From an uncultured delta proteobacterium (lineage in GTDB: Bacteria; Myxococcota_A; Polyangia; Haliangiales; Haliangiaceae), in assembly GCA_900696455.1 (NCBI GenBank), contig CAADGB010000477.1, positions 1 to 64,000 on the forward strand: a stretch of DNA of 64,000 nucleotides, given 5' to 3'. A model generated the notes under the pieces. That model was not told the DNA's origin. It saw only the letters and a program-made list of their open reading frames with translations, and ran no database searches. Positions within the stretch are counted from its first letter, which is position 1. Each line of letters starts with the position of its first letter. Positions 1 through 64,000 of the stretch are shown here, piece after piece. The translations under genes and the position numbers were made by a program.

Positions 1-3000
1 ATGGCCTCGGCGTCGGCGCGGCGCGCGGTGGCGTCCGGGTCGGCGGCGTCGCCGACGCGCCCATCGCCGGCGCCGGCGGGGGCGGGGCGCCGGTACGCGC
101 CGGCGGCGGCGACGTACCAGCGGGCGGCGTCGAGATCGCCGGCGGCCAGCGCCAGCCGCGCCTGCTCGAGGATCGCGCCCGGGTCGTGGTCGCGGCGGGC
201 GGCGACCACCGCGCGCAGGGGGAGGGCGCGCGGCCCGCCCAGGTCCCGGTAGTACACGTCCTGCTGCCGCCGGTCGTATCCGCCGCGATCCGCGCGCGCG
301 GCCATCTCGGTCGCGCGCGCGACCTCGCCGCGCTGCTCGAACCAGACCGTGAGGTTGTTCCACAGGTCGCCGTGGTGCGCCGGGGCGAAGGTGGTGGCGA
401 CCTCGTCGATGACGGCGCCGGCGTCGACGCCGTGGACCGCGGCCTCGCCGGGGTGGTTGACGACCAGCCAGGTCAGCGCGATGGCCACGTCCTCGTCGTG
501 GATCCCGCCGCGCCAGGCCGCCTGACAGGCGGCGATGGCCGCGGCGACCTGATCGGCATCGACGCGCAGCCGGCACGCCAGCGCCGCGCTGCCGGGGCCC
601 GCGCCGGGGTGGGCGAGCAGCGCGTCGGTCACCTCGCCGACGTCCCGGTCGCGGTCGCGCCAGAGGCGCCAGAGCTCCCGCACCAGCTCGTCGGGCAGGC
701 GCGCGCGGTCGGCCAGGAGCCGGCGGACCGGGTGGCTCACCGCGAGCGGCTCGTCGTCGCGGACGCGGGCGGCGGGGGCGGGGGCCTCGGCCGCCTGCCG
801 GGCCTCGGCGACGTCGCCCGCCAGGAGCGCAAGCCACGCCCGGCGGGCGCGATCCGGCGCGTCGAACGTGCGGAGCAGGGCGAGCGCCGAGCCGGCGCGC
901 GCGCGCACCTCGGCCGGCGCGGCCGCGAGGAGGGCGGCCTCCCTCGCCTGCAGGAGCCCGTGCTCGGGATGCGCGGTCCCCAGCGCCCACGGCGCCAGCC
1001 CCGCCGCGTGCGCCGCCCCGATCGCCGCGCGGCTGGCGGCGGGCACGAGCGCCTCGCGGTGGGCGTCCGGGCGCGCCGGCTGCGCCAGCTCGTAGGCCAG
1101 GCGCACCCACGGGCCCGCGACGCGGCGGGCGATGAAGGCCGTCACCGCCGGGCGCAGCCGGGCGAGGTCGTGACGGTCGTGGTGCGCGGTGACCAACGCG
1201 CGCTCGGGCAGGTTGGCGGGGAGCGCGGGCGCGGCGCCCGACCGGCCGCGGGCGGCGTGACCGAGGGCGAGCACGACGTCGATCGCGATCGCCTCGTCGC
1301 CGGTGAGGCCGGCGCGCAGCGCGCGCAGCGCGTCGAGGTGGGCGGCGAGCGCGCGGCCGTCGGCGCGGTAGCCGTAGACGACGGCGGAGATCGCGCTGGC
1401 GAGGCGGGCGGCGGCGCCGTCGTCGACGTCGTCCAGCGCGGATTCGGGGTCGGGGTCGGGGCCGAAGTCGTCGTCGGCGTCGGATCCGGACTCGGGATCG
1501 GATCCGGGCTCGGACTCGGACTCGGACCTGGACCCGGACCTGGCGTCGACGGCGTCGCGCGGCGCCTGGGACGGGGGCCAGGTGGCGCCGGCGAGCTGGC
1601 CGAAGGCGAAGGAGGCGGCGTCGGGATCGAGGCCGGCGCGCACGTCCTCGATGGCGAGGCGAGCGCCGAGCTGGCCCAGCGGCGCGAGCAGGCCGCCATG
1701 ATCGACGCGCAGGCGCTCCGCGGTCGCCGCGTCGCCCTGGGCGAGCGCGGCCCGCAGGGCGATCGTCGCCCACAGCTCGCCGAGCGCGGGGGCGGTCCCC
1801 TCGAGCGCGAGGATCTGCGGGGCGAGCGCCCGCAGCTCGTGGCCCGGGGACCAGCGCAGCGCGCCCAGCCACGTGGTCGTCACGCCCGGCACCCGGCCGA
1901 GGCGGACGATCGCGTCGATCCGGGAGGTGCCCTCGCGTTCGTCCCCGTCTCCGTCCTCGTCCCCGTCCCCGTCCTCGTCCTCGTCCTCGTCCTCGTCGTA
2001 CGCGAGCGCGGCGTACGCCGCCCGCAGGCGGGCGCAGCCGACCGCGGGCAGCGCGGCGTCCACGCAGTGCGCGAGCAGGGCCCGCTGGTTCGGGTCGCTG
2101 GTGCGCTCCAGCGCGCGGCGCCGCACCCGCGCCGGCGCGCGGTCATCGGCGGCGACCGTCCCCGCGACGTCGGCGCCGCGGACCTGCGCGAGCACGGGCC
2201 AGCCTCGCTCGACGACCCGGGCGGCGGCCTCCGCGGCGAGCGCCTGCAGGCTCGGCGTCTCCGGTCGCTCCAGGTACGCGAGCTCGTGGGCGGCGACCCA
2301 CGGCGAGCCGAGCCCGCCGCGGCGGGCGCGCCAGGTCCGGTAGGTCGCGAGCGCGCCGCCGTGCAGGGCCACGAGCCCGCGCAGGTCGGCGGCCAGCTCC
2401 TCCAGCGCGGCCGGCGCCGGCGCCGCGAGGCGCGCGCTGGCCTCGCCCGGGAGCCCGGCGCGACCCAGCACCCAGCTCACCGCGAGCCGCAGCGCGGCGG
2501 CGGCGGGCGCCCCCTCCTCGGCGTGGGCGACGATCGCGACCGCGCGGGCGCCGTCCATCCACGGCCCCTCGGCGGTGACGCCGAGGACCGCGCGCAGCAG
2601 GTCGGGATCGACCGCGCCGCCGCCGGCCGCGGCCTCGGCGTCGAGGGCGAGCACGAGGCGCGCCGGCGCGTGCAGCGGATCGACGGCGAGGAGCGCCCGC
2701 GCGGTGGCCCTGACCGCGGCCAGGTCGCCCGCCGTGACCTCGCCGTAGAGCCGTCGCTCCAGCAGGTCGACGAACGGCGGCCCCAGCTCCACCAGGACCT
2801 CGCGCTCGAGCCGCGGGACCACCGGGGCGGCGCGGGCGACCAGCGCCCGCTCCTGCGGCGTGCGCGCGGCGGCCTGCGCGCTCGTCAGCACGTCGTCGGG
2901 GAGCCAGCCGCCGCGGGCGAGGATCCGGAACCACACCGCGGTCCGGGGATCGTCGGTCGCGAGGTCGCGGGTGACCTCGGGGACGCGCCAGTCGATCGTG

Positions 3001-3362
3001 TGTCGCTCCAGCACCGCCAGCGCCGCGTCGCGATCGGCCTCGACCTCGCGCCGGGCCGCGGCGACGTCGCCGCCGCCGTCCTGGGCGAGCACCAGCCGCT
3101 GCCGCGACAGCGTCAGCGCCGCCGCCGCGGCGTCGCCGGCCTCGGCGCCGTTGCCGAGCCGGTCGGCGAGGTCACGCAGCGCGCGCAGGCGCGGCCGCGG
3201 ATCGTCGGCCGGCGCCAGCACGTCGTCGACCGGGCCCAGCGCCGCGCGGGCGGCGCGGACGTCGTCGGCGACGCGGGGCTCGGCGACCCGGCCGGCGGTG
3301 CCGGCGCAGGCGGCGAGCGCGCAGAGGAGGGCGAGCGGGATCGCGAGCGACCGGCGAGGCAT
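1..3362 (-). CDS. Large helical-repeat lipoprotein, C-terminus beyond window edge
   Basis: The frame is open from an ATG at 3362 to the left edge, so about 1120 N-terminal residues are seen and the stop is missing. The protein begins with a lipoprotein signal ending LALLCALAAC, so residue 19 would be the lipidated Cys and the product would sit on an envelope membrane. The remainder is Ala/Asp/Arg-rich with helical segments such as LEQARLALAAGDLDAARWYV near the visible end, which resemble TPR-type repeats. Two acidic low-complexity tracts occur: Asp/Glu/Gly at about residues 455-478 and Ser/Glu/Asp/Pro at about 606-640. GGGGA lies 4 bases before the start. No enzyme motif was recognised; a scaffold or protein-protein contact role is only a guess. 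Confidence 0.6.
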   Translation of the reverse strand, partial: MPRRSLAIPLALLCALAACAGTAGRVAEPRVADDVRAARAALGPVDDVLAPADDPRPRLRALRDLADRLGNGAEAGDAAAAALTLSRQRLVLAQDGGGDVAAARREVEADRDAALAVLERHTIDWRVPEVTRDLATDDPRTAVWFRILARGGWLPDDVLTSAQAAARTPQERALVARAAPVVPRLEREVLVELGPPFVDLLERRLYGEVTAGDLAAVRATARALLAVDPLHAPARLVLALDAEAAAGGGAVDPDLLRAVLGVTAEGPWMDGARAVAIVAHAEEGAPAAAALRLAVSWVLGRAGLPGEASARLAAPAPAALEELAADLRGLVALHGGALATYRTWRARRGGLGSPWVAAHELAYLERPETPSLQALAAEAAARVVERGWPVLAQVRGADVAGTVAADDRAPARVRRRALERTSDPNQRALLAHCVDAALPAVGCARLRAAYAALAYDEDEDEDEDGDGDEDGDGDEREGTSRIDAIVRLGRVPGVTTTWLGALRWSPGHELRALAPQILALEGTAPALGELWATIALRAALAQGDAATAERLRVDHGGLLAPLGQLGARLAIEDVRAGLDPDAASFAFGQLAGATWPPSQAPRDAVDARSGSRSESESEPGSDPESGSDADDDFGPDPDPESALDDVDDGAAARLASAISAVVYGYRADGRALAAHLDALRALRAGLTGDEAIAIDVVLALGHAARGRSGAAPALPANLPERALVTAHHDRHDLARLRPAVTAFIARRVAGPWVRLAYELAQPARPDAHREALVPAASRAAIGAAHAAGLAPWALGTAHPEHGLLQAREAALLAAAPAEVRARAGSALALLRTFDAPDRARRAWLALLAGDVAEARQAAEAPAPAARVRDDEPLAVSHPVRRLLADRARLPDELVRELWRLWRDRDRDVGEVTDALLAHPGAGPGSAALACRLRVDADQVAAAIAACQAAWRGGIHDEDVAIALTWLVVNHPGEAAVHGVDAGAVIDEVATTFAPAHHGDLWNNLTVWFEQRGEVARATEMAARADRGGYDRRQQDVYYRDLGGPRALPLRAVVAARRDHDPGAILEQARLALAAGDLDAARWYVAAAGAYRRPAPAGAGDGRVGDAADPDATARRADAEA

Positions 3363-3482
3363 GAGATCCCCGACCCTAGCGAAAACCCTGAGGTCGGCCA
3401 AGACGGGAGAAACGGTACCGGACGGGCCGGGCGCGGCAGGGACCGTCGGGGAAGGGCGGGGCGCGGCACGATGGCGCATGGT

Positions 3483-3505
3483 GGGCTCCTTGTTCAGGGG
3501 AGCCC
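3483..3505. terminator. 7-bp hairpin downstream of the transporter gene
   Basis: GGGCTCC and GGAGCCC flank a 9-base loop, 56 bases beyond the transporter stop on the minus strand. No T-run follows, so it could be a weak terminator or a processing site. The rest of the 3363-3560 gap shows nothing else clear. Confidence 0.3.
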
Positions 3506-3560
3506 TATCGGACGGCCGCGCCGGTTGTTGCGTGCCGGCCCGCGGAACGACCTGGGCCGA

Positions 3561-5567
3561 TCAGGGCCGCTTCGCCAGCGCGGCCCGGTAGGTCATGGTC
3601 ATGGCGATCGCCACCAGGATCATGCCCGGCCACATCAGATCGTGGTACGCGCCGCCGGCGATCGCGATGACCTTGGCGTCGCCCGAGATCGCGCTGGGGA
3701 TGGCGACCACGAGGCCCATGAGGGCCTCGCCGGTGATGAGGCCGGCGGAGAACAGGAGGCCCTGACGCTCGACCGTGGCCCGGCGCTCGCCGCCGGCCGC
3801 GCCCTCGGCCCGCAGCGCCCGATCGATGGCCCACGCGATCAGGCCGCCGAACAGGATCGGCGTCGACAGGTCGAACGGCAGGTAGACGCCGACCGCGAAC
3901 GCCATGACCGGGGTCCGGAACGACCAGCCGGCCTTCTCGGCCACCAGGTCGAGGGCGATCACGACCAGCGCGATCACCGCGCCGATGCCGATGAAGAGCT
4001 TGGGCAGGCCGCCCTGGAAGACGCCCTGCGCCACCGAGCCCATGAGGTTGGCCTGGGGCGCCGACAGCGCCTTGCTGCCGATCGTGAAGGCCTCGTGCAG
4101 GAGGTTGAGCAGCGGCGCCATCAGGAGCGCCGCCACCACCACGCCGACGATCTGCATGACCTGCTGCTTCCACGGCGTCGAGCCGACGAGCTGGCCGGCC
4201 TTGAGGTCCTGGACGTTGTCGGCCCCGATCGAGGCGGCGCAGCAGACCACGCCGCCGATGAGGATGGCGGCCACCGGGCCGGCCTCGGGGCCCACGCCCA
4301 TGGCCAGGAGCAGGAGCGCCGAGGTCAGGATCGTCGCGATCGTGATGCCCGACACCGGGTTGTTCGAGGAGCCGACCAGGCCGGCCATGTACGACGCGAC
4401 CGCGGCGAACAGGAAGCCGGCCACCAGCATCACCACCGCCATCACCGCCGAGATGCCCCACGAGCCGACGAAGTGGTGGAAGATGAAGAACAGCGGGATC
4501 ACCGACAGGCCGATGAGCACCAGGATGATGTTCATCGGCATGTCGCGCTCGGTGCGGAGCATCGTGTGGCCGCCGCCGACGCGGGTCTTCTGGTAGGCGT
4601 CGAGGCCGGCCTTGATGCCGGACAGGAGCGAGCGGCGCAGGCGGATGAGGGCGTAGAAGCCGCCCACCAGCATGCAGCCGACGCCGAGGTAGCGGGTGGC
4701 GCCGTAGTGGATCTCGTCGGCGGCGACCAGCGCGGTCAGGTCCCGGTCGGCGAGGAGGTCGGCCAGGGTCTGGCCGCTGGCGCGGTCGACGATGATCGCG
4801 GTGGCGTCGCCGAGCTCGGCGAACAGCGGGATGGCGATCCAGCGGTTGACGGCGGCGCCGGCGAAGATCACCAGCGCGACGTTGAGGCCGACGATGTAGC
4901 CGACGCCGATCAGCGCCGGCGACAGGTTGGAGCCGACGTAGAGCGGGGTCTTGCCGGTGACGTAGGTGGCCCAGGCCGCGGTCTCGCCGTAGAGCTTGAG
5001 GCCGGTGGCGCCGATCTTGCCGATGGCGCCGACCACGGCGGCCAGGGCGATGATGCCGACGCCGCCGCCGTGGGTGGCGCCGACCTTGAGCACCTCGGCG
5101 GTGGCCACGCCCTCGGGGAACTGCAGCGGCTGGTCGATGATGAGGGCGCGGCGCAGCGGGATCGTGAACAGCACGCCGAGGATGCCGCCGAAGCCGGCGA
5201 TGAGCGTGGTCTCGACGTAGGAGAACCGCGACCAGGTGCCGAGGATGAGCAGCGCGGGCAGGGTGAAGATGACGCCGGCGGCCAGGCCCTCGCCCGACGC
5301 CGCCGAGGTCTGCACCAGGTTGTTCTGCAGGATGTTGCTGCCGCGCACGAAGCGCAGGATGCCCATCGAGATGACCGCGGCCGGGATCGAGGCCGAGACC
5401 GTCATGCCCGCGAACATGCCCAGGTAGGCGTTGGCGCCGGCGAGCACGGCCGACAGGATCGAGCCGAGGACGACGACGCCGATCGTCAGCTCGACCAGGC
5501 TCTGGCTGGCGGGGATGAACGGCGTGACGGACGACGGCTTGGACGCGGGCGGCGGATCGCTGGCCAT
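3561..5567 (-). CDS. OPT-family oligopeptide/metal-chelate transporter
   Basis: A polytopic inner-membrane protein of 668 residues, the usual length for prokaryotic OPT/YSL proteins, which import small peptides or metal chelates with protons. It has many hydrophobic helices and family-typical segments: NAYLGMFAGMTVSASIPAA near residue 50, an SAASGEGLAAG stretch near residue 90, and SSNNPVSGITI near residue 400. A GTG two codons upstream (5573) is possible, but AAGGGAG lies 5 bases before the ATG at 5567, so that ATG is preferred. The gene stands alone; the downstream lipoprotein is 198 bases away. The substrate cannot be told from sequence. Confidence 0.88.
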   Translation of the reverse strand: MASDPPPASKPSSVTPFIPASQSLVELTIGVVVLGSILSAVLAGANAYLGMFAGMTVSASIPAAVISMGILRFVRGSNILQNNLVQTSAASGEGLAAGVIFTLPALLILGTWSRFSYVETTLIAGFGGILGVLFTIPLRRALIIDQPLQFPEGVATAEVLKVGATHGGGVGIIALAAVVGAIGKIGATGLKLYGETAAWATYVTGKTPLYVGSNLSPALIGVGYIVGLNVALVIFAGAAVNRWIAIPLFAELGDATAIIVDRASGQTLADLLADRDLTALVAADEIHYGATRYLGVGCMLVGGFYALIRLRRSLLSGIKAGLDAYQKTRVGGGHTMLRTERDMPMNIILVLIGLSVIPLFFIFHHFVGSWGISAVMAVVMLVAGFLFAAVASYMAGLVGSSNNPVSGITIATILTSALLLLAMGVGPEAGPVAAILIGGVVCCAASIGADNVQDLKAGQLVGSTPWKQQVMQIVGVVVAALLMAPLLNLLHEAFTIGSKALSAPQANLMGSVAQGVFQGGLPKLFIGIGAVIALVVIALDLVAEKAGWSFRTPVMAFAVGVYLPFDLSTPILFGGLIAWAIDRALRAEGAAGGERRATVERQGLLFSAGLITGEALMGLVVAIPSAISGDAKVIAIAGGAYHDLMWPGMILVAIAMTMTYRAALAKRP

Positions 5568-5636
5568 GGACACTCCCTTGCCGCGCGATTAGTCCACCCG
5601 CTCCCGGAGACGGTCAACGGGAGGCCCCGGGTTTGA

Positions 5637-7067
5637 TCAGGCGCGGGCGGCGCGCCGCCGCGGCCGCCGCAGGCCGGGCGCGCCGAGGCCGAGGCCGAGG
5701 CCGAGGGCCAGCGTCAGGTCGCCGAGGCCGCGCCCGCCGCGGGCGGCGCCGCAGCCGCCGCTGTCGCCGCCCGGCCAGCACAGCCCGGCGCCGTCGCCGA
5801 TGCAGGCGTAGCCGCCGGGGCAGCGGCGCCCGTCGTCGCACGGCAGCGTGCAGGCCGCGCCGTCGTCGACGGTGGCCGTGCACTGGCCCGAGCCGCAGTC
5901 GGCGCCGGTGGCGCAGGTCGCGCCGAGGCCGCCGGGCGCCGACGCGCCCGGCACGCAGGCGCCGCCCAGGCAGTGGTGGCCGGCGGCGCAGGCGCCGTCG
6001 GCGCCGCACGCGGCGAGGGCGAGGACGGCGACCGAGGCCTCGCCCTCGAGGCCGCGCTGGTCGATCGCGCGCACCCGGACGGCGTGCGGCCCGGGCGCCA
6101 GGTCGGCCGGCCCGTTGAAGGCGAACGGCGGCGCGGTCAGCGCGGTGACGGTGGTGCCGTCGACGGCGAGCGCCACCTCCTGCATCTCGAGCAGCGTGTC
6201 GAGGGCGACCTGCACCGGGAAGCCGCCGCGCACCCAGGCCCCGGCGTGGGGCGTCGTGATCGTCACCCCGGGCGCGGGCAGCTCGCTGGCGCCGAAGGTG
6301 GCGGTGAGGAACGTGTAGCTGTTCTGGGTGTCGCCACCGCACCAGCACTCGCGCGGCGCCGCCAGCTCCTCGCCGCAGGCCCCGGCCTGGTTCTGGAAGC
6401 GCTTGCGGTAGGGCGGCACCAGGTAGGTCATGGGGTCGTCGCGCAGGAGCACGTGATCGAGGCCGAAGGCGTGGGCGGTCTCCTGCGCCACCGCCCAGCA
6501 CAGCACGTCGGTCTGGTCGGTGAGGTTGGCGAAGACGAAGGTAGGGACGTTGTCGATGATGCCGCCGCACGGCACGAACGGCGCCACGCCCAGCGCCCCC
6601 TCGAGCTGGATGTCCTCGGGGTCGCCGCCGACGAAGACCTCGAAGTGGCTGGCCTGCCCCGGATCTTCGGTGACGATCTGGACGTCGAACGGGGCGTAGG
6701 TCTCGCGCACGCAGCGCACCAGCGCGGCCCAGGCGGCGTCGCCGTGCGGCCACGCGTCGAGCTGCGACGTCTGCTGGGGGATGCTCGAGCGGTTGGTGCG
6801 CGAGTCGTCGGTGCCGGGGACGACGATGCAGCCGCCGGGGCGGCAGTCGTTCATGTAGATGACGCGGGAGAAGCCACCGTGCGCCGGGGCCTGGACCCGG
6901 CGCTGGCCGAAGACGCCGACCTTCCAGCCGTCGCCGTCGGGGGTGCCGGTGCGAGGCGCGGCGGCGGCCGGGCCGGTGCCGGCGGCGGCGAGGGCCAGGC
7001 CGGCGGCGAGACCGGCGGCGAGACCGGCGGCGAGACCGGCGGCGAGGCGCGAGCGGGGACGGAGCAC
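5637..7067 (-). CDS. Secreted metzincin-like protein with MYXO-CTERM-like tail
   Basis: 476 residues from a GTG at 7067; earlier in-frame starts would overlap the divergent gene. The N-terminus is a signal peptide whose core is a repeated Ala-Ala-Gly-Leu. Near residue 195 is AQETAHAFGLDHV, which matches the metzincin zinc motif HExxHxxGxxH except that Gln replaces the first His. A Cys-rich region at about 365-440 (ADGACAAGHHCLGGACVPG) is followed by Gly-Gly-Cys-Gly, a short hydrophobic stretch and an Arg-rich end, like the MYXO-CTERM sorting tail known from myxobacteria. It is therefore probably exported and surface-anchored. Whether it is an active protease is doubtful because of the His-to-Gln change. 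Confidence 0.7.
   Translation of the reverse strand: MLRPRSRLAAGLAAGLAAGLAAGLALAAAGTGPAAAAPRTGTPDGDGWKVGVFGQRRVQAPAHGGFSRVIYMNDCRPGGCIVVPGTDDSRTNRSSIPQQTSQLDAWPHGDAAWAALVRCVRETYAPFDVQIVTEDPGQASHFEVFVGGDPEDIQLEGALGVAPFVPCGGIIDNVPTFVFANLTDQTDVLCWAVAQETAHAFGLDHVLLRDDPMTYLVPPYRKRFQNQAGACGEELAAPRECWCGGDTQNSYTFLTATFGASELPAPGVTITTPHAGAWVRGGFPVQVALDTLLEMQEVALAVDGTTVTALTAPPFAFNGPADLAPGPHAVRVRAIDQRGLEGEASVAVLALAACGADGACAAGHHCLGGACVPGASAPGGLGATCATGADCGSGQCTATVDDGAACTLPCDDGRRCPGGYACIGDGAGLCWPGGDSGGCGAARGGRGLGDLTLALGLGLGLGAPGLRRPRRRAARA
7000..7047. repeat. 12-bp tandem repeat in a signal-peptide region
   Basis: Three exact and one near-exact copies of CCGGCGGCGAGA lie head to tail. On the minus strand they encode Ala-Ala-Gly-Leu units in the hydrophobic core of the secreted protein's signal peptide. 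The repeat length is a multiple of three, so copy-number change would lengthen or shorten the signal core without a frameshift. Confidence 0.85.
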
Positions 7068-7118
7068 CGGCCGAGCATACGCGGCGGCCGCCGTCGCCGC
7101 GGCCGACGGGGGGGAGGC

Positions 7119-7134
7119 TGTGCGTCGGCGCACA
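7119..7134. promoter_or_regulatory. Inverted repeat between divergent genes
   Basis: TGTGCG and CGCACA flank a 4-base centre in the gap between the secreted-protein gene (starts 7067, minus) and the lipoprotein gene (starts 7207, plus). It may be an operator serving either gene. No strong -35/-10 pair was recognised in this gap. Confidence 0.25.
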
Positions 7135-7206
7135 CACCAAGCCTGCGGCGCCGTGGACCTTTCCATGACCCGCGAACGGTGGTTGGATCCGGGGCAGGGG
7201 GCCTCC

Positions 7207-9015
7207 ATGAGACCAGCGTCGTTCCTGTCGTCCTGCGTGTCCGTCTGCGCGCTCGCCTGCGCGTTCGCCATCACCGCCTGCGGACCGTCGACCGGAGGCG
7301 GCGACGACGACGATGACGACGCCGCCACCAACACCTGCAGCCCCGGCCAGCAGCGCTGCACCGGCAACGTGCTGCAGACCTGCCAGGGCGGCTCCTTCGC
7401 CGACGCCGAGACCTGCGCCCAGGCCTGCGATCCGACCCTCGGCTGCGTGGTCTGCCAGCCCAACACCGGCACCTGCAACGGCGACGTGTCGACCGCCTGC
7501 CGCCCCGACGGCTCGGGCTTCGTCGAGGTCTACTGCGATCCGGTCCAGGGCATGAGCTGCGGCCCGGCCGGGGTCTGCGAGGGCGCGTGCTCGCCCGGCG
7601 CGCTCGGCGAGAGCTACGTCGGCTGCGACTACTGGCCGACGGTGACCGGCAACATGGTGTCCCAGGTCTACGACTTCGCGGTCGCGGTCTCCAACACCAC
7701 GAACGCGCCGGCCCAGGTCACGATCGACGGCGGCGCGCTGACCGCCCCCGACGTCTTCACGGTCGGCGCCAACAGCGTCGCCCTCCGCCGCCTGCCGTGG
7801 GTGGGCGCGCTCAAGCTGTGCCTGGGCCAGAGCTGGTCCAACTGCTCGTCGGCCCACCCCAACTCGGCCCGCGCCAACGGCGGCGCGTACCACCTGCGCT
7901 CGACGGTGCCGCTCACGGTCTACCAGTTCAACCCGCTCGACTACGTCAAGCCGGGCGCGCCCGAGAACTCCTACACCAACGACGCCTCGCTCCTGTTCCC
8001 GACCAACGCCTGGCGCGACGAGTACTACGTCGCGACCTGGCAGCAGACCGCGAACGTCTCGCCCAGCCTGCTGGCGGTCACCGCCTACCAGGACAACACG
8101 ACGGTCACGATCACGACCCGGGCCAGCACCACCGCCGAGGGCGGCGCGCCGGCCTTCGTCGCCGGCACCCCGCAGTCGGTCACGCTCAACCAGGGTGACG
8201 TGCTCGAGCTCGGCACCGCCGCCGGCGACCTGACCGGCTCGTACGTGACCGCGGATCGCCCGGTCCAGGTGATCGGCGGCCACTACTGCGCCAACGTCCC
8301 CGACGGCTTCGGCTACTGCGATCACCTCGAGGAGTCGATGTTCCCGGTCGACGCCCTGTCCAACCGCTACATCATCAACGCCCCGGCAGTGACCACCATC
8401 CCCAACGGCAAGGAGCAGATGGTCCGCATCATCGCCACCCAGCCCGGCACCACGCTCACCTACGATCCGCCGCAGGCCGGCGCCCCGACCACGATCGCCA
8501 ACCCCGGCGACTTCGCCGAGATCCCGCGCCAGGCGGCCAGCTACCTCATCACCGCCACCCACAAGGTGCTGGTGGCCCAGCCCATGGAGGGCAGCTCGGT
8601 CGCCGGCGGCACCGGCGACCCGGCGATGTCGCTCGCGGTGCCGGTCGAGCAGTACCGCTCCGCCTACCTGTTCCACGCCCCCACCAACTACCTGACCAAC
8701 TACGTCGACATCACCGCGCCGGTGGGCGCCACCGTCATGCTCGACGGCGTGGCGATCACCAACTGCACCCCCATCGGCGCCAGCGGCTTCGCCCTGGCCC
8801 GCGTCACGCCGCTGGGCCCCGGCCCCGGCAACGACGGCAACCACTCGATCACCGGCTCCCAGCCGTTCGGCATCTCGGTCTACGGCTACGGCGACGACAC
8901 CAGCTACTGGTACCCGGGCGGCCTCAACCTCGAGACCGTGCCCATCGGTCGCCTGGTGCCGCCGCCGGCCGCGCCCGCGCCGGTGGCGCCCGCGCGCGTG
9001 CCCGTGGCGCGCTGA
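7207..9015 (+). CDS. IgGFc-binding-domain lipoprotein
   Basis: 602 residues. The signal peptide ends AFAITAC, so Cys25 would be lipidated, followed by a Gly/Asp-rich linker (GGGDDDDDD) typical of myxobacterial surface lipoproteins. Residues of about 42-135 are Cys-rich (TCSPGQQRCTGNVLQTCQGG), and the rest resembles the IgGFc-binding N-terminal beta-rich domain (segments GSYVTADRPVQVIGGHYC and LITATHKVLVAQ). Such proteins are thought to act in adhesion or as surface scaffold, but bacterial members are little studied. The tail is Pro/Ala-rich. GGGGCAGGGGGCC precedes the ATG. It is transcribed away from the secreted MYXO-CTERM-like protein. Confidence 0.75.
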   Translation: MRPASFLSSCVSVCALACAFAITACGPSTGGGDDDDDDAATNTCSPGQQRCTGNVLQTCQGGSFADAETCAQACDPTLGCVVCQPNTGTCNGDVSTACRPDGSGFVEVYCDPVQGMSCGPAGVCEGACSPGALGESYVGCDYWPTVTGNMVSQVYDFAVAVSNTTNAPAQVTIDGGALTAPDVFTVGANSVALRRLPWVGALKLCLGQSWSNCSSAHPNSARANGGAYHLRSTVPLTVYQFNPLDYVKPGAPENSYTNDASLLFPTNAWRDEYYVATWQQTANVSPSLLAVTAYQDNTTVTITTRASTTAEGGAPAFVAGTPQSVTLNQGDVLELGTAAGDLTGSYVTADRPVQVIGGHYCANVPDGFGYCDHLEESMFPVDALSNRYIINAPAVTTIPNGKEQMVRIIATQPGTTLTYDPPQAGAPTTIANPGDFAEIPRQAASYLITATHKVLVAQPMEGSSVAGGTGDPAMSLAVPVEQYRSAYLFHAPTNYLTNYVDITAPVGATVMLDGVAITNCTPIGASGFALARVTPLGPGPGNDGNHSITGSQPFGISVYGYGDDTSYWYPGGLNLETVPIGRLVPPPAAPAPVAPARVPVAR

Positions 9016-9061
9016 ACGATCGGACCGCCGCCCGCGGCTGTCAGGCCGGGCTGACCAGCGC

Positions 9062-9077
9062 CGGGGCCGATGCCCCG
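9062..9077. terminator. Hairpin after the lipoprotein gene
   Basis: CGGGGC and GCCCCG pair around a CGAT loop, 46 bases after the lipoprotein stop, in the gap between convergent genes. There is no T-tract. Confidence 0.35.
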
Positions 9078-9132
9078 TCGACGACCGGCGCGGCGGATGT
9101 GAGCGAGCTTGCGCGCGAGGTACGAGGAGCCC

Positions 9133-9154
9133 CCCGGGTCTGTCCGTACCCGGG
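9133..9154. terminator. Hairpin between convergent genes
   Basis: CCCGGGT and ACCCGGG pair around an 8-base loop, just beyond the stop of the minus-strand NtrC-type regulator. It may end transcription from either side. No T-tract is visible. Confidence 0.35.
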
Positions 9155-9165
9155 TCGCGCCGCGG

Positions 9166-10560
9166 TCACGACCGGTACGAGCGCGAGTCGATGGCGTGGC
9201 GCTGCAGGAGCCGACGGAAGTTCGTGCGGTCGATCGACGCCAGCCTCGCCGCCGCCGAGATGCTCCCGTTCGCCCGCTCGAGGAGGCTCACCAGGTAGCC
9301 GCGCTCGAACTCCAGGGCAGCTCGGCGCTTGGCCTCTGCCAGCGAGACGCCGGGCTCGAAGGCGGGCTGCACGACGTGGGGGAGGGTCTCCCGGTTCGGT
9401 CGCGCCGGGCGGTGTGCGGGCCTCACCGCCTCGGGGAGCGCGGCGAGGTCGATCCGCCCGTGGGTCATCGCCAGGGCGTGCTGGAGCGCGTTCTCGAGCT
9501 CGCGGACGTTGCCGGGCCAGCGGGAGGCCATGAGCGCGTCGAGCGCCTCGTCGTCGATGGACGGCAGGGCATCGGCGGCATGGCGCTGCAGGAGCGTGGC
9601 GATGAGCCCGGGCAGGTCCTCGGGACGCTCGCGGAGGGGGGGCACGCGGAGGTTCACCACATCCAGGCGGAAGTACAGGTCGGCCCGGAACCTCCCCTCG
9701 TCGACGGCGCGAGCGAGATCGACGTTGGTCGCAGTGATGATGCGGACATCCACGGCGCGGGCGGTGTCGCTGCCCACCGGTCGGACCTCCTTCTCCTGCA
9801 GCGCGCGCAGGAGTCGGGCCTGGACCGGCAGCGGCATGTCCCCGATCTCATCGAGGAAGAGGGTGCCTTCGTGGGCCTCCACGAACACGCCCGGGCGCGC
9901 GCTGGTGGCGCCCGTGAAGGCGCCGCGGGTGTGGCCGAACAGCTCGCTGTCGATGAGGCCATCGGGGATCGCGCCGCAGTTGATGGCGACGAAGGCGCGG
10001 CGGGCCCGGGGCGACGCCTGGTGGATCGATCGCGCCACGACCTCCTTGCCCGTCCCGCTCTCACCCGTCACCAGCACGCTCACGCCAGACCGCGCGATGC
10101 GGGCCACCTGGCCGCGCAGGTCGGCCATGAGGTCGCTCGGGCCGACCAGCAGGCTCAGCGCGTCCCCCGTCTCCTCGGGCACGTCGGCGTGCGCCGCCGT
10201 GTGGCGGATCGCGTCTGCGATCACCGGGAGCAGGGTGCTTGGATCCAGCGGCTTGACCAGGTAGTGGTAGGCTCCGCCGCGGAGGGCCGCGGTGGCCGTC
10301 TTCGCGGTGGCGTCACCGGTGAGCATCACCACCGCGGACTGGCAGCCAGCTTCGCGCAGGGTGGCGAGGACGTCGAGGCCGCTCTCGTCGCCGAGGTCCA
10401 CGTCGAGCACGATGGCGTCCCACGTCGGCGCCGGCGACCGGCGGCGGAGCAGCGCTACGACCTCGGCCGGCGACGAGGCGTGCTCGGTCTCGTGGTCGCC
10501 GGCGGCCAGCAGTCGTTGCACGGCTCGGGCGACCGCGGGGTCGTCTTCGATCACGAGCAC
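9166..10560 (-). CDS. NtrC-family sigma-54-dependent response regulator (module copy 1)
   Basis: 464 residues in three parts: a receiver domain (about 1-115, phospho-acceptor in IVLDVDLGD), an AAA+ ATPase with GESGTGKE Walker A, the sigma-54-contacting GAFTGA loop and LFLDEIGDMP Walker B, and a Fis-type DNA-binding helix-turn-helix at the end (SIDRTNFRRLLQR). It should activate sigma-54 promoters when phosphorylated. The start is uncertain: a TTG at 10617 is in frame, but GGAGG lies 6 bases before the GTG at 10560, which begins directly at the receiver strand LVIEDD. It follows the REC-histidine kinase gene, its probable partner. A paralogue lies at 24348-25772. Confidence 0.9.
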   Translation of the reverse strand: MLVIEDDPAVARAVQRLLAAGDHETEHASSPAEVVALLRRRSPAPTWDAIVLDVDLGDESGLDVLATLREAGCQSAVVMLTGDATAKTATAALRGGAYHYLVKPLDPSTLLPVIADAIRHTAAHADVPEETGDALSLLVGPSDLMADLRGQVARIARSGVSVLVTGESGTGKEVVARSIHQASPRARRAFVAINCGAIPDGLIDSELFGHTRGAFTGATSARPGVFVEAHEGTLFLDEIGDMPLPVQARLLRALQEKEVRPVGSDTARAVDVRIITATNVDLARAVDEGRFRADLYFRLDVVNLRVPPLRERPEDLPGLIATLLQRHAADALPSIDDEALDALMASRWPGNVRELENALQHALAMTHGRIDLAALPEAVRPAHRPARPNRETLPHVVQPAFEPGVSLAEAKRRAALEFERGYLVSLLERANGSISAAARLASIDRTNFRRLLQRHAIDSRSYRS

Positions 10561-10638
10561 GCGGCTCCTCCGGCCCTCCACCTCCCCAGTTTGCCCGAGG
10601 ACGAGGTCCTGGAACAACCGGTGCGGCCAGGAGCGTGC

Positions 10639-11865
10639 TCACTCCACCAGGGTGACCTGGCCCGCAGGCAGGGAGAGCGTGAACCGGGCTCCCTCGGGCT
10701 GGGCGTCGTAACGGATGCGCCCGCCGTGGGCCTCGCAGGCCAGGCGGCAGAAGTACAGGCCCAGCCCACGCTGGCCGTCCTTGCCCAGGGCGTACTTGCC
10801 GAACAGCCGCGGGACGACGGCCGCCGGGACCGGGCCCCCGGTGTTGCTCACGCTGATCTCGATGCGAGCCGGCTCGTAGGGCGACGTGATCTCGCGCGCT
10901 TCGACCCGGACCATCCCACCGGCGTTGCAGTAGCGCGCCGCGTTGCCGATCAGGTTGTGAAGGGCGCGGGCGATGAGCCCCTCGTCGAAGCGACCCACGA
11001 GATCAGGATCGCAGGAGACGGAGTTCCGGATCTGACGGGTGAACGTCGGGGTGTGTACGCCCAGGACCTCGAGGAGCAGGTCGCGGAGCCGGACCTGAAC
11101 GGGTCGCGGCCGCAGCGCATCCTCCTCGAACCTGGCGATGTCGACGAAGTTCGCCACCAGGCCCGCCATCCGGCGCAGCGCCCGCATGGTCGCGCTCATG
11201 GCCTCGCCCTCGTCGACGTCGAGCCGCAGGGTCTGCGACAGGTAGGTGATGTTGGAGAGCGCGACCGTGAGGCCGTTGTTGAGGTCATGGGCGAGCAGGG
11301 AGGCCGCCTCGGTGCCCCAGGCCAGGAGCCGGTCGGCGTGCTCGCGGGCCTCGCGCGCGGCGATGTAGGCCTGCTGGGCGCGAGCGGCGGCGCGGGCGCG
11401 CTGACGCAGCTCGTCGGGTGAGATCGGCTTGCACAGGAAGCCGTCGGCCCCGCGGTCGAACGCCTCGATCCGCGCGTCGGGATCGTCGCACCCGCTCAGG
11501 ATCTCGGCGTGGATCGCCTCCCCATACAACGCCTTGAGCCGCGCGACCACCTCCAGGCCGCCCACGGGCATGGAGAGGTCGACGAACGCCAGATCGAACG
11601 GCACCTGCTCCGCGAGGGCGATCGCCTGGGTGCCGTCGTCCGCGGTGCGGACGTCGTAGCCGAGGCCGGCGAGCGCGCGGGCGACGGCGCGGCAGATCGA
11701 CGCCTCGTCGTCGGCCACGAGCACGCGGACGGCCGCGGGCATCGGCGTCCCCCCGGGCGAGGCGGGCGCGGCAGCCTCCGAGGGGACGCCGGGCGGCGCC
11801 GCGGGGCGCGCGGGCGCCGCGGCGGAGGCGAGGGACGTGGCGGCGACCGAGGGCAGGGCGGGCAT
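10639..11865 (-). CDS. REC-histidine kinase (module copy 1)
   Basis: 408 residues: an Ala/Pro-rich N-terminus, a receiver domain (VLVADDEASICRAV, acceptor in AFVDLSMP, Lys in FLCKPIS), then a kinase core with His in LLAHDLNNGLTVALSN and an ATP-binding domain (LIGNAARYCN, GLGLYFCRLACEAHGG). There is no membrane segment, so it is cytoplasmic. The receiver-before-kinase order suggests that phosphorylation input from elsewhere tunes the kinase. The ATG at 11883 lies inside a sigma-54-like promoter, whereas the ATG at 11865 is 14 bases after its GC, so 11865 is chosen. The likely target is the NtrC-type regulator just downstream. The paralogue at 23034-24236 is very similar. Confidence 0.88.
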   Translation of the reverse strand: MPALPSVAATSLASAAAPARPAAPPGVPSEAAAPASPGGTPMPAAVRVLVADDEASICRAVARALAGLGYDVRTADDGTQAIALAEQVPFDLAFVDLSMPVGGLEVVARLKALYGEAIHAEILSGCDDPDARIEAFDRGADGFLCKPISPDELRQRARAAARAQQAYIAAREAREHADRLLAWGTEAASLLAHDLNNGLTVALSNITYLSQTLRLDVDEGEAMSATMRALRRMAGLVANFVDIARFEEDALRPRPVQVRLRDLLLEVLGVHTPTFTRQIRNSVSCDPDLVGRFDEGLIARALHNLIGNAARYCNAGGMVRVEAREITSPYEPARIEISVSNTGGPVPAAVVPRLFGKYALGKDGQRGLGLYFCRLACEAHGGRIRYDAQPEGARFTLSLPAGQVTLVE

Positions 11866-11877
11866 GCCCCGGGTCAA

Positions 11878-11893
11878 TGCCATCGCCGTGCCA
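11878..11893 (-). promoter_or_regulatory. Sigma-54-like promoter of kinase copy 1
   Basis: The minus strand reads TGGCACGGCGATGGCA: 11 of 12 fixed positions of the consensus TGGCACG-N4-TTGCW, with GG-N10-GC intact. The predicted transcript start is about 11867, two bases before the ATG at 11865. The element differs at only two of 16 positions from the one before kinase copy 2. Confidence 0.7.
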
Positions 11894-11932
11894 GCTCGCT
11901 TCGCGCTGCACGAATCGCGCGTCCGGTCGAGC

Positions 11933-11938
11933 TATGAT
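11933..11938 (+). promoter_or_regulatory. Possible -10 element of Ser/Thr kinase copy 1
   Basis: TATGAT, one base off TATAAT, stands out in this GC-rich DNA 15 bases before the GTG at 11954. No good -35 is seen. The predicted leader would be about 9 bases and overlap the AGGAGGG ribosome site. Confidence 0.35.
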
Positions 11939-11953
11939 GGACGAGGAGGGACC

Positions 11954-13213
11954 GTGGTCGACGTCTCCACATCGAACCCCGCGCTATCACCGGTGGTCGT
12001 CTGCGACGCGCTCCTCGACGCGGCGATCGGCGCTGGCGCCGACACCCTGTGGCTCGAGCCGCGGCGCCCGCCCGAGGACCGTTACGAGCTGTCGATCGAG
12101 CGCGAGGGGCGGACCCTGGCGATGACGGCCCTCGACGGCGCCCTGGGCGCGGCGGTGGTCGCGCGCCTGGCGATCCTGGCCGAGCTCGACCTGGTAGCCC
12201 GGCGGCCGACGACCGGGCGCTGCGTCGTCCGCCGCCCGACGTCGAGCGCCGAGATCGTCGTCACGATGCGCCCCGGTCGCTCGCCGCGCGCCGAGGTCTT
12301 CATCCGTGGTTCGCGCGTGCGGCCCGTGGCCGTCTCCCGACCGGCGAAGATCGAGCCGGGGGCGACGATCGGTCACTACGCGGTCGAGGCGCGCCTCGGC
12401 GCCGGCGGCATGGGCCAGGTGTTCCGCGCCCGGCATCGCGCGCTGGGGCGCGGCTGCGCGCTCAAGGTACTCCACCAGGACGGCGGCCGCTCCGACGACG
12501 CCGCGGAGCGCTTCCTGCGCGAGGCCCGGGCGGCGGCGCGCATCAAGCACCCCAACATCGTCGACGTCTTCGACTTCGGCCACCTCCCCGATGGCCGGCC
12601 CTACCTGGTGATGGAGCTCCTCGACGGTCGCAGCCTGGCCGACTACGTCGGCGGCGACGCGCTGGAGCCGCGGGTCGCGGTGCGCTTCGCCCGCGAGCTG
12701 GCCTCGGCGCTGGTCGCCGCCCACGAGGTCGGCGTCATCCACGCCGACGTCTCGCCCTCCAACATCCTGGTCTCCGGCGAGGTGGCGAAGCTGGTCGACT
12801 TCGGGCTGGCGCGGACGATCGACGACCCTGATCGCCTGGACGAGGGCGAGACCGCGGAGTGCGTGTACGGCACACCGTCCTACATCGCGCCCGAGATCAT
12901 CCGGGGGCTCGACGCGGTCCCCGAGAGCGATCAGTACGGCCTGGGGGCGGTGCTGTTCGAGATGCTCACGGGAGAGCCGCCCTACAGCGCCTCGAGCGTG
13001 CGGGAGCTGTGCATCGCCCACCTGAGCGCAGCCATCCCTCGCCCCGAGAGCCCCCACGCCCAGCTCCCGGTGGAGGTGGTGCGGACGGTCCAGCGTTGCC
13101 TGGCCAAGCGCCCCGAACAACGCTTCCCGACCATGTCCGCGCTCGAGGTCGCCCTGACCGAGGCCGAGCAGTCCCTGGCCTCGGCGGGCTGGCGACGCTG
13201 GCTCACCCCATAG
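11954..13213 (+). CDS. Ser/Thr kinase with GspE/PilB-like N-terminal domain (module copy 1)
   Basis: 419 residues. GGAGGG lies 3 bases before the GTG at 11954. Residues 1-130 resemble the N-terminal part of GspE/PilB secretion ATPases (GADTLWLEP like their ASDIHxEP; AVVARLAILAELDLVARR like the RLKIMA-LDIAERR segment) but carry no ATPase core. A protein kinase domain follows: LGAGGMGQVF glycine loop, CALKVL Lys, catalytic loop HADVSPSN, LVDFG and IAPE. The loop has Ala instead of Arg before the catalytic Asp, so it is a non-RD kinase. No membrane segment is present. It is followed by a response-regulator gene 21 bases on. The paralogue is at 21623-22894. Confidence 0.9.
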   Translation: MVDVSTSNPALSPVVVCDALLDAAIGAGADTLWLEPRRPPEDRYELSIEREGRTLAMTALDGALGAAVVARLAILAELDLVARRPTTGRCVVRRPTSSAEIVVTMRPGRSPRAEVFIRGSRVRPVAVSRPAKIEPGATIGHYAVEARLGAGGMGQVFRARHRALGRGCALKVLHQDGGRSDDAAERFLREARAAARIKHPNIVDVFDFGHLPDGRPYLVMELLDGRSLADYVGGDALEPRVAVRFARELASALVAAHEVGVIHADVSPSNILVSGEVAKLVDFGLARTIDDPDRLDEGETAECVYGTPSYIAPEIIRGLDAVPESDQYGLGAVLFEMLTGEPPYSASSVRELCIAHLSAAIPRPESPHAQLPVEVVRTVQRCLAKRPEQRFPTMSALEVALTEAEQSLASAGWRRWLTP

Positions 13214-13234
13214 CCCGACCGTGCGAGATCGACC

Positions 13235-13801
13235 ATGAGCACGCCCATCATCCTCTGCGTCGACGATGACCCCGACATGCTGGCCGCGGTCGTTCGAACC
13301 CTGCGCCGGGAGGGCCACACGGTGCTCGCGGCCAGCTCGCCCCACGAGGCCCTCGAGATCCTGGCGCGGCAAGCGGTGGCGGTCCTGCTCTCGGACTTCG
13401 AGATGCCGGAGATGACAGGCGTGGAGCTGGCGGTGCGCGCCCGCGACCTGCAGCCCGAGACCGTGCGCATGATGCTGACCGGCAAGGGCACGATCGAGAC
13501 CGCGATCGCCGGCATCAACGTGGGCGAGGTCTTCCGCTTCCTCGCCAAGCCCTTCGAGCCGGCCACGCTCCGGCGCGAGGTCGCCGCCGCGCTGGAGCAC
13601 CACCGCGAGATCGCCGACATCGCCAGCGAGCGCCTCACGGTGTACCGCCGCCGACGCGTCCGCGAAGGGCTGGAGGGCGAGCATCCCGGGATCACCGCGG
13701 TGCCGCGTGACGACGACGGCGCGTACTTGCTGGATCCAGACGCGCGCCATCGGCTCGACGGCTATCCGGAGCTGGAGCCGCTGCTCTCGCTCCTCATCTG
13801 A
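13235..13801 (+). CDS. Response regulator with short conserved tail (module copy 1)
   Basis: 188 residues. Residues 1-120 are a CheY-like receiver (ILCVDDDPDML, acceptor in LLSDFEMPEMTG, MMLTGKGT, Lys in FLAKPF), similar to the RpfG-type subclass but without an HD-GYP output domain. Residues of about 130-188 form a small tail with a pattern also present in the paralogue at 21045: an Arg-rich stretch, HPGI, then an acidic turn and YLLD. The tail is not a known DNA-binding or enzymatic domain, so output may be by protein contact. The gene is cotranscribed with Ser/Thr kinase copy 1. Confidence 0.82.
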   Translation: MSTPIILCVDDDPDMLAAVVRTLRREGHTVLAASSPHEALEILARQAVAVLLSDFEMPEMTGVELAVRARDLQPETVRMMLTGKGTIETAIAGINVGEVFRFLAKPFEPATLRREVAAALEHHREIADIASERLTVYRRRRVREGLEGEHPGITAVPRDDDGAYLLDPDARHRLDGYPELEPLLSLLI

Positions 13802-13850
13802 TCCGGTAGCGCCCGGGTCGCGGCGCGGTGCGGAGGCGGCGCGCGCGGCG

Positions 13851-13866
13851 TGGTCTGACGCTTGCA
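13851..13866 (+). promoter_or_regulatory. Sigma-54-like promoter of second FliA-type sigma factor
   Basis: TGGTCTGACGCTTGCA keeps GG-N10-GC and a perfect TTGCA -12 box (9 of 12 fixed positions). The predicted transcript start is about 13877, two bases before the ATG at 13879. Confidence 0.55.
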
Positions 13867-13878
13867 CTGCAGGCTGGC

Positions 13879-14571
13879 ATGACCTCGCGGCGCGAACGTG
13901 ATGCACTCATCTCGACCCACACCGCCGTGGCGCGCCGGATCGCGCGCCGGATCGCGCGCCGCTGTCCAGCGTGGATGAGCCGCGCCGACCTCGAGGGCGC
14001 CGCGCTGGTCGGCCTGACCGAGGCCGCCGCCCGGTACGAGCCCGCGCGCGGCGAGCCGTTCCTCGGCTTCGCGATCCGTCGGATCCGCGGCGCGGTCCTC
14101 GACGAGCTTCGCCGTGGGGACCTCCTGCCGCGGCGAGTGCGCCAGCTGGCGCGCCGGGTCGACGAGGTGATCGGCGCGCTCCAGGCCGAGCGCGGTGGCA
14201 CGCCTGACGACGCCGTGGTCGCGGCCGCGCTCGGCGTGAGCGTCGACCGCTACCACCGCGAGCTGCGGCCGCTCGCCGCCGTCCGGGTCGATCCGCTCGC
14301 GGACCTCGAGCGCACGATCTCCGGATCGTCCGACCCCTCACCGGCGTCGCTCGCCGAGCGCAACCAGCTCCGCGCCGTGGTGCGGCGCGGCCTGGCGCAG
14401 CTCGACCCACGCGACGCGGCCGTGCTGTGGATGCTCCACGGCCAGGGGCTGCCGTGCGCCGAGGTCGCGCGCTGCCTCCGCGTCAGCAGTTCGCGGGTGT
14501 GTCAGCTCAACGGTCGCGCGCTCGACCGCCTGCGCTCGATGATCGAGGGTGCCGGCGCGGTCGCCGCCTGA
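13879..14571 (+). CDS. Second FliA/WhiG-type sigma factor
   Basis: 230 residues with sigma-70 regions 2, 3 and 4 in order: RADLEGAALVGLTEAAARYE, an RRIRGAVLDELRRGD segment shared with FliA proteins, and a C-terminal helix-turn-helix (AEVARCLRVSSSRVCQLNGR). It is clearly related to fliA at 55186 (both contain DELRRGD-x2-PRRVRQ-x-AR) but is diverged and shorter at the ends. An ATG at 13828 is possible, but the sigma-54-like promoter spacing favours 13879. It lies directly after signalling module copy 1 and points towards a minD-like gene on the other strand. It may read a subset of late flagellar or other promoters; its targets are unknown. Confidence 0.85.
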   Translation: MTSRRERDALISTHTAVARRIARRIARRCPAWMSRADLEGAALVGLTEAAARYEPARGEPFLGFAIRRIRGAVLDELRRGDLLPRRVRQLARRVDEVIGALQAERGGTPDDAVVAAALGVSVDRYHRELRPLAAVRVDPLADLERTISGSSDPSPASLAERNQLRAVVRRGLAQLDPRDAAVLWMLHGQGLPCAEVARCLRVSSSRVCQLNGRALDRLRSMIEGAGAVAA

Positions 14572-15567
14572 TCAGCGGGTCGGGAGCTCGCGCTCGACCC
14601 AGATCGGCAGCGTGCGCTCCGCGGCCTGGGCGCGGCCGGCGAGGCGCAACCGCCGCACGTCGACGTCGAGCACGGTCCGGGCCAGGGCTCGCAGCGCGCC
14701 GACCGCCTCGGCCGGGCGATCGAGCATCGCGATCGGCGTGCGATCGTTGACCGACTTCCGGATGGCGTCGTGCAGGGGCAGGGTCCCGATCACCGGGGCC
14801 CGCAGCATGAGGTAGTCGGCCATCATCGTCGACATCCGCGCGAACACCGCGCGGTCTTGCTCCGAGCTCGTCATGTTGCCGACGATCATCACCCCGAAGC
14901 GCGCGAGGACGTCGACCACGGCGTCGGCGAGCTCGGGGTGGCTGTCGCGGAGGATCGCCACCGCGCGCTGGACCGGACGGGACTCGCCTTCGCCGGTGAG
15001 GAGCTCCTCGAGGATCGCGCGCGACTCGTTGTCGTCCGGCAGCCGGCGCAACGAGCGCTGGACACAGGCCTTGACGAACGAGTAGCCGTTCTGGAGCGAG
15101 GTGAGCTGTGGGGTCATGACCACCACCTTGATGTCGGCGGCGACGACCAGGTCGACGGTGTTGTAGGCGCTGCCCGCGCCGACGTCGACGATGACGACGT
15201 CGCCCCCGAGGTTGGCGATCGCGCGCAGGAGCCGCAGCTTCTGGCCGGCGTTGATGTTGGCGGCCCCGGCCCGGGCGGTGCCGGGGATGACGCGCAGGTT
15301 GGGCGTGCCGCCGTCGATCGCGGCGTCGGCCAGGGTCTCGACCTCGTGGTCGAGGTAGGCGCCGAGGCCAGGCCCCGGTCGCATCACCCCGAGCAGGGTG
15401 TGGACGTTGGGCGCGCCGAGATCGGCGTCGACGATCGTCGTCCGGTAGCCGAGGCGTCCGAGCATGATGCCGAGGTTGAGGGAGACCACGCTCTTGCCCA
15501 CGCCGCCCTTGCCGCCAGCGACGGCGACGACGCGGCCCGCCCGCCGGCGCGTCGGATCAACCGCCAC
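14572..15567 (-). CDS. MinD/ParA-family ATPase, FlhG-like paralogue
   Basis: 331 residues with a deviant Walker A KGGVGKS at about residues 19-25, switch I VDADLGAPNVHTLLG and VIVDVGAG, as in the MinD/FlhG/ParA group. It lacks the N-terminal DQAxxLR helix that FlhG uses to stimulate FlhF, and which the copy at 54311 has. A longer C-terminal half follows, containing VGNMTSSEQDRAVFARM. The gene is last in the fliL-pseI-maf operon and overlaps maf by 11 bases, starting with GTG. It could position the glycosylation machinery or flagellum, or regulate number; the role is inferred from neighbours only. Confidence 0.8.
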   Translation of the reverse strand: MAVDPTRRRAGRVVAVAGGKGGVGKSVVSLNLGIMLGRLGYRTTIVDADLGAPNVHTLLGVMRPGPGLGAYLDHEVETLADAAIDGGTPNLRVIPGTARAGAANINAGQKLRLLRAIANLGGDVVIVDVGAGSAYNTVDLVVAADIKVVVMTPQLTSLQNGYSFVKACVQRSLRRLPDDNESRAILEELLTGEGESRPVQRAVAILRDSHPELADAVVDVLARFGVMIVGNMTSSEQDRAVFARMSTMMADYLMLRAPVIGTLPLHDAIRKSVNDRTPIAMLDRPAEAVGALRALARTVLDVDVRRLRLAGRAQAAERTLPIWVERELPTR

Positions 15568-17485
15568 GGCGCGCCTCGATCCGGTCGAGCGCGGCGCCGA
15601 CCACGCCCAGGGTGCGGGCGGCGGCCTCGAGCAGCTTCGCGGTCGCCGCCAGGTAGTCGCCTTCGAGCGCGGGCCGCCGGGCCTCGTCGAAGGCGGCGGC
15701 GATCTCGCGCTGAGCGAGCATGCTGATGAAGTCGTGGCGCCGCAGCACCGCGGCCAGCTCGCGCTCGACCGGCGGCAAGGTCACCGCGGCGGTGGCGGCG
15801 TCGCCGCGGGCGAGCGCGGCGCCGCGGCGGGCCAGCCGCAGCGCGCGCCGCAGGTCGCGCCGGGTCCGTCCGAACCAGCGGTGGGCCGCCGCCGCCCGCG
15901 CGGCGCGACCGGTGGCCGCGAGGGCGCCGTCGAGCGCGGCGGCGACGTCGACCGGCGCGGTCAGGGTGGCCACGACGTCGCGCAAGGGGACGTGGGTCAT
16001 GCCCTCGATCCGCGCACCGCCCTCGGTGCAGTTGTAGAGCGTGACGCGGGCCTGCTCGCGCCTGGCGACCTCGACGAACCAGCGATGGAACAGCGCGAAC
16101 ATGAAGCTCGAGGGCACCGTCCCCCCGTGCCAGCCGGGCAGCTCGATCGAGCGCTCGCGCGCTGGCCGCGGGCCGCCGGCGGCCTTCATCGCGTGGAAGC
16201 CGGCGCTCCAGCCGGCGACCGAGACCTGGCCGCTGGCGTCGACCTCGGCGCGCGCCGCGCCGTCGCAGCTGGTCGCGACGTAGTACTGGCCGCCCGGGAA
16301 CGACAGATCGAGCCCGACCATCACGATGGGATCGCAACGCCAGCGCAGCGCCAGCGACAGGGCGGTGGTCGCCACCGAACCGCCGCCCGGGACGTCGGCG
16401 TCGTCATGGTCACCGACGCTGTCGTAGAGCCAGCGATCGAGGGCGCCGTTGCCGGCCAGGCTGAACTGGCGCGCCACCCCGAGCTGCCACAGCGCGGGGT
16501 GGACGGTGACGCCGTTGATCAGCGCGCCGACGCCGTCGAGGTCGCCGGGCGCGAAGTGGTCGCGCACGTCCTGCGGATCGACCGTGACGACCACGTCGGG
16601 GACCACGCCCGCCGCCCGCAGCGGTCGCAGGGAGTGCGAGAAGGCGATGATCAGCGCGCGGCCTCGCAGCTCGCGCAGCAGCGCCACGTTGTGGGCCAGG
16701 GACGGGCCGGGCGCGCAGATGATGGCCGGGATCCCGGCGAGCCGGCCGTCGACCGAGGCCACCGACGGCCAGCGCGCGATCGCGTCGAGGTTGGCCACGC
16801 CCTGCTCGAGCCAGGTCCGCGAGAAGGCGGCCACCGTGTTGTGGTGCACGCGCAGGTCGCACAGCGCGGTGTGGATGGCGTCGGCCACGGTCCGGGTCAG
16901 CTCGGCGGGCGTCGGGTCGAGGCTGCGCAGGACCACGCGCTCGGGCGGCGACGGCGACATGGCGCGGACCACCCGCGCCGCCTCGTCGGCGTCGGCCACC
17001 ACCGACACCGCCGGCGGGTACGCGGCGGTGGCCGGATCGGTGACCGCCAGGATCCGGGCCTGGCCGAGGTCGAGCAGGTTGGCCGCCACAGGCTCGAGCC
17101 CGGGGCCGAGCAGGACCACGAGGTCGGTGGTCGCGTCCCAGGTCGTGGGCAGGAGCTCGTCGGCGAGGCACGCCACGCCCAGCGGCGAGGCGACGAGGGT
17201 CTGGGGTGGCGGCAGGGGGCGCTCGTGCCAGGTGTCGGCGACGGCCGCCGCCGTGCGCCCTCCCTCGACCAGCCCGCGCAGCGAGGCGAGCAGGGCCGGG
17301 TCGTCACCGGTCAGCGGCTTGCGGGCCAGCTCGGCGCGGAGGCGGCGGCTCTCGTGGGAGGCGGCCAGCGCGGCGATCACGTCGCCGCGGGCGGCGGCGT
17401 CGGCGAGGGCGAGCCCGGCGTGGCCGAGCTCGGCGAGCAGGCGCGCGGTGCCCGCACCCTCGGGCGCGCGTTCAGGGCTGGCCAT
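15557..17485 (-). CDS. maf: Motility-associated factor (Maf) glycosyltransferase, DUF115/MptE-like
   Basis: 642 residues, in the range of Maf proteins that transfer nonulosonic acids such as pseudaminic acid to flagellin Ser/Thr residues. It carries the DUF115 core: IICAPGPSLAHNVALL near residue 248, DVVVTVDPQD, MVGLDLSFPGG, and the Maf hallmark NCTEGGARIEGM near residue 488. The C-terminal part is helical. It is encoded after spsF with a 14-base overlap and before the minD-like gene, within the fliL operon. The substrate is probably the flagellin that begins at 63821, or FlgK/FlgL; the sugar is inferred from pseI upstream. Confidence 0.88.
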   Translation of the reverse strand: MASPERAPEGAGTARLLAELGHAGLALADAAARGDVIAALAASHESRRLRAELARKPLTGDDPALLASLRGLVEGGRTAAAVADTWHERPLPPPQTLVASPLGVACLADELLPTTWDATTDLVVLLGPGLEPVAANLLDLGQARILAVTDPATAAYPPAVSVVADADEAARVVRAMSPSPPERVVLRSLDPTPAELTRTVADAIHTALCDLRVHHNTVAAFSRTWLEQGVANLDAIARWPSVASVDGRLAGIPAIICAPGPSLAHNVALLRELRGRALIIAFSHSLRPLRAAGVVPDVVVTVDPQDVRDHFAPGDLDGVGALINGVTVHPALWQLGVARQFSLAGNGALDRWLYDSVGDHDDADVPGGGSVATTALSLALRWRCDPIVMVGLDLSFPGGQYYVATSCDGAARAEVDASGQVSVAGWSAGFHAMKAAGGPRPARERSIELPGWHGGTVPSSFMFALFHRWFVEVARREQARVTLYNCTEGGARIEGMTHVPLRDVVATLTAPVDVAAALDGALAATGRAARAAAAHRWFGRTRRDLRRALRLARRGAALARGDAATAAVTLPPVERELAAVLRRHDFISMLAQREIAAAFDEARRPALEGDYLAATAKLLEAAARTLGVVGAALDRIEARRGG

Positions 17486-18236
17486 GATGGACCTCCGGAC
17501 CGCGGGCGCTCACGTGCCACGGCACCTGGGCGACGCCGGCGTTGAGCGCCACCAGCTCGGGTCGGGCGCGCAGGGCGGCGACGACCTCGTCGCTGGCAGG
17601 CGGCCGCCGGTCGCCGTCGAGGATCGCCCACAGCGCGCGGACCACGGTCAGGTCCTCGGGCGTGTCGACGGTCACCCGCAGCTCGCCGTCGGCGTGGGGG
17701 GCGACGACCTGACGGACGACGAACAGCGCCGGGCGCTCGCGGACGAAGGCCGTGACGTGCTCGCGGGCCGCCGCGCTCGTCGCCAGCCGGTGGATGCGGG
17801 CCAGCACGTCCGCGTGGAGCGCCTCGACGTCGAGCCCGCGCGGGTAGCTGCGGACGTGGGTGTTGGAGGCGTAGTCGGCGCCGCGCTCGAGCGCGCCCAC
17901 CACCCGGTCGATCACGGCGGGGTCGAGCAGCGGACAGTCGGCGGTCAGCCGGACCACCACCTCGGCTCCGATCGCCGTGGCGGCGCCGTGGTAGCGATCG
18001 AGCACGTCGTCGGCGTCCCCGCGGTGGCAGGCGACCCCGAGGGTGGCGGCGCGCGCCACGATCGGATCGTCGGCGGGCGCGGTCGTGGTCGCGATCACGA
18101 CGCGATCGATCGTCGCGCTCGCCTGGGCGGCGGCGATCACCCGATCGAGGAGCGGTCGGCCGCCGAGGTCGGCCAGGACCTTGCCCGGCAGGCGCGTCGA
18201 GCCCATGCGGGCCTGGATGATCGCGGCGATGGTCAC
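17472..18236 (-). CDS. SpsF/PseF-like cytidylyltransferase
   Basis: 254 residues starting with GTG at 18236, which overlaps the methylase stop as GTGA. The N-terminus IIQARMGSTRLPGKVL is the nucleotidyltransferase signature of the SpsF/NeuA/KdsB group; RLTADCPLLDP is the metal-binding part. In nonulosonic acid pathways such enzymes load the sugar onto CMP. The gene lies between the methylase and maf, so activation of the sugar before transfer is likely. An upstream in-frame ATG at 18365 is less likely because it would lie deep inside the methylase gene. Confidence 0.82.
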   Translation of the reverse strand: MTIAAIIQARMGSTRLPGKVLADLGGRPLLDRVIAAAQASATIDRVVIATTTAPADDPIVARAATLGVACHRGDADDVLDRYHGAATAIGAEVVVRLTADCPLLDPAVIDRVVGALERGADYASNTHVRSYPRGLDVEALHADVLARIHRLATSAAAREHVTAFVRERPALFVVRQVVAPHADGELRVTVDTPEDLTVVRALWAILDGDRRPPASDEVVAALRARPELVALNAGVAQVPWHVSARGPEVHHGQP

Positions 18237-18856
18237 GGCGCCGGCTTCTCGAAGATGTGGAACGTGCAGTCGTCGTAGCCGTCGGCCTCCCCCAGCGGGC
18301 CACGGCGGCGGAGCGCGAGCGTGGGGTGGCGGGCGGCGAGGGCGGCGCCGTGGTCGCGTTTCCATAGCGCGTCGGCCAGGCCGCGGTAGGGGAGGGCCTG
18401 CTCCTCGGCGGCGTCGTACTCGATCACGACGATCCAGCGCCGGCTCACCCGGACCAGTTCGTCGAGCGCGCGCCCGAGGTCGTCGGGGGCGATGTGGATC
18501 AGCACGCCGCTGGTGAACGCCAGGTCGAACCAGCGGTCACGGAAGGGCAGGTCGAACGCGGTCCCGGGCAGGAGGTGGAGGGCGGGTGAGCGCCGGCGGG
18601 CGCGCTCGATCGCGAAGCGCTGCGGCTCGATCCCCCACACCTCGGGCACGCCGCACGCGGTGAGGTACTCGAGGTTCCGACCGACGTTGCAGCCGACCTC
18701 GAGCGCGCGCGTGACGTCGAGGCCTTCGAGCAAGCGGGTCCAGGTGGCGATGCGCTCGGGGCGCACCAGGTCGTTGCGCTCGGTGTACGCGGCGCCGAAG
18801 GCCGAGCGCCACAACGCGAGCTGGGGGGTCTGATCGTGAGCGGCGGGGTCAGGCAT
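18233..18856 (-). CDS. Class I SAM-dependent methyltransferase of the nonulosonic acid cassette
   Basis: 207 residues with SAM-binding motif I LEVGCNVGRN (about residues 52-61), acidic WGIEPQ at the end of strand 2, FDLAFTSGVLIHI as the motif IV region, and WIVVIEYDA. This pattern matches methylases often found beside pseudaminic acid genes. It probably methylates the sugar or a precursor. Its start overlaps the GNAT gene by 8 bases. Confidence 0.8.
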   Translation of the reverse strand: MPDPAAHDQTPQLALWRSAFGAAYTERNDLVRPERIATWTRLLEGLDVTRALEVGCNVGRNLEYLTACGVPEVWGIEPQRFAIERARRRSPALHLLPGTAFDLPFRDRWFDLAFTSGVLIHIAPDDLGRALDELVRVSRRWIVVIEYDAAEEQALPYRGLADALWKRDHGAALAARHPTLALRRRGPLGEADGYDDCTFHIFEKPAP

Positions 18857-19355
18857 GGGGGTTCCTCCACGTCAGGCGCCGGAAGCCAGGGGGGCACGGC
18901 CCGAACCAGGTGGCGGCAGGCTCCGCGCGTTCGCTGACCGCGAAGCCGGCGGCCAGGAAGCAGGTGAGGCTGGCCTGGTTGCCGAGCTGGATCTCGGCGA
19001 CCAGCGGGCCGCCGTCCAGCCGGCAGGCGGCGCGTACGGCGGCGCGCCCGACGCCCCGGCCGCGCGCCAGCGGATCGAGGACGAGCGACACCCGGCCGGG
19101 CGCCTCGCGGGCGGGGCGCTCGATCCGGATGAGTCCCATCGCCGTCGGCCCGTCCTCGACGATCCACATGTGGGTGAGGGGGTCGGCGATGCGGGCGCCG
19201 TACCACCGCGCGTGGGCGGCGGCGTCGATCGGGCGCGGATCGCGAGAGCACGCCCGGACGTCGGCGGCGCCGTTCCACGCCAGCACGCGATCACGATCGC
19301 CGGCGCCGGCGGCCCGCAGCCGGACGCCGTCGCGCGGCAGCGGTACCGCGGCCAT
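18849..19355 (-). CDS. GNAT-family acetyltransferase, PseH-like
   Basis: 168 residues. The ATG at 19355 overlaps the pseI stop as TGATG. GNAT features are the RPIDAAAHARWY region, IRIERPAR, VSLVLDPLARGRGVGRAAV (the acetyl-CoA P-loop, pattern R/Q-x-x-G-x-G/A) and NQASLTCFLAAGF. PseH acetylates the amino-sugar intermediate of pseudaminic acid, and position next to pseI supports a similar job. Which carbon or sugar is acetylated cannot be told. Confidence 0.8.
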   Translation of the reverse strand: MAAVPLPRDGVRLRAAGAGDRDRVLAWNGAADVRACSRDPRPIDAAAHARWYGARIADPLTHMWIVEDGPTAMGLIRIERPAREAPGRVSLVLDPLARGRGVGRAAVRAACRLDGGPLVAEIQLGNQASLTCFLAAGFAVSERAEPAATWFGPCPPGFRRLTWRNPHA

Positions 19356-20461
19356 CACGCGACCAGCTCCCAGGCCACGGGGGTGCCCCGGGCGATCGGG
19401 ACGCGCGCGCGTCGGCCGAGGAGGGTCGGCAGCTCGCGCGGCGGCAGGCCGTAGCCCGGGCGGATCGCGCGGACATTGGCGGCCGTGAACGGGGCGCCAG
19501 CGGGGATGTCCGCGACGACGTAGAGGGAGCGCCGGAACGGCCGGCTGGTGGCCTCGCTCGCCGGCCGTCGCGCGCCGCCGTCGCCGAGCGCCTGCCACGC
19601 GATCCGGCAGCCGCGGACGACGGCCGCCATCTCCGCGGGCTCGAGCGAGAACGCAGCGTCGGGGCCGCCGTCGGCGCGGGCCAGGGTCAGGTGCTTCTCG
19701 ATGATGCAGGCGCCGCGGGCGGCGGCGGCGATCGCGACCTCGGCGCCCGGCGTGTGGTCCGAGAGACCGACCGGCCCGTACCCGGCCAGGGCGTCGAGGC
19801 GGCGCAGGTTGGCGTCGGCGACCGGGGTCGGGTAGCCGGAGACACAGTGCAGGACGAAGACCTCCGCGGCGCCGGCCACCCGGGCGGCGGTGATCGCCTC
19901 CTCGATCTCGGGCTCGCTGGCCATCCCGGTGGACACGACCAGCGGCTTGCCGGTCGCGGCGGCGGCGCGGATCAGCGCCAGGTCGCCGAGCTCGAAGCTG
20001 GCGATCTTGTGGATCGGCGCCGCGAGCGTCTCCAGGCGGGCGACGGCGTCGACGTCGAAGGGCGCCGAGAACACGGTCAGCCCCAGCTCGCGCCCGCGCG
20101 CGAAGAGGATCGGGTGCCAGTCCCACGGGGTCATGGCCTCGGCGTACAGGTCGTAGAGGCGACGGCCGGCCCACGGCCCGGCGGCGATGTCGAAGCCTGG
20201 TCCGCCGAGGTCGAGGGTCATGCCGTCGGGGGTGAAGGTCTGGAGCTTGAGCGCGTCGCACCCGGCGGCGGCCGCCGCCTCGACGATGGCGAGCGCGCGG
20301 TCGAGCCGCCCGAGGTGGTTCGCGGACAGCTCGGCCACGATCCATGGCGGGTGGCCGGCGCCGATCGGCCGGCCGTCGATCACGACGGTCCTCGGCCCGC
20401 GGGTCGGCGACGTGGCGACGGGCGTGGTGGTGGCAGGGGGCATCTCGGTCACCGTGGTCAC
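19355..20461 (-). CDS. pseI: Pseudaminic/sialic acid synthase (PseI/NeuB family)
   Basis: 368 residues. Family marks are WIVAELSANHLGRLDRAL near residue 40, ALKLQTFTPD, KIASFELGDLALI, VVSTGMAS, LHCVSGYPT and EKHLTL, which build the TIM-barrel that condenses PEP with an amino-sugar. About 60 C-terminal residues form an SAF/antifreeze-like domain (RRSLYVVADIPAGAPF, RPGYGLPPRELPTLLGRRA). The GTG start overlaps the fliL stop as GTGA, so translation is coupled to a flagellar gene. The choice of pseudaminic over legionaminic or sialic acid is inferred from the neighbours. Confidence 0.88.
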   Translation of the reverse strand: MTTVTEMPPATTTPVATSPTRGPRTVVIDGRPIGAGHPPWIVAELSANHLGRLDRALAIVEAAAAAGCDALKLQTFTPDGMTLDLGGPGFDIAAGPWAGRRLYDLYAEAMTPWDWHPILFARGRELGLTVFSAPFDVDAVARLETLAAPIHKIASFELGDLALIRAAAATGKPLVVSTGMASEPEIEEAITAARVAGAAEVFVLHCVSGYPTPVADANLRRLDALAGYGPVGLSDHTPGAEVAIAAAARGACIIEKHLTLARADGGPDAAFSLEPAEMAAVVRGCRIAWQALGDGGARRPASEATSRPFRRSLYVVADIPAGAPFTAANVRAIRPGYGLPPRELPTLLGRRARVPIARGTPVAWELVA

Positions 20462-20952
20462 TGCACGACGAAGTCGGCGAAGATGATGCGGCGCACCCGA
20501 CCCTCTCCGACGATCTCCGCCACCTGCTCCTCGAGCGCGGTCCGGATGCGGTCCTTGCTGGCCGCGCCGAGGGTCTCGGCGACCTTGAGCCCGGACAGGT
20601 AGCCGAGCACGCCGTCGCGCACCAGCGTCTTGTTGCGCTCGAGGGTCTTGGCCGCCGCCGCGTCGATCATCTCGGCCTGGAGCTGGACCTTCAGGTAGCG
20701 CGACGTGCCGGGCTCGTCGAGGTTCACCACGAACGGCTCGAGGACCACCATCGGGCCGACCACCTCCTTGCGCGGCGCCTCGACGCTCTCCTTGGCCGGC
20801 GCGCCGGTCGCGTGGGCCGGGCGCGTCACCGTCTGGAAGACGAGGAAGCCGGAGGCCAGCAGGTTGACGACCAGGAGCGCGACCACGATCATCGGCGGAC
20901 GGGGTCGCGGCGGTGGCAGGTCGGCGGGGGCTTCTTCGTCAGCGTCGCTCAT
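20458..20952 (-). CDS. fliL: Flagellar basal-body-associated protein FliL
   Basis: 164 residues: a short Pro-rich cytoplasmic start, one membrane helix (MIVVALLVVNLLASGFLVF, about residues 21-39) and a periplasmic domain with the FliL features PFVVNLDEPGTSRYLKVQLQ and IIFADFVVQ at the end. FliL surrounds the stator and supports torque. It is separated from the main flagellar locus and heads the glycosylation operon. GGAGG lies 8 bases before the ATG, with a near-perfect sigma-54 promoter just upstream. Confidence 0.93.
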   Translation of the reverse strand: MSDADEEAPADLPPPRPRPPMIVVALLVVNLLASGFLVFQTVTRPAHATGAPAKESVEAPRKEVVGPMVVLEPFVVNLDEPGTSRYLKVQLQAEMIDAAAAKTLERNKTLVRDGVLGYLSGLKVAETLGAASKDRIRTALEEQVAEIVGEGRVRRIIFADFVVQ

Positions 20953-20975
20953 CGTCGGTTCCTCCAGAGATCCTC

Positions 20976-20991
20976 AGCAAGGCGCGTGCCC
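20976..20991 (-). promoter_or_regulatory. Sigma-54-like promoter of the fliL-glycosylation operon
   Basis: The minus strand reads GGGCACGCGCCTTGCT: 11 of 12 fixed consensus positions, including a perfect TTGCT. The predicted transcript start at about 20965 coincides with the GGAGG ribosome site, giving a 13-base leader to the ATG at 20952. Confidence 0.72.
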
Positions 20992-21044
20992 GGCCATCTC
21001 GCTGGTCTCGCAGGGCGGGGACCAGCGGTCGCCGCCGGTCGTCG

Positions 21045-21626
21045 TCAAGGCTGGCGACTGGGCTCCGCGAACAGCGCCAGGATGGGTTCGACCAGCGGCG
21101 ACCGGACGTCGCGACGCGCGGCGCCATCGATCAGGTACACGCCGGCGGCGTCCCGCTCGATCGTCGAGATGCCCGGGTGGTCATGCTCCAGGGCCTCGAC
21201 CAGCTGCCGTCGGCGCACCACCGTCAACCGTTCGCGCGCCACCGCCACCAGCTCGGCGTGGTGGGCGAGCGCGGCCGCGACCTCGCGCTGCAGGGCGTCG
21301 GGCTCGAAGGGCTTGGACAGGAAGCGGAAGACCTCGGCGACGTTGATCCCCTCGATCGCGGTCTCGACCGTGCGCTTCCCCGTCAACATGATGCGCACGG
21401 TCTCGGGCTGGACCTCGCGCGCGCGCACCGACAGCTCGACCCCGTTCATCTCCGGCATCTCGAAGTCGGAGACCAGGACCGCGATCGGCGTCGTGCGGAG
21501 GAGCTCGAGGGCGGCCAGCGGGGCCTCGGCGGTCATCACCGCGTGGCCGGCGCGGCGCAGGACGCGGGCCACGGTCACGAGCATCTCGGGATCGTCGTCC
21601 ACGCACAGGATCGTGGGCGTCGTCAT
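21045..21626 (-). CDS. Response regulator with short conserved tail (module copy 2)
   Basis: 193 residues. The receiver has ILCVDDDPEML, acceptor Asp in VLVSDFEMPEMNG, IMLTGKRT and Lys in FLSKPF. The tail beyond residue 125 repeats the Arg-rich, HPGI, acidic, YLID pattern of the copy at 13235. The ATG at 21626 overlaps the stop of Ser/Thr kinase copy 2 as ATGA, which fixes the start and implies coupled translation with that kinase. No DNA-binding domain is present. Confidence 0.83.
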   Translation of the reverse strand: MTTPTILCVDDDPEMLVTVARVLRRAGHAVMTAEAPLAALELLRTTPIAVLVSDFEMPEMNGVELSVRAREVQPETVRIMLTGKRTVETAIEGINVAEVFRFLSKPFEPDALQREVAAALAHHAELVAVARERLTVVRRRQLVEALEHDHPGISTIERDAAGVYLIDGAARRDVRSPLVEPILALFAEPSRQP

Positions 21627-22894
21627 GGCGCCAGCCACCGCCGCCAGCCCTGGACGTACAGCGCCTGCTCGACCTCGACCAGCGCGGCGTCGAGCTCGCG
21701 CATCGTCGGGAACCGGTCGGCGGGGCGCTTGGCCAAGCATCGAGCGACCACGCGGTCCAGCTCGGGGGGCACCGGGTGCTGCCCGCCGGTGAGGACCGGG
21801 ATCGGGGCCACGAGGTGCTTGATGCACAGCTCGCGGATCGTCGGGGCGGCGTAGGGCGGCCGACCGGCGATCATCTCGAACAGCACGGCCCCCAGCGCGT
21901 ACTGATCGCTCTTCTCGTCCGCCGGCAGACCGCGGACGACCTCGGGCGCGATGTACGATGGTGTGCCCAGCACGTACTCCGCTCGGGCCCCGGCGGCGCG
22001 CGCCGGGTCGTCGCGGAGCTGGGCGAGGCCGAAGTCGACCAGCTTCACGGGGTCACCGGCCAGGAGCACGTTGGTCGGGCTCACGTCGGCGTGGATGACC
22101 CCGGCGTCGTGAGCGGCGCCGAGGGCGGAGGCCAGCTGGCGCGCCCAGCGCAACGCCTGCTGCGGCTCGAGGGCGCCGTCGGCGAGGTGGCTGGCCAGGC
22201 TCCCGTCGAGCAGCTCCATCACCAGGTAGGGCCGGCCATCGGGCGTGTAGCCGAAGTCGAACACGTCCACGATGCCGGGGTGCCGGATGCGGGCGGCGGC
22301 GCGGGCCTCGCGCAGGAACCTCGCCCCGGCGTCGTCGCTCTGGGCCGCCTCGCGACGCAGCACCTTGAGCGCGTGGTGCCGGCCGAGCACGGTGTGGGAC
22401 ACCTCGAAGACCTCCCCCATGCCGCCGGCGCCGAGCCGCTCGAGCAGGCGGTACTGGCCGAGCTGCGCGCCGGGCTCGATCCGGGTCGGCCCGTCGCTCA
22501 CCGCGCGGGGACGCGACCCGCGGACCGCGACCTCGGCCCGCAAGGCGCGCCCTGCCCGCGTCGTCACCACCACCTCGGCGGTGCCCTCCGGGCCTCGCAC
22601 CTGGCAGGCGCCGGTGACCGCGCGGCGGGCGACCAGATCGAGCTCGCACAGCAGCGCCAGGCGGGCGACGGTGGCGCCGCCGAGCGTGCCCGGCACGGTG
22701 GTGGTGGCCAGGACGCGGCCCTGGCGCTCGAGCGCGATGTCGTAGCGGTCCTCCCCGGGCAGCCGCGGCTCGAACCAGATGAGCTCCGCGCCCGAGGCCA
22801 TCGCGGCGTCGATCAGGAGATCGCAGAAGGCGCTGGGGGTGGGCAGCTCGGGCGCAGGCGGGATCGGGAGGCGGGGCTGGATCGCGCTCTTCAT
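21623..22894 (-). CDS. Ser/Thr kinase with GspE/PilB-like N-terminal domain (module copy 2)
   Basis: 423 residues from the ATG at 22894. Residues of about 20-135 repeat the GspE/PilB-like region (GAELIWFEP, ATVARLALLCELDLVARR). The kinase part has LGAGGMGEVF, HALKVL, catalytic loop HADVSPTN, LVDFG, IAPE and conserved WRRWLAP at the end, also seen in copy 1. The loop again lacks the Arg of HRD. A longer frame reaching 23356 would cross the divergent kinase gene and is unlikely. Only a weak AGGA precedes the start. Confidence 0.9.
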   Translation of the reverse strand: MKSAIQPRLPIPPAPELPTPSAFCDLLIDAAMASGAELIWFEPRLPGEDRYDIALERQGRVLATTTVPGTLGGATVARLALLCELDLVARRAVTGACQVRGPEGTAEVVVTTRAGRALRAEVAVRGSRPRAVSDGPTRIEPGAQLGQYRLLERLGAGGMGEVFEVSHTVLGRHHALKVLRREAAQSDDAGARFLREARAAARIRHPGIVDVFDFGYTPDGRPYLVMELLDGSLASHLADGALEPQQALRWARQLASALGAAHDAGVIHADVSPTNVLLAGDPVKLVDFGLAQLRDDPARAAGARAEYVLGTPSYIAPEVVRGLPADEKSDQYALGAVLFEMIAGRPPYAAPTIRELCIKHLVAPIPVLTGGQHPVPPELDRVVARCLAKRPADRFPTMRELDAALVEVEQALYVQGWRRWLAP

Positions 22895-23005
22895 GGTCCT
22901 ACCCGGGACATCGGCCGCGAGGGTCAGCCGTGTACGGGCGCCAGGACTGACGACAGGGTGCGGCGCGTGGCGCGCCTGCGTCCACGATGACGCGGGGTTC
23001 TGCGG

Positions 23006-23021
23006 TGGCACGGCGCTCGCA
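23006..23021 (+). promoter_or_regulatory. Sigma-54-like promoter of kinase copy 2
   Basis: TGGCACGGCGCTCGCA matches 11 of 12 fixed consensus positions. The predicted transcript start is about 23032, two bases before the GTG at 23034, exactly as at the paralogous promoter 11878-11893. Confidence 0.72.
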
Positions 23022-23033
23022 ACGCCAGCCGGC

Positions 23034-24236
23034 GTGGACGCACCCGAGTTGCCCCCCGAGAGCGAGCTGAGATCGCGCTTCGCGTCTCCGGACGCGTCGC
23101 GGAGCTCGAGCGAGCTCCGCCTGCTGGCCTCCGACAGCGTCGCCACCGTGCCCTCCGGAGTGCGCGTGCTGGTCGCGGACGACGACCCGCGCGTCCGCCG
23201 CGCGATCGCGACCCTGGTCTCGCGCCTGGGCTGGGAGGTGCGGGCCGTCGACGACGGGGCGGCGGCGATCGCGCTGGGCGAGGGGACCCCGTTCGACCTG
23301 GCGGTGATCGACCTGAGCATGCCGACCAGCGGCCTCGAGGTCGTGCGGCGGCTCAAGACGCTCTACGGCAGCGCCGTCCACGTCGAGATCCTGAGCGGCA
23401 CGGACGATCGCGAGGTCCGACTGGCGGCCTTCGACGCCGGGGCCGACGGCTTCCTGGTCAAGCCGATCCCGACCGCGGAGCTGGGGCGACGGCTGATCGC
23501 GTCGGCTCGTAACCAGCAAGCCTACATCGAGGCCCGGCAGGCCCGGGAGCAGGCCGATCGGCTGCTGGCCTGGGGCACCGAGGCGGCCGCGCTCCTCGCC
23601 CATGATCTCAACAACGGCCTGGCGGTCGCCCTGGCCAACGCGACGTTTCTCGCCCAGGTGGTCACCCTGGGCGAGGACGACCGCGATGTGCTGACCTCGA
23701 TCCTGCGCGCCCTGCGCCGCATGTCCGGGCTGGTGGCGAACTTCGTCGACATCGCCCGGTTCGAGGACGACGCGCTGCGCCCGCGGGCCGCTCCGGTCGA
23801 CGTCCAGGGCCTGCTCGACGAGGTCATGGGGGTCCACGCGCCGTCGATCGTCCGCGGCATCCGCCACGTCGTCCGCTGCACGCCGGGGCTGACCGGGTTC
23901 CTCGACGAAGCCCTGGTGGCGCGCGTGCTCCACAACCTGGTGGGCAACGCGCTCCGCTACTGCAACGCTCACGGCGAGATCCGGCTCGAGGGCTCGCCGT
24001 GGATCCGGCCCGGCCATCCCGAGGGCGTCGAGCTGCGGGTCCAGAACACGGGCCCCCTCATCGACCCGGCGCTCGCCAGCAGGCTCTTCGGCAAGTACTC
24101 GCTGGGCAAGGACGGTCAGCGCGGCCTCGGCCTCTACTTCTGTCGGCTCGCCTGCGAGGCGCACGGGGGCGGGGTCCGCTACGAGGCCACGCCGGCGGGC
24201 CCGTCCTTTGTCCTCTCCTTCCCCGGGTCGGAGTGA
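23034..24236 (+). CDS. REC-histidine kinase (module copy 2)
   Basis: 400 residues: a short Ser/Glu-rich lead, a receiver domain (VLVADDDPRVRRAI, acceptor in VIDLSMP, Lys in FLVKPIP), the phospho-acceptor His in LLAHDLNNGLAVALAN and an ATP-binding domain (LVGNALRYCN, GLGLYFCRLACEAHGG). No Shine-Dalgarno site is seen; the GTG at 23034 is chosen because it lies 14 bases after the GC of a strong sigma-54-like promoter. The NtrC-type regulator copy 2 follows on the same strand 111 bases later, with a hairpin between them. Confidence 0.87.
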   Translation: MDAPELPPESELRSRFASPDASRSSSELRLLASDSVATVPSGVRVLVADDDPRVRRAIATLVSRLGWEVRAVDDGAAAIALGEGTPFDLAVIDLSMPTSGLEVVRRLKTLYGSAVHVEILSGTDDREVRLAAFDAGADGFLVKPIPTAELGRRLIASARNQQAYIEARQAREQADRLLAWGTEAAALLAHDLNNGLAVALANATFLAQVVTLGEDDRDVLTSILRALRRMSGLVANFVDIARFEDDALRPRAAPVDVQGLLDEVMGVHAPSIVRGIRHVVRCTPGLTGFLDEALVARVLHNLVGNALRYCNAHGEIRLEGSPWIRPGHPEGVELRVQNTGPLIDPALASRLFGKYSLGKDGQRGLGLYFCRLACEAHGGGVRYEATPAGPSFVLSFPGSE

Positions 24237-24246
24237 CGGCCTGGTG

Positions 24247-24263
24247 TCACCCGCCCGGGGTGA
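24247..24263. terminator. Hairpin between kinase and regulator of copy 2
   Basis: TCACCC and GGGTGA pair around a 5-base loop, 10 bases after the kinase stop. It may end or attenuate the sigma-54-driven transcript, since the next gene has its own promoter-like element. Confidence 0.35.
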
Positions 24264-24335
24264 ACCGCGAGGCGGCTATCCCAGGCGCTACCCACGGCGT
24301 GACCCAGCGCGACCTGCACGCCGGGGCCGACTGGC

Positions 24336-24341
24336 TATAGT
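24336..24341 (+). promoter_or_regulatory. -10 element, likely leaderless transcript
   Basis: TATAGT (one base off consensus) ends 6 bases before the GTG at 24348, where transcription would be expected to begin. No ribosome site precedes the GTG. A -35 is not clear. Confidence 0.45.
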
Positions 24342-24347
24342 GGACGC

Positions 24348-25772
<1,425 letters not shown>

Positions 25773-25795
25773 CCGTCCGGGCTCCGGGCGCCGCA

Positions 25796-25840
25796 CCGAT
25801 CGCCCCGGGCGGCGCACCCCGATCGCCCCGGGCGGCGCAC
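25796..25840. repeat. 22-bp direct repeat, two copies
   Basis: A 22-base unit (CCGATCGCCCCGGGCGGCGC plus AC) occurs at 25796-25817 and again, exactly, at 25819-25840, a period of 23. Each copy contains the inverted repeat CGCCC-C-GGGCG. It lies just after the regulator copy 2 stop and upstream of the REC-less activator. Confidence 0.85.
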
Positions 25841-25933
25841 GCGGAGATCGCGAACCGCGCCGCGTCGCGGTCACGCGCCTGCCCGACGTCGTGGGAGGTA
25901 TCGGGGAGGCCAGCGTGAGGCCGGAGCTACCCC

Positions 25934-25955
25934 CCTGGGTTGCCAGCAACCCAGG
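25934..25955. terminator. 9-bp perfect hairpin
   Basis: CCTGGGTTG and CAACCCAGG pair perfectly around a CCAG loop. It could end the upstream regulator transcript or serve as a binding site. No T-run follows. Confidence 0.4.
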
Positions 25956-25972
25956 TAGAACCGGCCGTTCTT

Positions 25973-25992
25973 GCGGGCAGTTAACCGCCCGC
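25973..25992. promoter_or_regulatory. 20-bp near-palindrome, candidate operator
   Basis: GCGGGCAGTTAACCGCCCGC reads the same on both strands except at one base pair position either side of the GTTAAC centre. It is placed about 110 bases before the promoter of the activator, a typical enhancer distance for a sigma-54 activator. Confidence 0.4.
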
Positions 25993-26082
25993 ACTCCCGG
26001 GTAGCGAGGAATTGCCACAGGTTTTCAGGGTATGTTGGATTACTTTCGGCATGCGTCCTGCTGGTCGCTGGGGCGTGCGATG

Positions 26083-26098
26083 TGGATCGAGTTTCGCA
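26083..26098 (+). promoter_or_regulatory. Sigma-54-like promoter of the FleQ/FlbD-like activator
   Basis: TGGATCGAGTTTCGCA keeps GG-N10-GC (9 of 12 fixed positions). The predicted transcript start is about 26109, four bases before the ATG at 26113. Confidence 0.42.
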
Positions 26099-26112
26099 AT
26101 GTGCGGTCCTCG

Positions 26113-27141
<1,029 letters not shown>

Positions 27142-27220
27142 CGATCGTTCGCGCGGTCGTCCACGGCGTGCCCGCGGGCGTCGCCGTCGGCCGGCGTCGG
27201 CGTCGACCGGCGTCGGTGAC

Positions 27221-27604
27221 TCAGGGCGTGGCCGCGGCGACCTGCCGGATGACGATCTCGAGCGAGGTCACGAGTTGCTCGTCGTCCCACGGCTTCTGGA
27301 AGAAGCGGTGGACGGCGCCCTCGTTGAGGGCGCGGATCGCGACCTGGAGCTCGGTGTTGCCCGTGACCAGGAAGCGCGCCATGGCGGGGTAGAGGACGCG
27401 CGCCATCTGCAGGAGCTCGAGGCCGTCGCCGTGCGACTCGCCGAGGTTGAAGTCGCTGACCAGCGCGTCGAAGCGCCGCTCGCGCAGGATCGCGAGCGCC
27501 TCCTCGGCGGACTCCACGGCCGTGACCTGGAAGCGATGCAGCGTCCGGCGCATCGCGGCCCGGATCTCGGGATCGTCGTCGCAGACCAGGATCTGGCGGT
27601 CCAT
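27221..27604 (-). CDS. Stand-alone CheY-like response regulator
   Basis: 127 residues, one receiver domain: ILVCDDDPEIRAAM, acceptor Asp in ALVSDFNLGE, FLVTGNTELQ and Lys in FFQKPWDD. It resembles the receiver at the start of the REC-kinase at 31263 (FKVGKPWHDE). No output domain. It is transcribed divergently from motA and convergent with the activator gene. A role in switching or in a phosphorelay with the kinases at 31263-33931 is possible. An ATG at 27622 is also in frame; AGGAG lies too close to 27604 to help. Confidence 0.78.
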   Translation of the reverse strand: MDRQILVCDDDPEIRAAMRRTLHRFQVTAVESAEEALAILRERRFDALVSDFNLGESHGDGLELLQMARVLYPAMARFLVTGNTELQVAIRALNEGAVHRFFQKPWDDEQLVTSLEIVIRQVAAATP

Positions 27605-27611
27605 GCTCCTG

Positions 27612-27638
27612 GTCTCGACCATACACCAGCGAGGTTGA
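27612..27638 (-). promoter_or_regulatory. Weak sigma-28-like promoter of lone response regulator
   Basis: The minus strand reads TCAA, 15 bases, GTCGAGAC, with CCCTCAAC around the -35 as also found before flgM and flagellin. Transcription would begin 1-2 bases before the ATG at 27604. Confidence 0.3.
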
Positions 27639-27706
27639 GGGTGTCTCGGGTTCGTGGAGGAGGCGATCGTGGCATGCACGCGCCCCCTGTTCCCGCGCCG
27701 CGTGCG

Positions 27707-27714
27707 GCCGATGA
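27707..27714 (+). promoter_or_regulatory. Sigma-28-like -10 box before motA
   Basis: GCCGATGA matches 7 of 8 bases of the FliA -10 GCCGATAA and ends 9 bases before the motA ATG. The -35 position (TGTT) does not match, so this is tentative. Confidence 0.3.
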
Positions 27715-27723
27715 ACAGTTGCG

Positions 27724-28578
27724 ATGGTCATCCTCGGCATCCTCGTCGTCATCGGCTGCGTGGTCGGCGGCTTCATCATGGCCGGCGGGCACGTTCCGAT
27801 CCTCATCCAGCCGCCGGAGATCGTCGTCATCTGCGGGGCGGCGGTCGGGACGCTCTTCATCTCGACGCCGGGGCTGATGCGGGGCCGGGTGAAGCACGTG
27901 TTCGCGCTCGCCCTCAAGGACACGATCCCCAAGAAGAAGGACTACCTCGACCTGCTCAAGCTCGAGTACGAGCTCTTCATGCTGGCGCGCCGGCAGGGCG
28001 TGCTCGCGCTCGAGCCGCACGCCGCCGAGCCCACCCGCAGCGACATCATCCGCAAGTACCCCTACCTGGCCAAGAACGACCTGTATCGGACCTTCCTGGC
28101 CGAGGCGCTGCAGCACATGACCAACGGCGTCTCCGCCGACGATCTGGAGGCGCTGCTCGAGGCCGAGCTCGACACGTTCGAGAAGGTCAATCACCTCGCT
28201 GGCGGCCTGGTGCGGACCGTGAGCGACGCTCTTCCCGGGATCGGCATCGTGGCGGCCGTCCTCGGCGTCATCGTCACCATGGGGCACATGGACGCACCTC
28301 CGGCGGTGATCGGCCACCACATCGCCGCGGCCCTCGTCGGCACCTTCCTTGGCATCCTCCTGTCCTACGGTATCGTCTCCCCGCTGGTGACCGCGTGTGA
28401 GATCCAGGAGGTCCATCACCGCCGCTACCTGGAGGCGATCAAGGCCAGCGTGATCGCGGTCATGCGCGGGGCGGCGCCGGCGACCGCGGTGGAGTTCGGC
28501 CGCAAGATGGTCTTCCCCGACGAGCGGCCGTCGTTCCAGGAGCTCGACCGGGCGCTCCAGAGCCTCAAGGGGGTGTGA
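27724..28578 (+). CDS. motA: Flagellar stator protein MotA
   Basis: 284 residues, the normal MotA length. Four membrane segments: about residues 1-20 (VILGILVVIGCVVGGFIMAG), 34-50, 167-190 (ALPGIGIVAAVLGVIVTMG) and 200-222. The large cytoplasmic loop between helices 2 and 3 carries charged residues that meet FliG. It forms the proton or ion channel with MotB. The start has no clear ribosome site. motB follows after 1 base, so the two are cotranscribed. Confidence 0.95.
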   Translation: MVILGILVVIGCVVGGFIMAGGHVPILIQPPEIVVICGAAVGTLFISTPGLMRGRVKHVFALALKDTIPKKKDYLDLLKLEYELFMLARRQGVLALEPHAAEPTRSDIIRKYPYLAKNDLYRTFLAEALQHMTNGVSADDLEALLEAELDTFEKVNHLAGGLVRTVSDALPGIGIVAAVLGVIVTMGHMDAPPAVIGHHIAAALVGTFLGILLSYGIVSPLVTACEIQEVHHRRYLEAIKASVIAVMRGAAPATAVEFGRKMVFPDERPSFQELDRALQSLKGV

Positions 28579-28579
28579 G

Positions 28580-29425
28580 GTGTCGGCGCCCCAGCCCGGA
28601 CGCCGGCGCGTGGTCAAGAAGGTCGCCGGCCACGGTCACCACGGCGGCGCGTGGAAGATCGCCTACGCCGACTTCGTGACCGCGATGATGGCCCTGTTCA
28701 TGGTCCTGTGGCTGCTGGCGTCCACCGACCAGCAGTCGCGCGAGGAGATCTCGCGCTACTTCCGCACCGGGATCATGCCCGAGGGCGAGCTGGCGATGAA
28801 CGGCGGTGCGCAGTCGGTCCCCTCCATCATCGAGAAGGCGCCGGCGCCGCCGCCGCCGAACCAGGCCAGCCTGGACGAGCAGGTGCGCAGCCTGCGCGAC
28901 GCGATCCAGCACGTGGCCGAGAACCACATCCAGCTCGCCGACCTCGCCTCGCGGGTCCGCGTGGTCGCGACCGAGGAGGGGGCCCTCATCGAGATCGTCG
29001 ACGAGGACCGCGGGCGCGGGCTGATCTTCGATCTGTCCTCGGCCGAGCTCAAGCCGCCGCTGGTGTTGTTCCTGGGCAGCCTGGCGCCGATCCTCGCGGC
29101 GCGCCCGGAGGTGATCGAGCTGCAGGGGCACACCGACGCCCGGCCGTTCGCGGCGAAGACGGGGCGCACCAACTGGGAGCTCTCGTTCGAGCGCGCCGCC
29201 GCAGCGCGCAAGGTCCTCGAGGCGTCGGGGATCGATCCGCGCCGGATCGTGGGCGTCGTCGGCCGCGGCGCCGCGACGCTGCTCGAGCCCGACGACCCGC
29301 TCAGCGCCCGCAACCGGCGGCTCTCGATCCTGCTGCGAGCTCGCCCCCCGGTGGCTGGCACGCAGCCGGCCGCGCCGCGTGCTCCGGCGGAGGGCACGCG
29401 GCCGGTCGTGCCGCGTGGGGATTGA
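28580..29425 (+). CDS. motB: Flagellar stator protein MotB
   Basis: 281 residues from GTG. A basic start (RRRVVKKVAGHGHHG) leads into a single membrane helix with the ion-binding Asp in YADFVTAMMALFMVLWLLAS. The periplasmic part has a Pro-rich plug/linker (APAPPPPNQ) and an OmpA-like peptidoglycan-binding domain (LQGHTDARPF, NWELSFERAAAARKVLEASG, RNRRLSILL). The tail is Ala/Pro-rich. With MotA it anchors the stator to the cell wall. Confidence 0.95.
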   Translation: MSAPQPGRRRVVKKVAGHGHHGGAWKIAYADFVTAMMALFMVLWLLASTDQQSREEISRYFRTGIMPEGELAMNGGAQSVPSIIEKAPAPPPPNQASLDEQVRSLRDAIQHVAENHIQLADLASRVRVVATEEGALIEIVDEDRGRGLIFDLSSAELKPPLVLFLGSLAPILAARPEVIELQGHTDARPFAAKTGRTNWELSFERAAAARKVLEASGIDPRRIVGVVGRGAATLLEPDDPLSARNRRLSILLRARPPVAGTQPAAPRAPAEGTRPVVPRGD

Positions 29426-29490
29426 CGGCGGCGCCAGCCGCGGCGACAGGCTAGCCGGGGCCAAGCGCGCGGATCGACGGTGGTTCCGCC

Positions 29491-29506
29491 TGGTCCTTGC
29501 CTTGCT
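29491..29506 (+). promoter_or_regulatory. Sigma-54-like promoter of the small envelope operon
   Basis: TGGTCCTTGCCTTGCT keeps GG-N10-GC and a perfect TTGCT (9 of 12 fixed positions). The predicted start is about 29517, three bases before the ATG at 29520. Confidence 0.5.
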
Positions 29507-29519
29507 AGGGAGCCCTTGC

Positions 29520-30011
29520 ATGCGCTGGAGGATCGTGGCCCTGGCTCTCGGCGTCGCGTCGGGGACCGCCCGCGCCGACGCCCTCGGGGCGGCCGAGGTC
29601 CGGGTCGCGTACGGGCTCGCATCGGGCGGAGGCGCCGGCCACGCGGCCCTCCGGACGTCGCCCCTGGTGCTCGCCGTCGGCGGGAACCTCGCCGTCCACG
29701 ACCAGCCGCGGGTCCACGCCTACGCCGGGCTGGTGGTCGAGACCCTCGATCGCACGGGCGCGGGCGGTGAGGCCGGCGCGATGCTCGTCGCCGGGCAGGG
29801 GCTCAGGGTCCGCGCCGGCATCGTCGCGATCGCCGAGCCGTACACGATCTGGGGCGGGTCGGCGGCGGCCGTGATGTGCCGCCGTGCCGGAGGGCCGGAG
29901 GTCTGCGGCCACCTGACCGGCAACGTCCTCGTCGGGGGCACCGACCTGCCTGCCGGCAACGCGGCGCTCCAGCTCCTGGTCGGAGTGGCGATGTCGTTCG
30001 ATGTGCGGTGA
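29520..30011 (+). CDS. Small exported protein, probably outer-membrane beta-rich
   Basis: 163 residues. A signal peptide (MRWRIVALALGVASGTARA) is followed by alternating beta-type stretches (VRVAYGLASG, PLVLAVGGNLAVHD, VHAYAGLVVETL, LRVRAGIVAIAEPYTIWG, LQLLVGVAMSFDVR) ending in an aromatic-containing strand, as in small beta-barrels. Two Cys near residues 118 and 127 may pair. No family was recognised. The sigma-54-like promoter just upstream and the position after motAB suggest a flagellum-linked envelope function. It overlaps the next gene by 11 bases. Confidence 0.62.
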   Translation: MRWRIVALALGVASGTARADALGAAEVRVAYGLASGGGAGHAALRTSPLVLAVGGNLAVHDQPRVHAYAGLVVETLDRTGAGGEAGAMLVAGQGLRVRAGIVAIAEPYTIWGGSAAAVMCRRAGGPEVCGHLTGNVLVGGTDLPAGNAALQLLVGVAMSFDVR

Positions 30012-30405
30012 CCCGCGCTCGCTCCTCGCCTGGGCGGCCGCCGCCCTGCTCGCGTGCGCGGCGTGCGACCGCCCGTGCGTCCGTGACAGCGACTGCGCGC
30101 CGGGGTCGGCTTGCCACCTCGGGGCGTGCCTGGCGACCGTCGACGAGGGCGACGACGCCGCGGTCGATCCGGACGGCGCGCTCGAGCCCGAGGGCGACGC
30201 AGCCGTCGACGCGCCCGACGACGCGCCCGACGCGGCGATCCCGGACGCGCTGCTCGACGCCGGCGTGGATGCCCCGGCCGATGCGCAGGCGGTCGACGCC
30301 GCGCCCGACGCCGAGGCGACCCCGCCGTGGGCTCCATCCGACGAACCCCTGACCGACGAGGTGACCACGTGGCGCCCCAGCCTGCCTCCGCCGCTCCAGC
30401 CCTGA
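30001..30405 (+). CDS. Small Asp/Ala-rich lipoprotein
   Basis: 134 residues. The signal ends LLACAAC, so Cys22 is the likely lipid site, with Asp next to it. A Cys-rich block (CVRDSDCAPGSACHLGACL) of the kind common in myxobacterial lipoproteins precedes a long Asp/Ala/Pro linker (ALEPEGDAAVDAPDDAPDAA). No catalytic motif. The start overlaps the preceding gene by 11 bases, and its last 37 bases overlap the HDOD gene in another frame. Confidence 0.62.
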   Translation: MCGDPRSLLAWAAAALLACAACDRPCVRDSDCAPGSACHLGACLATVDEGDDAAVDPDGALEPEGDAAVDAPDDAPDAAIPDALLDAGVDAPADAQAVDAAPDAEATPPWAPSDEPLTDEVTTWRPSLPPPLQP

Positions 30406-31274
30406 CCGACCTGCCGCAGCTCCTCGACGCCCTGCCCACGCTCCCCGTGGTCGCGCTCCGACTGGGTGACGTCCTGCACTCGCGCCGAGCCTCGGTCCGC
30501 GACGTGGCCGAGCTCATCTGCTCGGACCCCAGCCTGTCGGCCAAGCTGCTCCGCCTCGTCAACTCGGCCTACTTCGCGATCCCCGGCGGGGTCTCCGATG
30601 TCGCCCGCGCGATCCCGTTCGTCGGCTTCAACACGATCTACCAGCTGGTCGTGAGCGTGTCGGTCCTCGACACCCTCAAGACGCCCAGCGGCGCGTTCGA
30701 TCCGCGTCCGCTGTGGGTCCACTCGATCGCGGTCGCCTCGACGGCGCGGGTCCTGGCGGAGGACCTGCGGCAGGCCGACCCCGGCGCCATGTTCACCGCC
30801 GGCCTGCTCCACGACATGGGGAAGATCGCCCTGGCCAAGGTCGCGCCCGTCGCCTTCCTCACCGCCGTCCGCGAGCAAGCGGAGCATGGCGTGTCGTCGA
30901 CCGTCGCCGAGGAGCGGGCAGGCCTGCCGTGTCACGACAAGGTCGGCGCCAGCCTGGCGCGGCGCTGGCGCCTGCCCGTCAGCCTGTGTGTCCCGATCGA
31001 GGCGCACCACAGCGTCCTCGATCCGGCCAGCCGCAGCCGGCTCGGCGCCGCGGCGCGCACCGGCGCGGAGATCATCGCGGTCTCCAACCAGATCGCCCGC
31101 GAGGCGGTGTCGAGCGCGGGCGGCCTCGGCGATCCGCCGGACGTCGACGATCCGCGGGTGCGCGAGCTGCTGCAGACCCTGGGGCTGGGCGAGCAGGCGA
31201 TCGCGTCGCTGCACCGCCGCGTCGCGCTCCAGCTCGAGCGCTCGCGAGCCTTCCTGGCGCTCCTAGAGGGGTGA
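30369..31274 (+). CDS. HDOD-domain protein
   Basis: 301 residues. The HDOD fold fills residues 10-210: LPTLPVVALRLGDVL, DPSLSAKLLRLVNSAYF, AIPFVGFNTIYQLVVSVSV and AGLLHDMGKIALAK, in which an HD pair is still present. HDOD proteins act in signalling, often with chemotaxis or c-di-GMP systems, usually without known catalysis. GAGGTG lies 5 bases before the GTG at 30369. Its stop overlaps the end of the convergent kinase gene by 12 bases. Confidence 0.85.
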   Translation: MAPQPASAAPALTDLPQLLDALPTLPVVALRLGDVLHSRRASVRDVAELICSDPSLSAKLLRLVNSAYFAIPGGVSDVARAIPFVGFNTIYQLVVSVSVLDTLKTPSGAFDPRPLWVHSIAVASTARVLAEDLRQADPGAMFTAGLLHDMGKIALAKVAPVAFLTAVREQAEHGVSSTVAEERAGLPCHDKVGASLARRWRLPVSLCVPIEAHHSVLDPASRSRLGAAARTGAEIIAVSNQIAREAVSSAGGLGDPPDVDDPRVRELLQTLGLGEQAIASLHRRVALQLERSRAFLALLEG

Positions 31275-32726
31275 GCCGGGGCGCCCGTCCGGCGGGCTCT
31301 CGGCGGCGGTGTCCGCCCTGGGGAGGGTGATGGAGAAGCAGGCGCCGCGTCCTGGCTCGCGGCGGTAGGAGATCGTGCCACCCTGCGCTCGCATCGCGTA
31401 GGCCGCGATGGCGAGGCCGGCCCCGGTGTTCGTGCCCCGTCTCCAGGCGTGAGGTTCGAACATCACCGCGGCGACCTCGGCGGGGACACCGCCACCATCG
31501 TCGACGACCTCGACGATCGCCACCGCGCGGTCGGTTCGGATCCGGACGTCGACGCGGCCCTGGAGCGCGGGCGGGGAGGCCTCGGCAGCGTTGCGCAGGA
31601 TCGCGACCAGGGCCTGCGCGGCGAGGGGCTCGGCGGCTCGGATCGAGACGTCGCGGTCGCCGCTGACCTCGAGGTGGGCGCGCGCGCGGACGGCGCCTCC
31701 GACCTGTCGCAGCGCGCGGTCGACGACGTGACCTATCCGGACGTCCCGGGTCGTCGCCTGACCTTCGCGCAGGAGCTGACGGGCCGCCAGGAAGTACTCG
31801 GTCACCTCGGCGCCAGCGGCGGCCACCTCGTCGGCCGCCGCCAGCAGCTCGAGGTCGTCGGTGCGGGCGGCGAGGTCGGTCAGGTGGAGCGCCGTGCCCT
31901 CGATGCCCTGCAGGATGCCGGCGAGGTCGTGCATGATCGAGCTCAGCGACGCGCCGAGCGTGGCCTGGCGCAGCAGCTCGTCGATCCGCGATCGGTCCGT
32001 GGGCTCGGCCGGGTTGCGCGTCCGCGCCGAGGACTGGACGCCGAGGCGGCGCCGGGCGTGGTGGACGAGGACCTCGAACAGCTCCCGGCTCTCCTCGTCC
32101 GCGCCGCCAGCGGCCAGGAAGAGCTGCCGGCCACCATCGATGGGGAAGGTCTGGGTCCAGGCGCAGGCCGCGCCGTCGGGCACCGCCCCGGCCACCACCT
32201 GGCTCTCGACGATCGCGCCGCACTGCAGCATGCCGGGGATCACCGCGGCGTTGAGGACGAGGATCTCGCCCAGCTCGGACAGGCTGCCGGCCGAGGCAAG
32301 CTCGGCGTCGATGGCGTCGAGGCTGACCGCCGCCGCCAGGGCCGCCGCCATCGCCTGCTTGCGGCGCCGCTGCTCCAGGGTCCGGCGCAGGAGGACGTCG
32401 ATCTCGTCGTGCCACGGCTTGCCCACCTTGAACGGCGCGTCGGCCTGCAGGAGCGCGGCGTGGGCGCGGTCGTCGACGTATCCGGTCAGGAGGATCCGCA
32501 CCGCGTCACGCTGGTGCTTGTGGGCGAAGTCGAGGACCTCGAGGCCGTCATGGTCCGGCATGCGGAGGTCGGAGATGACGACGTCGAACTGGCGTTCGGC
32601 CAGGAGGACGAACGCCTCCTCGCCGCAGGCGGCGCTGGTCACGACGTACTGGGGGGAGAGCTCGTCGAGGAGCGCCCCGCGCACGTCGTCATCGTCGTCG
32701 ACGACCAGGATCGAGACATCGTTCAT
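31263..32726 (-). CDS. REC-histidine kinase of a two-gene phosphorelay
   Basis: 487 residues: receiver (ILVVDDDDDVRGALL, acceptor in VVISDLRMPDHDG, Lys in FKVGKPW), a middle region of about residues 130-235 that looks like a degenerate sensory domain, a phospho-acceptor His in SSIMHDLAGILQGIEG, and an ATP-binding domain (ILRNAAEAS, VVDDGGGVP, GAGLAIAAYAMRAQGG). Cytoplasmic. Its ATG overlaps the stop of the PAS-kinase as ATGA. The PAS-kinase upstream could phosphorylate its receiver. Confidence 0.86.
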   Translation of the reverse strand: MNDVSILVVDDDDDVRGALLDELSPQYVVTSAACGEEAFVLLAERQFDVVISDLRMPDHDGLEVLDFAHKHQRDAVRILLTGYVDDRAHAALLQADAPFKVGKPWHDEIDVLLRRTLEQRRRKQAMAAALAAAVSLDAIDAELASAGSLSELGEILVLNAAVIPGMLQCGAIVESQVVAGAVPDGAACAWTQTFPIDGGRQLFLAAGGADEESRELFEVLVHHARRRLGVQSSARTRNPAEPTDRSRIDELLRQATLGASLSSIMHDLAGILQGIEGTALHLTDLAARTDDLELLAAADEVAAAGAEVTEYFLAARQLLREGQATTRDVRIGHVVDRALRQVGGAVRARAHLEVSGDRDVSIRAAEPLAAQALVAILRNAAEASPPALQGRVDVRIRTDRAVAIVEVVDDGGGVPAEVAAVMFEPHAWRRGTNTGAGLAIAAYAMRAQGGTISYRREPGRGACFSITLPRADTAAESPPDGRPGSPL

Positions 32727-33931
32727 GGCTGGTGCTCCACGCGGTCAGGGTCGGGGGCGCCCGCGGGCACCCGGATCTCGAAGCGCGCGCCCCGGTCGCG
32801 CGCGCAGTGGGCCAGGTCGCCCCCCCACAACCGGGCGAGCCGCTGGGCGGTGGCCAGGCCGAGGCCACCGCCGCCCCGGGCCGCCGCGGCGATGGGGTCG
32901 CCGAGGTGGGAGAGGACCTCCACCGGCAGTCCCCGGCCCGTGTCCTCGATCCCGACCACCCAGGCATCCTCGCGGCGATTCACCTCGATGCTCAGCTCGC
33001 CGCCGTCGGGCATGGCCGCCAGCGCGTTCTCGATCAGGCTGCCGAGCACGTGGTGCAACGGGTCCTGAGGGACGTTGGCCACGAGCGGGCGGTCGTAGGT
33101 CCGGCTCACCGCCACCCGTCCGAGCCGTCCGGTGAACATCGCGAGCGCGGTGTCGAGCTCCCGGGCGAGATCGAGGCGGCGGGGGGCGGAGTCGAGCGCG
33201 CCGGCCCGGTGCAGCCGGACGACGGCGGCGACGTGCTCTTCGACCCGGCTGGCCGCCCCCCGCGCCCGCTGCAGGAGCTGGCGGAGCTCGTCGCGCGCGG
33301 GGTGGTCGGGGTGAGCGTCGAGGCGCGCGCCGATCGCGCGCAGCGAGCTGGACAGCGCGCCGACCGGGTTGTTCAGGTGGTGAGCGATCCCGGCGGCCAG
33401 CTCGCCCAGGGCGGCCCGCCAGCCCACCCGTGACACCTGGCCGGCGAGGACCGAGATCTCCTGGTTGCGTTGCTCCAGCTCGTGGTGAGCGGCCCGCAGC
33501 TCGCCGACCAGCCGCTCGAGCTCGCGGTGAGCGGCGAAGAGCGCGGTGTGCTTGGCGATCAGCTCGCGCTCCAGCTCGCGTCGCTGGGTGGTGTCGCGGG
33601 CCAGGCAGGCGGCGAGCAGCCCCAGCTCGGGGTGGTGGACGTGGGCGACGGTGAGCTCGACGTAGATGGGGTAGCCGTCGGCGCCACGCAGGGCGACGTC
33701 CTCGTAGCGACCGGGCCTGGCCAGGATGTCGACCCGGTCGGCGTCCGGGGGCAGCACGGTCTCGAGCGCCACCTCCAGCAGGTCGTCGGCGACGCAGCCG
33801 AGGAGATCGGCGAGGCGGTCGTTGGCGCACACGACGGTGCCGTGCGCACACGCGACCACGAACGCGGCGTCGGGCAGCGAGGGGAAGAGCACGCCGAAAA
33901 CGAACTCGGCCACGGGGCCAGGTGCGGCCAT
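32723..33931 (-). CDS. PAS-domain histidine kinase
   Basis: 402 residues: one PAS domain (about 10-120; SLPDAAFVVACAHGTVVCAN, DLLGCVADDLLEV), a coiled-coil linker (RELERELIAKHTALFAAHRELERLV region), the phospho-acceptor His in GIAHHLNNPVGALSSSL and an ATP-binding domain (LIENALAAMPDGG, DTGRGLP, GGLGLATAQRLARLWGG). No membrane helix, so a cytoplasmic sensor. This is NtrB-like in layout. A GTG one codon upstream is also possible. It is transcribed divergently from flgB. Confidence 0.87.
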   Translation of the reverse strand: MAAPGPVAEFVFGVLFPSLPDAAFVVACAHGTVVCANDRLADLLGCVADDLLEVALETVLPPDADRVDILARPGRYEDVALRGADGYPIYVELTVAHVHHPELGLLAACLARDTTQRRELERELIAKHTALFAAHRELERLVGELRAAHHELEQRNQEISVLAGQVSRVGWRAALGELAAGIAHHLNNPVGALSSSLRAIGARLDAHPDHPARDELRQLLQRARGAASRVEEHVAAVVRLHRAGALDSAPRRLDLARELDTALAMFTGRLGRVAVSRTYDRPLVANVPQDPLHHVLGSLIENALAAMPDGGELSIEVNRREDAWVVGIEDTGRGLPVEVLSHLGDPIAAAARGGGGLGLATAQRLARLWGGDLAHCARDRGARFEIRVPAGAPDPDRVEHQP

Positions 33932-34041
33932 CACGCTGGTCTCAATCGACCGGACGGCGGAGCCGTCGAGGCGCGTCGTCAACGATGGCGACGACGAGGG
34001 CGCCGCCACGACCTTGGCGTAGCCGCCGTGAGGGGTTGCCG

Positions 34042-34057
34042 CGGCACGTCCCGTGCA
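34042..34057 (+). promoter_or_regulatory. Sigma-54-like promoter of the flgB operon
   Basis: CGGCACGTCCCGTGCA matches 10 of 12 fixed consensus positions with GG-N10-GC. The predicted transcript start is about 34068. It rules out the ATG at 34058 as the start of flgB. Confidence 0.65.
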
Positions 34058-34069
34058 ATGGGCGTGGTC

Positions 34070-34450
34070 GTGACCCGGATCTACGACAGCATCGACCGCC
34101 TGGAGGGTGCGATGTCGTACCACCGCGATCGCCACGCGGTCCTCGCTGGCAACGTCGCCAACCTCGACACCCCAGGCTACCGGGCCGTCGACCTCCGCCG
34201 CGAGGTCGCCTCCGGGGCTCCCGGGGCGCTGGCGCGGACCGACCCTGGACACCTCGTCGGCACCGGTGGTGGACGCGAGGTCGCGTTCGACGACGGCGGG
34301 GCGCTGGTCAGCCCGGACGGGAGCGCGGTCGCGCTCGAGCGCGAGCTGGCCAAGATCGACGCCAACCGCGTCCGCTACGCGACCTCGGCCGAGCTGGTGT
34401 CGCGGCGGCTGGCGATGTTGCGCTACGCCGCGGGCGACGGGAGCCCGTGA
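34070..34450 (+). CDS. flgB: Flagellar proximal rod protein FlgB
   Basis: 126 residues. The N-terminal helix (IYDSIDRLEGAMSYHRDRHA) leads into the rod-family hallmark LAGNVANLDTPGYRAVDLRR, where other FlgB proteins have ASNIANADTPGYKA. It forms the innermost rod with FlgC. Three starts compete: ATG 34058 (inside the promoter), GTG 34070 (2-base leader, keeps the full helix) and ATG 34112 (GGAGGG 5 bases before, but loses half the helix). 34070 is preferred. Confidence 0.88.
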   Translation: MTRIYDSIDRLEGAMSYHRDRHAVLAGNVANLDTPGYRAVDLRREVASGAPGALARTDPGHLVGTGGGREVAFDDGGALVSPDGSAVALERELAKIDANRVRYATSAELVSRRLAMLRYAAGDGSP

Positions 34451-34461
34451 TCGGAGACCCC

Positions 34462-34878
34462 ATGGCCGTCGATTTCTTCACCGCGATGGAAGTGTCGGCG
34501 TCCGGCCTGTCGGTCGAGCGCACGCGCATGAACGTCGCCGCCTCCAACCTCGCCAACGCGTCCACCACGCGCGCCGCCGGCGGTGGTCCCTACCAGCGCC
34601 GGGACGTCGTGGTCCAGTCGGCGCCGGTCGGTGGCGCCGCGCCCGGCGTGAGCGGTGCGGTGGTGAGCCAGGTCCGCCCGGACGCGTCGCCGCCCAGGCT
34701 CGAGTACGACCCGGGCCATCCCGATGCCGACGCCGACGGCTACGTCGCCTACCCCAACATCAACCCGGTCGAGGAGATGGTCGACATGATCACCGCCTCG
34801 CGTGCCTACGAGGCCGGCGTGACCGCGCTGGGCACCGCCGTCAGCATGGCCGAGCGGGCGCTCGGGATCGGACGTTGA
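34462..34878 (+). CDS. flgC: Flagellar proximal rod protein FlgC
   Basis: 138 residues, usual length. N-terminal MAVDFFTAMEVSASGLSVER and MNVAASNLANASTTRAAGGG match the FlgC pattern (…SGL-x-A-R-x-NV-x-SNLAN), and the C-terminus VAYPNINPVEEMVDMITASR-AYEAG is the rod-family signature. GGAGA lies 5 bases before the ATG. It follows flgB by 11 bases. Confidence 0.95.
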   Translation: MAVDFFTAMEVSASGLSVERTRMNVAASNLANASTTRAAGGGPYQRRDVVVQSAPVGGAAPGVSGAVVSQVRPDASPPRLEYDPGHPDADADGYVAYPNINPVEEMVDMITASRAYEAGVTALGTAVSMAERALGIGR

Positions 34879-34880
34879 GC

Positions 34881-35192
34881 GTGTCGGCGATCCGTCCCAT
34901 CGATCCGACCCCCGCGCTCGCGCCCACCGCCGGCGTCGAGCGCCCTGGGGCCGCGCGGGTGGCGTCCGAGGGGGGCTTCGCCGCGACCCTGGCGGACGCG
35001 GTCGACCAGGCCCGCGCCAGCGAGCGCGCCGCCGTCTCCCTCGCCACCGGCTTCGCCGACGGCGACCCCGGCGTCGGCATCCACGAGGTCATGATCGCCA
35101 GCGAGAAGGCCAACCTCTCGCTGCGCTACGCCACCACGCTCAAGAACAAGATGCTCGACGCCTACCGCGAGCTGATGAGCACCCAGGTCTAG
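34881..35192 (+). CDS. fliE: Flagellar hook-basal body complex protein FliE
   Basis: 103 residues from GTG. The C-terminal half carries the FliE pattern: FAATLADAVDQARASERAA, then VGIHEVMIASEKANLSLRY and LKNKMLDAYRELMSTQV at the end. FliE joins the MS ring to the rod. The N-terminal 35 residues are Pro/Ala-rich and not conserved. Confidence 0.93.
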   Translation: MSAIRPIDPTPALAPTAGVERPGAARVASEGGFAATLADAVDQARASERAAVSLATGFADGDPGVGIHEVMIASEKANLSLRYATTLKNKMLDAYRELMSTQV

Positions 35193-35204
35193 CGTCCGTC
35201 CGCC

Positions 35205-36788
35205 ATGGCCGAGCCACCTCCCTCCTCACCGTCCGCCCCGCCGCTGCCGGCCCAGCTCGCGACGCAGTGGCGTCGCCTGCCGCGGCGCGCCCGGGTGCTC
35301 GCCGGGGCGATCCCGCTCGCCATCATGGTCGCGATCGCGTGGCTGACGCTGGGCGGTGGCGGCGAGCGCTGGCAGCCCCTGGCGCCGGCGATGAGCGTGG
35401 GGGACGCGACCGAGCTCGGCGCGCTCTTCGCCGGCCGCGGGATCCCGCACCGGGTGAGCGAGGGCGGTCGCGTGGTCGAGGTGCCGGCGTCCCGCCTCGA
35501 CGAGGCGCGTCGGATCGCGGCCGTGGCCGGCCTCCCGCGCGGCGGCGTGGGGTTCGAGGTCTTCGAGAACATGTCCCTCGGCCAGTCGTCGTTCGCCGAG
35601 CAGGTGAACTTCCGGCGCGCGCTCCAGGGCGAGCTCGCGCGCAGCATCACCGCGCTGGGGCCGGTGGAGGGGGCGCGGGTCCACGTCGCCCTCGGCAAGC
35701 GCTCGGTCTTCAAGGACGCCGACGAGCCGCCGAGCGCCTCGGTGGCGCTGCGGATCCAGGCCGGGGCCCGGCTCACGCCCGAGCAGGTCCGCGGCATCTC
35801 CCAGCTGGTCGCCGCGTCGGTCGAGGGCCTGTCGCCCGATCGGGTCGTGGTCGTCGATCAGCACGGCGAGGTGCTCTCGGGCGTCGAGCGGACGCCGGGG
35901 TCGACGCAGGCCGACCTCGAGACCGCGCTTGCGGCGCGGGTCCGGACCATGCTCGAGCGCGTCGTCGGCGCCGGCCACGTCGCGGTCGTGGCCTCGGTGC
36001 AGATGGACCGGCGACGGGTGAGCACGTCCGAAGAGATCTTCGACAAGGACCGGACGGCGGTGCGCAGCGAGGCCCGCACGGGCGCGCCGGCGGTGCCCGG
36101 CGCGGTCACCGGCGGCGTCGCCGGGGTGCAGGGCAACCTGCCCGGCGCGCCCGCGGCCGCGGCCGGCGCCGCGGCCGGTGCGGTCGCCAGCGGTTCGTCC
36201 ACGGTCAACTACGAGGTCTCGCGCATCGTGCGCCAGGTCGATGAGCCGGTGGAGCGCGTCGCCCGGCTCCACCTCGCGATCCTCGTCGACCACACCGTCG
36301 ACGGCAGCGGTGCGGCGGTGCCGCGGGCCCAGGCCGAGCTCGACCAGCTCGCTCAGCTGGCGCGTCAGGCCGCGGGCTTCGATCCGGAGCGCGGCGACGC
36401 GCTGGAGATCCGCTCGTTCCCGTTCGCCGCCGACGATCCCGAGGCGGTGGCGCCGCCGGTCGCGGCGCGACCGACCCTGCCGGTCCCGGTGCCGGTGGCG
36501 GCCGGGGCCGCGGGCGGCGTCCTGCTGCTGGTCGTCGCGGTCGTCCTCCTGTGGCGGCGGCGCGCCCGGCGGGGGACGTCGACCGTCACCATGGCCCTGC
36601 CGGCGCCCGTCGTCGAGCTCGAGCGCGCGCTCGCCGGCGACGAGGGCGCGCTGCCGTCCTCGGCGGCGCTCCCCGGGCGCACGCTCGAGGGCCGCGTCGC
36701 CGACGCGGTCCGCGCCGACCTGCCGCGGGCGAGCCGCGTCCTGGCCGCCTGGCTCGCCGAGCCCGACCCCAAGCCGACCAAGTCATGA
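35205..36788 (+). CDS. fliF: Flagellar MS-ring protein FliF
   Basis: 527 residues. A first membrane helix at about 32-49 (LAGAIPLAIMVAIAWLTLG), ring-building motifs with GVGFEVFENMSLGQSSFAEQ and LARSITALGPVEGARVH, an Ala/Gly-rich insert near residues 300-325 (AGAAAGAVASGSSTVNYEVS), a second helix at about 425-447 (AAGAAGGVLLLVVAVVLLW), and a cytoplasmic tail that binds FliG. Slightly shorter than the enteric protein. Its stop overlaps fliG as ATGA. Confidence 0.95.
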   Translation: MAEPPPSSPSAPPLPAQLATQWRRLPRRARVLAGAIPLAIMVAIAWLTLGGGGERWQPLAPAMSVGDATELGALFAGRGIPHRVSEGGRVVEVPASRLDEARRIAAVAGLPRGGVGFEVFENMSLGQSSFAEQVNFRRALQGELARSITALGPVEGARVHVALGKRSVFKDADEPPSASVALRIQAGARLTPEQVRGISQLVAASVEGLSPDRVVVVDQHGEVLSGVERTPGSTQADLETALAARVRTMLERVVGAGHVAVVASVQMDRRRVSTSEEIFDKDRTAVRSEARTGAPAVPGAVTGGVAGVQGNLPGAPAAAAGAAAGAVASGSSTVNYEVSRIVRQVDEPVERVARLHLAILVDHTVDGSGAAVPRAQAELDQLAQLARQAAGFDPERGDALEIRSFPFAADDPEAVAPPVAARPTLPVPVPVAAGAAGGVLLLVVAVVLLWRRRARRGTSTVTMALPAPVVELERALAGDEGALPSSAALPGRTLEGRVADAVRADLPRASRVLAAWLAEPDPKPTKS

Positions 36789-37819
36789 CCTCAGCCATCG
36801 TCACTCGTCACGGAACCCCGCTCGCCCCGCGGCACCGCGCCGCGATCGCCGTGCTCGCCCTGGAGGACGAGCTCGCGGCCCAGCTCATGGCCCAGCTCGA
36901 GGAGCACGACCTGCGGGCGCTCGCCGCGGCCGTCGACGATCTCGATCAGGTCCCGCCGGAGGCGCTGATCGGCGTGCTCGAGGAGCTGGAGGACGCGCTG
37001 CGCGGGCCGATGTCGGTGGCGCGCGCCGGTGGCGGGCGGTACCTCCGTCAGCTCGCCGCCCGATCGCTGGGCGAGGATCGCGCGGAGCGCTTGTTCGCAC
37101 CACCGGTGGTCGCTCCTCCACCCGAGCCCATCGAGCAGCTGCGCAACGCCCGCACCCAGGCCCTGGCCGACGTGCTCGCCGAGGAGCACCCCCAGGTCGC
37201 GGCGATGGTCCTGACCCAGCTCCCGGCCCTGACCGCCGCCGGCGTGCTCCTGGCGATGCCGCGCGAGCTGGCCGCCGAGCTGGCGACGCGGGTGGCCGGC
37301 CTCGACGAGGTGCCCGACCACGCCGTGCTCGAGGCGTCGACCTCGCTGGTGAGCGCGCTCGCCGCCAACGGCGGCCTCGCCAGCTCCGACCATCGTTCGG
37401 ACTTCGACGGCCTCGCCTTCGCGGCGTCGATCGTCAACGAGATGGCTGGGGACGATGGCGATCGCCTCCTCGAGCAGATGGGCGCGATCGACGAGGCCAC
37501 GGTCGCCCGGGTCCGCGAGGCGATGTTCACGTTCGAGGACCTGCTGCGCATCGAGGTCCGCGCCATGGCCCCGCTCCTGCGAGCGGTCCAGAGCGAGACC
37601 GTGGTCGCCGCGCTGCAGACCGCCGGTGACAACCTGCGCCAGCACTTCTTCTCCGGCCTGTCGCAACGCGCGGCGGCGACGCTCAAGGACGACCTGGCGG
37701 CGAGCCCGCCGCGGCGGGTGTCGGAGGTCGAGGCCGCGCAGCGCGAGATCATCGAGACCGCGATGCGGCTCGCCGCCGAGGGCACGATCCAGCTGCCGCC
37801 GCGCGGGAGCGAGGCGTGA
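36785..37819 (+). CDS. fliG: Flagellar motor switch protein FliG
   Basis: 344 residues, usual length. The middle domain has the EHPQ motif (LAEEHPQVAAMVLTQLP) and the C-terminal torque domain MFTFEDLLRIEVRAMAPLLR with LKDDLAASPPRRVSEVEAAQ, all FliG hallmarks. The N-terminal domain that binds FliF is weaker in similarity. It forms the rotor ring that meets MotA. Overlaps both neighbours by 4 bases. Confidence 0.95.
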   Translation: MTSAIVTRHGTPLAPRHRAAIAVLALEDELAAQLMAQLEEHDLRALAAAVDDLDQVPPEALIGVLEELEDALRGPMSVARAGGGRYLRQLAARSLGEDRAERLFAPPVVAPPPEPIEQLRNARTQALADVLAEEHPQVAAMVLTQLPALTAAGVLLAMPRELAAELATRVAGLDEVPDHAVLEASTSLVSALAANGGLASSDHRSDFDGLAFAASIVNEMAGDDGDRLLEQMGAIDEATVARVREAMFTFEDLLRIEVRAMAPLLRAVQSETVVAALQTAGDNLRQHFFSGLSQRAAATLKDDLAASPPRRVSEVEAAQREIIETAMRLAAEGTIQLPPRGSEA

Positions 37820-38598
37820 GCGGAGACAGGGGGGCGCGACGGCCGTGGCTCTCGGGCAGCGGCGTGGTCGCCCGCCAGGACTTCGCGTCGCGCCTGCCGG
37901 CGATCGGCGCGCGGACGACGCGGGGCTGGCTCGCCGTGGCCTCGGGTGCGGGCGGGGCGCCAGGGGCGGGTGGCGAGGGTGCGGCGGGCCAGGCGCACGA
38001 AGGGCAGCGGGAGGAGCTCGAGCGAGCCCGCATCGAGGCGGTCGCCGCCGGTCGGGCGGAAGGACGGGCGGAGACCGAGCACGCCCTCGCCGCCCTCGCC
38101 GCCGCGACCGGGGCGCTGGCTCGGGCGGCCGAGCGCCGTGACGAGCAGATCGCCGAGCTGGCCGTGGAGCTGGCCCTCGGGCTGTGTGCCGAGCTGGCGC
38201 CGGTGGCGGCGGCGATCGATCGCAGCGCCACGATCAACCTGGTGCGTGGCGTGATCGACGCGGCCAGCGCCGACGCCGGAAGCGGGCGCGAGATCGTGCT
38301 TCGCCTCAACGCCGACGACCTCGCGGTGCTGGGAGGGCGCCTGGGGCCTGCGATCCGTAGCGAGGTCGGCCCCGAGCTGCTCCCCGGAGAGGTCTGGCTC
38401 GAGGCCCCGCGCGTGGTCGTCGACGGGCGCTGGGCGTCTCGGCTGACCGCCCTCCGCGACGACCTGCTGGCGCTCGTCCACGGCGCCGACGCTGGCGTGG
38501 AGCTGGCCACCGAGGGCGGCCCGGCGGGCACGCCGCCGAGGACGGACGCGGCGGTGGCGCCTGCGGACGCCGGCACCGGCGAGGAGCCGGGGCGATGA
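37816..38598 (+). CDS. fliH: Flagellar export regulator FliH
   Basis: 260 residues from a GTG overlapping the fliG stop. It has a Gly/Ala-rich front, a coiled-coil stretch (about residues 60-110, REELERARIEAVAAGRAEGR) with the small-residue GxxxA-type repeats seen in FliH, and a C-terminal V-type ATPase subunit E-like domain (VLRLNADDLAVL, EVWLEAPRVVVDGRWASRL). FliH binds FliI and holds it at the export gate. An extra Pro/Ala/Asp tail of about 40 residues is present. Confidence 0.9.
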   Translation: MSGDRGARRPWLSGSGVVARQDFASRLPAIGARTTRGWLAVASGAGGAPGAGGEGAAGQAHEGQREELERARIEAVAAGRAEGRAETEHALAALAAATGALARAAERRDEQIAELAVELALGLCAELAPVAAAIDRSATINLVRGVIDAASADAGSGREIVLRLNADDLAVLGGRLGPAIRSEVGPELLPGEVWLEAPRVVVDGRWASRLTALRDDLLALVHGADAGVELATEGGPAGTPPRTDAAVAPADAGTGEEPGR

Positions 38599-39926
38599 GT
38601 CGTCCCGCGACGCGCGACCACCGGCGCGCCCTCGGGGCCGAGCTGTCCGCCCTCGCTCGTCGTGGCGGCGGCCCCGTCGTCGGCGGACGGGTGATCGAGG
38701 TCAGCGGCCTGGTGGTCCGGATCTCGGGGTTCCCGGTTCGAAGCGGCGATGTCGTGGAGCTCGGTGCCGGCGCCGACGGCGCGCTCTCCTGCGAGGTCGT
38801 GGGGTTTCGCGGCGATGATCTCCTCGCGATCCCTCTCGGCGCGTCGCGCAACATCACGCCCGGGGCGCCGGTGTGGCGCTCCGGCGCCCGCTCGAAGGTC
38901 GCGGTGGGGGCGGCGCTGCTCGGCCGCTTCGTCGATCCCTTCGGCGAGCCGATCGATGGCGGGCCGCCGCTGAGCCTGGCGGGGCGGATGCCGGTCGAGG
39001 GGGCGCCGCTACCGATCGCGCGACGGGCCCCGGTGGACGATCGCTTCGCCACCGGCGTCCGCGTCATCGACGGCCTCCTGCCGTGTGGGCGCGGGCAGCG
39101 GGTCGGGATCTTCGCCGGCGCCGGCTGCGGCAAGAGCGTCCTCGTCGAGCAGATCGCCACCCACGCCGAGGCCGACGTGGTCGTGATCGGCCTCATCGGC
39201 GAGCGGGGTCGCGAGGTCCGGGAGCTCATGAGCTCGAGGCGGCGGGATCGACTGGTCGCCGTGGTGGCGACCGCCGATCGCTCTCCCCTCGAGCGTGTCC
39301 GCGGCGCCGCGGTCGCCTCGTCGATCGCCGAGTGGTTTCGCGCGCAGGGCAAGCACGTCCTGCTCGTCATCGACTCGCTGACCCGGTTCGCGATGGCCCA
39401 GCGCGAGATCGGTCTGTCGCTGGGCGAACCGCCGGCGACCAAGGGCTACCCGCCCAGCGTCTTCGCGTCCTTGCCTCGGCTCCTGGAGCGCGTCGCGCCC
39501 GAGAGCGGGGGCGGCAGCATCACCGGCTTCTACACCGTCCTCGTCGAGGGCGACGATCTGAGCGACCCGATCGCCGACTCGGCGCGCTCGCTCCTCGACG
39601 CCCACATCGTCCTCAGCCGCGATCTGGCCGACCGCGGGCACTTCCCGGCGGTGGACGCGCTGAGCAGCGCGTCCCGCGTGGCGCGTCGCGTGGCCGGCGC
39701 GGACGCCGCCGCGCTCGGCGAGCGCGCGCGGGTCGCCCTCGCGACCCGCCGCCAGGCCATGGAGCTCCAGGCCCTGGGGGCGTACGCCCCGGGGGTCAAC
39801 CCCGAGATGGACGCCGCGATCGCGATCGGCAAGCGCCTCGACGCCTGGTCGCGGCAGGGCGCCGACGAGTTCGTCCCCTGGATCGATAGCCTGCGTGGCC
39901 TGCGCGCCGCGCTCGACAAGGAGTGA
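38595..39926 (+). CDS. fliI: Flagellum-specific export ATPase FliI
   Basis: 443 residues, usual length. Walker A is AGAGCGKS at about residues 176-183, Walker B HVLLVIDSLTRFA, and the FliI/V-ATPase signature PPATKGYPPSVFASLPRLLE follows, with FYTVLVEGDDLSDPIAD. It energises unfolding or docking of export substrates. Coupled to fliH (ATGA) and fliJ. Confidence 0.96.
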   Translation: MSRPATRDHRRALGAELSALARRGGGPVVGGRVIEVSGLVVRISGFPVRSGDVVELGAGADGALSCEVVGFRGDDLLAIPLGASRNITPGAPVWRSGARSKVAVGAALLGRFVDPFGEPIDGGPPLSLAGRMPVEGAPLPIARRAPVDDRFATGVRVIDGLLPCGRGQRVGIFAGAGCGKSVLVEQIATHAEADVVVIGLIGERGREVRELMSSRRRDRLVAVVATADRSPLERVRGAAVASSIAEWFRAQGKHVLLVIDSLTRFAMAQREIGLSLGEPPATKGYPPSVFASLPRLLERVAPESGGGSITGFYTVLVEGDDLSDPIADSARSLLDAHIVLSRDLADRGHFPAVDALSSASRVARRVAGADAAALGERARVALATRRQAMELQALGAYAPGVNPEMDAAIAIGKRLDAWSRQGADEFVPWIDSLRGLRAALDKE

Positions 39927-39928
39927 AC

Positions 39929-40366
39929 GTGTCTCCACCTCCCCGCGCCATCCGCCTCGCCCTCCGCGCCCGCGCCAACCTCCGCGACGTCGCCGCGGCC
40001 CGCGAGGCCAGCGCCCGCCACCAGGAGTCGCTCGCCGCCGACGCGGCCCGTCGATCCGGCGAGGACCTCGACGACGCGCTCGACGCCGCCCGGGACCAGC
40101 TCGCGGCGACCAGCGGCGTCGCCGAGCTGATCCGCATCGCCAGCGAGCTCGAGGCCGACCGCGCGGCGGCGATCGATGCCGAGCGGATCCGGCAGGCGGC
40201 CGCGTCGGCGCGCCAGCGCGCCGAGCAGGAGCTCCAGCTCCGCGCACGTCAGCTGCGGACGGTCGAACACGCGCTCGACCGTTGCCTCGCCGAGCACGCC
40301 GACGGCGCGACCCGCGCCGAGCAGCGCCTGACCGACGATCTCGGCGCTCGGAGGCGCGGGCCGTGA
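39929..40366 (+). CDS. fliJ: Flagellar export chaperone FliJ
   Basis: 145 residues, almost wholly helical coiled coil with Ala/Arg/Asp/Glu heptads and no Cys-rich or membrane part, as for FliJ, which links FliI to FlhA. A GTG at 39923 overlaps the fliI stop, but AAGGAG ends just before 39924 and lies 5 bases before the GTG at 39929, so the latter is chosen. Identity rests on position between fliI and fliK as much as on sequence. Confidence 0.85.
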   Translation: MSPPPRAIRLALRARANLRDVAAAREASARHQESLAADAARRSGEDLDDALDAARDQLAATSGVAELIRIASELEADRAAAIDAERIRQAAASARQRAEQELQLRARQLRTVEHALDRCLAEHADGATRAEQRLTDDLGARRRGP

Positions 40367-41481
40367 AGCCGGTGACGAGGGACACGCCGCTGGGGTCGAG
40401 CGCCTCGCCCGCCCGCGTCGCGACGCGTAGCCCGACCGGCGACCGCGGCTTCGCCGCCGTCATGGCGCAGCTTCCGCGTGAGCCGCGCGAACCCGCGGCC
40501 AGGACGGCCGGCGCGACCGCTGAGACGTCCGGAAGCCGGACGACACCCTCGCCGGCCTCGCCAGCCGAGCCGCCGACGCCGCGCGCCGCGCCGGCGCGTC
40601 CGCCGCGAGCGCGGACGCCTGACCCCGCGCCCCCGCCGTCCGCCACCCAGGGGGCCACGGGGAGCAGCGCGCTCGACCCTGACGCCGGCGCGCCCGCGGT
40701 CGTGACCTCGACCAGCACCAGCACCAGCGGGAACCCCGCGGGGAGCTTCGCGGGCGCGCCCACCTCCGCCGTCGACCTCGCCATCGGCGTGCCGGCGAGC
40801 CCGGGGGCTCCGCCGCCCCGCGAATCCTCCGCCGGCGATGACGAGCTCGTCGAGTGGTCCCTCGGGCCCCGCCCGGACCCCGCCTCCTTGCCCGGCGGAC
40901 CGGGCGACGGGGTGGCGGTCGAGCCACGCAGCCTCGCGGTCGAGGGCCCGATCGCCGGTCAGGGGCCGCCTGACCACGCCGCGCCGCCGGCCGCGAGCCA
41001 GGTGATCCAGGTCGACGTCGGACGCGCCGGCGAGCTCCGTGGCGCCGGTGCGATCGCGGTGAGCGCACCGGACGGCGCTGGCCGCGTCGTCGCGGGAGAC
41101 CCGGCCGCGATCGAGGTCGACCCTGCGACCGCGCCCGCCAGCGCCGTCCACGCCCGGATCGTCCTCGACCACGACCACGACCGGGTCGTGGTGTCGGTGG
41201 CGCTGCGACACGGCGTCGTCGATGTCGCGATCCGGACCACCGACCCCGAGCTCGCTGCGGCCGTGAGCAGCAACGCCCGCGAGCTCGCGGGCTCGCTTCG
41301 TGGGCAGGGCCTTCAACTCGGTGACCTCGCGGCGGGTGATGAGCCGGGCCGGGAGCCCAGCACGCCGCCGGGTGGGCGGTCCGTGGCCCGGGGCGGTACC
41401 TCCGAGCCCGATCGTCCCGATCTCGATCTCACGCCCGAGCTCCTCCGGGCCCGGGATCCTCGCTTGCGTGCGCTGGCCTGA
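40363..41481 (+). CDS. fliK: Flagellar hook-length control protein FliK
   Basis: 372 residues. The first 290 are low-complexity Pro/Ala/Ser/Thr/Gly, as in the ruler part of FliK. The C-terminal domain (about 255-325, ARIVLDHDHDRVVVSVALRH, VDVAIRTTDPELAAAVSSNA, LAGSLRGQGLQLGDL) matches the substrate-switch domain that acts on FlhB. The GTG start overlaps the fliJ stop as GTGA. Confidence 0.88.
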   Translation: MKPVTRDTPLGSSASPARVATRSPTGDRGFAAVMAQLPREPREPAARTAGATAETSGSRTTPSPASPAEPPTPRAAPARPPRARTPDPAPPPSATQGATGSSALDPDAGAPAVVTSTSTSTSGNPAGSFAGAPTSAVDLAIGVPASPGAPPPRESSAGDDELVEWSLGPRPDPASLPGGPGDGVAVEPRSLAVEGPIAGQGPPDHAAPPAASQVIQVDVGRAGELRGAGAIAVSAPDGAGRVVAGDPAAIEVDPATAPASAVHARIVLDHDHDRVVVSVALRHGVVDVAIRTTDPELAAAVSSNARELAGSLRGQGLQLGDLAAGDEPGREPSTPPGGRSVARGGTSEPDRPDLDLTPELLRARDPRLRALA

Positions 41482-41487
41482 TGCGCG

Positions 41488-41503
41488 CGGGCCGAACCTT
41501 GCA
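41488..41503 (+). promoter_or_regulatory. Sigma-54-like promoter of flgD-flgE
   Basis: CGGGCCGAACCTTGCA keeps GG-N10-GC and a perfect TTGCA (9 of 12 fixed positions). The predicted start at about 41514 falls in AGGAG, giving an 8-base leader. It lies in the only gap within the fliF-flgE run. Confidence 0.5.
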
Positions 41504-41521
41504 CCCAGGCCCAGGAGAACC

Positions 41522-42187
41522 ATGATCGATCCAGCAAGTCCCAACCTCGGGCTCGGCGCCCCTGCGGGCGCCGGCGGCCTGGGGGGGAGTTCGCCCGCCG
41601 CCAGCCGGGACCAGTTCCTCCGGCTGTTCGTCGCGCAGCTCCAGAACCAGAACCCGCTCGACCCGCAGTCGGGGGCCGACATGGTCGCCCAGCTCGCGCA
41701 GTTCTCGTCGCTCGAGCAAGCGGTCGCGACCAACCACCGGCTCGCCGAGCTCATCGCGGCGCAGGACGCCGCCGGGAGCGCCGGCCTGGCCGACCTCGTG
41801 GGCCGGCAGGTGACGGCGACGGCCTCGACGATCGAGGTCGACGGACCCCTGCCAGCGCTCCAGATCTCTGCCGCCGAGCCGCTGGGTGGCGGTGAGGTCG
41901 TGATCCGTTCGGCCTCGGGCGCCGAGGTTCGGCGCATCGCCTTCGGTCCCGGGGCGTCTCCGCTCACCGTCCCCGGCAGCGCCGACCCGCCGCTGCCGCC
42001 CGGCACCTACACCGTGGAGGTCGTCGCCACCGGGCGCGGCGGGACCTCGATCAACGCGCGTCCGGAGCTGGTCGGCGTCGTCGACGCCGTCGAGCTCACC
42101 GCGCATGGGCCCCGCCTCCGGATCGCCGGAGCGCGGATCTCGCCCGCGACCGTGACCACCATCGCCCGTTCCCCAGGAGAGCCATGA
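41522..42187 (+). CDS. flgD: Flagellar hook cap protein FlgD
   Basis: 221 residues. The conserved N-terminal part DQFLRLFVAQLQNQNPLDPQ, then AQLAQFSSLEQAVATNHRLA, is typical. The C-terminal half has the FlgD beta-domain (VVIRSASGAEVRRIAFGPGA, PPLPPGTYTVEVVATG). FlgD scaffolds hook assembly. AGGAG is 4 bases before the ATG. flgE follows with an ATGA overlap. Confidence 0.94.
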   Translation: MIDPASPNLGLGAPAGAGGLGGSSPAASRDQFLRLFVAQLQNQNPLDPQSGADMVAQLAQFSSLEQAVATNHRLAELIAAQDAAGSAGLADLVGRQVTATASTIEVDGPLPALQISAAEPLGGGEVVIRSASGAEVRRIAFGPGASPLTVPGSADPPLPPGTYTVEVVATGRGGTSINARPELVGVVDAVELTAHGPRLRIAGARISPATVTTIARSPGEP

Positions 42188-43467
42188 GCATCTTGACCAG
42201 CCTCTACACCGGCGCCAGCGGCATGGGCGCCCACGGCGGCGCCATCGGCGTCGTCGGCGACAACATCGCCAACGTCTCGACGATCGGCTTCAAGCGCGGG
42301 CGGGCGGTGTTCGCCGACGTCCTCGGCGGGAGCCTCGGCGGACAACGCCTCGGCGCCGGCGTCCGCCTCGCCGGCATCGACCAGCAGTTCGGCCAGGGCG
42401 CGATCCAGCAGACCGGGGGCACCCTCGACCTCGCGATCCGCGGGCGCGGGATGTTCGCGGTGAGCGGGTCCCACGATGGGCGCGCCGCGACGTACTACAC
42501 CCGGGACGGGCGCTTCTCGCTCGACGCCAGCGGGCACATGGTAGACATCCGCGGGCTGCGCCTCCAGGGCTACCCGATCGACGCCGCGGGGGTCATGTCC
42601 ACCGCGCCGGGCGATCTCCGCCTCGCCGGCCAGACCGCGCCGCCGGTCGCGACCGCGATCGCCAACCTGGCCGTCAACCTCGACGCGTCGGCCACCCCGC
42701 CGGCGGCGTGGGATCCGACCGATCCGCAGGGGACCTCGAACTTCGCCACCTCGGCGACCGTGTACGACTCCCTGGGCGCACCCCGTCGGGTCGACCTCTA
42801 CTTCCGTGCGCAAGGCGGCGGGGCGTGGGAGTGGCACGCCATGGTCGACGGGGGGGAGCTCACCGGCGGCACGCCCGGGGTCGCGACCGAGATCGCGAGC
42901 GGCGCGCTCACCTTCACCCCCAGCGGCGCGCTCGACACCGAGACCACGAACGCTGCCAGCGCCGACTTCCTGAACGCCCAGCCCGGACAGGTCATCGCCT
43001 TCGACTTCGGCGACGCCATCACGACCGACGGCGGCACCGGCCTGCTCGGCTCGACGCAGTTCGCGTCGGGCTCGGCCGTCCGAGCGCTCGACATCGATGG
43101 CCACGGCGCCGGCGCCCTGGTCGACGTCGTCATCACCGACGACGGGACGATCACGGGCCTCTTCGACAACGGCGAGACCCGCGCGCTGGCGCGCGTCGCG
43201 CTCGCGCTGTTCGGGGACGAGGAGGGGCTGACGCGGGCGGGGGACGGGCTCTACGCCGAGAGCGCGGCGTCGGGCCAGCCGCTCATGGCCGCCGCGGCCA
43301 CGGGCGGTCGCGGCGCGATCTCCGGGGGCGCGCTCGAGGGCTCGAACGTCGAGCTCGGGGACGAACTGGTGACGCTCATCGCCTACCAGCGCGCCTTCCA
43401 GGCCAACGTGAAGACCGTGACCACGGCCGACGAGATGCTGGCCGAGGTCGCGTCGATCAAGCGCTGA
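42184..43467 (+). CDS. flgE: Flagellar hook protein FlgE
   Basis: 427 residues. The N-terminal hook/rod signature is present (SLYTGASGMGAHGGAIGVVG, DNIANVSTIGFKRGRAVF) and the C-terminal one ENVELGDEL-type segment (GALEGSNVELGDELVTLIAY, QRAFQANVKTVTTADEMLAE). The middle hosts the surface-exposed hook domains (TSATVYDSLGAPRRVDLYFR). Last gene of the fli/flg block before the convergent kinase. Confidence 0.95.
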   Translation: MSILTSLYTGASGMGAHGGAIGVVGDNIANVSTIGFKRGRAVFADVLGGSLGGQRLGAGVRLAGIDQQFGQGAIQQTGGTLDLAIRGRGMFAVSGSHDGRAATYYTRDGRFSLDASGHMVDIRGLRLQGYPIDAAGVMSTAPGDLRLAGQTAPPVATAIANLAVNLDASATPPAAWDPTDPQGTSNFATSATVYDSLGAPRRVDLYFRAQGGGAWEWHAMVDGGELTGGTPGVATEIASGALTFTPSGALDTETTNAASADFLNAQPGQVIAFDFGDAITTDGGTGLLGSTQFASGSAVRALDIDGHGAGALVDVVITDDGTITGLFDNGETRALARVALALFGDEEGLTRAGDGLYAESAASGQPLMAAAATGGRGAISGGALEGSNVELGDELVTLIAYQRAFQANVKTVTTADEMLAEVASIKR

Positions 43468-43498
43468 GGGGGCGGTCGGGCTCGGCCCGGCGCGACGG

Positions 43499-43521
43499 GC
43501 CCGGCCCGGCGCGGGCCGGGC
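43499..43521. terminator. 9-bp GC hairpin between flgE and the convergent kinase
   Basis: GCCCGGCCC and GGGCCGGGC pair perfectly around GGCGC, 31 bases after the flgE stop. It suits a bidirectional terminator between convergent genes. No T-run is seen. The rest of 43468-43602 is GC-rich with smaller inverted repeats. Confidence 0.45.
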
Positions 43522-43602
43522 TGCGGGCCGGCGGCGAGGGCTCGCCCGGCGCACGTGGGACCACCTGCCCGCCCGCCGCCGCAGGGGTGGCGAGCGGTCG
43601 TG

Positions 43603-44628
43603 TCAGGCGCCGGCGGCGGCCCAGCGCTCGGCGGCGCGAGCACCGGGGGGCATCGCGAACGCGATGTCGGCCAGCACGGAGGCGACCTCGGCCATGCGCG
43701 GGCGCATGCCGGGCTCCTTGCTCAGCATGCGGACGACCAGCCGGTCGAGGACCGAGGGGACGCCGCGGTGGAGCGACGGCGGCGCCGGCAGGTGCGCGCA
43801 GTGGGCCGTCATGATCGCCGCGATCGACCCATCGAACGGGGCTGCGCCGGTGAGGAGCTCGTAGAGCACGCAGCCCAGCGCGTAGACGTCCGAGCGGGGC
43901 TCGGCGTGGCCGCGCCACTGCTCGGGCGCCATGTAGCACGGCGTCCCGGCGATCTCGGCGGTGTCGCAGGTGCTCGCCCGCGCCACGCCGAAGTCGAGCA
44001 CCTTGACCCGGGGCCAGCCGGCGAGACCATCCTGGTAGAGCACGATCAGGTTCTCGGGCTTGAGGTCGCAGTGGACGATCTGGGCGTCGTGCATCGCCGC
44101 GACGGCGTCGGCGATCTGGGCGCCGAGGGCGGCCACCGCGCCCAGCTCGAGCTGGCCGCGCTCGCACAGCGCCGCCAGGTTCTCGCCATCGAGCAGCTCC
44201 ATCACCAGGTAGGGCAGCCCGCACGAGCTCTTGCCGGCGGAGGTGATCCGCACCAGCCCGCGATGCGCCACCCGCCGCGACACCTCGAGCTCGCCGAGGA
44301 AGCGAGCCTCGATCTCCTGCTGGGCGGCCCAGCGCGCGTCGAGGACCTTGATCGCGACCCGGGTGCGCGTCCGCAGGTGCTCTCCCAGCCACACCGTACA
44401 CATCCCACCTCGCGCCACCAGCGACAGCAGGCGGTGGGCGTCGAGCCGCAACGCGGGGTCGGGGATCGTCTCCACCGGCTGACTGCCGGCCGCGAACGCT
44501 CCTCTCGATAGCGGCAAGGTGGGCACCACGGTGGACTCCATTTGCATCGGGGATGCCATCGGCAGGTTCTCGGAACTGCTCGATCCGTCGGTCGGTGCGC
44601 CGTCGAGGCTGACGAGGGGCGTCAGCAT
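43603..44628 (-). CDS. Ser/Thr protein kinase paired with Hsp70-like protein
   Basis: 341 residues. Kinase motifs are LVARGGMCTVW (glycine loop, weakly kept), VAIKVL, catalytic loop VHCDLKPEN, VLDFG and YMAPE with DVYALGCVLYELL. The catalytic loop has Cys instead of Arg, so it is a non-RD kinase. About 45 residues of Ser/Met-rich lead precede the domain; no membrane helix or sensory domain follows. The ATG at 44628 overlaps the end of the Hsp70-like gene, so the pair is translationally linked. An ATG far upstream would run deep into that gene and is rejected. Confidence 0.88.
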   Translation of the reverse strand: MLTPLVSLDGAPTDGSSSSENLPMASPMQMESTVVPTLPLSRGAFAAGSQPVETIPDPALRLDAHRLLSLVARGGMCTVWLGEHLRTRTRVAIKVLDARWAAQQEIEARFLGELEVSRRVAHRGLVRITSAGKSSCGLPYLVMELLDGENLAALCERGQLELGAVAALGAQIADAVAAMHDAQIVHCDLKPENLIVLYQDGLAGWPRVKVLDFGVARASTCDTAEIAGTPCYMAPEQWRGHAEPRSDVYALGCVLYELLTGAAPFDGSIAAIMTAHCAHLPAPPSLHRGVPSVLDRLVVRMLSKEPGMRPRMAEVASVLADIAFAMPPGARAAERWAAAGA

Positions 44629-45815
44629 GGCGACGCCGCCGGCTCGAGGACGGGGACGCGGCCGGCGCCCCCGTGGCGTGCGGTCAAGATCGTCGCACCC
44701 ATGGCGACCGCCACCCCGGCCAGCTCCGAGGCGGTGACCTCCACGTGGTCGAACCGGGCCCGGACGAGCGCCTGGAAGCGGGGCACGAGCGAGGTGCCGC
44801 CGATGAGCACGACCTGATCGACCTCCTCGTCGCGCCAGCGGGCGCGGGCGAGCGTGGCGTCGACCGCGGCGAGCGCTCGATCGAGCAGCGGGGCCCACAG
44901 CGCCTCCGCCCAGGACCGCTCGATCACGACGTCGAGATCGCGCCGGGTGTGGTTCTCGAGGAAGGCGTCACGCATCGAGAGCCGAGCCTCCGGCGCCGTC
45001 GACAGCGCCCGCTTGACCGCCTCGCAGCGCAAGGTGAGGTGCTGGCGGCGCACGGCGTCGCGGTGGAGGTCGAAGCGGGCGCGCCGGTAGATGATGCTGG
45101 CGACCGCGTCGACGAGCGCCTGGTCGAGGTCGTCGCCGCCCAGGAAGGCGTCGCCGCCGGTGGCCGCCACCCGGAAGCGCAGGCCCTCCTGGGCCAGGGC
45201 GCTGACGTCGAAGGTGCCGCCGCCGAAGTCGCAGATGAGCAGGCGCCGGGCCACGTCCTGGCCGTGGACCCCGAACGCGAGGGCGCCGGCGATGGGCTCG
45301 GCCACGACCTCGAGCAGCTCGAGGTGGGCGAGGCGGGCGGCGCGCTCGAGGGCGCGCCGGTAACCGGGGCTCGCGACCGCCGACGCCGTGACGACCGCGC
45401 GCCGGACGACGGCGCCGAAGCGCTGTTCGGCCAGGTGGCGGACACGGTCGAGCACCGCCGCCGCGACCTGCTCGACCGCCCACTCCTGCGCGCCCAGGTG
45501 CAGGACCAGCCCGCCGGCCGGGCTCGCCGTGACCCGGTACGGCAAGGTCGCGGCCACCCGGCGCAGGTCGCCGCTGGCGCCGAGGTCGATCCCCATCAAG
45601 CGCTTGGCCGAGGCCACCGTGGTCCCGGGGTGTGTGACCAGGTGGGGGACCGCGGCGCGGCCGATCGCGACCCCGCCCCGCTCGGGGACGTGGACGACCG
45701 ACGGGATCGTCGGATCGCCGCTGTCGAGCACCAGCTCCACTCTCCCGTCGACGAGGCAGCCGGCCGAGGTGTAGCTGGTGCCGAAGTCGATCCCGAGCAG
45801 CACCTCGCGCGTCAC
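44622..45815 (-). CDS. Hsp70/DnaK-like ATPase without substrate-binding domain
   Basis: 397 residues, only the actin-like nucleotide-binding domain: phosphate-1 LGIDFGTSYTSAG, phosphate-2 LLICDFGGGTFDVSA, adenosine-binding VVLIGGTSLVPRFQALV, plus VVTASAVASPGYRRALERAA in the place of the DnaK peptide. The roughly 200-residue peptide-binding part of DnaK is missing. It could act as a nucleotide-driven switch for the kinase encoded next. The GTG start is 8 bases beyond a sigma-28-like -10 box. Encoded inside the flagellar locus but opposite to it. Confidence 0.86.
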   Translation of the reverse strand: MTREVLLGIDFGTSYTSAGCLVDGRVELVLDSGDPTIPSVVHVPERGGVAIGRAAVPHLVTHPGTTVASAKRLMGIDLGASGDLRRVAATLPYRVTASPAGGLVLHLGAQEWAVEQVAAAVLDRVRHLAEQRFGAVVRRAVVTASAVASPGYRRALERAARLAHLELLEVVAEPIAGALAFGVHGQDVARRLLICDFGGGTFDVSALAQEGLRFRVAATGGDAFLGGDDLDQALVDAVASIIYRRARFDLHRDAVRRQHLTLRCEAVKRALSTAPEARLSMRDAFLENHTRRDLDVVIERSWAEALWAPLLDRALAAVDATLARARWRDEEVDQVVLIGGTSLVPRFQALVRARFDHVEVTASELAGVAVAMGATILTARHGGAGRVPVLEPAASPC

Positions 45816-45822
45816 GTGGAGA

Positions 45823-45850
45823 TCATCGGCCGCACGTGCCTCGGGGTTGA
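45823..45850 (-). promoter_or_regulatory. Sigma-28-like promoter of the Hsp70/kinase pair
   Basis: The minus strand reads TCAA, 16 bases, GCCGATGA; the -10 matches 7 of 8 consensus bases. The predicted start is 1-2 bases before the GTG at 45815. A good sigma-54 -24 half (AGGCACG) also lies here but its -12 does not match. Confidence 0.4.
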
Positions 45851-45916
45851 CGGGTGATGATCGTCAGGGCTGTCGACACGGGGAGCGAGGGGGCCTGGCG
45901 GTTCGCGGGCTTGCGG

Positions 45917-45932
45917 TGGCGCGCCGGTTGCT
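45917..45932 (+). promoter_or_regulatory. Sigma-54-like promoter of the fliM operon
   Basis: TGGCGCGCCGGTTGCT matches 11 of 12 fixed consensus positions. The predicted transcript start is about 45943, three bases before the GTG at 45946. Confidence 0.72.
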
Positions 45933-45945
45933 AGTCCCCGAGGTG

Positions 45946-46890
45946 GTGAGTGACGTCCCGCTGGATCCCCAGGAGCTCGAGGCCCTCCAGGCCGCGATCC
46001 GTCAGCCTCCCAGCCCGGCGGCGGCGGCGGCGGCGGCGGCGGCAGCGGCGGCCGAGGCCGTGCCGTGGCCGCTGTTCGCCGCCGATCGGTCGGCGAGGGC
46101 GGCGCGCCCGCGCCTGGCCGAGCTGGCGCAGCGCTGGAGCCGGTGGCTGACCCGCACCCTGCGCGCGTTCGTCGGCGACGCCGTGGTCGAGAGCCTCGGC
46201 GCCGAGATCGTCGACACCACGACGCTGGCCGACGAGCTGCGCCCGATGTGGGTCGGGCTGGTGGAGCCCGGGACCCGGGGAGCCCGCATCGTCGCCTTCG
46301 GTGGCGACGTCATCGAGGCTGCCGCGGCGCGTCGTTGTGGCGCGTCGGTGATCAAGGCCGCCGGCCGCGAGCCGACGCCGCTGGCGCGCCGGCTGTTCGA
46401 GCCGGCCGGCCAGGCCGCCCTCGCCGCGTTCGAGCGGGCCTGGTCCGAGCTCGAGCCGATCGCGTTGACCCGCCACGCCCCCCACCCCGAGGCCCTCGCC
46501 CTGGCGCTCGGCGGTGACACCATCGTCGCCGCCACGCTCGCGATCTCGGGCGGCGCCACCGGCCGCGTCCGCATCCTGGCCCGCCCCGACGTGATCCTGT
46601 CGCCGGCGGACGTGACGCCGACCGTGCCGGCCGACGCCGCCACGATCGCCGCCGCGCTCGGCGCGGTCCCGGTCGAGCTCCGCGTCGAGCTCGCGACCGT
46701 TCCGATCAAGCTCGAGGAGCTGCGCGCGCTCGGACCCGGCTCCGAGCTGACGCTGCCGGTGTTCATCGACGATGCCATGCCCATCTACTGTGGCGACGTG
46801 CTCAAGGCCTGGGGACGACCCGTGGTGACCCGCGGCGTCGTCGCGGTCGAGGTCGCGGCCGTCGCCGTCCCCGGAGGAACCCGACCGTGA
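45946..46890 (+). CDS. fliM: Flagellar motor switch protein FliM
   Basis: 314 residues, close to usual. The N-terminus SDVPLDPQELEALQAAI fits the CheY-P-binding motif (LSQxEIDALL) of FliM, followed by a run of 12 Ala as linker. The middle is diverged (WSRWLTRTLRAFVGDAVVES) and the C-terminus is a SPOA domain (VPVELRVELATVPIKLEELR, LGPGSELTLPV, PIYCGDVLKAWGRPVV). Position before fliN agrees. The GTG at 45943 is an alternative start. No ribosome site is seen; start chosen from promoter spacing and the SDV opening. Confidence 0.85.
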   Translation: MSDVPLDPQELEALQAAIRQPPSPAAAAAAAAAAAAEAVPWPLFAADRSARAARPRLAELAQRWSRWLTRTLRAFVGDAVVESLGAEIVDTTTLADELRPMWVGLVEPGTRGARIVAFGGDVIEAAAARRCGASVIKAAGREPTPLARRLFEPAGQAALAAFERAWSELEPIALTRHAPHPEALALALGGDTIVAATLAISGGATGRVRILARPDVILSPADVTPTVPADAATIAAALGAVPVELRVELATVPIKLEELRALGPGSELTLPVFIDDAMPIYCGDVLKAWGRPVVTRGVVAVEVAAVAVPGGTRP

Positions 46891-47153
46891 GCGACCCAAC
46901 CGCGGAGGCCCGGCGCCTCGAGACCCTCCTGCACGACGTCCCCCTCGAGCTCACCGTCGAGCTCGGCCGCATCCGGATGAGCCTGGCCGACCTCGCGGGT
47001 CGCCTGGGGCCCGGATCGATCATCACCCTCGACAAGCTCACCGGGGCACCGCTCGACGTGCGGGTCAACTCCCGCCTGGTGGCGCGGGCCGAGGCGGTCG
47101 CCGTCGGCGACCGGTGCGGGATCCGCATCCTCGAGATCGTGGAGAAGGAGTAG
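46887..47153 (+). CDS. fliN: Flagellar motor switch protein FliN
   Basis: 88 residues, essentially one SPOA domain: LLHDVPLELTVELGRIRMSL, LGPGSIITLDKLTGAPLDVR, VAVGDRCGIRILEIVEKE. FliN forms the lower C-ring with FliM. The GTG start overlaps the fliM stop as GTGA. It lacks the N-terminal extension found in enteric FliN. Confidence 0.94.
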   Translation: MSDPTAEARRLETLLHDVPLELTVELGRIRMSLADLAGRLGPGSIITLDKLTGAPLDVRVNSRLVARAEAVAVGDRCGIRILEIVEKE

Positions 47154-47155
47154 CC

Positions 47156-48214
47156 ATGCGCGCGTTCCTGGTCCTGGGACTGATCGGGCTGCTGACGCTC
47201 GCCGCGGATGCGGCGCCGGGCGGCGAGCGGTCGTTCTCGCTCGCGCCAGCGGCCGAGTCCGTCGAGGTCGTGGCGCGCGGCGTGGTCGCCGCACCTGGCG
47301 CCACGATCCGCGTGACGCGGGAGCGCCTGGAGATCCCGATCGACGACCGGGCGCGCGTCGACAGGCAGTCGTATGGAGACCCGACCGTGCGGCGCGTCGA
47401 GGTTCGCGGTCGTGCGCCTCGCGTCCTGAGCATCAAGCTTCGCCACGACGGGGCGCGGGTGGCGGCGCTGGCGGCGACCGCTCGCTTCGTTCAGGTCGGC
47501 GAGGAGCTCCACGTCATCATCCCGCGGACACCCGCGCCCGCGCCGGTCCCGGCGAGCACCGCCCCCGAGTCGGCACGGTCGGCCGTGGCGGCCGCGCCCA
47601 CGCCCACGCCCACCGGCGCGGACGAGCCGGCCATGATCGGGGCCGCCACGCCGTCGGAGCTGCCGCCGTCGGAGCTGAGGCCGGCCGTCGAGCCGTCACC
47701 GCCTGCGACCGGGACGGCCAAGGCCAGCATCGCCGGCGCGCGCGCCGGCGGCTCCGGACGATGGTGGATCGTGCTCGTCGGGCTCGGCCTGGTCGGCGGC
47801 GGGGCCGCGCTCGTGCTCCGGCGGCGCCGGGCGTCCCCGAGCACCAGCACCGACCTGGAGATCCTCGCGTCACGCTCGCTCGGCGGCAAGGCGCGCGTGA
47901 TCTGGCTGAGCGTGGGCGGCCGCGAGCTCGTCGTCGCCGTCACGCCCCAGCAGGTCCGCCCGCTGGGCCAGTGGCGGGCCGGCGAGCGCTCGGCGCGGAC
48001 CTTCGCGAGCGCGTTCGACGACGCCGCGGCGGACGCCCCGGGGGGCGCGGCGTCGCGCCCGGTCGCGGCGAGCCCGGCGGTGTCCGGGCTCCTCCGGCTC
48101 CGCGAGCGGCTCCCGAGCGCGAGCTCGGTCAGCGCCGAGGTGGCGACTGGCGATGAGGATCTCGACGCGCAGTGGGCACGCGACCTGGTCTCGGCGACCG
48201 GCGGACGACGGTGA
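47156..48214 (+). CDS. fliO: Flagellar biosynthesis protein FliO, long form
   Basis: 352 residues, about three times enteric FliO. It has a signal peptide (MRAFLVLGLIGLLTLAADA), a periplasmic beta-rich region to about residue 125 with LSIKLRHDGARVAALAATAR and FVQVGEELHVIIPR that recalls AMIN domains, a Pro/Ala linker, one membrane helix at about 202-220 (WWIVLVGLGLVGGGAALVL) and a cytoplasmic part (LEILASRSLGGKARVIWLSV, GGRELVVAVTPQQV) that is the true FliO core. FliO helps FliP assemble. GGAGAAGGAG precedes the ATG. Confidence 0.88.
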   Translation: MRAFLVLGLIGLLTLAADAAPGGERSFSLAPAAESVEVVARGVVAAPGATIRVTRERLEIPIDDRARVDRQSYGDPTVRRVEVRGRAPRVLSIKLRHDGARVAALAATARFVQVGEELHVIIPRTPAPAPVPASTAPESARSAVAAAPTPTPTGADEPAMIGAATPSELPPSELRPAVEPSPPATGTAKASIAGARAGGSGRWWIVLVGLGLVGGGAALVLRRRRASPSTSTDLEILASRSLGGKARVIWLSVGGRELVVAVTPQQVRPLGQWRAGERSARTFASAFDDAAADAPGGAASRPVAASPAVSGLLRLRERLPSASSVSAEVATGDEDLDAQWARDLVSATGGRR

Positions 48215-48966
48215 ACCGTCGCGTCGTCACCGTCGTCGGGGCGGTCACGACCCTGCTCGCGCTGACCGCGGTCGCCGCCGCTGCGCCCGACGCTCCGGTC
48301 CCCCCCGACGGTGGTGTGCTCGGAGGTGGGGGCGCGGTCGGTCCGGGCTCGGCGCTGACGATGGTCGGCATCCTGACCCTGGCCTCGCTCCTGCCAGCCG
48401 CGGTCCTGGCCTGCACGTGCTTCGTCCGCTTCGTGGTGGTGCTCGGCTTCGTCAGGACCGGTCTCGGCACCCCGGCGGCGCCGCCCAACCAGGTCCTGGT
48501 CGGCCTGGCGCTGTTCATGACCGTGTTCGTCTCGGCGCCCGTGGCGACCGAGATGTACGAGCGCGCGGGGCGACCCTACCTCGACGGTCAGCTCGACGAG
48601 CGCGCGGCGCTCGAGGCCGCGACGCCGCCGCTGCGTCGGTTCCTGCTCGAGCGCACCCGCGAGGACGATCTGGCGCTCTTCTACGAGGTGTCGCGGGCCC
48701 CGCGGCCGGCGACCGCCGCCGACGTGCCGCTCCGCATCGCGGTCCCCGCGTTCATCGTCTCCGAGCTCCGCACCGCGTTCGAGATCGGGCTGACCATCCT
48801 GCTGCCGTTCCTGGTGATCGACCTGGCGATGGCCTCGATCCTGACCGCGCTCGGCATGGTCATGCTGCCGCCGCAGGTGGTCGCGCTGCCCGTCAAGCTG
48901 CTGGTGTTCCTCGCCATCGACGGCTGGCGCCTCGTGGTCGAGTCCCTGCTGCGCGGCGCGGTCTGA
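48211..48966 (+). CDS. fliP: Flagellar export gate protein FliP
   Basis: 251 residues, usual length. After a signal-like lead come the export-gate helices: LPAAVLACTCFVRFVVVLGF, then PPNQVLVGLALFMTVFVSAP, and the family signature FLVIDLAMASILTALGMVML with PPQVVALPVKLLVFLAIDGW. GTG start overlaps fliO as GTGA. Confidence 0.95.
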   Translation: MNRRVVTVVGAVTTLLALTAVAAAAPDAPVPPDGGVLGGGGAVGPGSALTMVGILTLASLLPAAVLACTCFVRFVVVLGFVRTGLGTPAAPPNQVLVGLALFMTVFVSAPVATEMYERAGRPYLDGQLDERAALEAATPPLRRFLLERTREDDLALFYEVSRAPRPATAADVPLRIAVPAFIVSELRTAFEIGLTILLPFLVIDLAMASILTALGMVMLPPQVVALPVKLLVFLAIDGWRLVVESLLRGAV

Positions 48967-49034
48967 GGGCCGTGCGACCGCGTCGGCTCGCGGCGTCTGG
49001 CTGGCGCTCGCGCGGTGGGCCCGCGGGCGTCACG

Positions 49035-49057
49035 CCGCCGACGGCGCGCGTCGGCGG
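49035..49057. terminator. Hairpin between fliP and fliQ
   Basis: CCGCCGAC and GTCGGCGG pair around a 7-base loop, 68 bases after the fliP stop. It may separate the fliM-P transcript from the sigma-54-like promoter of fliQ. The remaining bases of 48967-49117 show nothing clear. Confidence 0.35.
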
Positions 49058-49117
49058 GCCTGACGGGGCGCCGTCGACCGGGCCGCGTCACTTCGAGGCG
49101 CGGCGCGCACTTGGCGG

Positions 49118-49133
49118 CGGCACATCGGTTGCA
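49118..49133 (+). promoter_or_regulatory. Sigma-54-like promoter of the fliQ-flhA operon
   Basis: CGGCACATCGGTTGCA matches 10 of 12 fixed consensus positions with a perfect TTGCA. The predicted transcript start is about 49144, five bases before the ATG at 49149. Confidence 0.68.
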
Positions 49134-49148
49134 ACTCGGCGAGAACGG

Positions 49149-49439
49149 ATGACGACCACGCTCGATCTCTGGCGCGACGCGCTCGTGACCCTGGCCGTGG
49201 TCGCCGCCCCCTTCCTGGTGACCGCGCTCGTGGTCGGCCTGGCGGTCGCGCTGTTCCAGACCGCCACCCAGCTCCAGGAGAGCGTGCTGGCCTTCGTCCC
49301 CAAGCTGGTGGCGACGCTCATCGTGATCGCGCTCGGCGGGCATTTCGTGATCGATCGGCTCGGCAGCTTCGCCACCCGGGCCATCGCCCGGGCCGCCGTC
49401 TCCACGGAGGACCGCGCGGCGGAGGCGCGAGGACCATGA
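49149..49439 (+). CDS. fliQ: Flagellar export gate protein FliQ
   Basis: 96 residues with two membrane helices (LVTLAVVAAPFLVTALVVGL; VPKLVATLIVIALGGHFVI) joined by the conserved FQTATQLQESVLAF loop. No ribosome site before the ATG, in keeping with a nearly leaderless transcript. The stop overlaps fliR as ATGA. Unusually it is 182 bases away from fliP. Confidence 0.95.
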   Translation: MTTTLDLWRDALVTLAVVAAPFLVTALVVGLAVALFQTATQLQESVLAFVPKLVATLIVIALGGHFVIDRLGSFATRAIARAAVSTEDRAAEARGP

Positions 49440-50155
49440 CCGAGGCGGGCTCGGCGGCGTTCGTCGCGGCGCTGGGGCGGGCCGGTGGCTTCGCCTTCAC
49501 GGCGCCGCTCCTCGGCGACGCCACGACCCCGCGGCGGGTCCGCCTGGTCTTCACCGTCGGCGTGGCCGCGGTGGTGGCCACCTCCGCCCCGGCGCAGTCG
49601 CCGGCGATCGCGCTCGCGCTCGTCCCGCTCGAGGTCGCCGCCGGCGCCCTCGCGGGCCTGAGCGCGCGCTTCATCCTGGATCGCGTGGCGGCCGGCGGCC
49701 AGCTCGTCGGCCTTCACCTCGGCCTCGGCTTCGCGGCCGACTACGACCTCCGCGCCGGGGAGTCCGCGTCGGCGGCGCGCCGCCTGATCACGGCGCTGGC
49801 CGGGCTGGCGTTCCTCGCGGCCGGCGGCTTCGAGGCCGGCGTGCGCTGCGTCGCCACGCCCCTCGCCGCGACCGAGCTCGGACACCTCCACGGCGCGCTC
49901 GTGCTGGGGACCTCGGTGATGACGCACGCCCTGGCCTTCGCTGCCCCGGCGCTCCTGGCCGCGACCGTGATCAACGTCGGCGTCGCGGTCGTCAACCGGG
50001 CGGCGCCGGCGCTCAACGTCTTCTCGGTCAGCCTGCCGGGCGTGCTCATCGGCGGCGGGCTCGTGCTCCTCCTGTCGGCGCCCACGTTCTCCGCCGGCAT
50101 CGACGGGACGGCACGGCAGGCGGTCGAGTTGCTCACCGGCTGGGGGACACGGTGA
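49436..50155 (+). CDS. fliR: Flagellar export gate protein FliR
   Basis: 239 residues, five to six membrane helices. Family-like segments are RAGGFAFTAPLLGDATTPRR, ISARFILDRVAAGGQLVGLH-like LSARFILDRVAAGGQLVGLH, and AAPALLAATVINVGVAVVNR followed by LNVFSVSLPG. It completes the FliPQR gate. Coupled to flhB by GTGA. Confidence 0.93.
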   Translation: MTEAGSAAFVAALGRAGGFAFTAPLLGDATTPRRVRLVFTVGVAAVVATSAPAQSPAIALALVPLEVAAGALAGLSARFILDRVAAGGQLVGLHLGLGFAADYDLRAGESASAARRLITALAGLAFLAAGGFEAGVRCVATPLAATELGHLHGALVLGTSVMTHALAFAAPALLAATVINVGVAVVNRAAPALNVFSVSLPGVLIGGGLVLLLSAPTFSAGIDGTARQAVELLTGWGTR

Positions 50156-51195
50156 GCGACGCGTCGCGCACGCAGAAGCCGACGCCCAAGCGCGTCAAGG
50201 ACTTCCGCAAGCGCGGTGAGATCGCGGTCTCGCGCGACCTGACCGCGGCCCTGACCCTGAGCGCCGGAGTGGCAGGCGCTGCGCTCGGCGGCGCGACGAC
50301 GTGGGCGGCGTTCTGCGCGCTGGCTCGAACCGGCGCTGGTGGCGGCTCGCTCGAGGACGTGGTCGCCGCCGCCCGGCAAGGGTTCCTGCTCGCGGTCGCG
50401 CCCATCCTCGCCGCGGCCCTCGTCGGGTGCGTGGTGGGCGGCGGGCTGCAGCTCGGCTGGCCGCCCGCCTTCCGCAGGCCCGGGTTCGATCCGTCGCGCT
50501 GGCTGTCGTTCGGTGGCGTCAAGGAGGTGCTGTCGCCGTCGGCGATGACCCGTCGGCTGCTCATCGCGGTGGCCAAGGTCCTCGTCGTCGGCGCGGTGGT
50601 CGCCTTCATCGTCCGCAACGAGCTGGACGGGATCAGCGCGCACGCCGACGCTCACGCCATCGCCTCGCGCCTGCGGGGCGCGGTGCTGAAGCTGGCGGCG
50701 CTCGCGGTCGGCGCCGTGGTCGCGCTCGCCGTCGTCGACTACGTGCTCAGCCGCCGCCGGCTGGCGAACAAGATGAAGATGACCTCCGACGAGGTCCGTC
50801 GCGAGCACCGCGAGCAGGAGGGCGACCCGGCGGTCAAGGGCCGACGGCGTCGCCGCATGCGTGAGCTCGCGCGGCGTCGCCTGGTCGCCGAGACGCGCAA
50901 GGCGGACGTCGTGCTGGTCAACCCGACCCACTTCGCGGTCGCCCTCCGCTACGACGCGACGCGCGACGGTGCGCCGCGGGTGGTGGCCAAGGGTACGGAC
51001 GAGGTCGCGACCCGCATCCGGGAAGCGGCCCGCGCCGGGGGCGTGCCGGTGCTGAGTCGGCCGCCGCTGGCGCGCGCGCTGCACAAGCTGGTCCCGGAGG
51101 GGCAGGAGGTGCCGCCGCAGCTGTTCCAGGCGGTGGCCGAGGTCCTGGCCTACATCTACCGGCTGCGGGCGCGCCGGGGAGGCGCGGCGTCGTGA
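50152..51195 (+). CDS. flhB: Flagellar export switch protein FlhB
   Basis: 347 residues. Opens with TQKPTPKRVKDFRKRGEIAV as in other FlhB proteins, has four membrane helices, then KMTSDEVRREHREQEGDP and the self-cleavage motif NPTH in VLVNPTHFAVALRYD (about residues 257-271). It changes export specificity from hook to filament with FliK. Both ends overlap neighbours by 4 bases. Confidence 0.96.
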   Translation: MSDASRTQKPTPKRVKDFRKRGEIAVSRDLTAALTLSAGVAGAALGGATTWAAFCALARTGAGGGSLEDVVAAARQGFLLAVAPILAAALVGCVVGGGLQLGWPPAFRRPGFDPSRWLSFGGVKEVLSPSAMTRRLLIAVAKVLVVGAVVAFIVRNELDGISAHADAHAIASRLRGAVLKLAALAVGAVVALAVVDYVLSRRRLANKMKMTSDEVRREHREQEGDPAVKGRRRRRMRELARRRLVAETRKADVVLVNPTHFAVALRYDATRDGAPRVVAKGTDEVATRIREAARAGGVPVLSRPPLARALHKLVPEGQEVPPQLFQAVAEVLAYIYRLRARRGGAAS

Positions 51196-53264
51196 AGCCA
51201 GGCCTCCTCGCGCTGGTCAAGGGCGACGGCCTCATGGCCGCGGCCTTGGTCGGCATGCTCGCGATCACCGTCGCCCCCCTGCCGCCGACGGCCTTCGACC
51301 TGCTGCTGGGCGGCGCGCTGTGCCTGGCGGCGCTCACGTTCCTGGTCGCCTTCTACGTCGAGCGCCCCACCGACTTCTCGGCGTTTCCGGCGCTCCTCCT
51401 GTTCGTGACGCTGTTCCGGCTGGCGCTCAACGTCGCCTCGACCCGGCTCATCCTCACCCACGGCGGCGACGACACCCACGCGGCGGGGGCGGTGATCGCG
51501 GCGTTCGGACGCTTCGCGATCGGCGGCGACTTCGTCGTCGGCGCGATCATCTTCCTCATCCTCGTGATCGTGAACTTCGTCGTGATCACCAAGGGCGCCG
51601 AGCGGATCTCCGAGGTCGCCGCGCGCTTCACCCTCGACTCGATGCCCGGCAAGCAGATGGCGATCGACGCCGATCTGGGGGCCGGGCTCATCAGCGAGAC
51701 CGAGGCCCGGGCGCGGCGGCGCGAGATCCAGCGCGAGGCCGACTTCCACGGTGCGATGGACGGCGCGAGCAAGTTCGTGCGCGGCGACGCCATGGCCGGG
51801 CTCCTGGTCCTCGCCGTCAACGTGGTCGGCGGCATCATCATCGGCGTCGCCCAGCGCGACATGTCGTTCGGCGACGCCGCGCGCGCGTTCACGATCCTCT
51901 CGATCGGCGACGGCCTGGTGTCGCAGATCCCCGCGCTCCTGGTCTCGACCGGCGCCGCCCTCCTCATCACGCGCGGCGACGACCGCGAGCTGGGCACGGC
52001 GATGGCCGGGCAGCTCCTCCGGCGCCGGCGGCCGCTGATGGTGACCGCCACGCTGGTGGCGGCGGTCGGGATGCTCCCCGGGATGCCGCACCTCCTGTTC
52101 CTGGCGCTCGCCGGCGCCATCGGCTGGGGCGCGCTGCGCGCGGGCCGCGCCCAGGAGCGCTCGCCTGACGCGACCGCCGCCGAGGCCCCGGCGGCGCGGC
52201 CCGGTCGTGGCGAGGACGCGAGCGGCGGCGGCAAGGCCGAGCTCGAGGCGGCGTTGCCCGTCGACCTGCTCTCGATGGAGGTCGGGCTCGACCTCCTGGG
52301 CATGGTCGACGCCGGGCGGGGCGGCGAGCTCCTGCGCCGCATCGCCAGCCTGCGCAAGCAGATCGCCGGGGAGCTCGGGGTGATCGTGCCGCCGATCCAC
52401 ATCCGCGACGACCTGCGGCTGCCGCCCGGCGGATACCGCGTCCTCCTCTCGGGAGTGCTCCTGGCCGAGGGCAACGTCCACGCCCACCGCCTGCTCGCGC
52501 TCGACCCGACCGGATCGGCGGCGCGCGGCCTGCCCGGCGAGGCCACCACCGAGCCTACCTTCGGCCTGCCGGCCAAGTGGATCCTGCCGTCGGAGCGTGA
52601 GCGAGCCGAGGCCGCGGGCTGCACCGTCGTCGACGCCACGGCGGTGATCGCGACCCACCTCACCGAGCTGGTCCGTCGCAACGCCCACGAGCTGCTCGGT
52701 CGCCGCGAGGCCCAGGAGCTGCTCGACGTCGCCGGCCGCACCGAGGGCAAGGTGATCGAGGAGCTCATCCCCCACCTGCTCTCCGTCGGCGACGTCATCA
52801 AGGTCCTGCGCAACCTCCTGCGCGAGAGCGTCTCGATCCGGGACCTGCGCACGATCCTCGAGGCCCTCGCCGATCACGCCGGCGCCACCAAGAACACGGA
52901 CGATCTCACCGAGCTGGTTCGCCAGCGGCTCGGGCGTCGCATCACGCGCGCCAACCTCGCCGGTGACGGCGTGCTCCGGCCGCTCGTCCTCGACCCCCGC
53001 GCCGAGGCGCTGTTCCGCGAGCAGCACCCCCGCAACGCGCGGGTGCTGTCGCGCCTGACCGAGGATCTCGGCGCCGCGGCGCGCGACGCCGCCCGCAGCG
53101 ACGACCCGGCGGTCCTGGTCGTCCCCCCTGATCTGCGGCGTGCCATCGCCGGCGTCGCCGCCCGCCACGTCCCTGGACTCACCGTCATGAGCTATCGCGA
53201 GGTCGACGCCGCGGTGCCCTTCGTCACCCGGGCCGTCGTCTCCGCCATGGAGGCTGCCGCATGA
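51192..53264 (+). CDS. flhA: Flagellar export protein FlhA
   Basis: 690 residues, usual length. Eight N-terminal membrane helices surround the FHIPEP-family signature region (RISEVAARFTLDSMPGKQMA, ADFHGAMDGASKFVRGDAMA). The cytoplasmic half binds chaperone-substrate pairs (TVVDATAVIATHLTELVRRN and GKVIEELIPHLLSVGDVIKV). GTG start overlaps flhB. Confidence 0.96.
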   Translation: MKPGLLALVKGDGLMAAALVGMLAITVAPLPPTAFDLLLGGALCLAALTFLVAFYVERPTDFSAFPALLLFVTLFRLALNVASTRLILTHGGDDTHAAGAVIAAFGRFAIGGDFVVGAIIFLILVIVNFVVITKGAERISEVAARFTLDSMPGKQMAIDADLGAGLISETEARARRREIQREADFHGAMDGASKFVRGDAMAGLLVLAVNVVGGIIIGVAQRDMSFGDAARAFTILSIGDGLVSQIPALLVSTGAALLITRGDDRELGTAMAGQLLRRRRPLMVTATLVAAVGMLPGMPHLLFLALAGAIGWGALRAGRAQERSPDATAAEAPAARPGRGEDASGGGKAELEAALPVDLLSMEVGLDLLGMVDAGRGGELLRRIASLRKQIAGELGVIVPPIHIRDDLRLPPGGYRVLLSGVLLAEGNVHAHRLLALDPTGSAARGLPGEATTEPTFGLPAKWILPSERERAEAAGCTVVDATAVIATHLTELVRRNAHELLGRREAQELLDVAGRTEGKVIEELIPHLLSVGDVIKVLRNLLRESVSIRDLRTILEALADHAGATKNTDDLTELVRQRLGRRITRANLAGDGVLRPLVLDPRAEALFREQHPRNARVLSRLTEDLGAAARDAARSDDPAVLVVPPDLRRAIAGVAARHVPGLTVMSYREVDAAVPFVTRAVVSAMEAAA

Positions 53265-54298
53265 AGATCGTCAAGTTCGAAGGAGCGTCGATGCGCGAGG
53301 CGCTGGGACGCGTCAAGGCCGCCCTCGGCGACCAGGCGGTGGTGGTCTCGACCCGCCAGGTCAAGCGCGGCCTGCTGGGATCCGCCTACGAGATCGCCGC
53401 GGCGATCGACGACGACCGCGTCGAGCCCGGCCCCCGCGCGCGCCCTGCGGCGCTCCCGCCGCGTCCGGCGGCCGAGGCCGAGCTCGAGCGCGCCGTCGCC
53501 CCCCTGCGCGCCGAGCTGCGCTCCCTGCGCGCGATGGTGCGGGCGCGCAGCGAGGAGCGGCCCGGCGGCGACGTGCGAGGCGAGCTGGCCGCGCTGCGGC
53601 GAGCGGTCGACGAGCTCCGCACCCACGCGCCGGCGCCCCGGGTCACCCCGCCGGCACCGTTCACGCCGGCGGTCGCGCCCGACGGCGCGGTCGTGCTGCT
53701 GGTCGGCCCCACCGGCGTCGGCAAGACGACGACGATCGCCAAGATCGCCGCGCAGGCCGCCCTGGTCGACCGCCGGCGCGTCGCGCTCGTCACGCTCGAC
53801 AACTACCGGGTTGGCGGGGTCGACCAGATCCGGATCTTCGCCGACCTCATCGGCGTGCCGCTCCACGTCCTCGACGACCCGAGCCAGCTCGCGCTCCAGC
53901 TCGAGGAGCTGGCCGCCTACGAGCTGGTGCTCATCGACTCGGCTGGACGCAGCCCGCGCGACGCCGGCGCGCTCGCCGCGCTCGAGCGCGGCCTGGTCGC
54001 CGCACCGCAGGTCCAGGTCCACCTGGTGGTGGCGGCCGGCTCGACCGCCGCGCAGATCGACGAGCTGCAGCGCCGCTTCGCCGGCGCCCGGCCGCGGCGG
54101 CTCTTGTTCACCAAGCTCGACGAGTGCGAGCGCGCGCCCGAGCTGGTGGCGGCGCCCGAGCGGCTGCAGCTGCCGGTGACCTGGCTGGCCACCGGCCAGG
54201 CCGTCCCCGAGGACCTCGAGGTGGCGACGGCGCCCCGCCTCGTCGAGCTGGCCCGCCGGGGTCTCTATCCCACCTCCAACCGCGACGTCGCCGCCTAG
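53261..54298 (+). CDS. flhF: Flagellar SRP-like GTPase FlhF
   Basis: 345 residues. N-terminal lead KIVKFEGASMREALGRVKAA is the FlhF B-domain start; the NG GTPase domain has GPTGVGKTTTIAKIAA (Walker A, about 150-165), VALVTLDNYRVGGVDQIRIF, LIDSAGRS and LFTKLDE. FlhF places flagella at the pole in many bacteria. Coupled to flhA by ATGA, followed by flhG 12 bases later. Confidence 0.95.
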   Translation: MKIVKFEGASMREALGRVKAALGDQAVVVSTRQVKRGLLGSAYEIAAAIDDDRVEPGPRARPAALPPRPAAEAELERAVAPLRAELRSLRAMVRARSEERPGGDVRGELAALRRAVDELRTHAPAPRVTPPAPFTPAVAPDGAVVLLVGPTGVGKTTTIAKIAAQAALVDRRRVALVTLDNYRVGGVDQIRIFADLIGVPLHVLDDPSQLALQLEELAAYELVLIDSAGRSPRDAGALAALERGLVAAPQVQVHLVVAAGSTAAQIDELQRRFAGARPRRLLFTKLDECERAPELVAAPERLQLPVTWLATGQAVPEDLEVATAPRLVELARRGLYPTSNRDVAA

Positions 54299-54310
54299 GA
54301 GCCCGAGCCC

Positions 54311-55189
54311 GTGACCGATCAGGCAGCATCCCTCCGTGTCATCGACGGCGAGCGCCGCGGCGCCGCCCCGCTGCGTCCGCGCGAGCGCGCGATCGCCGTC
54401 ACCGGCGGCAAGGGCGGCGTGGGCAAGAGCACGATCGCCGTCGGTCTCGCCGTCGCCTACGCCCGCGCGGGAGCGCGGACCTTGATGGTCGACGCCGATT
54501 TCGGCATGGCCGACCTCAACCTCCTGCTGGGGGTCGCGCCGACCCGCAGCCTCCTCGATGCGCTCGACGGCGCCGCGCTCGACGAGGTGGTCGTCTCGGC
54601 GCACGGCGTGACGCTCTTGCCGGCGCTCAACGGCAGCTACGCGCTGGCGATGATGGCGCCGGGCGTGCGCCGGCGCGCGCTCAGGCTGATCGAGCAGATC
54701 TCGACGCGCTTCGACACCGTGGTGCTCGACATCGCGGCCGGCATCGGTCCCACCCAGTCGGTCTTCACCGCGGCGGCGCCCGACGTCGTGGTGGTCGTCA
54801 ATCCGGAGCCGCTGTCGATGGCCGACGCCTACGCCTGCATCAAGGTCCTGACCCAGCACCACGGGGTCGGCCACGCCTACGTCGTGCCCAACCGGGTGAC
54901 CAGCCAGGCGCAGGCCGATGACGTCGTCGGTCGGCTGGGCGAGATCGTCGCGCGGTTCCTCGACGTCTCCCTCACCCCGTTGCCCCCGGTCTTCGCCGAT
55001 CCCGCCGTCAACGAAGCGGCGCAGATCGGCGTGCCGCTGCTCTGCCATCGCCCCGACGCGCCGGCGGCCCGTGGGATCGCCCGCGTCGCCCGCGCGCTCG
55101 ACGCCGCGGCCAGCCCCGATCAGCGGCGGGACGCCGCCTCGGGGTTCTGGCGCCGCCACCTCACCGCCGTCGCAGGAGATGCCCCGTGA
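54311..55189 (+). CDS. flhG: Flagellar number regulator FlhG (MinD-like)
   Basis: 292 residues from GTG. It starts with DQAASLR, the DQAxxLR helix by which FlhG stimulates FlhF GTPase. The MinD-type ATPase follows: GGKGGVGKSTIAVGLAVAYA, VDADFGMADLNLLLG, VVLDIAAG and VNPEPLSMADAY. It limits flagellar number and in some bacteria also binds FleQ-type activators, here possibly the one at 26113. GTGA overlap with fliA. Confidence 0.95.
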   Translation: MTDQAASLRVIDGERRGAAPLRPRERAIAVTGGKGGVGKSTIAVGLAVAYARAGARTLMVDADFGMADLNLLLGVAPTRSLLDALDGAALDEVVVSAHGVTLLPALNGSYALAMMAPGVRRRALRLIEQISTRFDTVVLDIAAGIGPTQSVFTAAAPDVVVVVNPEPLSMADAYACIKVLTQHHGVGHAYVVPNRVTSQAQADDVVGRLGEIVARFLDVSLTPLPPVFADPAVNEAAQIGVPLLCHRPDAPAARGIARVARALDAAASPDQRRDAASGFWRRHLTAVAGDAP

Positions 55190-55947
55190 AGGCCTACGCC
55201 CAGCAATCCCGGCCGTCCACGGCCGAGCGCGATCGCCTGATCGCCGAGCATGTCGACGCCGCGCGCCGCATCGCGCTGCGCGTGGCCCGGCGCTGCCCGG
55301 ACTGGATCAGCCCCGACGACCTGACGTCGGCCGCCCTCCTCGGCCTGGCCGAGGCCGCCGAGCGGTACGACAGCCAGCGTCCCGAGCCGTTCATGGTCTT
55401 CGCCGAGAAGCGGATCAAGGGCGCGATCATGGACGAGCTCCGCCGCGGCGACATCATGCCGCGTCGAGTCCGGCAGATGGCACGCAAGGTCGGGGCCACG
55501 ATCCAGGAGCTGGAGCGGACCCTGGGCGGACCGCCCGACGACGAGGCGGTCGCGGCGTCGCTCGGTGTCACCGTCGAGCACTACCGCGAGGAGCTCGAGC
55601 AGCTGATCCACGTCACGGTCGGGGCCCTCGACCACCTCGAGCACGAGCCGACCGCCGGCGAGGCGACCTCGCCGGCCCGCCAGGCCGAGAAGCGGGAGCT
55701 CCTGCGCCAGGTCCGGAGCGCGCTCGAGGGCCTCGACCAGCGCGAGCTGCTCATCCTGTCGCTCTACTACAACGAGGAGCTAACGTACCTCGAGATCGGA
55801 CAGGTGCTGGGGGTCACGACCTCGCGGGTCTGCCAGCTCCACGGCCGGGCGGTCGCCCGGTTGCGCGCCCAGCTCGAGGGTGGACGGGCGCAAGGCCGGG
55901 CCCGCGGCGGTCGCGCCGCGGCCGCCGAGGAGGTGGCCCATGGCTGA
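55186..55947 (+). CDS. fliA: Flagellar sigma factor FliA (sigma-28)
   Basis: 253 residues. Sigma region 2 (LTSAALLGLAEAAERYD, FAEKRIKGAIMDELRRGDIM, PRRVRQMARK), region 3 (GGPPDDEAVAASLGVTVEHY) and region 4 (LSLYYNEELTYLEIGQVLGV, TTSRVCQLHGRAVARL) are all present. It should read late flagellar promoters and be held by FlgM (60793). A short Ala/Gly/Arg tail overlaps flgF by 8 bases. Confidence 0.94.
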   Translation: MKAYAQQSRPSTAERDRLIAEHVDAARRIALRVARRCPDWISPDDLTSAALLGLAEAAERYDSQRPEPFMVFAEKRIKGAIMDELRRGDIMPRRVRQMARKVGATIQELERTLGGPPDDEAVAASLGVTVEHYREELEQLIHVTVGALDHLEHEPTAGEATSPARQAEKRELLRQVRSALEGLDQRELLILSLYYNEELTYLEIGQVLGVTTSRVCQLHGRAVARLRAQLEGGRAQGRARGGRAAAAEEVAHG

Positions 55948-56653
55948 CGGCATCTACGTGGCGACCGCGGGCGCGGTGGCGCAGGCGGCGGCGCTCGACG
56001 TCACCGCCCACAACATCGCCAACGCGTCGACGGCCGCCTTCCAGGGGTCGCGGGTGACGTTCTCCGAGGCCCTGGCCCGCGCTCGCTCGCCCGACATCGC
56101 GCTCGTCGACAGCCAGACCGGGGCCGTCGACGTCACGCCGGGCGTGGTCACCCACACCGGCAACGCCCTCGACGTCGCCCTCGACGGCCAGGGGTACTTC
56201 GCGGTCGAGGCCCCGGGCGGGATGCGCTACACCCGCGCGGGCGCGCTGGCGCTGGCGCCGGATGGGCGCCTGACGACCGCGGACGGCCACCCGGTCCGCA
56301 ATCGCGGCGGAGGCGCCATCACCATCCCTGCGGGCACCTCCCAGGTGGCGTTCACCGGCGAGGGGGCCGTGCTCGCCGACGGACAGGAGGTCGGGCGACT
56401 CGAGCTCGCCCGCTTCGCGCCGGCGCAGCTCCGGCGCGACGGCGCGACCTTGCTCCAGGCCCGCGGTGCGCCGACGGGTGAGCCCCCGCCGACCGTGGTC
56501 CAGGGCGCCCTGGAGGGCTCCAACGTCAACATCGTGCGCGGCGTCGTCGACCTCGTGAAGGTGCAGCGCACCTACGAGTCGCTGCTGCGCATGATCGAGG
56601 GCTACTCCCAGCTCGAGAGCCGCGCCGCGCGCGATCTCGGCGGTCCCAAGTGA
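55940..56653 (+). CDS. flgF: Flagellar rod protein FlgF
   Basis: 237 residues. N-terminal DGIYVATAGAVAQAAALDVT, AHNIANASTAAFQGSRVTFS and C-terminal GALEGSNVNIVRGVVDLVKV, QRTYESLLRMIEGYSQLESR are rod-family signatures; the shorter length and place before flgG point to FlgF. AGGAGG lies 6 bases before the ATG at 55940. Confidence 0.92.
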   Translation: MADGIYVATAGAVAQAAALDVTAHNIANASTAAFQGSRVTFSEALARARSPDIALVDSQTGAVDVTPGVVTHTGNALDVALDGQGYFAVEAPGGMRYTRAGALALAPDGRLTTADGHPVRNRGGGAITIPAGTSQVAFTGEGAVLADGQEVGRLELARFAPAQLRRDGATLLQARGAPTGEPPPTVVQGALEGSNVNIVRGVVDLVKVQRTYESLLRMIEGYSQLESRAARDLGGPK

Positions 56654-56700
56654 CGCGGCGCCGCACGCCGCACTTCCCCCAACCCTGATCGAGGACGACC

Positions 56701-57486
56701 ATGCTCCGAGCACTCGCCACCGCCGCCACCGGCATGGAGGCCCAGCAGACCCGGCTGGATGTCACCGCCAACAACATCGCCAACGTCTCGACCTCCGGAT
56801 TCAAGAAGAGCCGGGCCGAGTTCGCCGACCTCATGTACCAGACGGTGCGCGCCGCGGGCGCCCCGACCGGCGGAGACACCGCCGCGCCGGGCGCGATCGA
56901 GGTCGGGCTCGGCGTGCGCGTCGCCGCCACCCAGCGGATGCTCGGGCAGGGCGAGCTGCGGCAGACCGGCAACCCGCTCGATGTCTCCATCGAGGGGGCC
57001 GGGTTCTTCGCGGTCCAGACTCCGAGCGGAGACGTCGCCTACACCCGGAACGGCGCCTTCCAGCTCGACGCCGAAGGCCGGCTGGTGACCAGCGAGGGGT
57101 TCGTCCTCGCGGGCGAGATCACGGTCCCGCTCGAGGCCCAGTCGGTCGCGATCGCCGCCGACGGGACGGTGTCGGCGATCGTCCCCGGAGACCCCCAGCC
57201 GCAGAACCTGGGGCAGCTCCAGATCGCCACCTTCGCCAACCCGGCCGGGCTCGAGGCCCTGGGCAAGACCCTGTTCCGCGAGAGCGCGGCGTCGGGCACG
57301 GCGGTGGTCGGCGCGCCCGGCGAAGGTGGCGCCGGCTCGCTGCTCCAGGGGTCGATCGAGCTGTCCAACGTCAACGTGGTGGAGGAGATGATCGACCTCA
57401 TCTCCGGTCAGCGGGCGTACGAGGTCAACACGCGGGTCATCAAGGCGGCCGACGAGATGCTCGGTCAGACGGCGCACCTGCGATGA
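56701..57486 (+). CDS. flgG: Flagellar distal rod protein FlgG
   Basis: 261 residues, the standard FlgG length. Opens MLRALATAATGMEAQQTRLD, VTANNIANVSTSGFKKSRAE, FADLMYQTVRAAGAPTG (FlgG-specific), ends SNVNVVEEMIDLISGQRAYE and VIKAADEMLGQTAHLR. GAGGACG precedes the ATG after a 47-base gap from flgF. Overlaps flgA as ATGA. Confidence 0.96.
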   Translation: MLRALATAATGMEAQQTRLDVTANNIANVSTSGFKKSRAEFADLMYQTVRAAGAPTGGDTAAPGAIEVGLGVRVAATQRMLGQGELRQTGNPLDVSIEGAGFFAVQTPSGDVAYTRNGAFQLDAEGRLVTSEGFVLAGEITVPLEAQSVAIAADGTVSAIVPGDPQPQNLGQLQIATFANPAGLEALGKTLFRESAASGTAVVGAPGEGGAGSLLQGSIELSNVNVVEEMIDLISGQRAYEVNTRVIKAADEMLGQTAHLR

Positions 57487-58154
57487 GCGCCGCGAGCCGC
57501 ACCCTCCTGATCTCGATGGCCGTGGCGCTCGGTCTGGCCGCGGTCGCCCGCGACGCGCGCGCCGAGTCGATCGAGGAGATCGTCGTGGCGCGCGCGGCGA
57601 CCGCGCTCCCCGGGGAGGTCGCGGTGGTGGCGGTGCATGCGCCGCCCAGCCTGCGCGGCCGCGCGCTCGAGCCGGCGCAGGTGGACGTCGAGTTCCCGGC
57701 GCGCCCGCGCCCCGGGCGGGTCAGCGTGCGGGTGCGCGTCGGCGGGAGCCGGCCGCGCACGGTCATCGTCGCGGTCGGCCTGGCCGAGGTGGTGGCGACG
57801 CCGGTGGCGGCGCGGGACCTGGCGGCGGGGACGACGGTGAGCGCCGCCGACGTCCGCTGGGAGCGCCGTCCCCGCGCCGGTCGTCCGGCCGCGGTCCCGA
57901 TCGGACAGGTCGCCAACGCGGCCATCGCCGCGGGCGAGGTGCTCGACGAGGCGAGGTTGACCGCGCCGCCGCCGGTGGCGCGGGGGCGCGAGCTCCGCGT
58001 CGTCGTCCGCCGCGGCGGCGTCAGCGTGACCGGCGTGGGCCGGCTCGAGCAGACCGCGTTCGTCGGCGAGGCGGCGCGGGCGCGCCTCCCCAGCGGCGCG
58101 CTCGTCCGCGGCACCCTGGTCGCCGACGATCGGCTCGAGGTGGAGGCGCCATGA
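57483..58154 (+). CDS. flgA: P-ring assembly chaperone FlgA
   Basis: 223 residues. Signal peptide (LLISMAVALGLAAVARDARA), then the FlgA/SAF part VVATPVAARDLAAGTTVSAA, DVRWERRP, AAIAAGEVLDEARLTAPPPV and GRELRVVVRRGGVSVTGVGR. It acts in the periplasm to help FlgI form the P ring. Placed between flgG and flgH with ATGA overlaps. Confidence 0.92.
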   Translation: MSAASRTLLISMAVALGLAAVARDARAESIEEIVVARAATALPGEVAVVAVHAPPSLRGRALEPAQVDVEFPARPRPGRVSVRVRVGGSRPRTVIVAVGLAEVVATPVAARDLAAGTTVSAADVRWERRPRAGRPAAVPIGQVANAAIAAGEVLDEARLTAPPPVARGRELRVVVRRGGVSVTGVGRLEQTAFVGEAARARLPSGALVRGTLVADDRLEVEAP

Positions 58155-58831
58155 CTCGCCGCCTCCTCCTCGTCCTGGTCGGGGCCCTGGTCGCAGGCGC
58201 CTGCACGACCCACATCGCGCCCTACGCGCCCAAGCGCCGCACGTTCGATGCCGGTGACTACGCCGCGTCCACCGGACCGCGCGCCGGCAGCCTCCACGGC
58301 GGCCGCGGGATGTTCGAGGACGACGTGGCGCGCGCGGTCGGCGACATCCTGGTCATCCGGATCGACGAACGCGACGGCGCCAGCCGCGCGGGCTCGACCA
58401 AGCTCGATCGCAAGGACGACGCCTCCTACGGCGTGCCGGCGGCGATCGGGCTCCTGGCCGCGGTCCAGCGCAAGTACCCCGACCTCGACCCCGGGCAGAT
58501 CTTCGCGACCGAGAGCCAGGCCTCGTTCGCCGGCAGCGGCACCACCCAGCGCAAGGGTCAGCTCTCCGCGACCTTGCCGGTGCGGGTGCGTCGCGTCCTG
58601 CCCAACGGCGACCTCTTCGTCGAGGGAACCAAGGTGGTCATGGTCGGCAACGAGGAGCAGCACATCTACGTCTCGGGCGTGGTCCGTGCCCGCGACATCA
58701 CCGAGGACAACACGGTGGCGTCGTCGCGGGTCGCCGACGCCGAGATCGAGGACACGGGCCGCGGCGACGTCAGCGACCAGCAGCGCCGGGGCTGGGGCAG
58801 CCGCCTGCTGGCGCGCCTGTGGCCGTTCTGA
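58151..58831 (+). CDS. flgH: Flagellar L-ring lipoprotein FlgH
   Basis: 226 residues. Lipobox LVAGAC puts the lipid on Cys18. L-ring motifs are MFEDDVARAVGDILVIRIDE, FAGSGTTQRKGQLSATLPVR, VLPNGDLFVEGTKVVMVGNE and EQHIYVSGVVRARDITEDNT. Its presence with flgI indicates a typical two-membrane (Gram-negative) envelope. Confidence 0.96.
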   Translation: MTRRLLLVLVGALVAGACTTHIAPYAPKRRTFDAGDYAASTGPRAGSLHGGRGMFEDDVARAVGDILVIRIDERDGASRAGSTKLDRKDDASYGVPAAIGLLAAVQRKYPDLDPGQIFATESQASFAGSGTTQRKGQLSATLPVRVRRVLPNGDLFVEGTKVVMVGNEEQHIYVSGVVRARDITEDNTVASSRVADAEIEDTGRGDVSDQQRRGWGSRLLARLWPF

Positions 58832-58850
58832 GGCCCTTCGAGGAGCAACC

Positions 58851-59969
58851 ATGCCGAGCCGTCTCGCCCACCGCCTTCCCCTCGTCGCCACGTTCGTGGC
58901 CGCCGGCGTCGCGCTGGCGGCGCCGACCCCGGCGGCGGCCGACCGCCTGAAGGACCTGGCCAGCATCGAGGGTGTGCGCGCCAACCACCTCACCGGCTTC
59001 GGCCTCGTCGTGGGCCTGGCCGGAACCGGTGACGACGCCAGCTCGCCGGTGGTGCGCCGGTCGATCGCGAAGATGCTGAAGCACCTCGGGGTCACGATCG
59101 ACGCCGCCGAGATCAAGGCCAAGAACGTCGCCGCCGTCATGATCACGGCCGAGCTACCACCGTTCGCTCGCCCTGGTCAGCGCCTCGACGTCGTGGTGTC
59201 GTCGCTGGGCTCGGCCAAGAGCCTGGCTGGCGGCACGCTGCTGGCGACCCCGCTCAAGGGCGGCGATCGCCAGACCTGGGCGGTCGCGCAGGGCTCGGTG
59301 GCGGTGGGCGGGTTCCTGGTCGAGGGCGGGGCTGGCAGCCAGCGCAAGAACCACGTGACCACCGCGCGCATCCCGGCCGGAGCCCTGGTCGAGGGCGACG
59401 CGCCGACGGTGATGCCGCGCGGCGAGCTGGTGCTGATCCTGCACCAGCCCGACTTCACGACCGCGGCGCGCGTGGCGGCGGCGATCGACGCCGCGCTGGG
59501 CGGGAGTCACGCCGCCGCTCGGGACGCCGGCGCGGTCACCGTCCGGATCGCCCCGGCGTGGCGGCAGCGGGTCGCCGCGCTGGTGGCGACGCTGGAGACC
59601 ATCGAGGTCGAGCCCGATCAGATCGCCCGGGTCGTCGTCGACGAACGCACCGGCACGGTGGTGATCGGGGGCGACGTCCGCCTGCGGCCGGTCGCGATCG
59701 CCCACGGCGGGCTGACGATCGCGGTCAGCGAGGCCCCGGTCGTCAGTCAGCCGGGGCCGCTGGCCGGTGGCACGACGACGGTGGTGCCTCGGACCACGGT
59801 CGAGGTGACCGAAGGCGGCGGCGAGATCCAGCTCGTCCCGGCGGCGGCATCGGTCGCGGACGTCGCGGCCGCGCTCGGCGCGCTCGGGGCCAAGCCGCGC
59901 GACCTCATCGCGATCCTCGGGGCGCTGCGGGCGGCGGGCGCCCTGCGTGCTCGGCTCGAGGTGCTCTGA
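58851..59969 (+). CDS. flgI: Flagellar P-ring protein FlgI
   Basis: 372 residues, usual length. Signal peptide to about residue 30 (ATFVAAGVALAAPTPAAA), then RLKDLASIEGVRANHLTGFG, LVVGLAGTGDDASSPVVRRS, KNVAAVMITAELPPFARPGQ and LDVVVSSLGSAKSLAGGTLL, all FlgI hallmarks. AGGAG lies 5 bases before the ATG. Followed after 2 bases by flgJ. Confidence 0.96.
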   Translation: MPSRLAHRLPLVATFVAAGVALAAPTPAAADRLKDLASIEGVRANHLTGFGLVVGLAGTGDDASSPVVRRSIAKMLKHLGVTIDAAEIKAKNVAAVMITAELPPFARPGQRLDVVVSSLGSAKSLAGGTLLATPLKGGDRQTWAVAQGSVAVGGFLVEGGAGSQRKNHVTTARIPAGALVEGDAPTVMPRGELVLILHQPDFTTAARVAAAIDAALGGSHAAARDAGAVTVRIAPAWRQRVAALVATLETIEVEPDQIARVVVDERTGTVVIGGDVRLRPVAIAHGGLTIAVSEAPVVSQPGPLAGGTTTVVPRTTVEVTEGGGEIQLVPAAASVADVAAALGALGAKPRDLIAILGALRAAGALRARLEVL

Positions 59970-59971
59970 TC

Positions 59972-60778
59972 ATGACCGCGGTCACCGCCACCGACGCCGT
60001 CCACGTCGTCGACGTCGAGCCGCCCGAGCGGCAGGCGGCGCGCCAGCTCGAGGCGTTCTTCCTGCGTCAGTTCCTGGCCGAGGCCCGGCCCCGGTCGTCG
60101 ATGCTCGGTGGCGGCTTCGCGGGCGACACCTTCCGCGACATGCTCGATGGCGCGATGGCCGATGCGATGGCGGCCGCCGGCGGGCTGGGGCTCGCCACGA
60201 CCTTCGAGGCCGCGCTCGGCGCCGAGCCGGCGACCCAGGCGCCGCCCGTGCACGCGGCGGGCGCGGCGCTGCTCGTCGCAGCGAGCGCGAGCCCGGCCCA
60301 CCTCCACCCACCCACCGTCACCGAGGCGCCCGAGGGCGCTCGGCCCGCGGCCGACGAGGCCTGGATCCTGCCCGTGCAGGGGAGGCGGAGCTCCGGGTTC
60401 GGCGCCCGCGTCGACCCGATCGGGGGCGCGCGCGGCTACCACAGCGGTGTCGACATCGCGGCGCGCGAGGGGACGCCGGTGGTGGCGGCGCGGGCCGGGA
60501 CGGTGGAGCGCGCCGGGCCGGCCGGAACCTACGGCAACCTCATCGTCCTCCGTCACGCCGACGGCAGCGAGACGCGCTACGCCCACCTGTCAGCGATCGC
60601 GGTCCGACCAGGCGACACCGTCGCCGCCGGCGCGCCCATCGGCGCCGTCGGTAGCACCGGCCGGTCGACCGGTCCCCATCTCCACTTCGAGGTTCGTCGG
60701 AACGGTCGACCCATGGATCCGTGGGCCGTACTCGACGGATCTTCACCCTCAACTCCGCCAGGATCCGGCCGACCCTGA
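59972..60778 (+). CDS. flgJ: FlgJ rod-binding domain fused to an M23 peptidase
   Basis: 268 residues. Residues of about 18-75 are the FlgJ rod-binding domain (ARQLEAFFLRQFLAEARPRS, FRDMLDGAMADAMAAAGGLG). After an Ala/Pro linker, residues of about 128-255 form a LytM/M23 metallopeptidase: HxxxD in GYHSGVDIA and HxH in GPHLHFEV, the zinc ligands. M23 enzymes cut peptide cross-links of peptidoglycan, whereas enteric FlgJ carries a glucosaminidase. It should open the wall for the rod. Confidence 0.92.
   Translation: MTAVTATDAVHVVDVEPPERQAARQLEAFFLRQFLAEARPRSSMLGGGFAGDTFRDMLDGAMADAMAAAGGLGLATTFEAALGAEPATQAPPVHAAGAALLVAASASPAHLHPPTVTEAPEGARPAADEAWILPVQGRRSSGFGARVDPIGGARGYHSGVDIAAREGTPVVAARAGTVERAGPAGTYGNLIVLRHADGSETRYAHLSAIAVRPGDTVAAGAPIGAVGSTGRSTGPHLHFEVRRNGRPMDPWAVLDGSSPSTPPGSGRP
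60749..60775 (+). promoter_or_regulatory. Weak sigma-28-like promoter of flgM
   Basis: TCAA, 15 bases, GCCGACCC, within CCCTCAAC, an 8-base string also found at the same spacing before flagellin. It overlaps the end of flgJ and would give a leader of about 12 bases. Confidence 0.32.
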
Positions 60779-60792
60779 GCCTTGGAGGCATC

Positions 60793-61068
60793 ATGCGCAT
60801 CGATCCCACGACCCTCACCGCCCTCTCCGAGCCCCGTGAACGCCAGGCCGCGCCGTCCGCGCGCCCCGGGTCGCCGTCGTCCGTGGTCTCGCTCGGCGCC
60901 GCCGCGTCCGCTGCCCAGGAGGCCGCCGGCGCCGAGACCGCCGATCCCTCGGTCACGACGCGCATCGCGCGGATCCGGGCCGAGCTCGACGGCGGGACGT
61001 ACGTCGTCGATCTGGAGCGGCTGTCCGAGCGGATCCTCGAGGACGACCTGCTCCGCGAGGGCCGCTGA
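60793..61068 (+). CDS. flgM: Anti-sigma-28 factor FlgM
   Basis: 91 residues. The C-terminal third has the FlgM sigma-binding pattern (RIARIRAELDGGTYVVDLER, LSERILEDDLLREG); the first 50 residues are Ala/Ser/Pro-rich and unfolded-looking, as expected. It holds FliA until exported through the finished hook. TTGGAGG lies 4 bases before the ATG. TGATG overlap with flgN. Confidence 0.92.
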   Translation: MRIDPTTLTALSEPRERQAAPSARPGSPSSVVSLGAAASAAQEAAGAETADPSVTTRIARIRAELDGGTYVVDLERLSERILEDDLLREGR

Positions 61069-61436
61069 TGTCGGCCGGGGTGAGTCCCGAGACGACCCCG
61101 GACCTCGACGAGATCCTGGTGTGCTTGCGGGCGGTGATGACCGAGGAGCGGCAGGCGATCGTGCGCCTGGACCTGGCCGCGCTCGAGGGCATCACCGCTC
61201 GCAAGCTCACGTTGTGCGACGCGCTCGCCGCGGTCGTCGCCGCGCCGCCGCCCGCGGACCCGGGGCGGCGGGCGCGCCTGGCGCAGACGCGGTTCGAGCT
61301 CGCCGCCACCCAGGCGCTGGCCGCCGCCGCCGCCGCCGCGGTCGCCGCCGCCCTCGGGATCGAGCGCGACGATCGCTACGATCGCTCGGCGCGCTCGGCG
61401 GAGCGAACGCGCCCCCTGCGGACGATCACGCTGTGA
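61068..61436 (+). CDS. flgN: FlgK/FlgL export chaperone FlgN
   Basis: 122 residues, all helical (ILVCLRAVMTEERQAIVRLD, LAALEGITARKLTLCDALAA) with an Ala-rich third helix and a basic end, fitting FlgN. Identification leans on its place between flgM and flgK. Starts inside the flgM stop (TGATG). Confidence 0.82.
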   Translation: MSAGVSPETTPDLDEILVCLRAVMTEERQAIVRLDLAALEGITARKLTLCDALAAVVAAPPPADPGRRARLAQTRFELAATQALAAAAAAAVAAALGIERDDRYDRSARSAERTRPLRTITL

Positions 61437-61449
61437 GCGCGGTGCCCTC

Positions 61450-62817
61450 ATGAGCGACCTCCTCTCCTTGCTCCGACTCGGCGCCGGCGGCCTGGCCGCT
61501 CAACACCGCGGCGTCGCCGTGGCCGCAAACAACGCGGCCAACGTCAACAGCGCAGGGTACTCGCGGCAGCGCGTCGACCTCCGCGCCGAGCTCGCCGCGC
61601 CGCTGGTCGGGGGCGTGCGCGCAAACGGCGCGCAGCGCTACGCCGACGAGCTCCTGGCGACGCGCCAGCGGGCCGGCCAGGCGGCGCTCGGCTTCTCACG
61701 GAACCTCGCGCCTGCGCTGGAGGATCTCGAGGCACGCCTCGTCACGGCGAGCCCGCCCCTGGACGGGCTGGTCGCCGGGTTGTGGCAGGCCCTCGAGCAC
61801 GCCTCGGCGCGGCCGACCGATCCGCTCGTGCGCGCGGCGGCGATCGGGGCCGCGCGCGAGCTGGCGACCGGGCTCAACCGCCACGCCGTCGAGCTCGGCC
61901 AGGCCCGCGCCGACGCCGACGCCCGGCTCCGTGAGGGCGGGGCGGCGGCCACCGCCGCGATCCACGAGGTTGCCGCGCTCAACGCGGCGGTCCAGACCTC
62001 CGGTGATCCGGTCCTGCGCGATCGCCGCGACGTCGCCGCCGGGCGGCTGGCGGAGCTGGTCGGCGGCACCGGTCGCCTCGACCCCGACGGCCACCTTCGG
62101 TGGACGCTCGACGACGGCACCGTCCTCGTCGACGGCACGCGCGGCGCGACCCTGGCGACCACGCCGGACCCGGCCACCGGCCTCCTCCGCGTCGAGGTCG
62201 TCGATGGCAGCGCCCGGCGCGACGTCACCGCCGGCCTGCGCCAGGGCCAGCTCGGGGCCGATCTCCAGCTCCGCGACGTCGACGCGGCCGGGCTCCTCGC
62301 CCGCGTCGACCAGCTCGCTCACGACGTCGCGACCGGCCTCAACGCGGTCCACGCCGCGCATGCCGGCCTCGACGGCGTCGCCGGACGCCCGCTGTTCACG
62401 GCGCCGGCCGCGGTCACGGGCGCCGCGGCCGGCCTCGCCGTCGATCCGGCGCTCGCCGCCGACCCCGAGCGGCTGGCGCTGGCCCGGGTCGGGAGCGGGC
62501 CGGGTGACAACCAGGGCGCGCTCGCCCTGCTGGCGATGCGCGACCAGGCGATCGCCAGCGGCGGGACCCAGACCCTCGGCGCGGCCGCCATCGACATCCT
62601 GGGCGAGGTCGGTCGCCGCGCCAGCGAAGCGCGCGGCGCGCACACCCGGGACGCGGCGATCGCCGAGCACGTCGCCGGCCTTCGCGACTCGCTCGCCGGC
62701 GTCGACCTCGACGAGGAGCTGGCCTCGCTCGTGCACTTCCAGCATGCGGCCGAGGCGATGACGCGGTTCCTGAGCGCGATCGACGCCATGCTCGGCGACC
62801 TGCTGCACCGACTCTAG
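61450..62817 (+). CDS. flgK: Hook-filament junction protein FlgK
   Basis: 455 residues. N-terminal LLRLGAGGLAAQHRGVAVAA, NNAANVNSAGYSRQRVDLRA is the axial-protein signature with FlgK-type GYSRQ; C-terminal SLAGVDLDEELASLVHFQHA, AEAMTRFLSAIDAMLGDLLH completes it. The middle is shorter than in enteric FlgK. Confidence 0.95.
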   Translation: MSDLLSLLRLGAGGLAAQHRGVAVAANNAANVNSAGYSRQRVDLRAELAAPLVGGVRANGAQRYADELLATRQRAGQAALGFSRNLAPALEDLEARLVTASPPLDGLVAGLWQALEHASARPTDPLVRAAAIGAARELATGLNRHAVELGQARADADARLREGGAAATAAIHEVAALNAAVQTSGDPVLRDRRDVAAGRLAELVGGTGRLDPDGHLRWTLDDGTVLVDGTRGATLATTPDPATGLLRVEVVDGSARRDVTAGLRQGQLGADLQLRDVDAAGLLARVDQLAHDVATGLNAVHAAHAGLDGVAGRPLFTAPAAVTGAAAGLAVDPALAADPERLALARVGSGPGDNQGALALLAMRDQAIASGGTQTLGAAAIDILGEVGRRASEARGAHTRDAAIAEHVAGLRDSLAGVDLDEELASLVHFQHAAEAMTRFLSAIDAMLGDLLHRL

Positions 62818-62854
62818 TCGGCTGCTCACCTGCCCGTGACGGGACGGAGCCCCC

Positions 62855-63730
62855 ATGCGCATCACCGGTCATCGAATCCTCACCCTGGCGGCGCAGGCGG
62901 CGGTGCGCAACCAGGCCGACGTCGCCGACGCCGGCCGCCGCCTGACGTCGGGCAAGCGCGTCGAGCGTCCCTCCGACGACCCCCTGGCGTGGGCGGAGAT
63001 GCGTCGCGCCGAGACGCGCCGCGCCGTCAGCGAGGGCCGCGGCCTGGCCCTGGGCGCCGCGCACGACGACCTGCTCGAGGGCGAGCGCGTCCTGACGACG
63101 ATCGCCGACGCCCTGGTCGAGGGCCGCGAGCTCGCCATCCAGGCCGGCAACGCCAGCCTCGGCGCGACCGAACGCGCGGCGCTCGGGGAGCGGGTGGAGG
63201 GGCTGTTCCAGCTCGCGCTGGCGGCGGCCAACACCCGCGGCTCGAGCGGCGAGTACCTGCTCGCTGGCAGCGCCAGCCTGACCGCGCCGTTCGACGCCAC
63301 CGGCGCCTATGGGGGCGACGGTGCGACGCGCACGATCGAGCTCGCCGAGGGCGCCACCGCCCAGGCCACCGTCGCCGGGACGCGCCTGACCGCGGCCGCC
63401 GGCGTCGACGTGCTGCCCGCGCTCGCCCGCCTGCGCGCGGCGCTCGCCGCTGACGACCTGCCCACGATCCAGACCGCGATCGGCGAGCTCGCCACCGCCG
63501 GTGCCCAGGTCAACGCCGCGCGCTCCGACGTGGGCGCGATCCGCGGCGTGATCGCCGAGAGTGACGGCCTGCGCCGGGAGCTCGAGGACGGCATGGTGGC
63601 GCAGGTGGCCCGCCTCGGCGAGGCCGACCTCGTCACCGCGGCCAGCGCGTTCACGCGCGCGGCCAGCGCGCTGAGCGCCTCCCAGGCCGTGAGCGCGCGT
63701 CTGGCGAGCCTGCTGGCGCCCGATCGCTAG
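62855..63730 (+). CDS. flgL: Hook-filament junction protein FlgL
   Basis: 291 residues. Flagellin-like N-terminus (VADAGRRLTSGKRVERPSDD, PLAWAEMRRAETRRAVSEGR) and coiled C-terminus (LGEADLVTAASAFTRAASAL, SASQAVSARLASLLAPDR). Middle segment NTRGSSGEYLLAGSASLTAP is characteristic of FlgL. Starts 37 bases after flgK; the gap holds GGGACGGAG before the ATG. Confidence 0.94.
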   Translation: MRITGHRILTLAAQAAVRNQADVADAGRRLTSGKRVERPSDDPLAWAEMRRAETRRAVSEGRGLALGAAHDDLLEGERVLTTIADALVEGRELAIQAGNASLGATERAALGERVEGLFQLALAAANTRGSSGEYLLAGSASLTAPFDATGAYGGDGATRTIELAEGATAQATVAGTRLTAAAGVDVLPALARLRAALAADDLPTIQTAIGELATAGAQVNAARSDVGAIRGVIAESDGLRRELEDGMVAQVARLGEADLVTAASAFTRAASALSASQAVSARLASLLAPDR

Positions 63731-63731
63731 C

Positions 63732-63745
63732 CCGATCACGATCGG
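63732..63745. terminator. Inverted repeat after flgL
   Basis: CCGATC-AC-GATCGG directly follows the flgL stop, just before the flagellin promoter. With a 2-base centre it is more likely a protein-binding palindrome than a terminator. Confidence 0.25.
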
Positions 63746-63748
63746 CCC

Positions 63749-63775
63749 TCAACGAATCCGAGGACGGGCGAATCA
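63749..63775 (+). promoter_or_regulatory. Sigma-28-like promoter of flagellin
   Basis: TCAA, 15 bases, GCGAATCA (5 of 8 of GCCGATAA), again within CCCTCAAC. The predicted leader of about 39 bases is A/C-rich (AACCAGCAACCAACCAGC) and ends with GGGAG, 8 bases before the ATG. Confidence 0.4.
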
Positions 63776-63820
63776 AAGCTGCGAGGCGCAACCAGCAACC
63801 AACCAGCGGGAGATTCCACG

Positions 63821-64000
63821 ATGTCCTTCTCGATCCTCACCAACGTCGCTTCGCTCAACGCGCAGCGTAACCTCGCCGGCACCCAGTCGGCGCTCGCGGC
63901 CTCGATCGGCCGGCTGTCGTCGGGCATGCGCATCAACAGCGCGTCCGACGACGCCGCCGGGCTCGGCATCAGCGAGAACCTCAAGGCCGACCTGCGCAGC
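63821..64000 (+). CDS. fliC: Flagellin, N-terminal fragment at window edge
   Basis: 60 residues visible. [20 protein letters not shown], then [20 protein letters not shown] and [16 protein letters not shown] are the highly conserved flagellin D0/D1 start. Unlike most flagellins, which begin about [13 protein letters not shown], this one reads [15 protein letters not shown]. It is the expected substrate of the Maf glycosylation operon, though the glycosylated central region lies outside the window. Confidence 0.96.

Follow-up and report, generated by a model that had tools for sequence, protein, structure and literature searches.

Ser/Thr kinases with a predicted GspE/PilB-type N2 domain and a neighboring receiver gene in one class of Myxococcota

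The window, a stretch of 64,000 nucleotides from an uncultured delta proteobacterium that was analyzed as a whole, carries two genes for Ser/Thr kinases, STK1 and STK2, each with an N2-like domain ahead of its kinase domain. They lie in two mirror-image modules: one in the order NtrC, RecHK, STK1, REC (9166-13801) and the other in the order REC, STK2, RecHK, NtrC (21045-25772). The features are as follows.

9166-10617, minus strand: NtrC_a, sigma54-dependent response regulator, downstream of RecHK_a
10639-11883, minus strand: RecHK_a, receiver-histidine kinase hybrid, divergent from STK1 (true start probably about 11742)
11954-13213, plus strand: STK1, N2-domain Ser/Thr kinase of 419 aa, GTG start
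11984-12316, plus strand: N2-like domain of STK1 (model residues 10-120), from profile and structure matches
12377-13147, plus strand: Hanks-type kinase domain of STK1 (catalytic loop HADVSPSN)
13187-13210, plus strand: conserved C-terminal tail GWRRWLTP of STK1
13235-13801, plus strand: REC_a, receiver with conserved C-terminal extension, 21 bp after STK1
13828-14571, plus strand: FliA-like sigma factor, after REC_a
14572-15567, minus strand: FlhG/MinD-like ATPase
21045-21626, minus strand: REC_b, receiver partner of STK2, its ATG overlapping the STK2 stop (ATGA)
21623-22894, minus strand: STK2, second N2-domain Ser/Thr kinase
21707-22453, minus strand: kinase domain of STK2
22502-22852, minus strand: N2-like domain of STK2
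22779-24236, plus strand: RecHK_b, receiver-histidine kinase, divergent from STK2 (first ~110 codons probably not coding)
24348-25772, plus strand: NtrC_b, sigma54-dependent response regulator
35205-63730, plus strand: flagellar cluster (FliF, FliG, FliI, FlgE, FliQ-type, FlhB, FlhA, FlhF, FlgG, FlgK, flagellin)

The STK1 region is coding, and a strong AGGAGGG stands directly 5′ of the GTG at 11954, the start coordinate also given in the initial annotation of this DNA. The open reading frame at 20344-21792 (plus strand), antisense to REC_b, was dropped as a gene. In both kinases the region that matches N2 comprises about 110 residues ahead of the kinase domain, and the two N-terminal domains are 58% identical across 131 residues. 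A single-sequence search of the organism's own genome returned no further match to the N-terminal domain at E < 0.05; the genome's PilB-type ATPase surfaces only with a profile search (E = 6.7e-5).

Pfam searches with the whole of STK1 and STK2 give kinase-type matches alone and leave the N-terminal domain unannotated; the relation to N2 becomes visible only by profiles or when the N-terminal domain is scanned alone. A single-sequence search across 284 genomes of the phylum retrieved genuine ATPases with Walker A, matched in the same register over query residues ~5-98 (E = 1e-5 to 1e-2). These ATPases carry ASDIHIEP...SRIK..A.LDIAERR.PQDGR, which corrects the motor motif proposed in the initial annotation; the N2 match itself stands. 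By using a family profile built from 37 kinase N-terminal domains (A3) to search 177,635 distinct PDB sequences, we recovered PilB at E = 1.9e-5 to 6e-5 and GspE at 0.009, the next and unrelated match being at 0.87. Aligned with hhalign against 20 motor N2 domains, the kinase domains give a probability of 97.8 and E = 7e-13. PF00437, whose N-terminal part corresponds to the N2 domain of these ATPases, is the sole Pfam family to match two or more of the kinase domains (six of 37; best 0.0018, under its cut-off), and an NCBIfam pilus ATPase model matches STK1 residues 14-97 (E = 0.0058).

The predicted fold agrees. An AlphaFold2 model of the N-terminal domain (pLDDT 88.5) has the order helix-3 strands-helix-3 strands, and its 22 top Foldseek matches are all PilB/GspE (E = 1.9e-7). 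In VIA structural alignment, the model superposes on the N2 domain of PilF/PilB with Z = 17.3 and an rmsd of 2.0 Å over 107 residues; PilB/GspE N2 domains in general score 14-17 (GspE ~16), PilT ~12, and chains outside this ATPase superfamily <8. The fold check proposed in the initial annotation thus yielded an N2 fold and no unrelated one. GC-rich composition was rejected as the source of the match, since the alignment stays in register for ~100 residues and is backed by the fold search. We also rejected an MshEN/N1 identity: N1/MshEN (PF05157) has no Pfam match at E ≤ 10 in STK1 or STK2, and just ~10-20 residues precede N2. From profiles and model together, the N-terminal domain is almost certainly a homolog of GspE/PilB N2 and not the c-di-GMP-binding N1/MshEN domain.

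Downstream of N2, the kinase domain follows and no Walker A is present in the N2-kinases, in agreement with the earlier proposal that a protein kinase has taken the place of the motor ATPase. PF00069 matches the two window kinases at E = 1.1e-45 and 2.7e-43. As in other Hanks-type (PknB-like) Ser/Thr kinases, the Lys, Glu, catalytic Asp, Asn, DFG, and PE are invariant, here among 12 aligned N2-kinases. The window copies differ from PknB-like kinases in having N2 in front, a WRRWL tail, and a catalytic loop (HADVSPxN) in which the HRD Arg is Ala and the loop Lys is Ser. Since this loop is without the usual Arg and Lys, the N2-kinases are likely, though not sure, to be catalytically active. We saw no membrane or PASTA part in them, and a full-length kinase model (pTM 0.64) leaves the placement of N2 relative to the kinase domain unfixed.

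Pilus and secretion motors are assembled from packing units of which N2 makes up one half. In PilB it packs against the ATPase domain of the neighboring subunit (N2-CTD), and in PilB of G. metallireducens the arginine fingers R271 and R286 contact the nucleotide and the ASP box (PMC5424180). We mapped these two by sequence position to the Arg of RVS and the Arg of MRLL, respectively, and counted residues in a joint alignment of 20 motor and 37 kinase N2 domains (A5 numbering for motor residues). The R271 column holds Arg in 20/20 motors and in 0/37 kinases; the R286 column, in 20/20 and 5/37. These counts speak against a nucleotide-like ligand at the N2 site, as the initial annotation had considered. 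Likewise gone in the kinases are residues invariant in motors: the Asp and His of SDIH (D28, H30), the Arg of RxDG (R43, replaced by Glu in 32 of 37 kinases), the Lys of SRIK (K67), and the Asp of PQDG (D82), together with the Glu of GE (E108), present in 19 of 20 motors. With these losses, canonical docking on a motor ring, also suggested for this domain, is unlikely.

What the kinase and motor domains share is the fold, the order of strands and helices, the hydrophobic core, the EP, the A, and the Asp of LDI/LDL, as well as the Arg of SRIK (R70 in kinase numbering), the sole invariant polar residue of the motors to be retained (37/37 kinases). They differ in that the kinases have no ATPase domain and have lost R271/R286, DxH, the RxDG Arg, the SRIK Lys, PQD, and GE. 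New polar positions are near-invariant in the kinases: D17 (35/37), R105 (35/37), and E/D113 (36/37), besides E48-R49 (numbered from window position 11957); W/Y32 is a further new conserved aromatic position. Residues of the hydrophobic core and helices are among the best conserved in domains that are otherwise 26%-71% identical to STK1. As judged from alignment and model, the kinases retain the N2 fold and its hydrophobic core but have lost the motor chemistry (arginine fingers and inter-subunit polar contacts). Nucleotide sensing and normal ring docking are accordingly disfavored, and a new role in interaction or sensing is favored; the near-invariant new polar residues suggest a selected surface or site.

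To look for the same fusion, as the initial annotation had called for, we searched the order and the class with profiles and then inspected the DNA; this gave 49 proteins with N2 and a kinase domain, all within one class of Myxococcota. The domain is present in 29 of 35 genomes of the order (in genome G315 the frame contains a stop); a count of 30 of 35 from the N-domain profile includes PilB matches and is not a count of kinases. Further members occur in other families of the class, and closer alignment gave as relatives 12 loci named Kofleriaceae, Myxococcales, or Deltaproteobacteria, names that make Kofleriaceae the most likely source of the window. There is no match at E ≤ 1e-9 outside the class in a sample of 379 genomes of the phylum and none in a plasmid collection, and a weak Clostridia locus was rejected as not matching the family profile.

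In a tree of the kinase domain only (quick method), a single branch (SH-aLRT 90) separates 47 alignable N2-kinases from 38 other kinases. The tree is compatible with a single origin, and the fusion probably arose once. STK1 and STK2 fall in separate subgroups, each with relatives from the same genus, so that the duplication probably predates the species. Two further loci are of note. At 4896-6656 (minus strand) of locus L070 in genome G310, an STK2-type copy is disrupted, the frame ending soon after VARLALLAG with no kinase in frame. Locus L034, with its match at 1501-1797 (plus strand), encodes a protein of 682 aa that seems to be made up of MshEN-like, N2-like, and degenerate ATPase parts and to have no Walker A motif of the GKT/GKS type.

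Fusions of the MshEN (N1) domain to Ser/Thr kinases have been described (Wang et al. 2016; PMC5013675), and these likewise place a piece of a GspE/PilB-type ATPase on a Ser/Thr kinase. The difference lies in the piece: N1 binds c-di-GMP, whereas the window kinases have N2 only, the protein beginning right before it. Our literature search, with most subscription journals outside its reach, returned reports of MshEN-kinase fusions and none of an N2-kinase fusion.

A constant companion of the N2-kinases is a receiver gene with a conserved extension of ~60 residues, which lies downstream on the same strand in 46 of 49 cases and within 100 bp in 44. The receivers keep the acidic pair, the T, and the K in 45/45 and the phospho-Asp motif in 44/45. 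Their extension, LExEHPGI[T/S]xV...GxYxLD, is unannotated (in the window, for example, at 13600-13801), and a S/T follows PG[I/V] in 33 of 45. The best model for REC is the NosR-family receiver (NCBIfam NF053512; E = 5e-36); the receiver is alike, but REC has the extension in place of the phosphodiesterase output of those regulators. On the kinase side, a C-terminal tail like GWRRWLxP occurs in 41 of 49. Neither this tail nor such a receiver nearby was found for the 30 best-scoring other kinases of the organism's genome.

Across the family, 21 loci have a divergent RecHK, 14 have NtrC, and 12 have flagellar genes in the vicinity, many of the contigs being short. Among the 35 genomes of the order, all 18 that are FliG-positive have an N2-kinase, and of those that are FliG-negative 11 have one and six do not (about 0.008 for this table, uncorrected for relatedness or genome completeness). 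The 11 FliG-negative carriers and most members outside the order have the module but no flagellar genes in its vicinity, and motility therefore cannot be its general output. The link to motility drawn in the initial annotation fits the flagellar neighborhood of the window's clade. A simple scan for sigma54 promoters near the modules gave nothing convincing.

The surroundings in the window show several other features. There are two FliA-like sigma factors (13828-14571 and 55186-55947) and two FlhG/MinD-like ATPases (14572-15567 and 54311-55189), one pair by a kinase module and the other within the flagellar cluster. A third Ser/Thr kinase, without N2, lies inside that cluster (43603-44898, minus strand), adjoining the hook gene. 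Between the kinase modules, the block at 15557-20345 (minus strand) encodes an MptE-like motility-associated protein, a cytidylyltransferase, a methyltransferase, and a GNAT protein, much of it shared with relatives, and may possibly serve flagellin glycosylation. A Pfam NAD-GH match on the open reading frame at 44673-45857 (plus strand) looks spurious, since it overlaps long minus-strand frames.

How might an N2 domain without its motor be used? We consider the chances about even that it has been exapted for regulation or docking, acting together with REC. In this reading, a Hanks-type kinase would have acquired the N2 of a GspE/PilB-type motor, probably in a single event, and N2 would since have become a protein-protein regulatory module, one that either holds and releases the kinase domain or binds a partner. 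The likeliest partner is the receiver protein whose gene lies immediately downstream. Kinase and REC would form a single signaling unit, in which REC, phosphorylated by the divergent hybrid histidine kinase or through its binding state, may tune the Ser/Thr kinase; alternatively, the REC extension may be a substrate of the kinase. Where members are flagellated, the target of this unit would be the sigma54/FliA flagellar program. That the kinase is active, that N2 regulates it, that REC is its partner or substrate, and that motility is an output are what we infer for the pair.

Other uses of the domain have to be weighed against this one. It could be an N2 turned PAS-like, a ligand-sensing input of the kinase; the new conserved polar and aromatic positions (W/Y32, D17, R105, E/D113) would suit such a site, and PAS/LOV/CACHE chains do appear in the tail of the fold search. 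N2-type domains of related motors have been described as PAS-like. However, the likeness to PAS is weak compared with that to N2 (VIA Z ~4 against 17), and we regard this use as rather unlikely. That N2 is a mere oligomerization or structural cap with no regulatory role would account for the conservation of core and helix residues amid divergence elsewhere, but the near-invariance of polar D17, R70, R105, and E/D113 makes an inert cap very improbable.

N2 might instead still dock on a ring of the GspE/PilB type, either by inserting at the N2-CTD interface or as a competitor for it, and thereby recruit the kinase to the motor of a pilus or secretion system and coordinate pilus and flagellum. 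Packing between neighboring subunits through N2-CTD is the known job of N2 (PMC5424180), the nearest structures are PilB/GspE rather than PilT, and T2SSE-family ATPases occur in 35/35 genomes of the order (E ≤ 1e-60). This ubiquity makes co-occurrence with type IV pili uninformative either way. Against docking stand the loss of nearly all motor-invariant polar residues, with the one Arg retained and the change of R43 to Glu, and a neighborhood that is flagellar and two-component, not pilus. We therefore consider it unlikely. A broader proposal, in which N2 is a transferable docking module by which the kinases bind a motor ring (PilB/GspE-like or of another machine) and couple pilus or secretion activity to flagellar gene control through Ser/Thr phosphorylation, seems to us distinctly unlikely.

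Exaptation of N2 as a regulatory or docking module with REC would mean that N2 can be reused as a signaling module, in a family that keeps the domain and drops the motor. The N2-kinases would also provide an accessible system for what N2 alone can bind. The conserved pair of kinase and receiver often sits next to hybrid histidine kinases and, in the window's family, next to sigma54 activators and flagellar genes. It is thus a candidate for a point at which Hanks-type kinases meet the two-component control of motility, in a myxobacterial lineage that is mostly uncultured and has been little studied.
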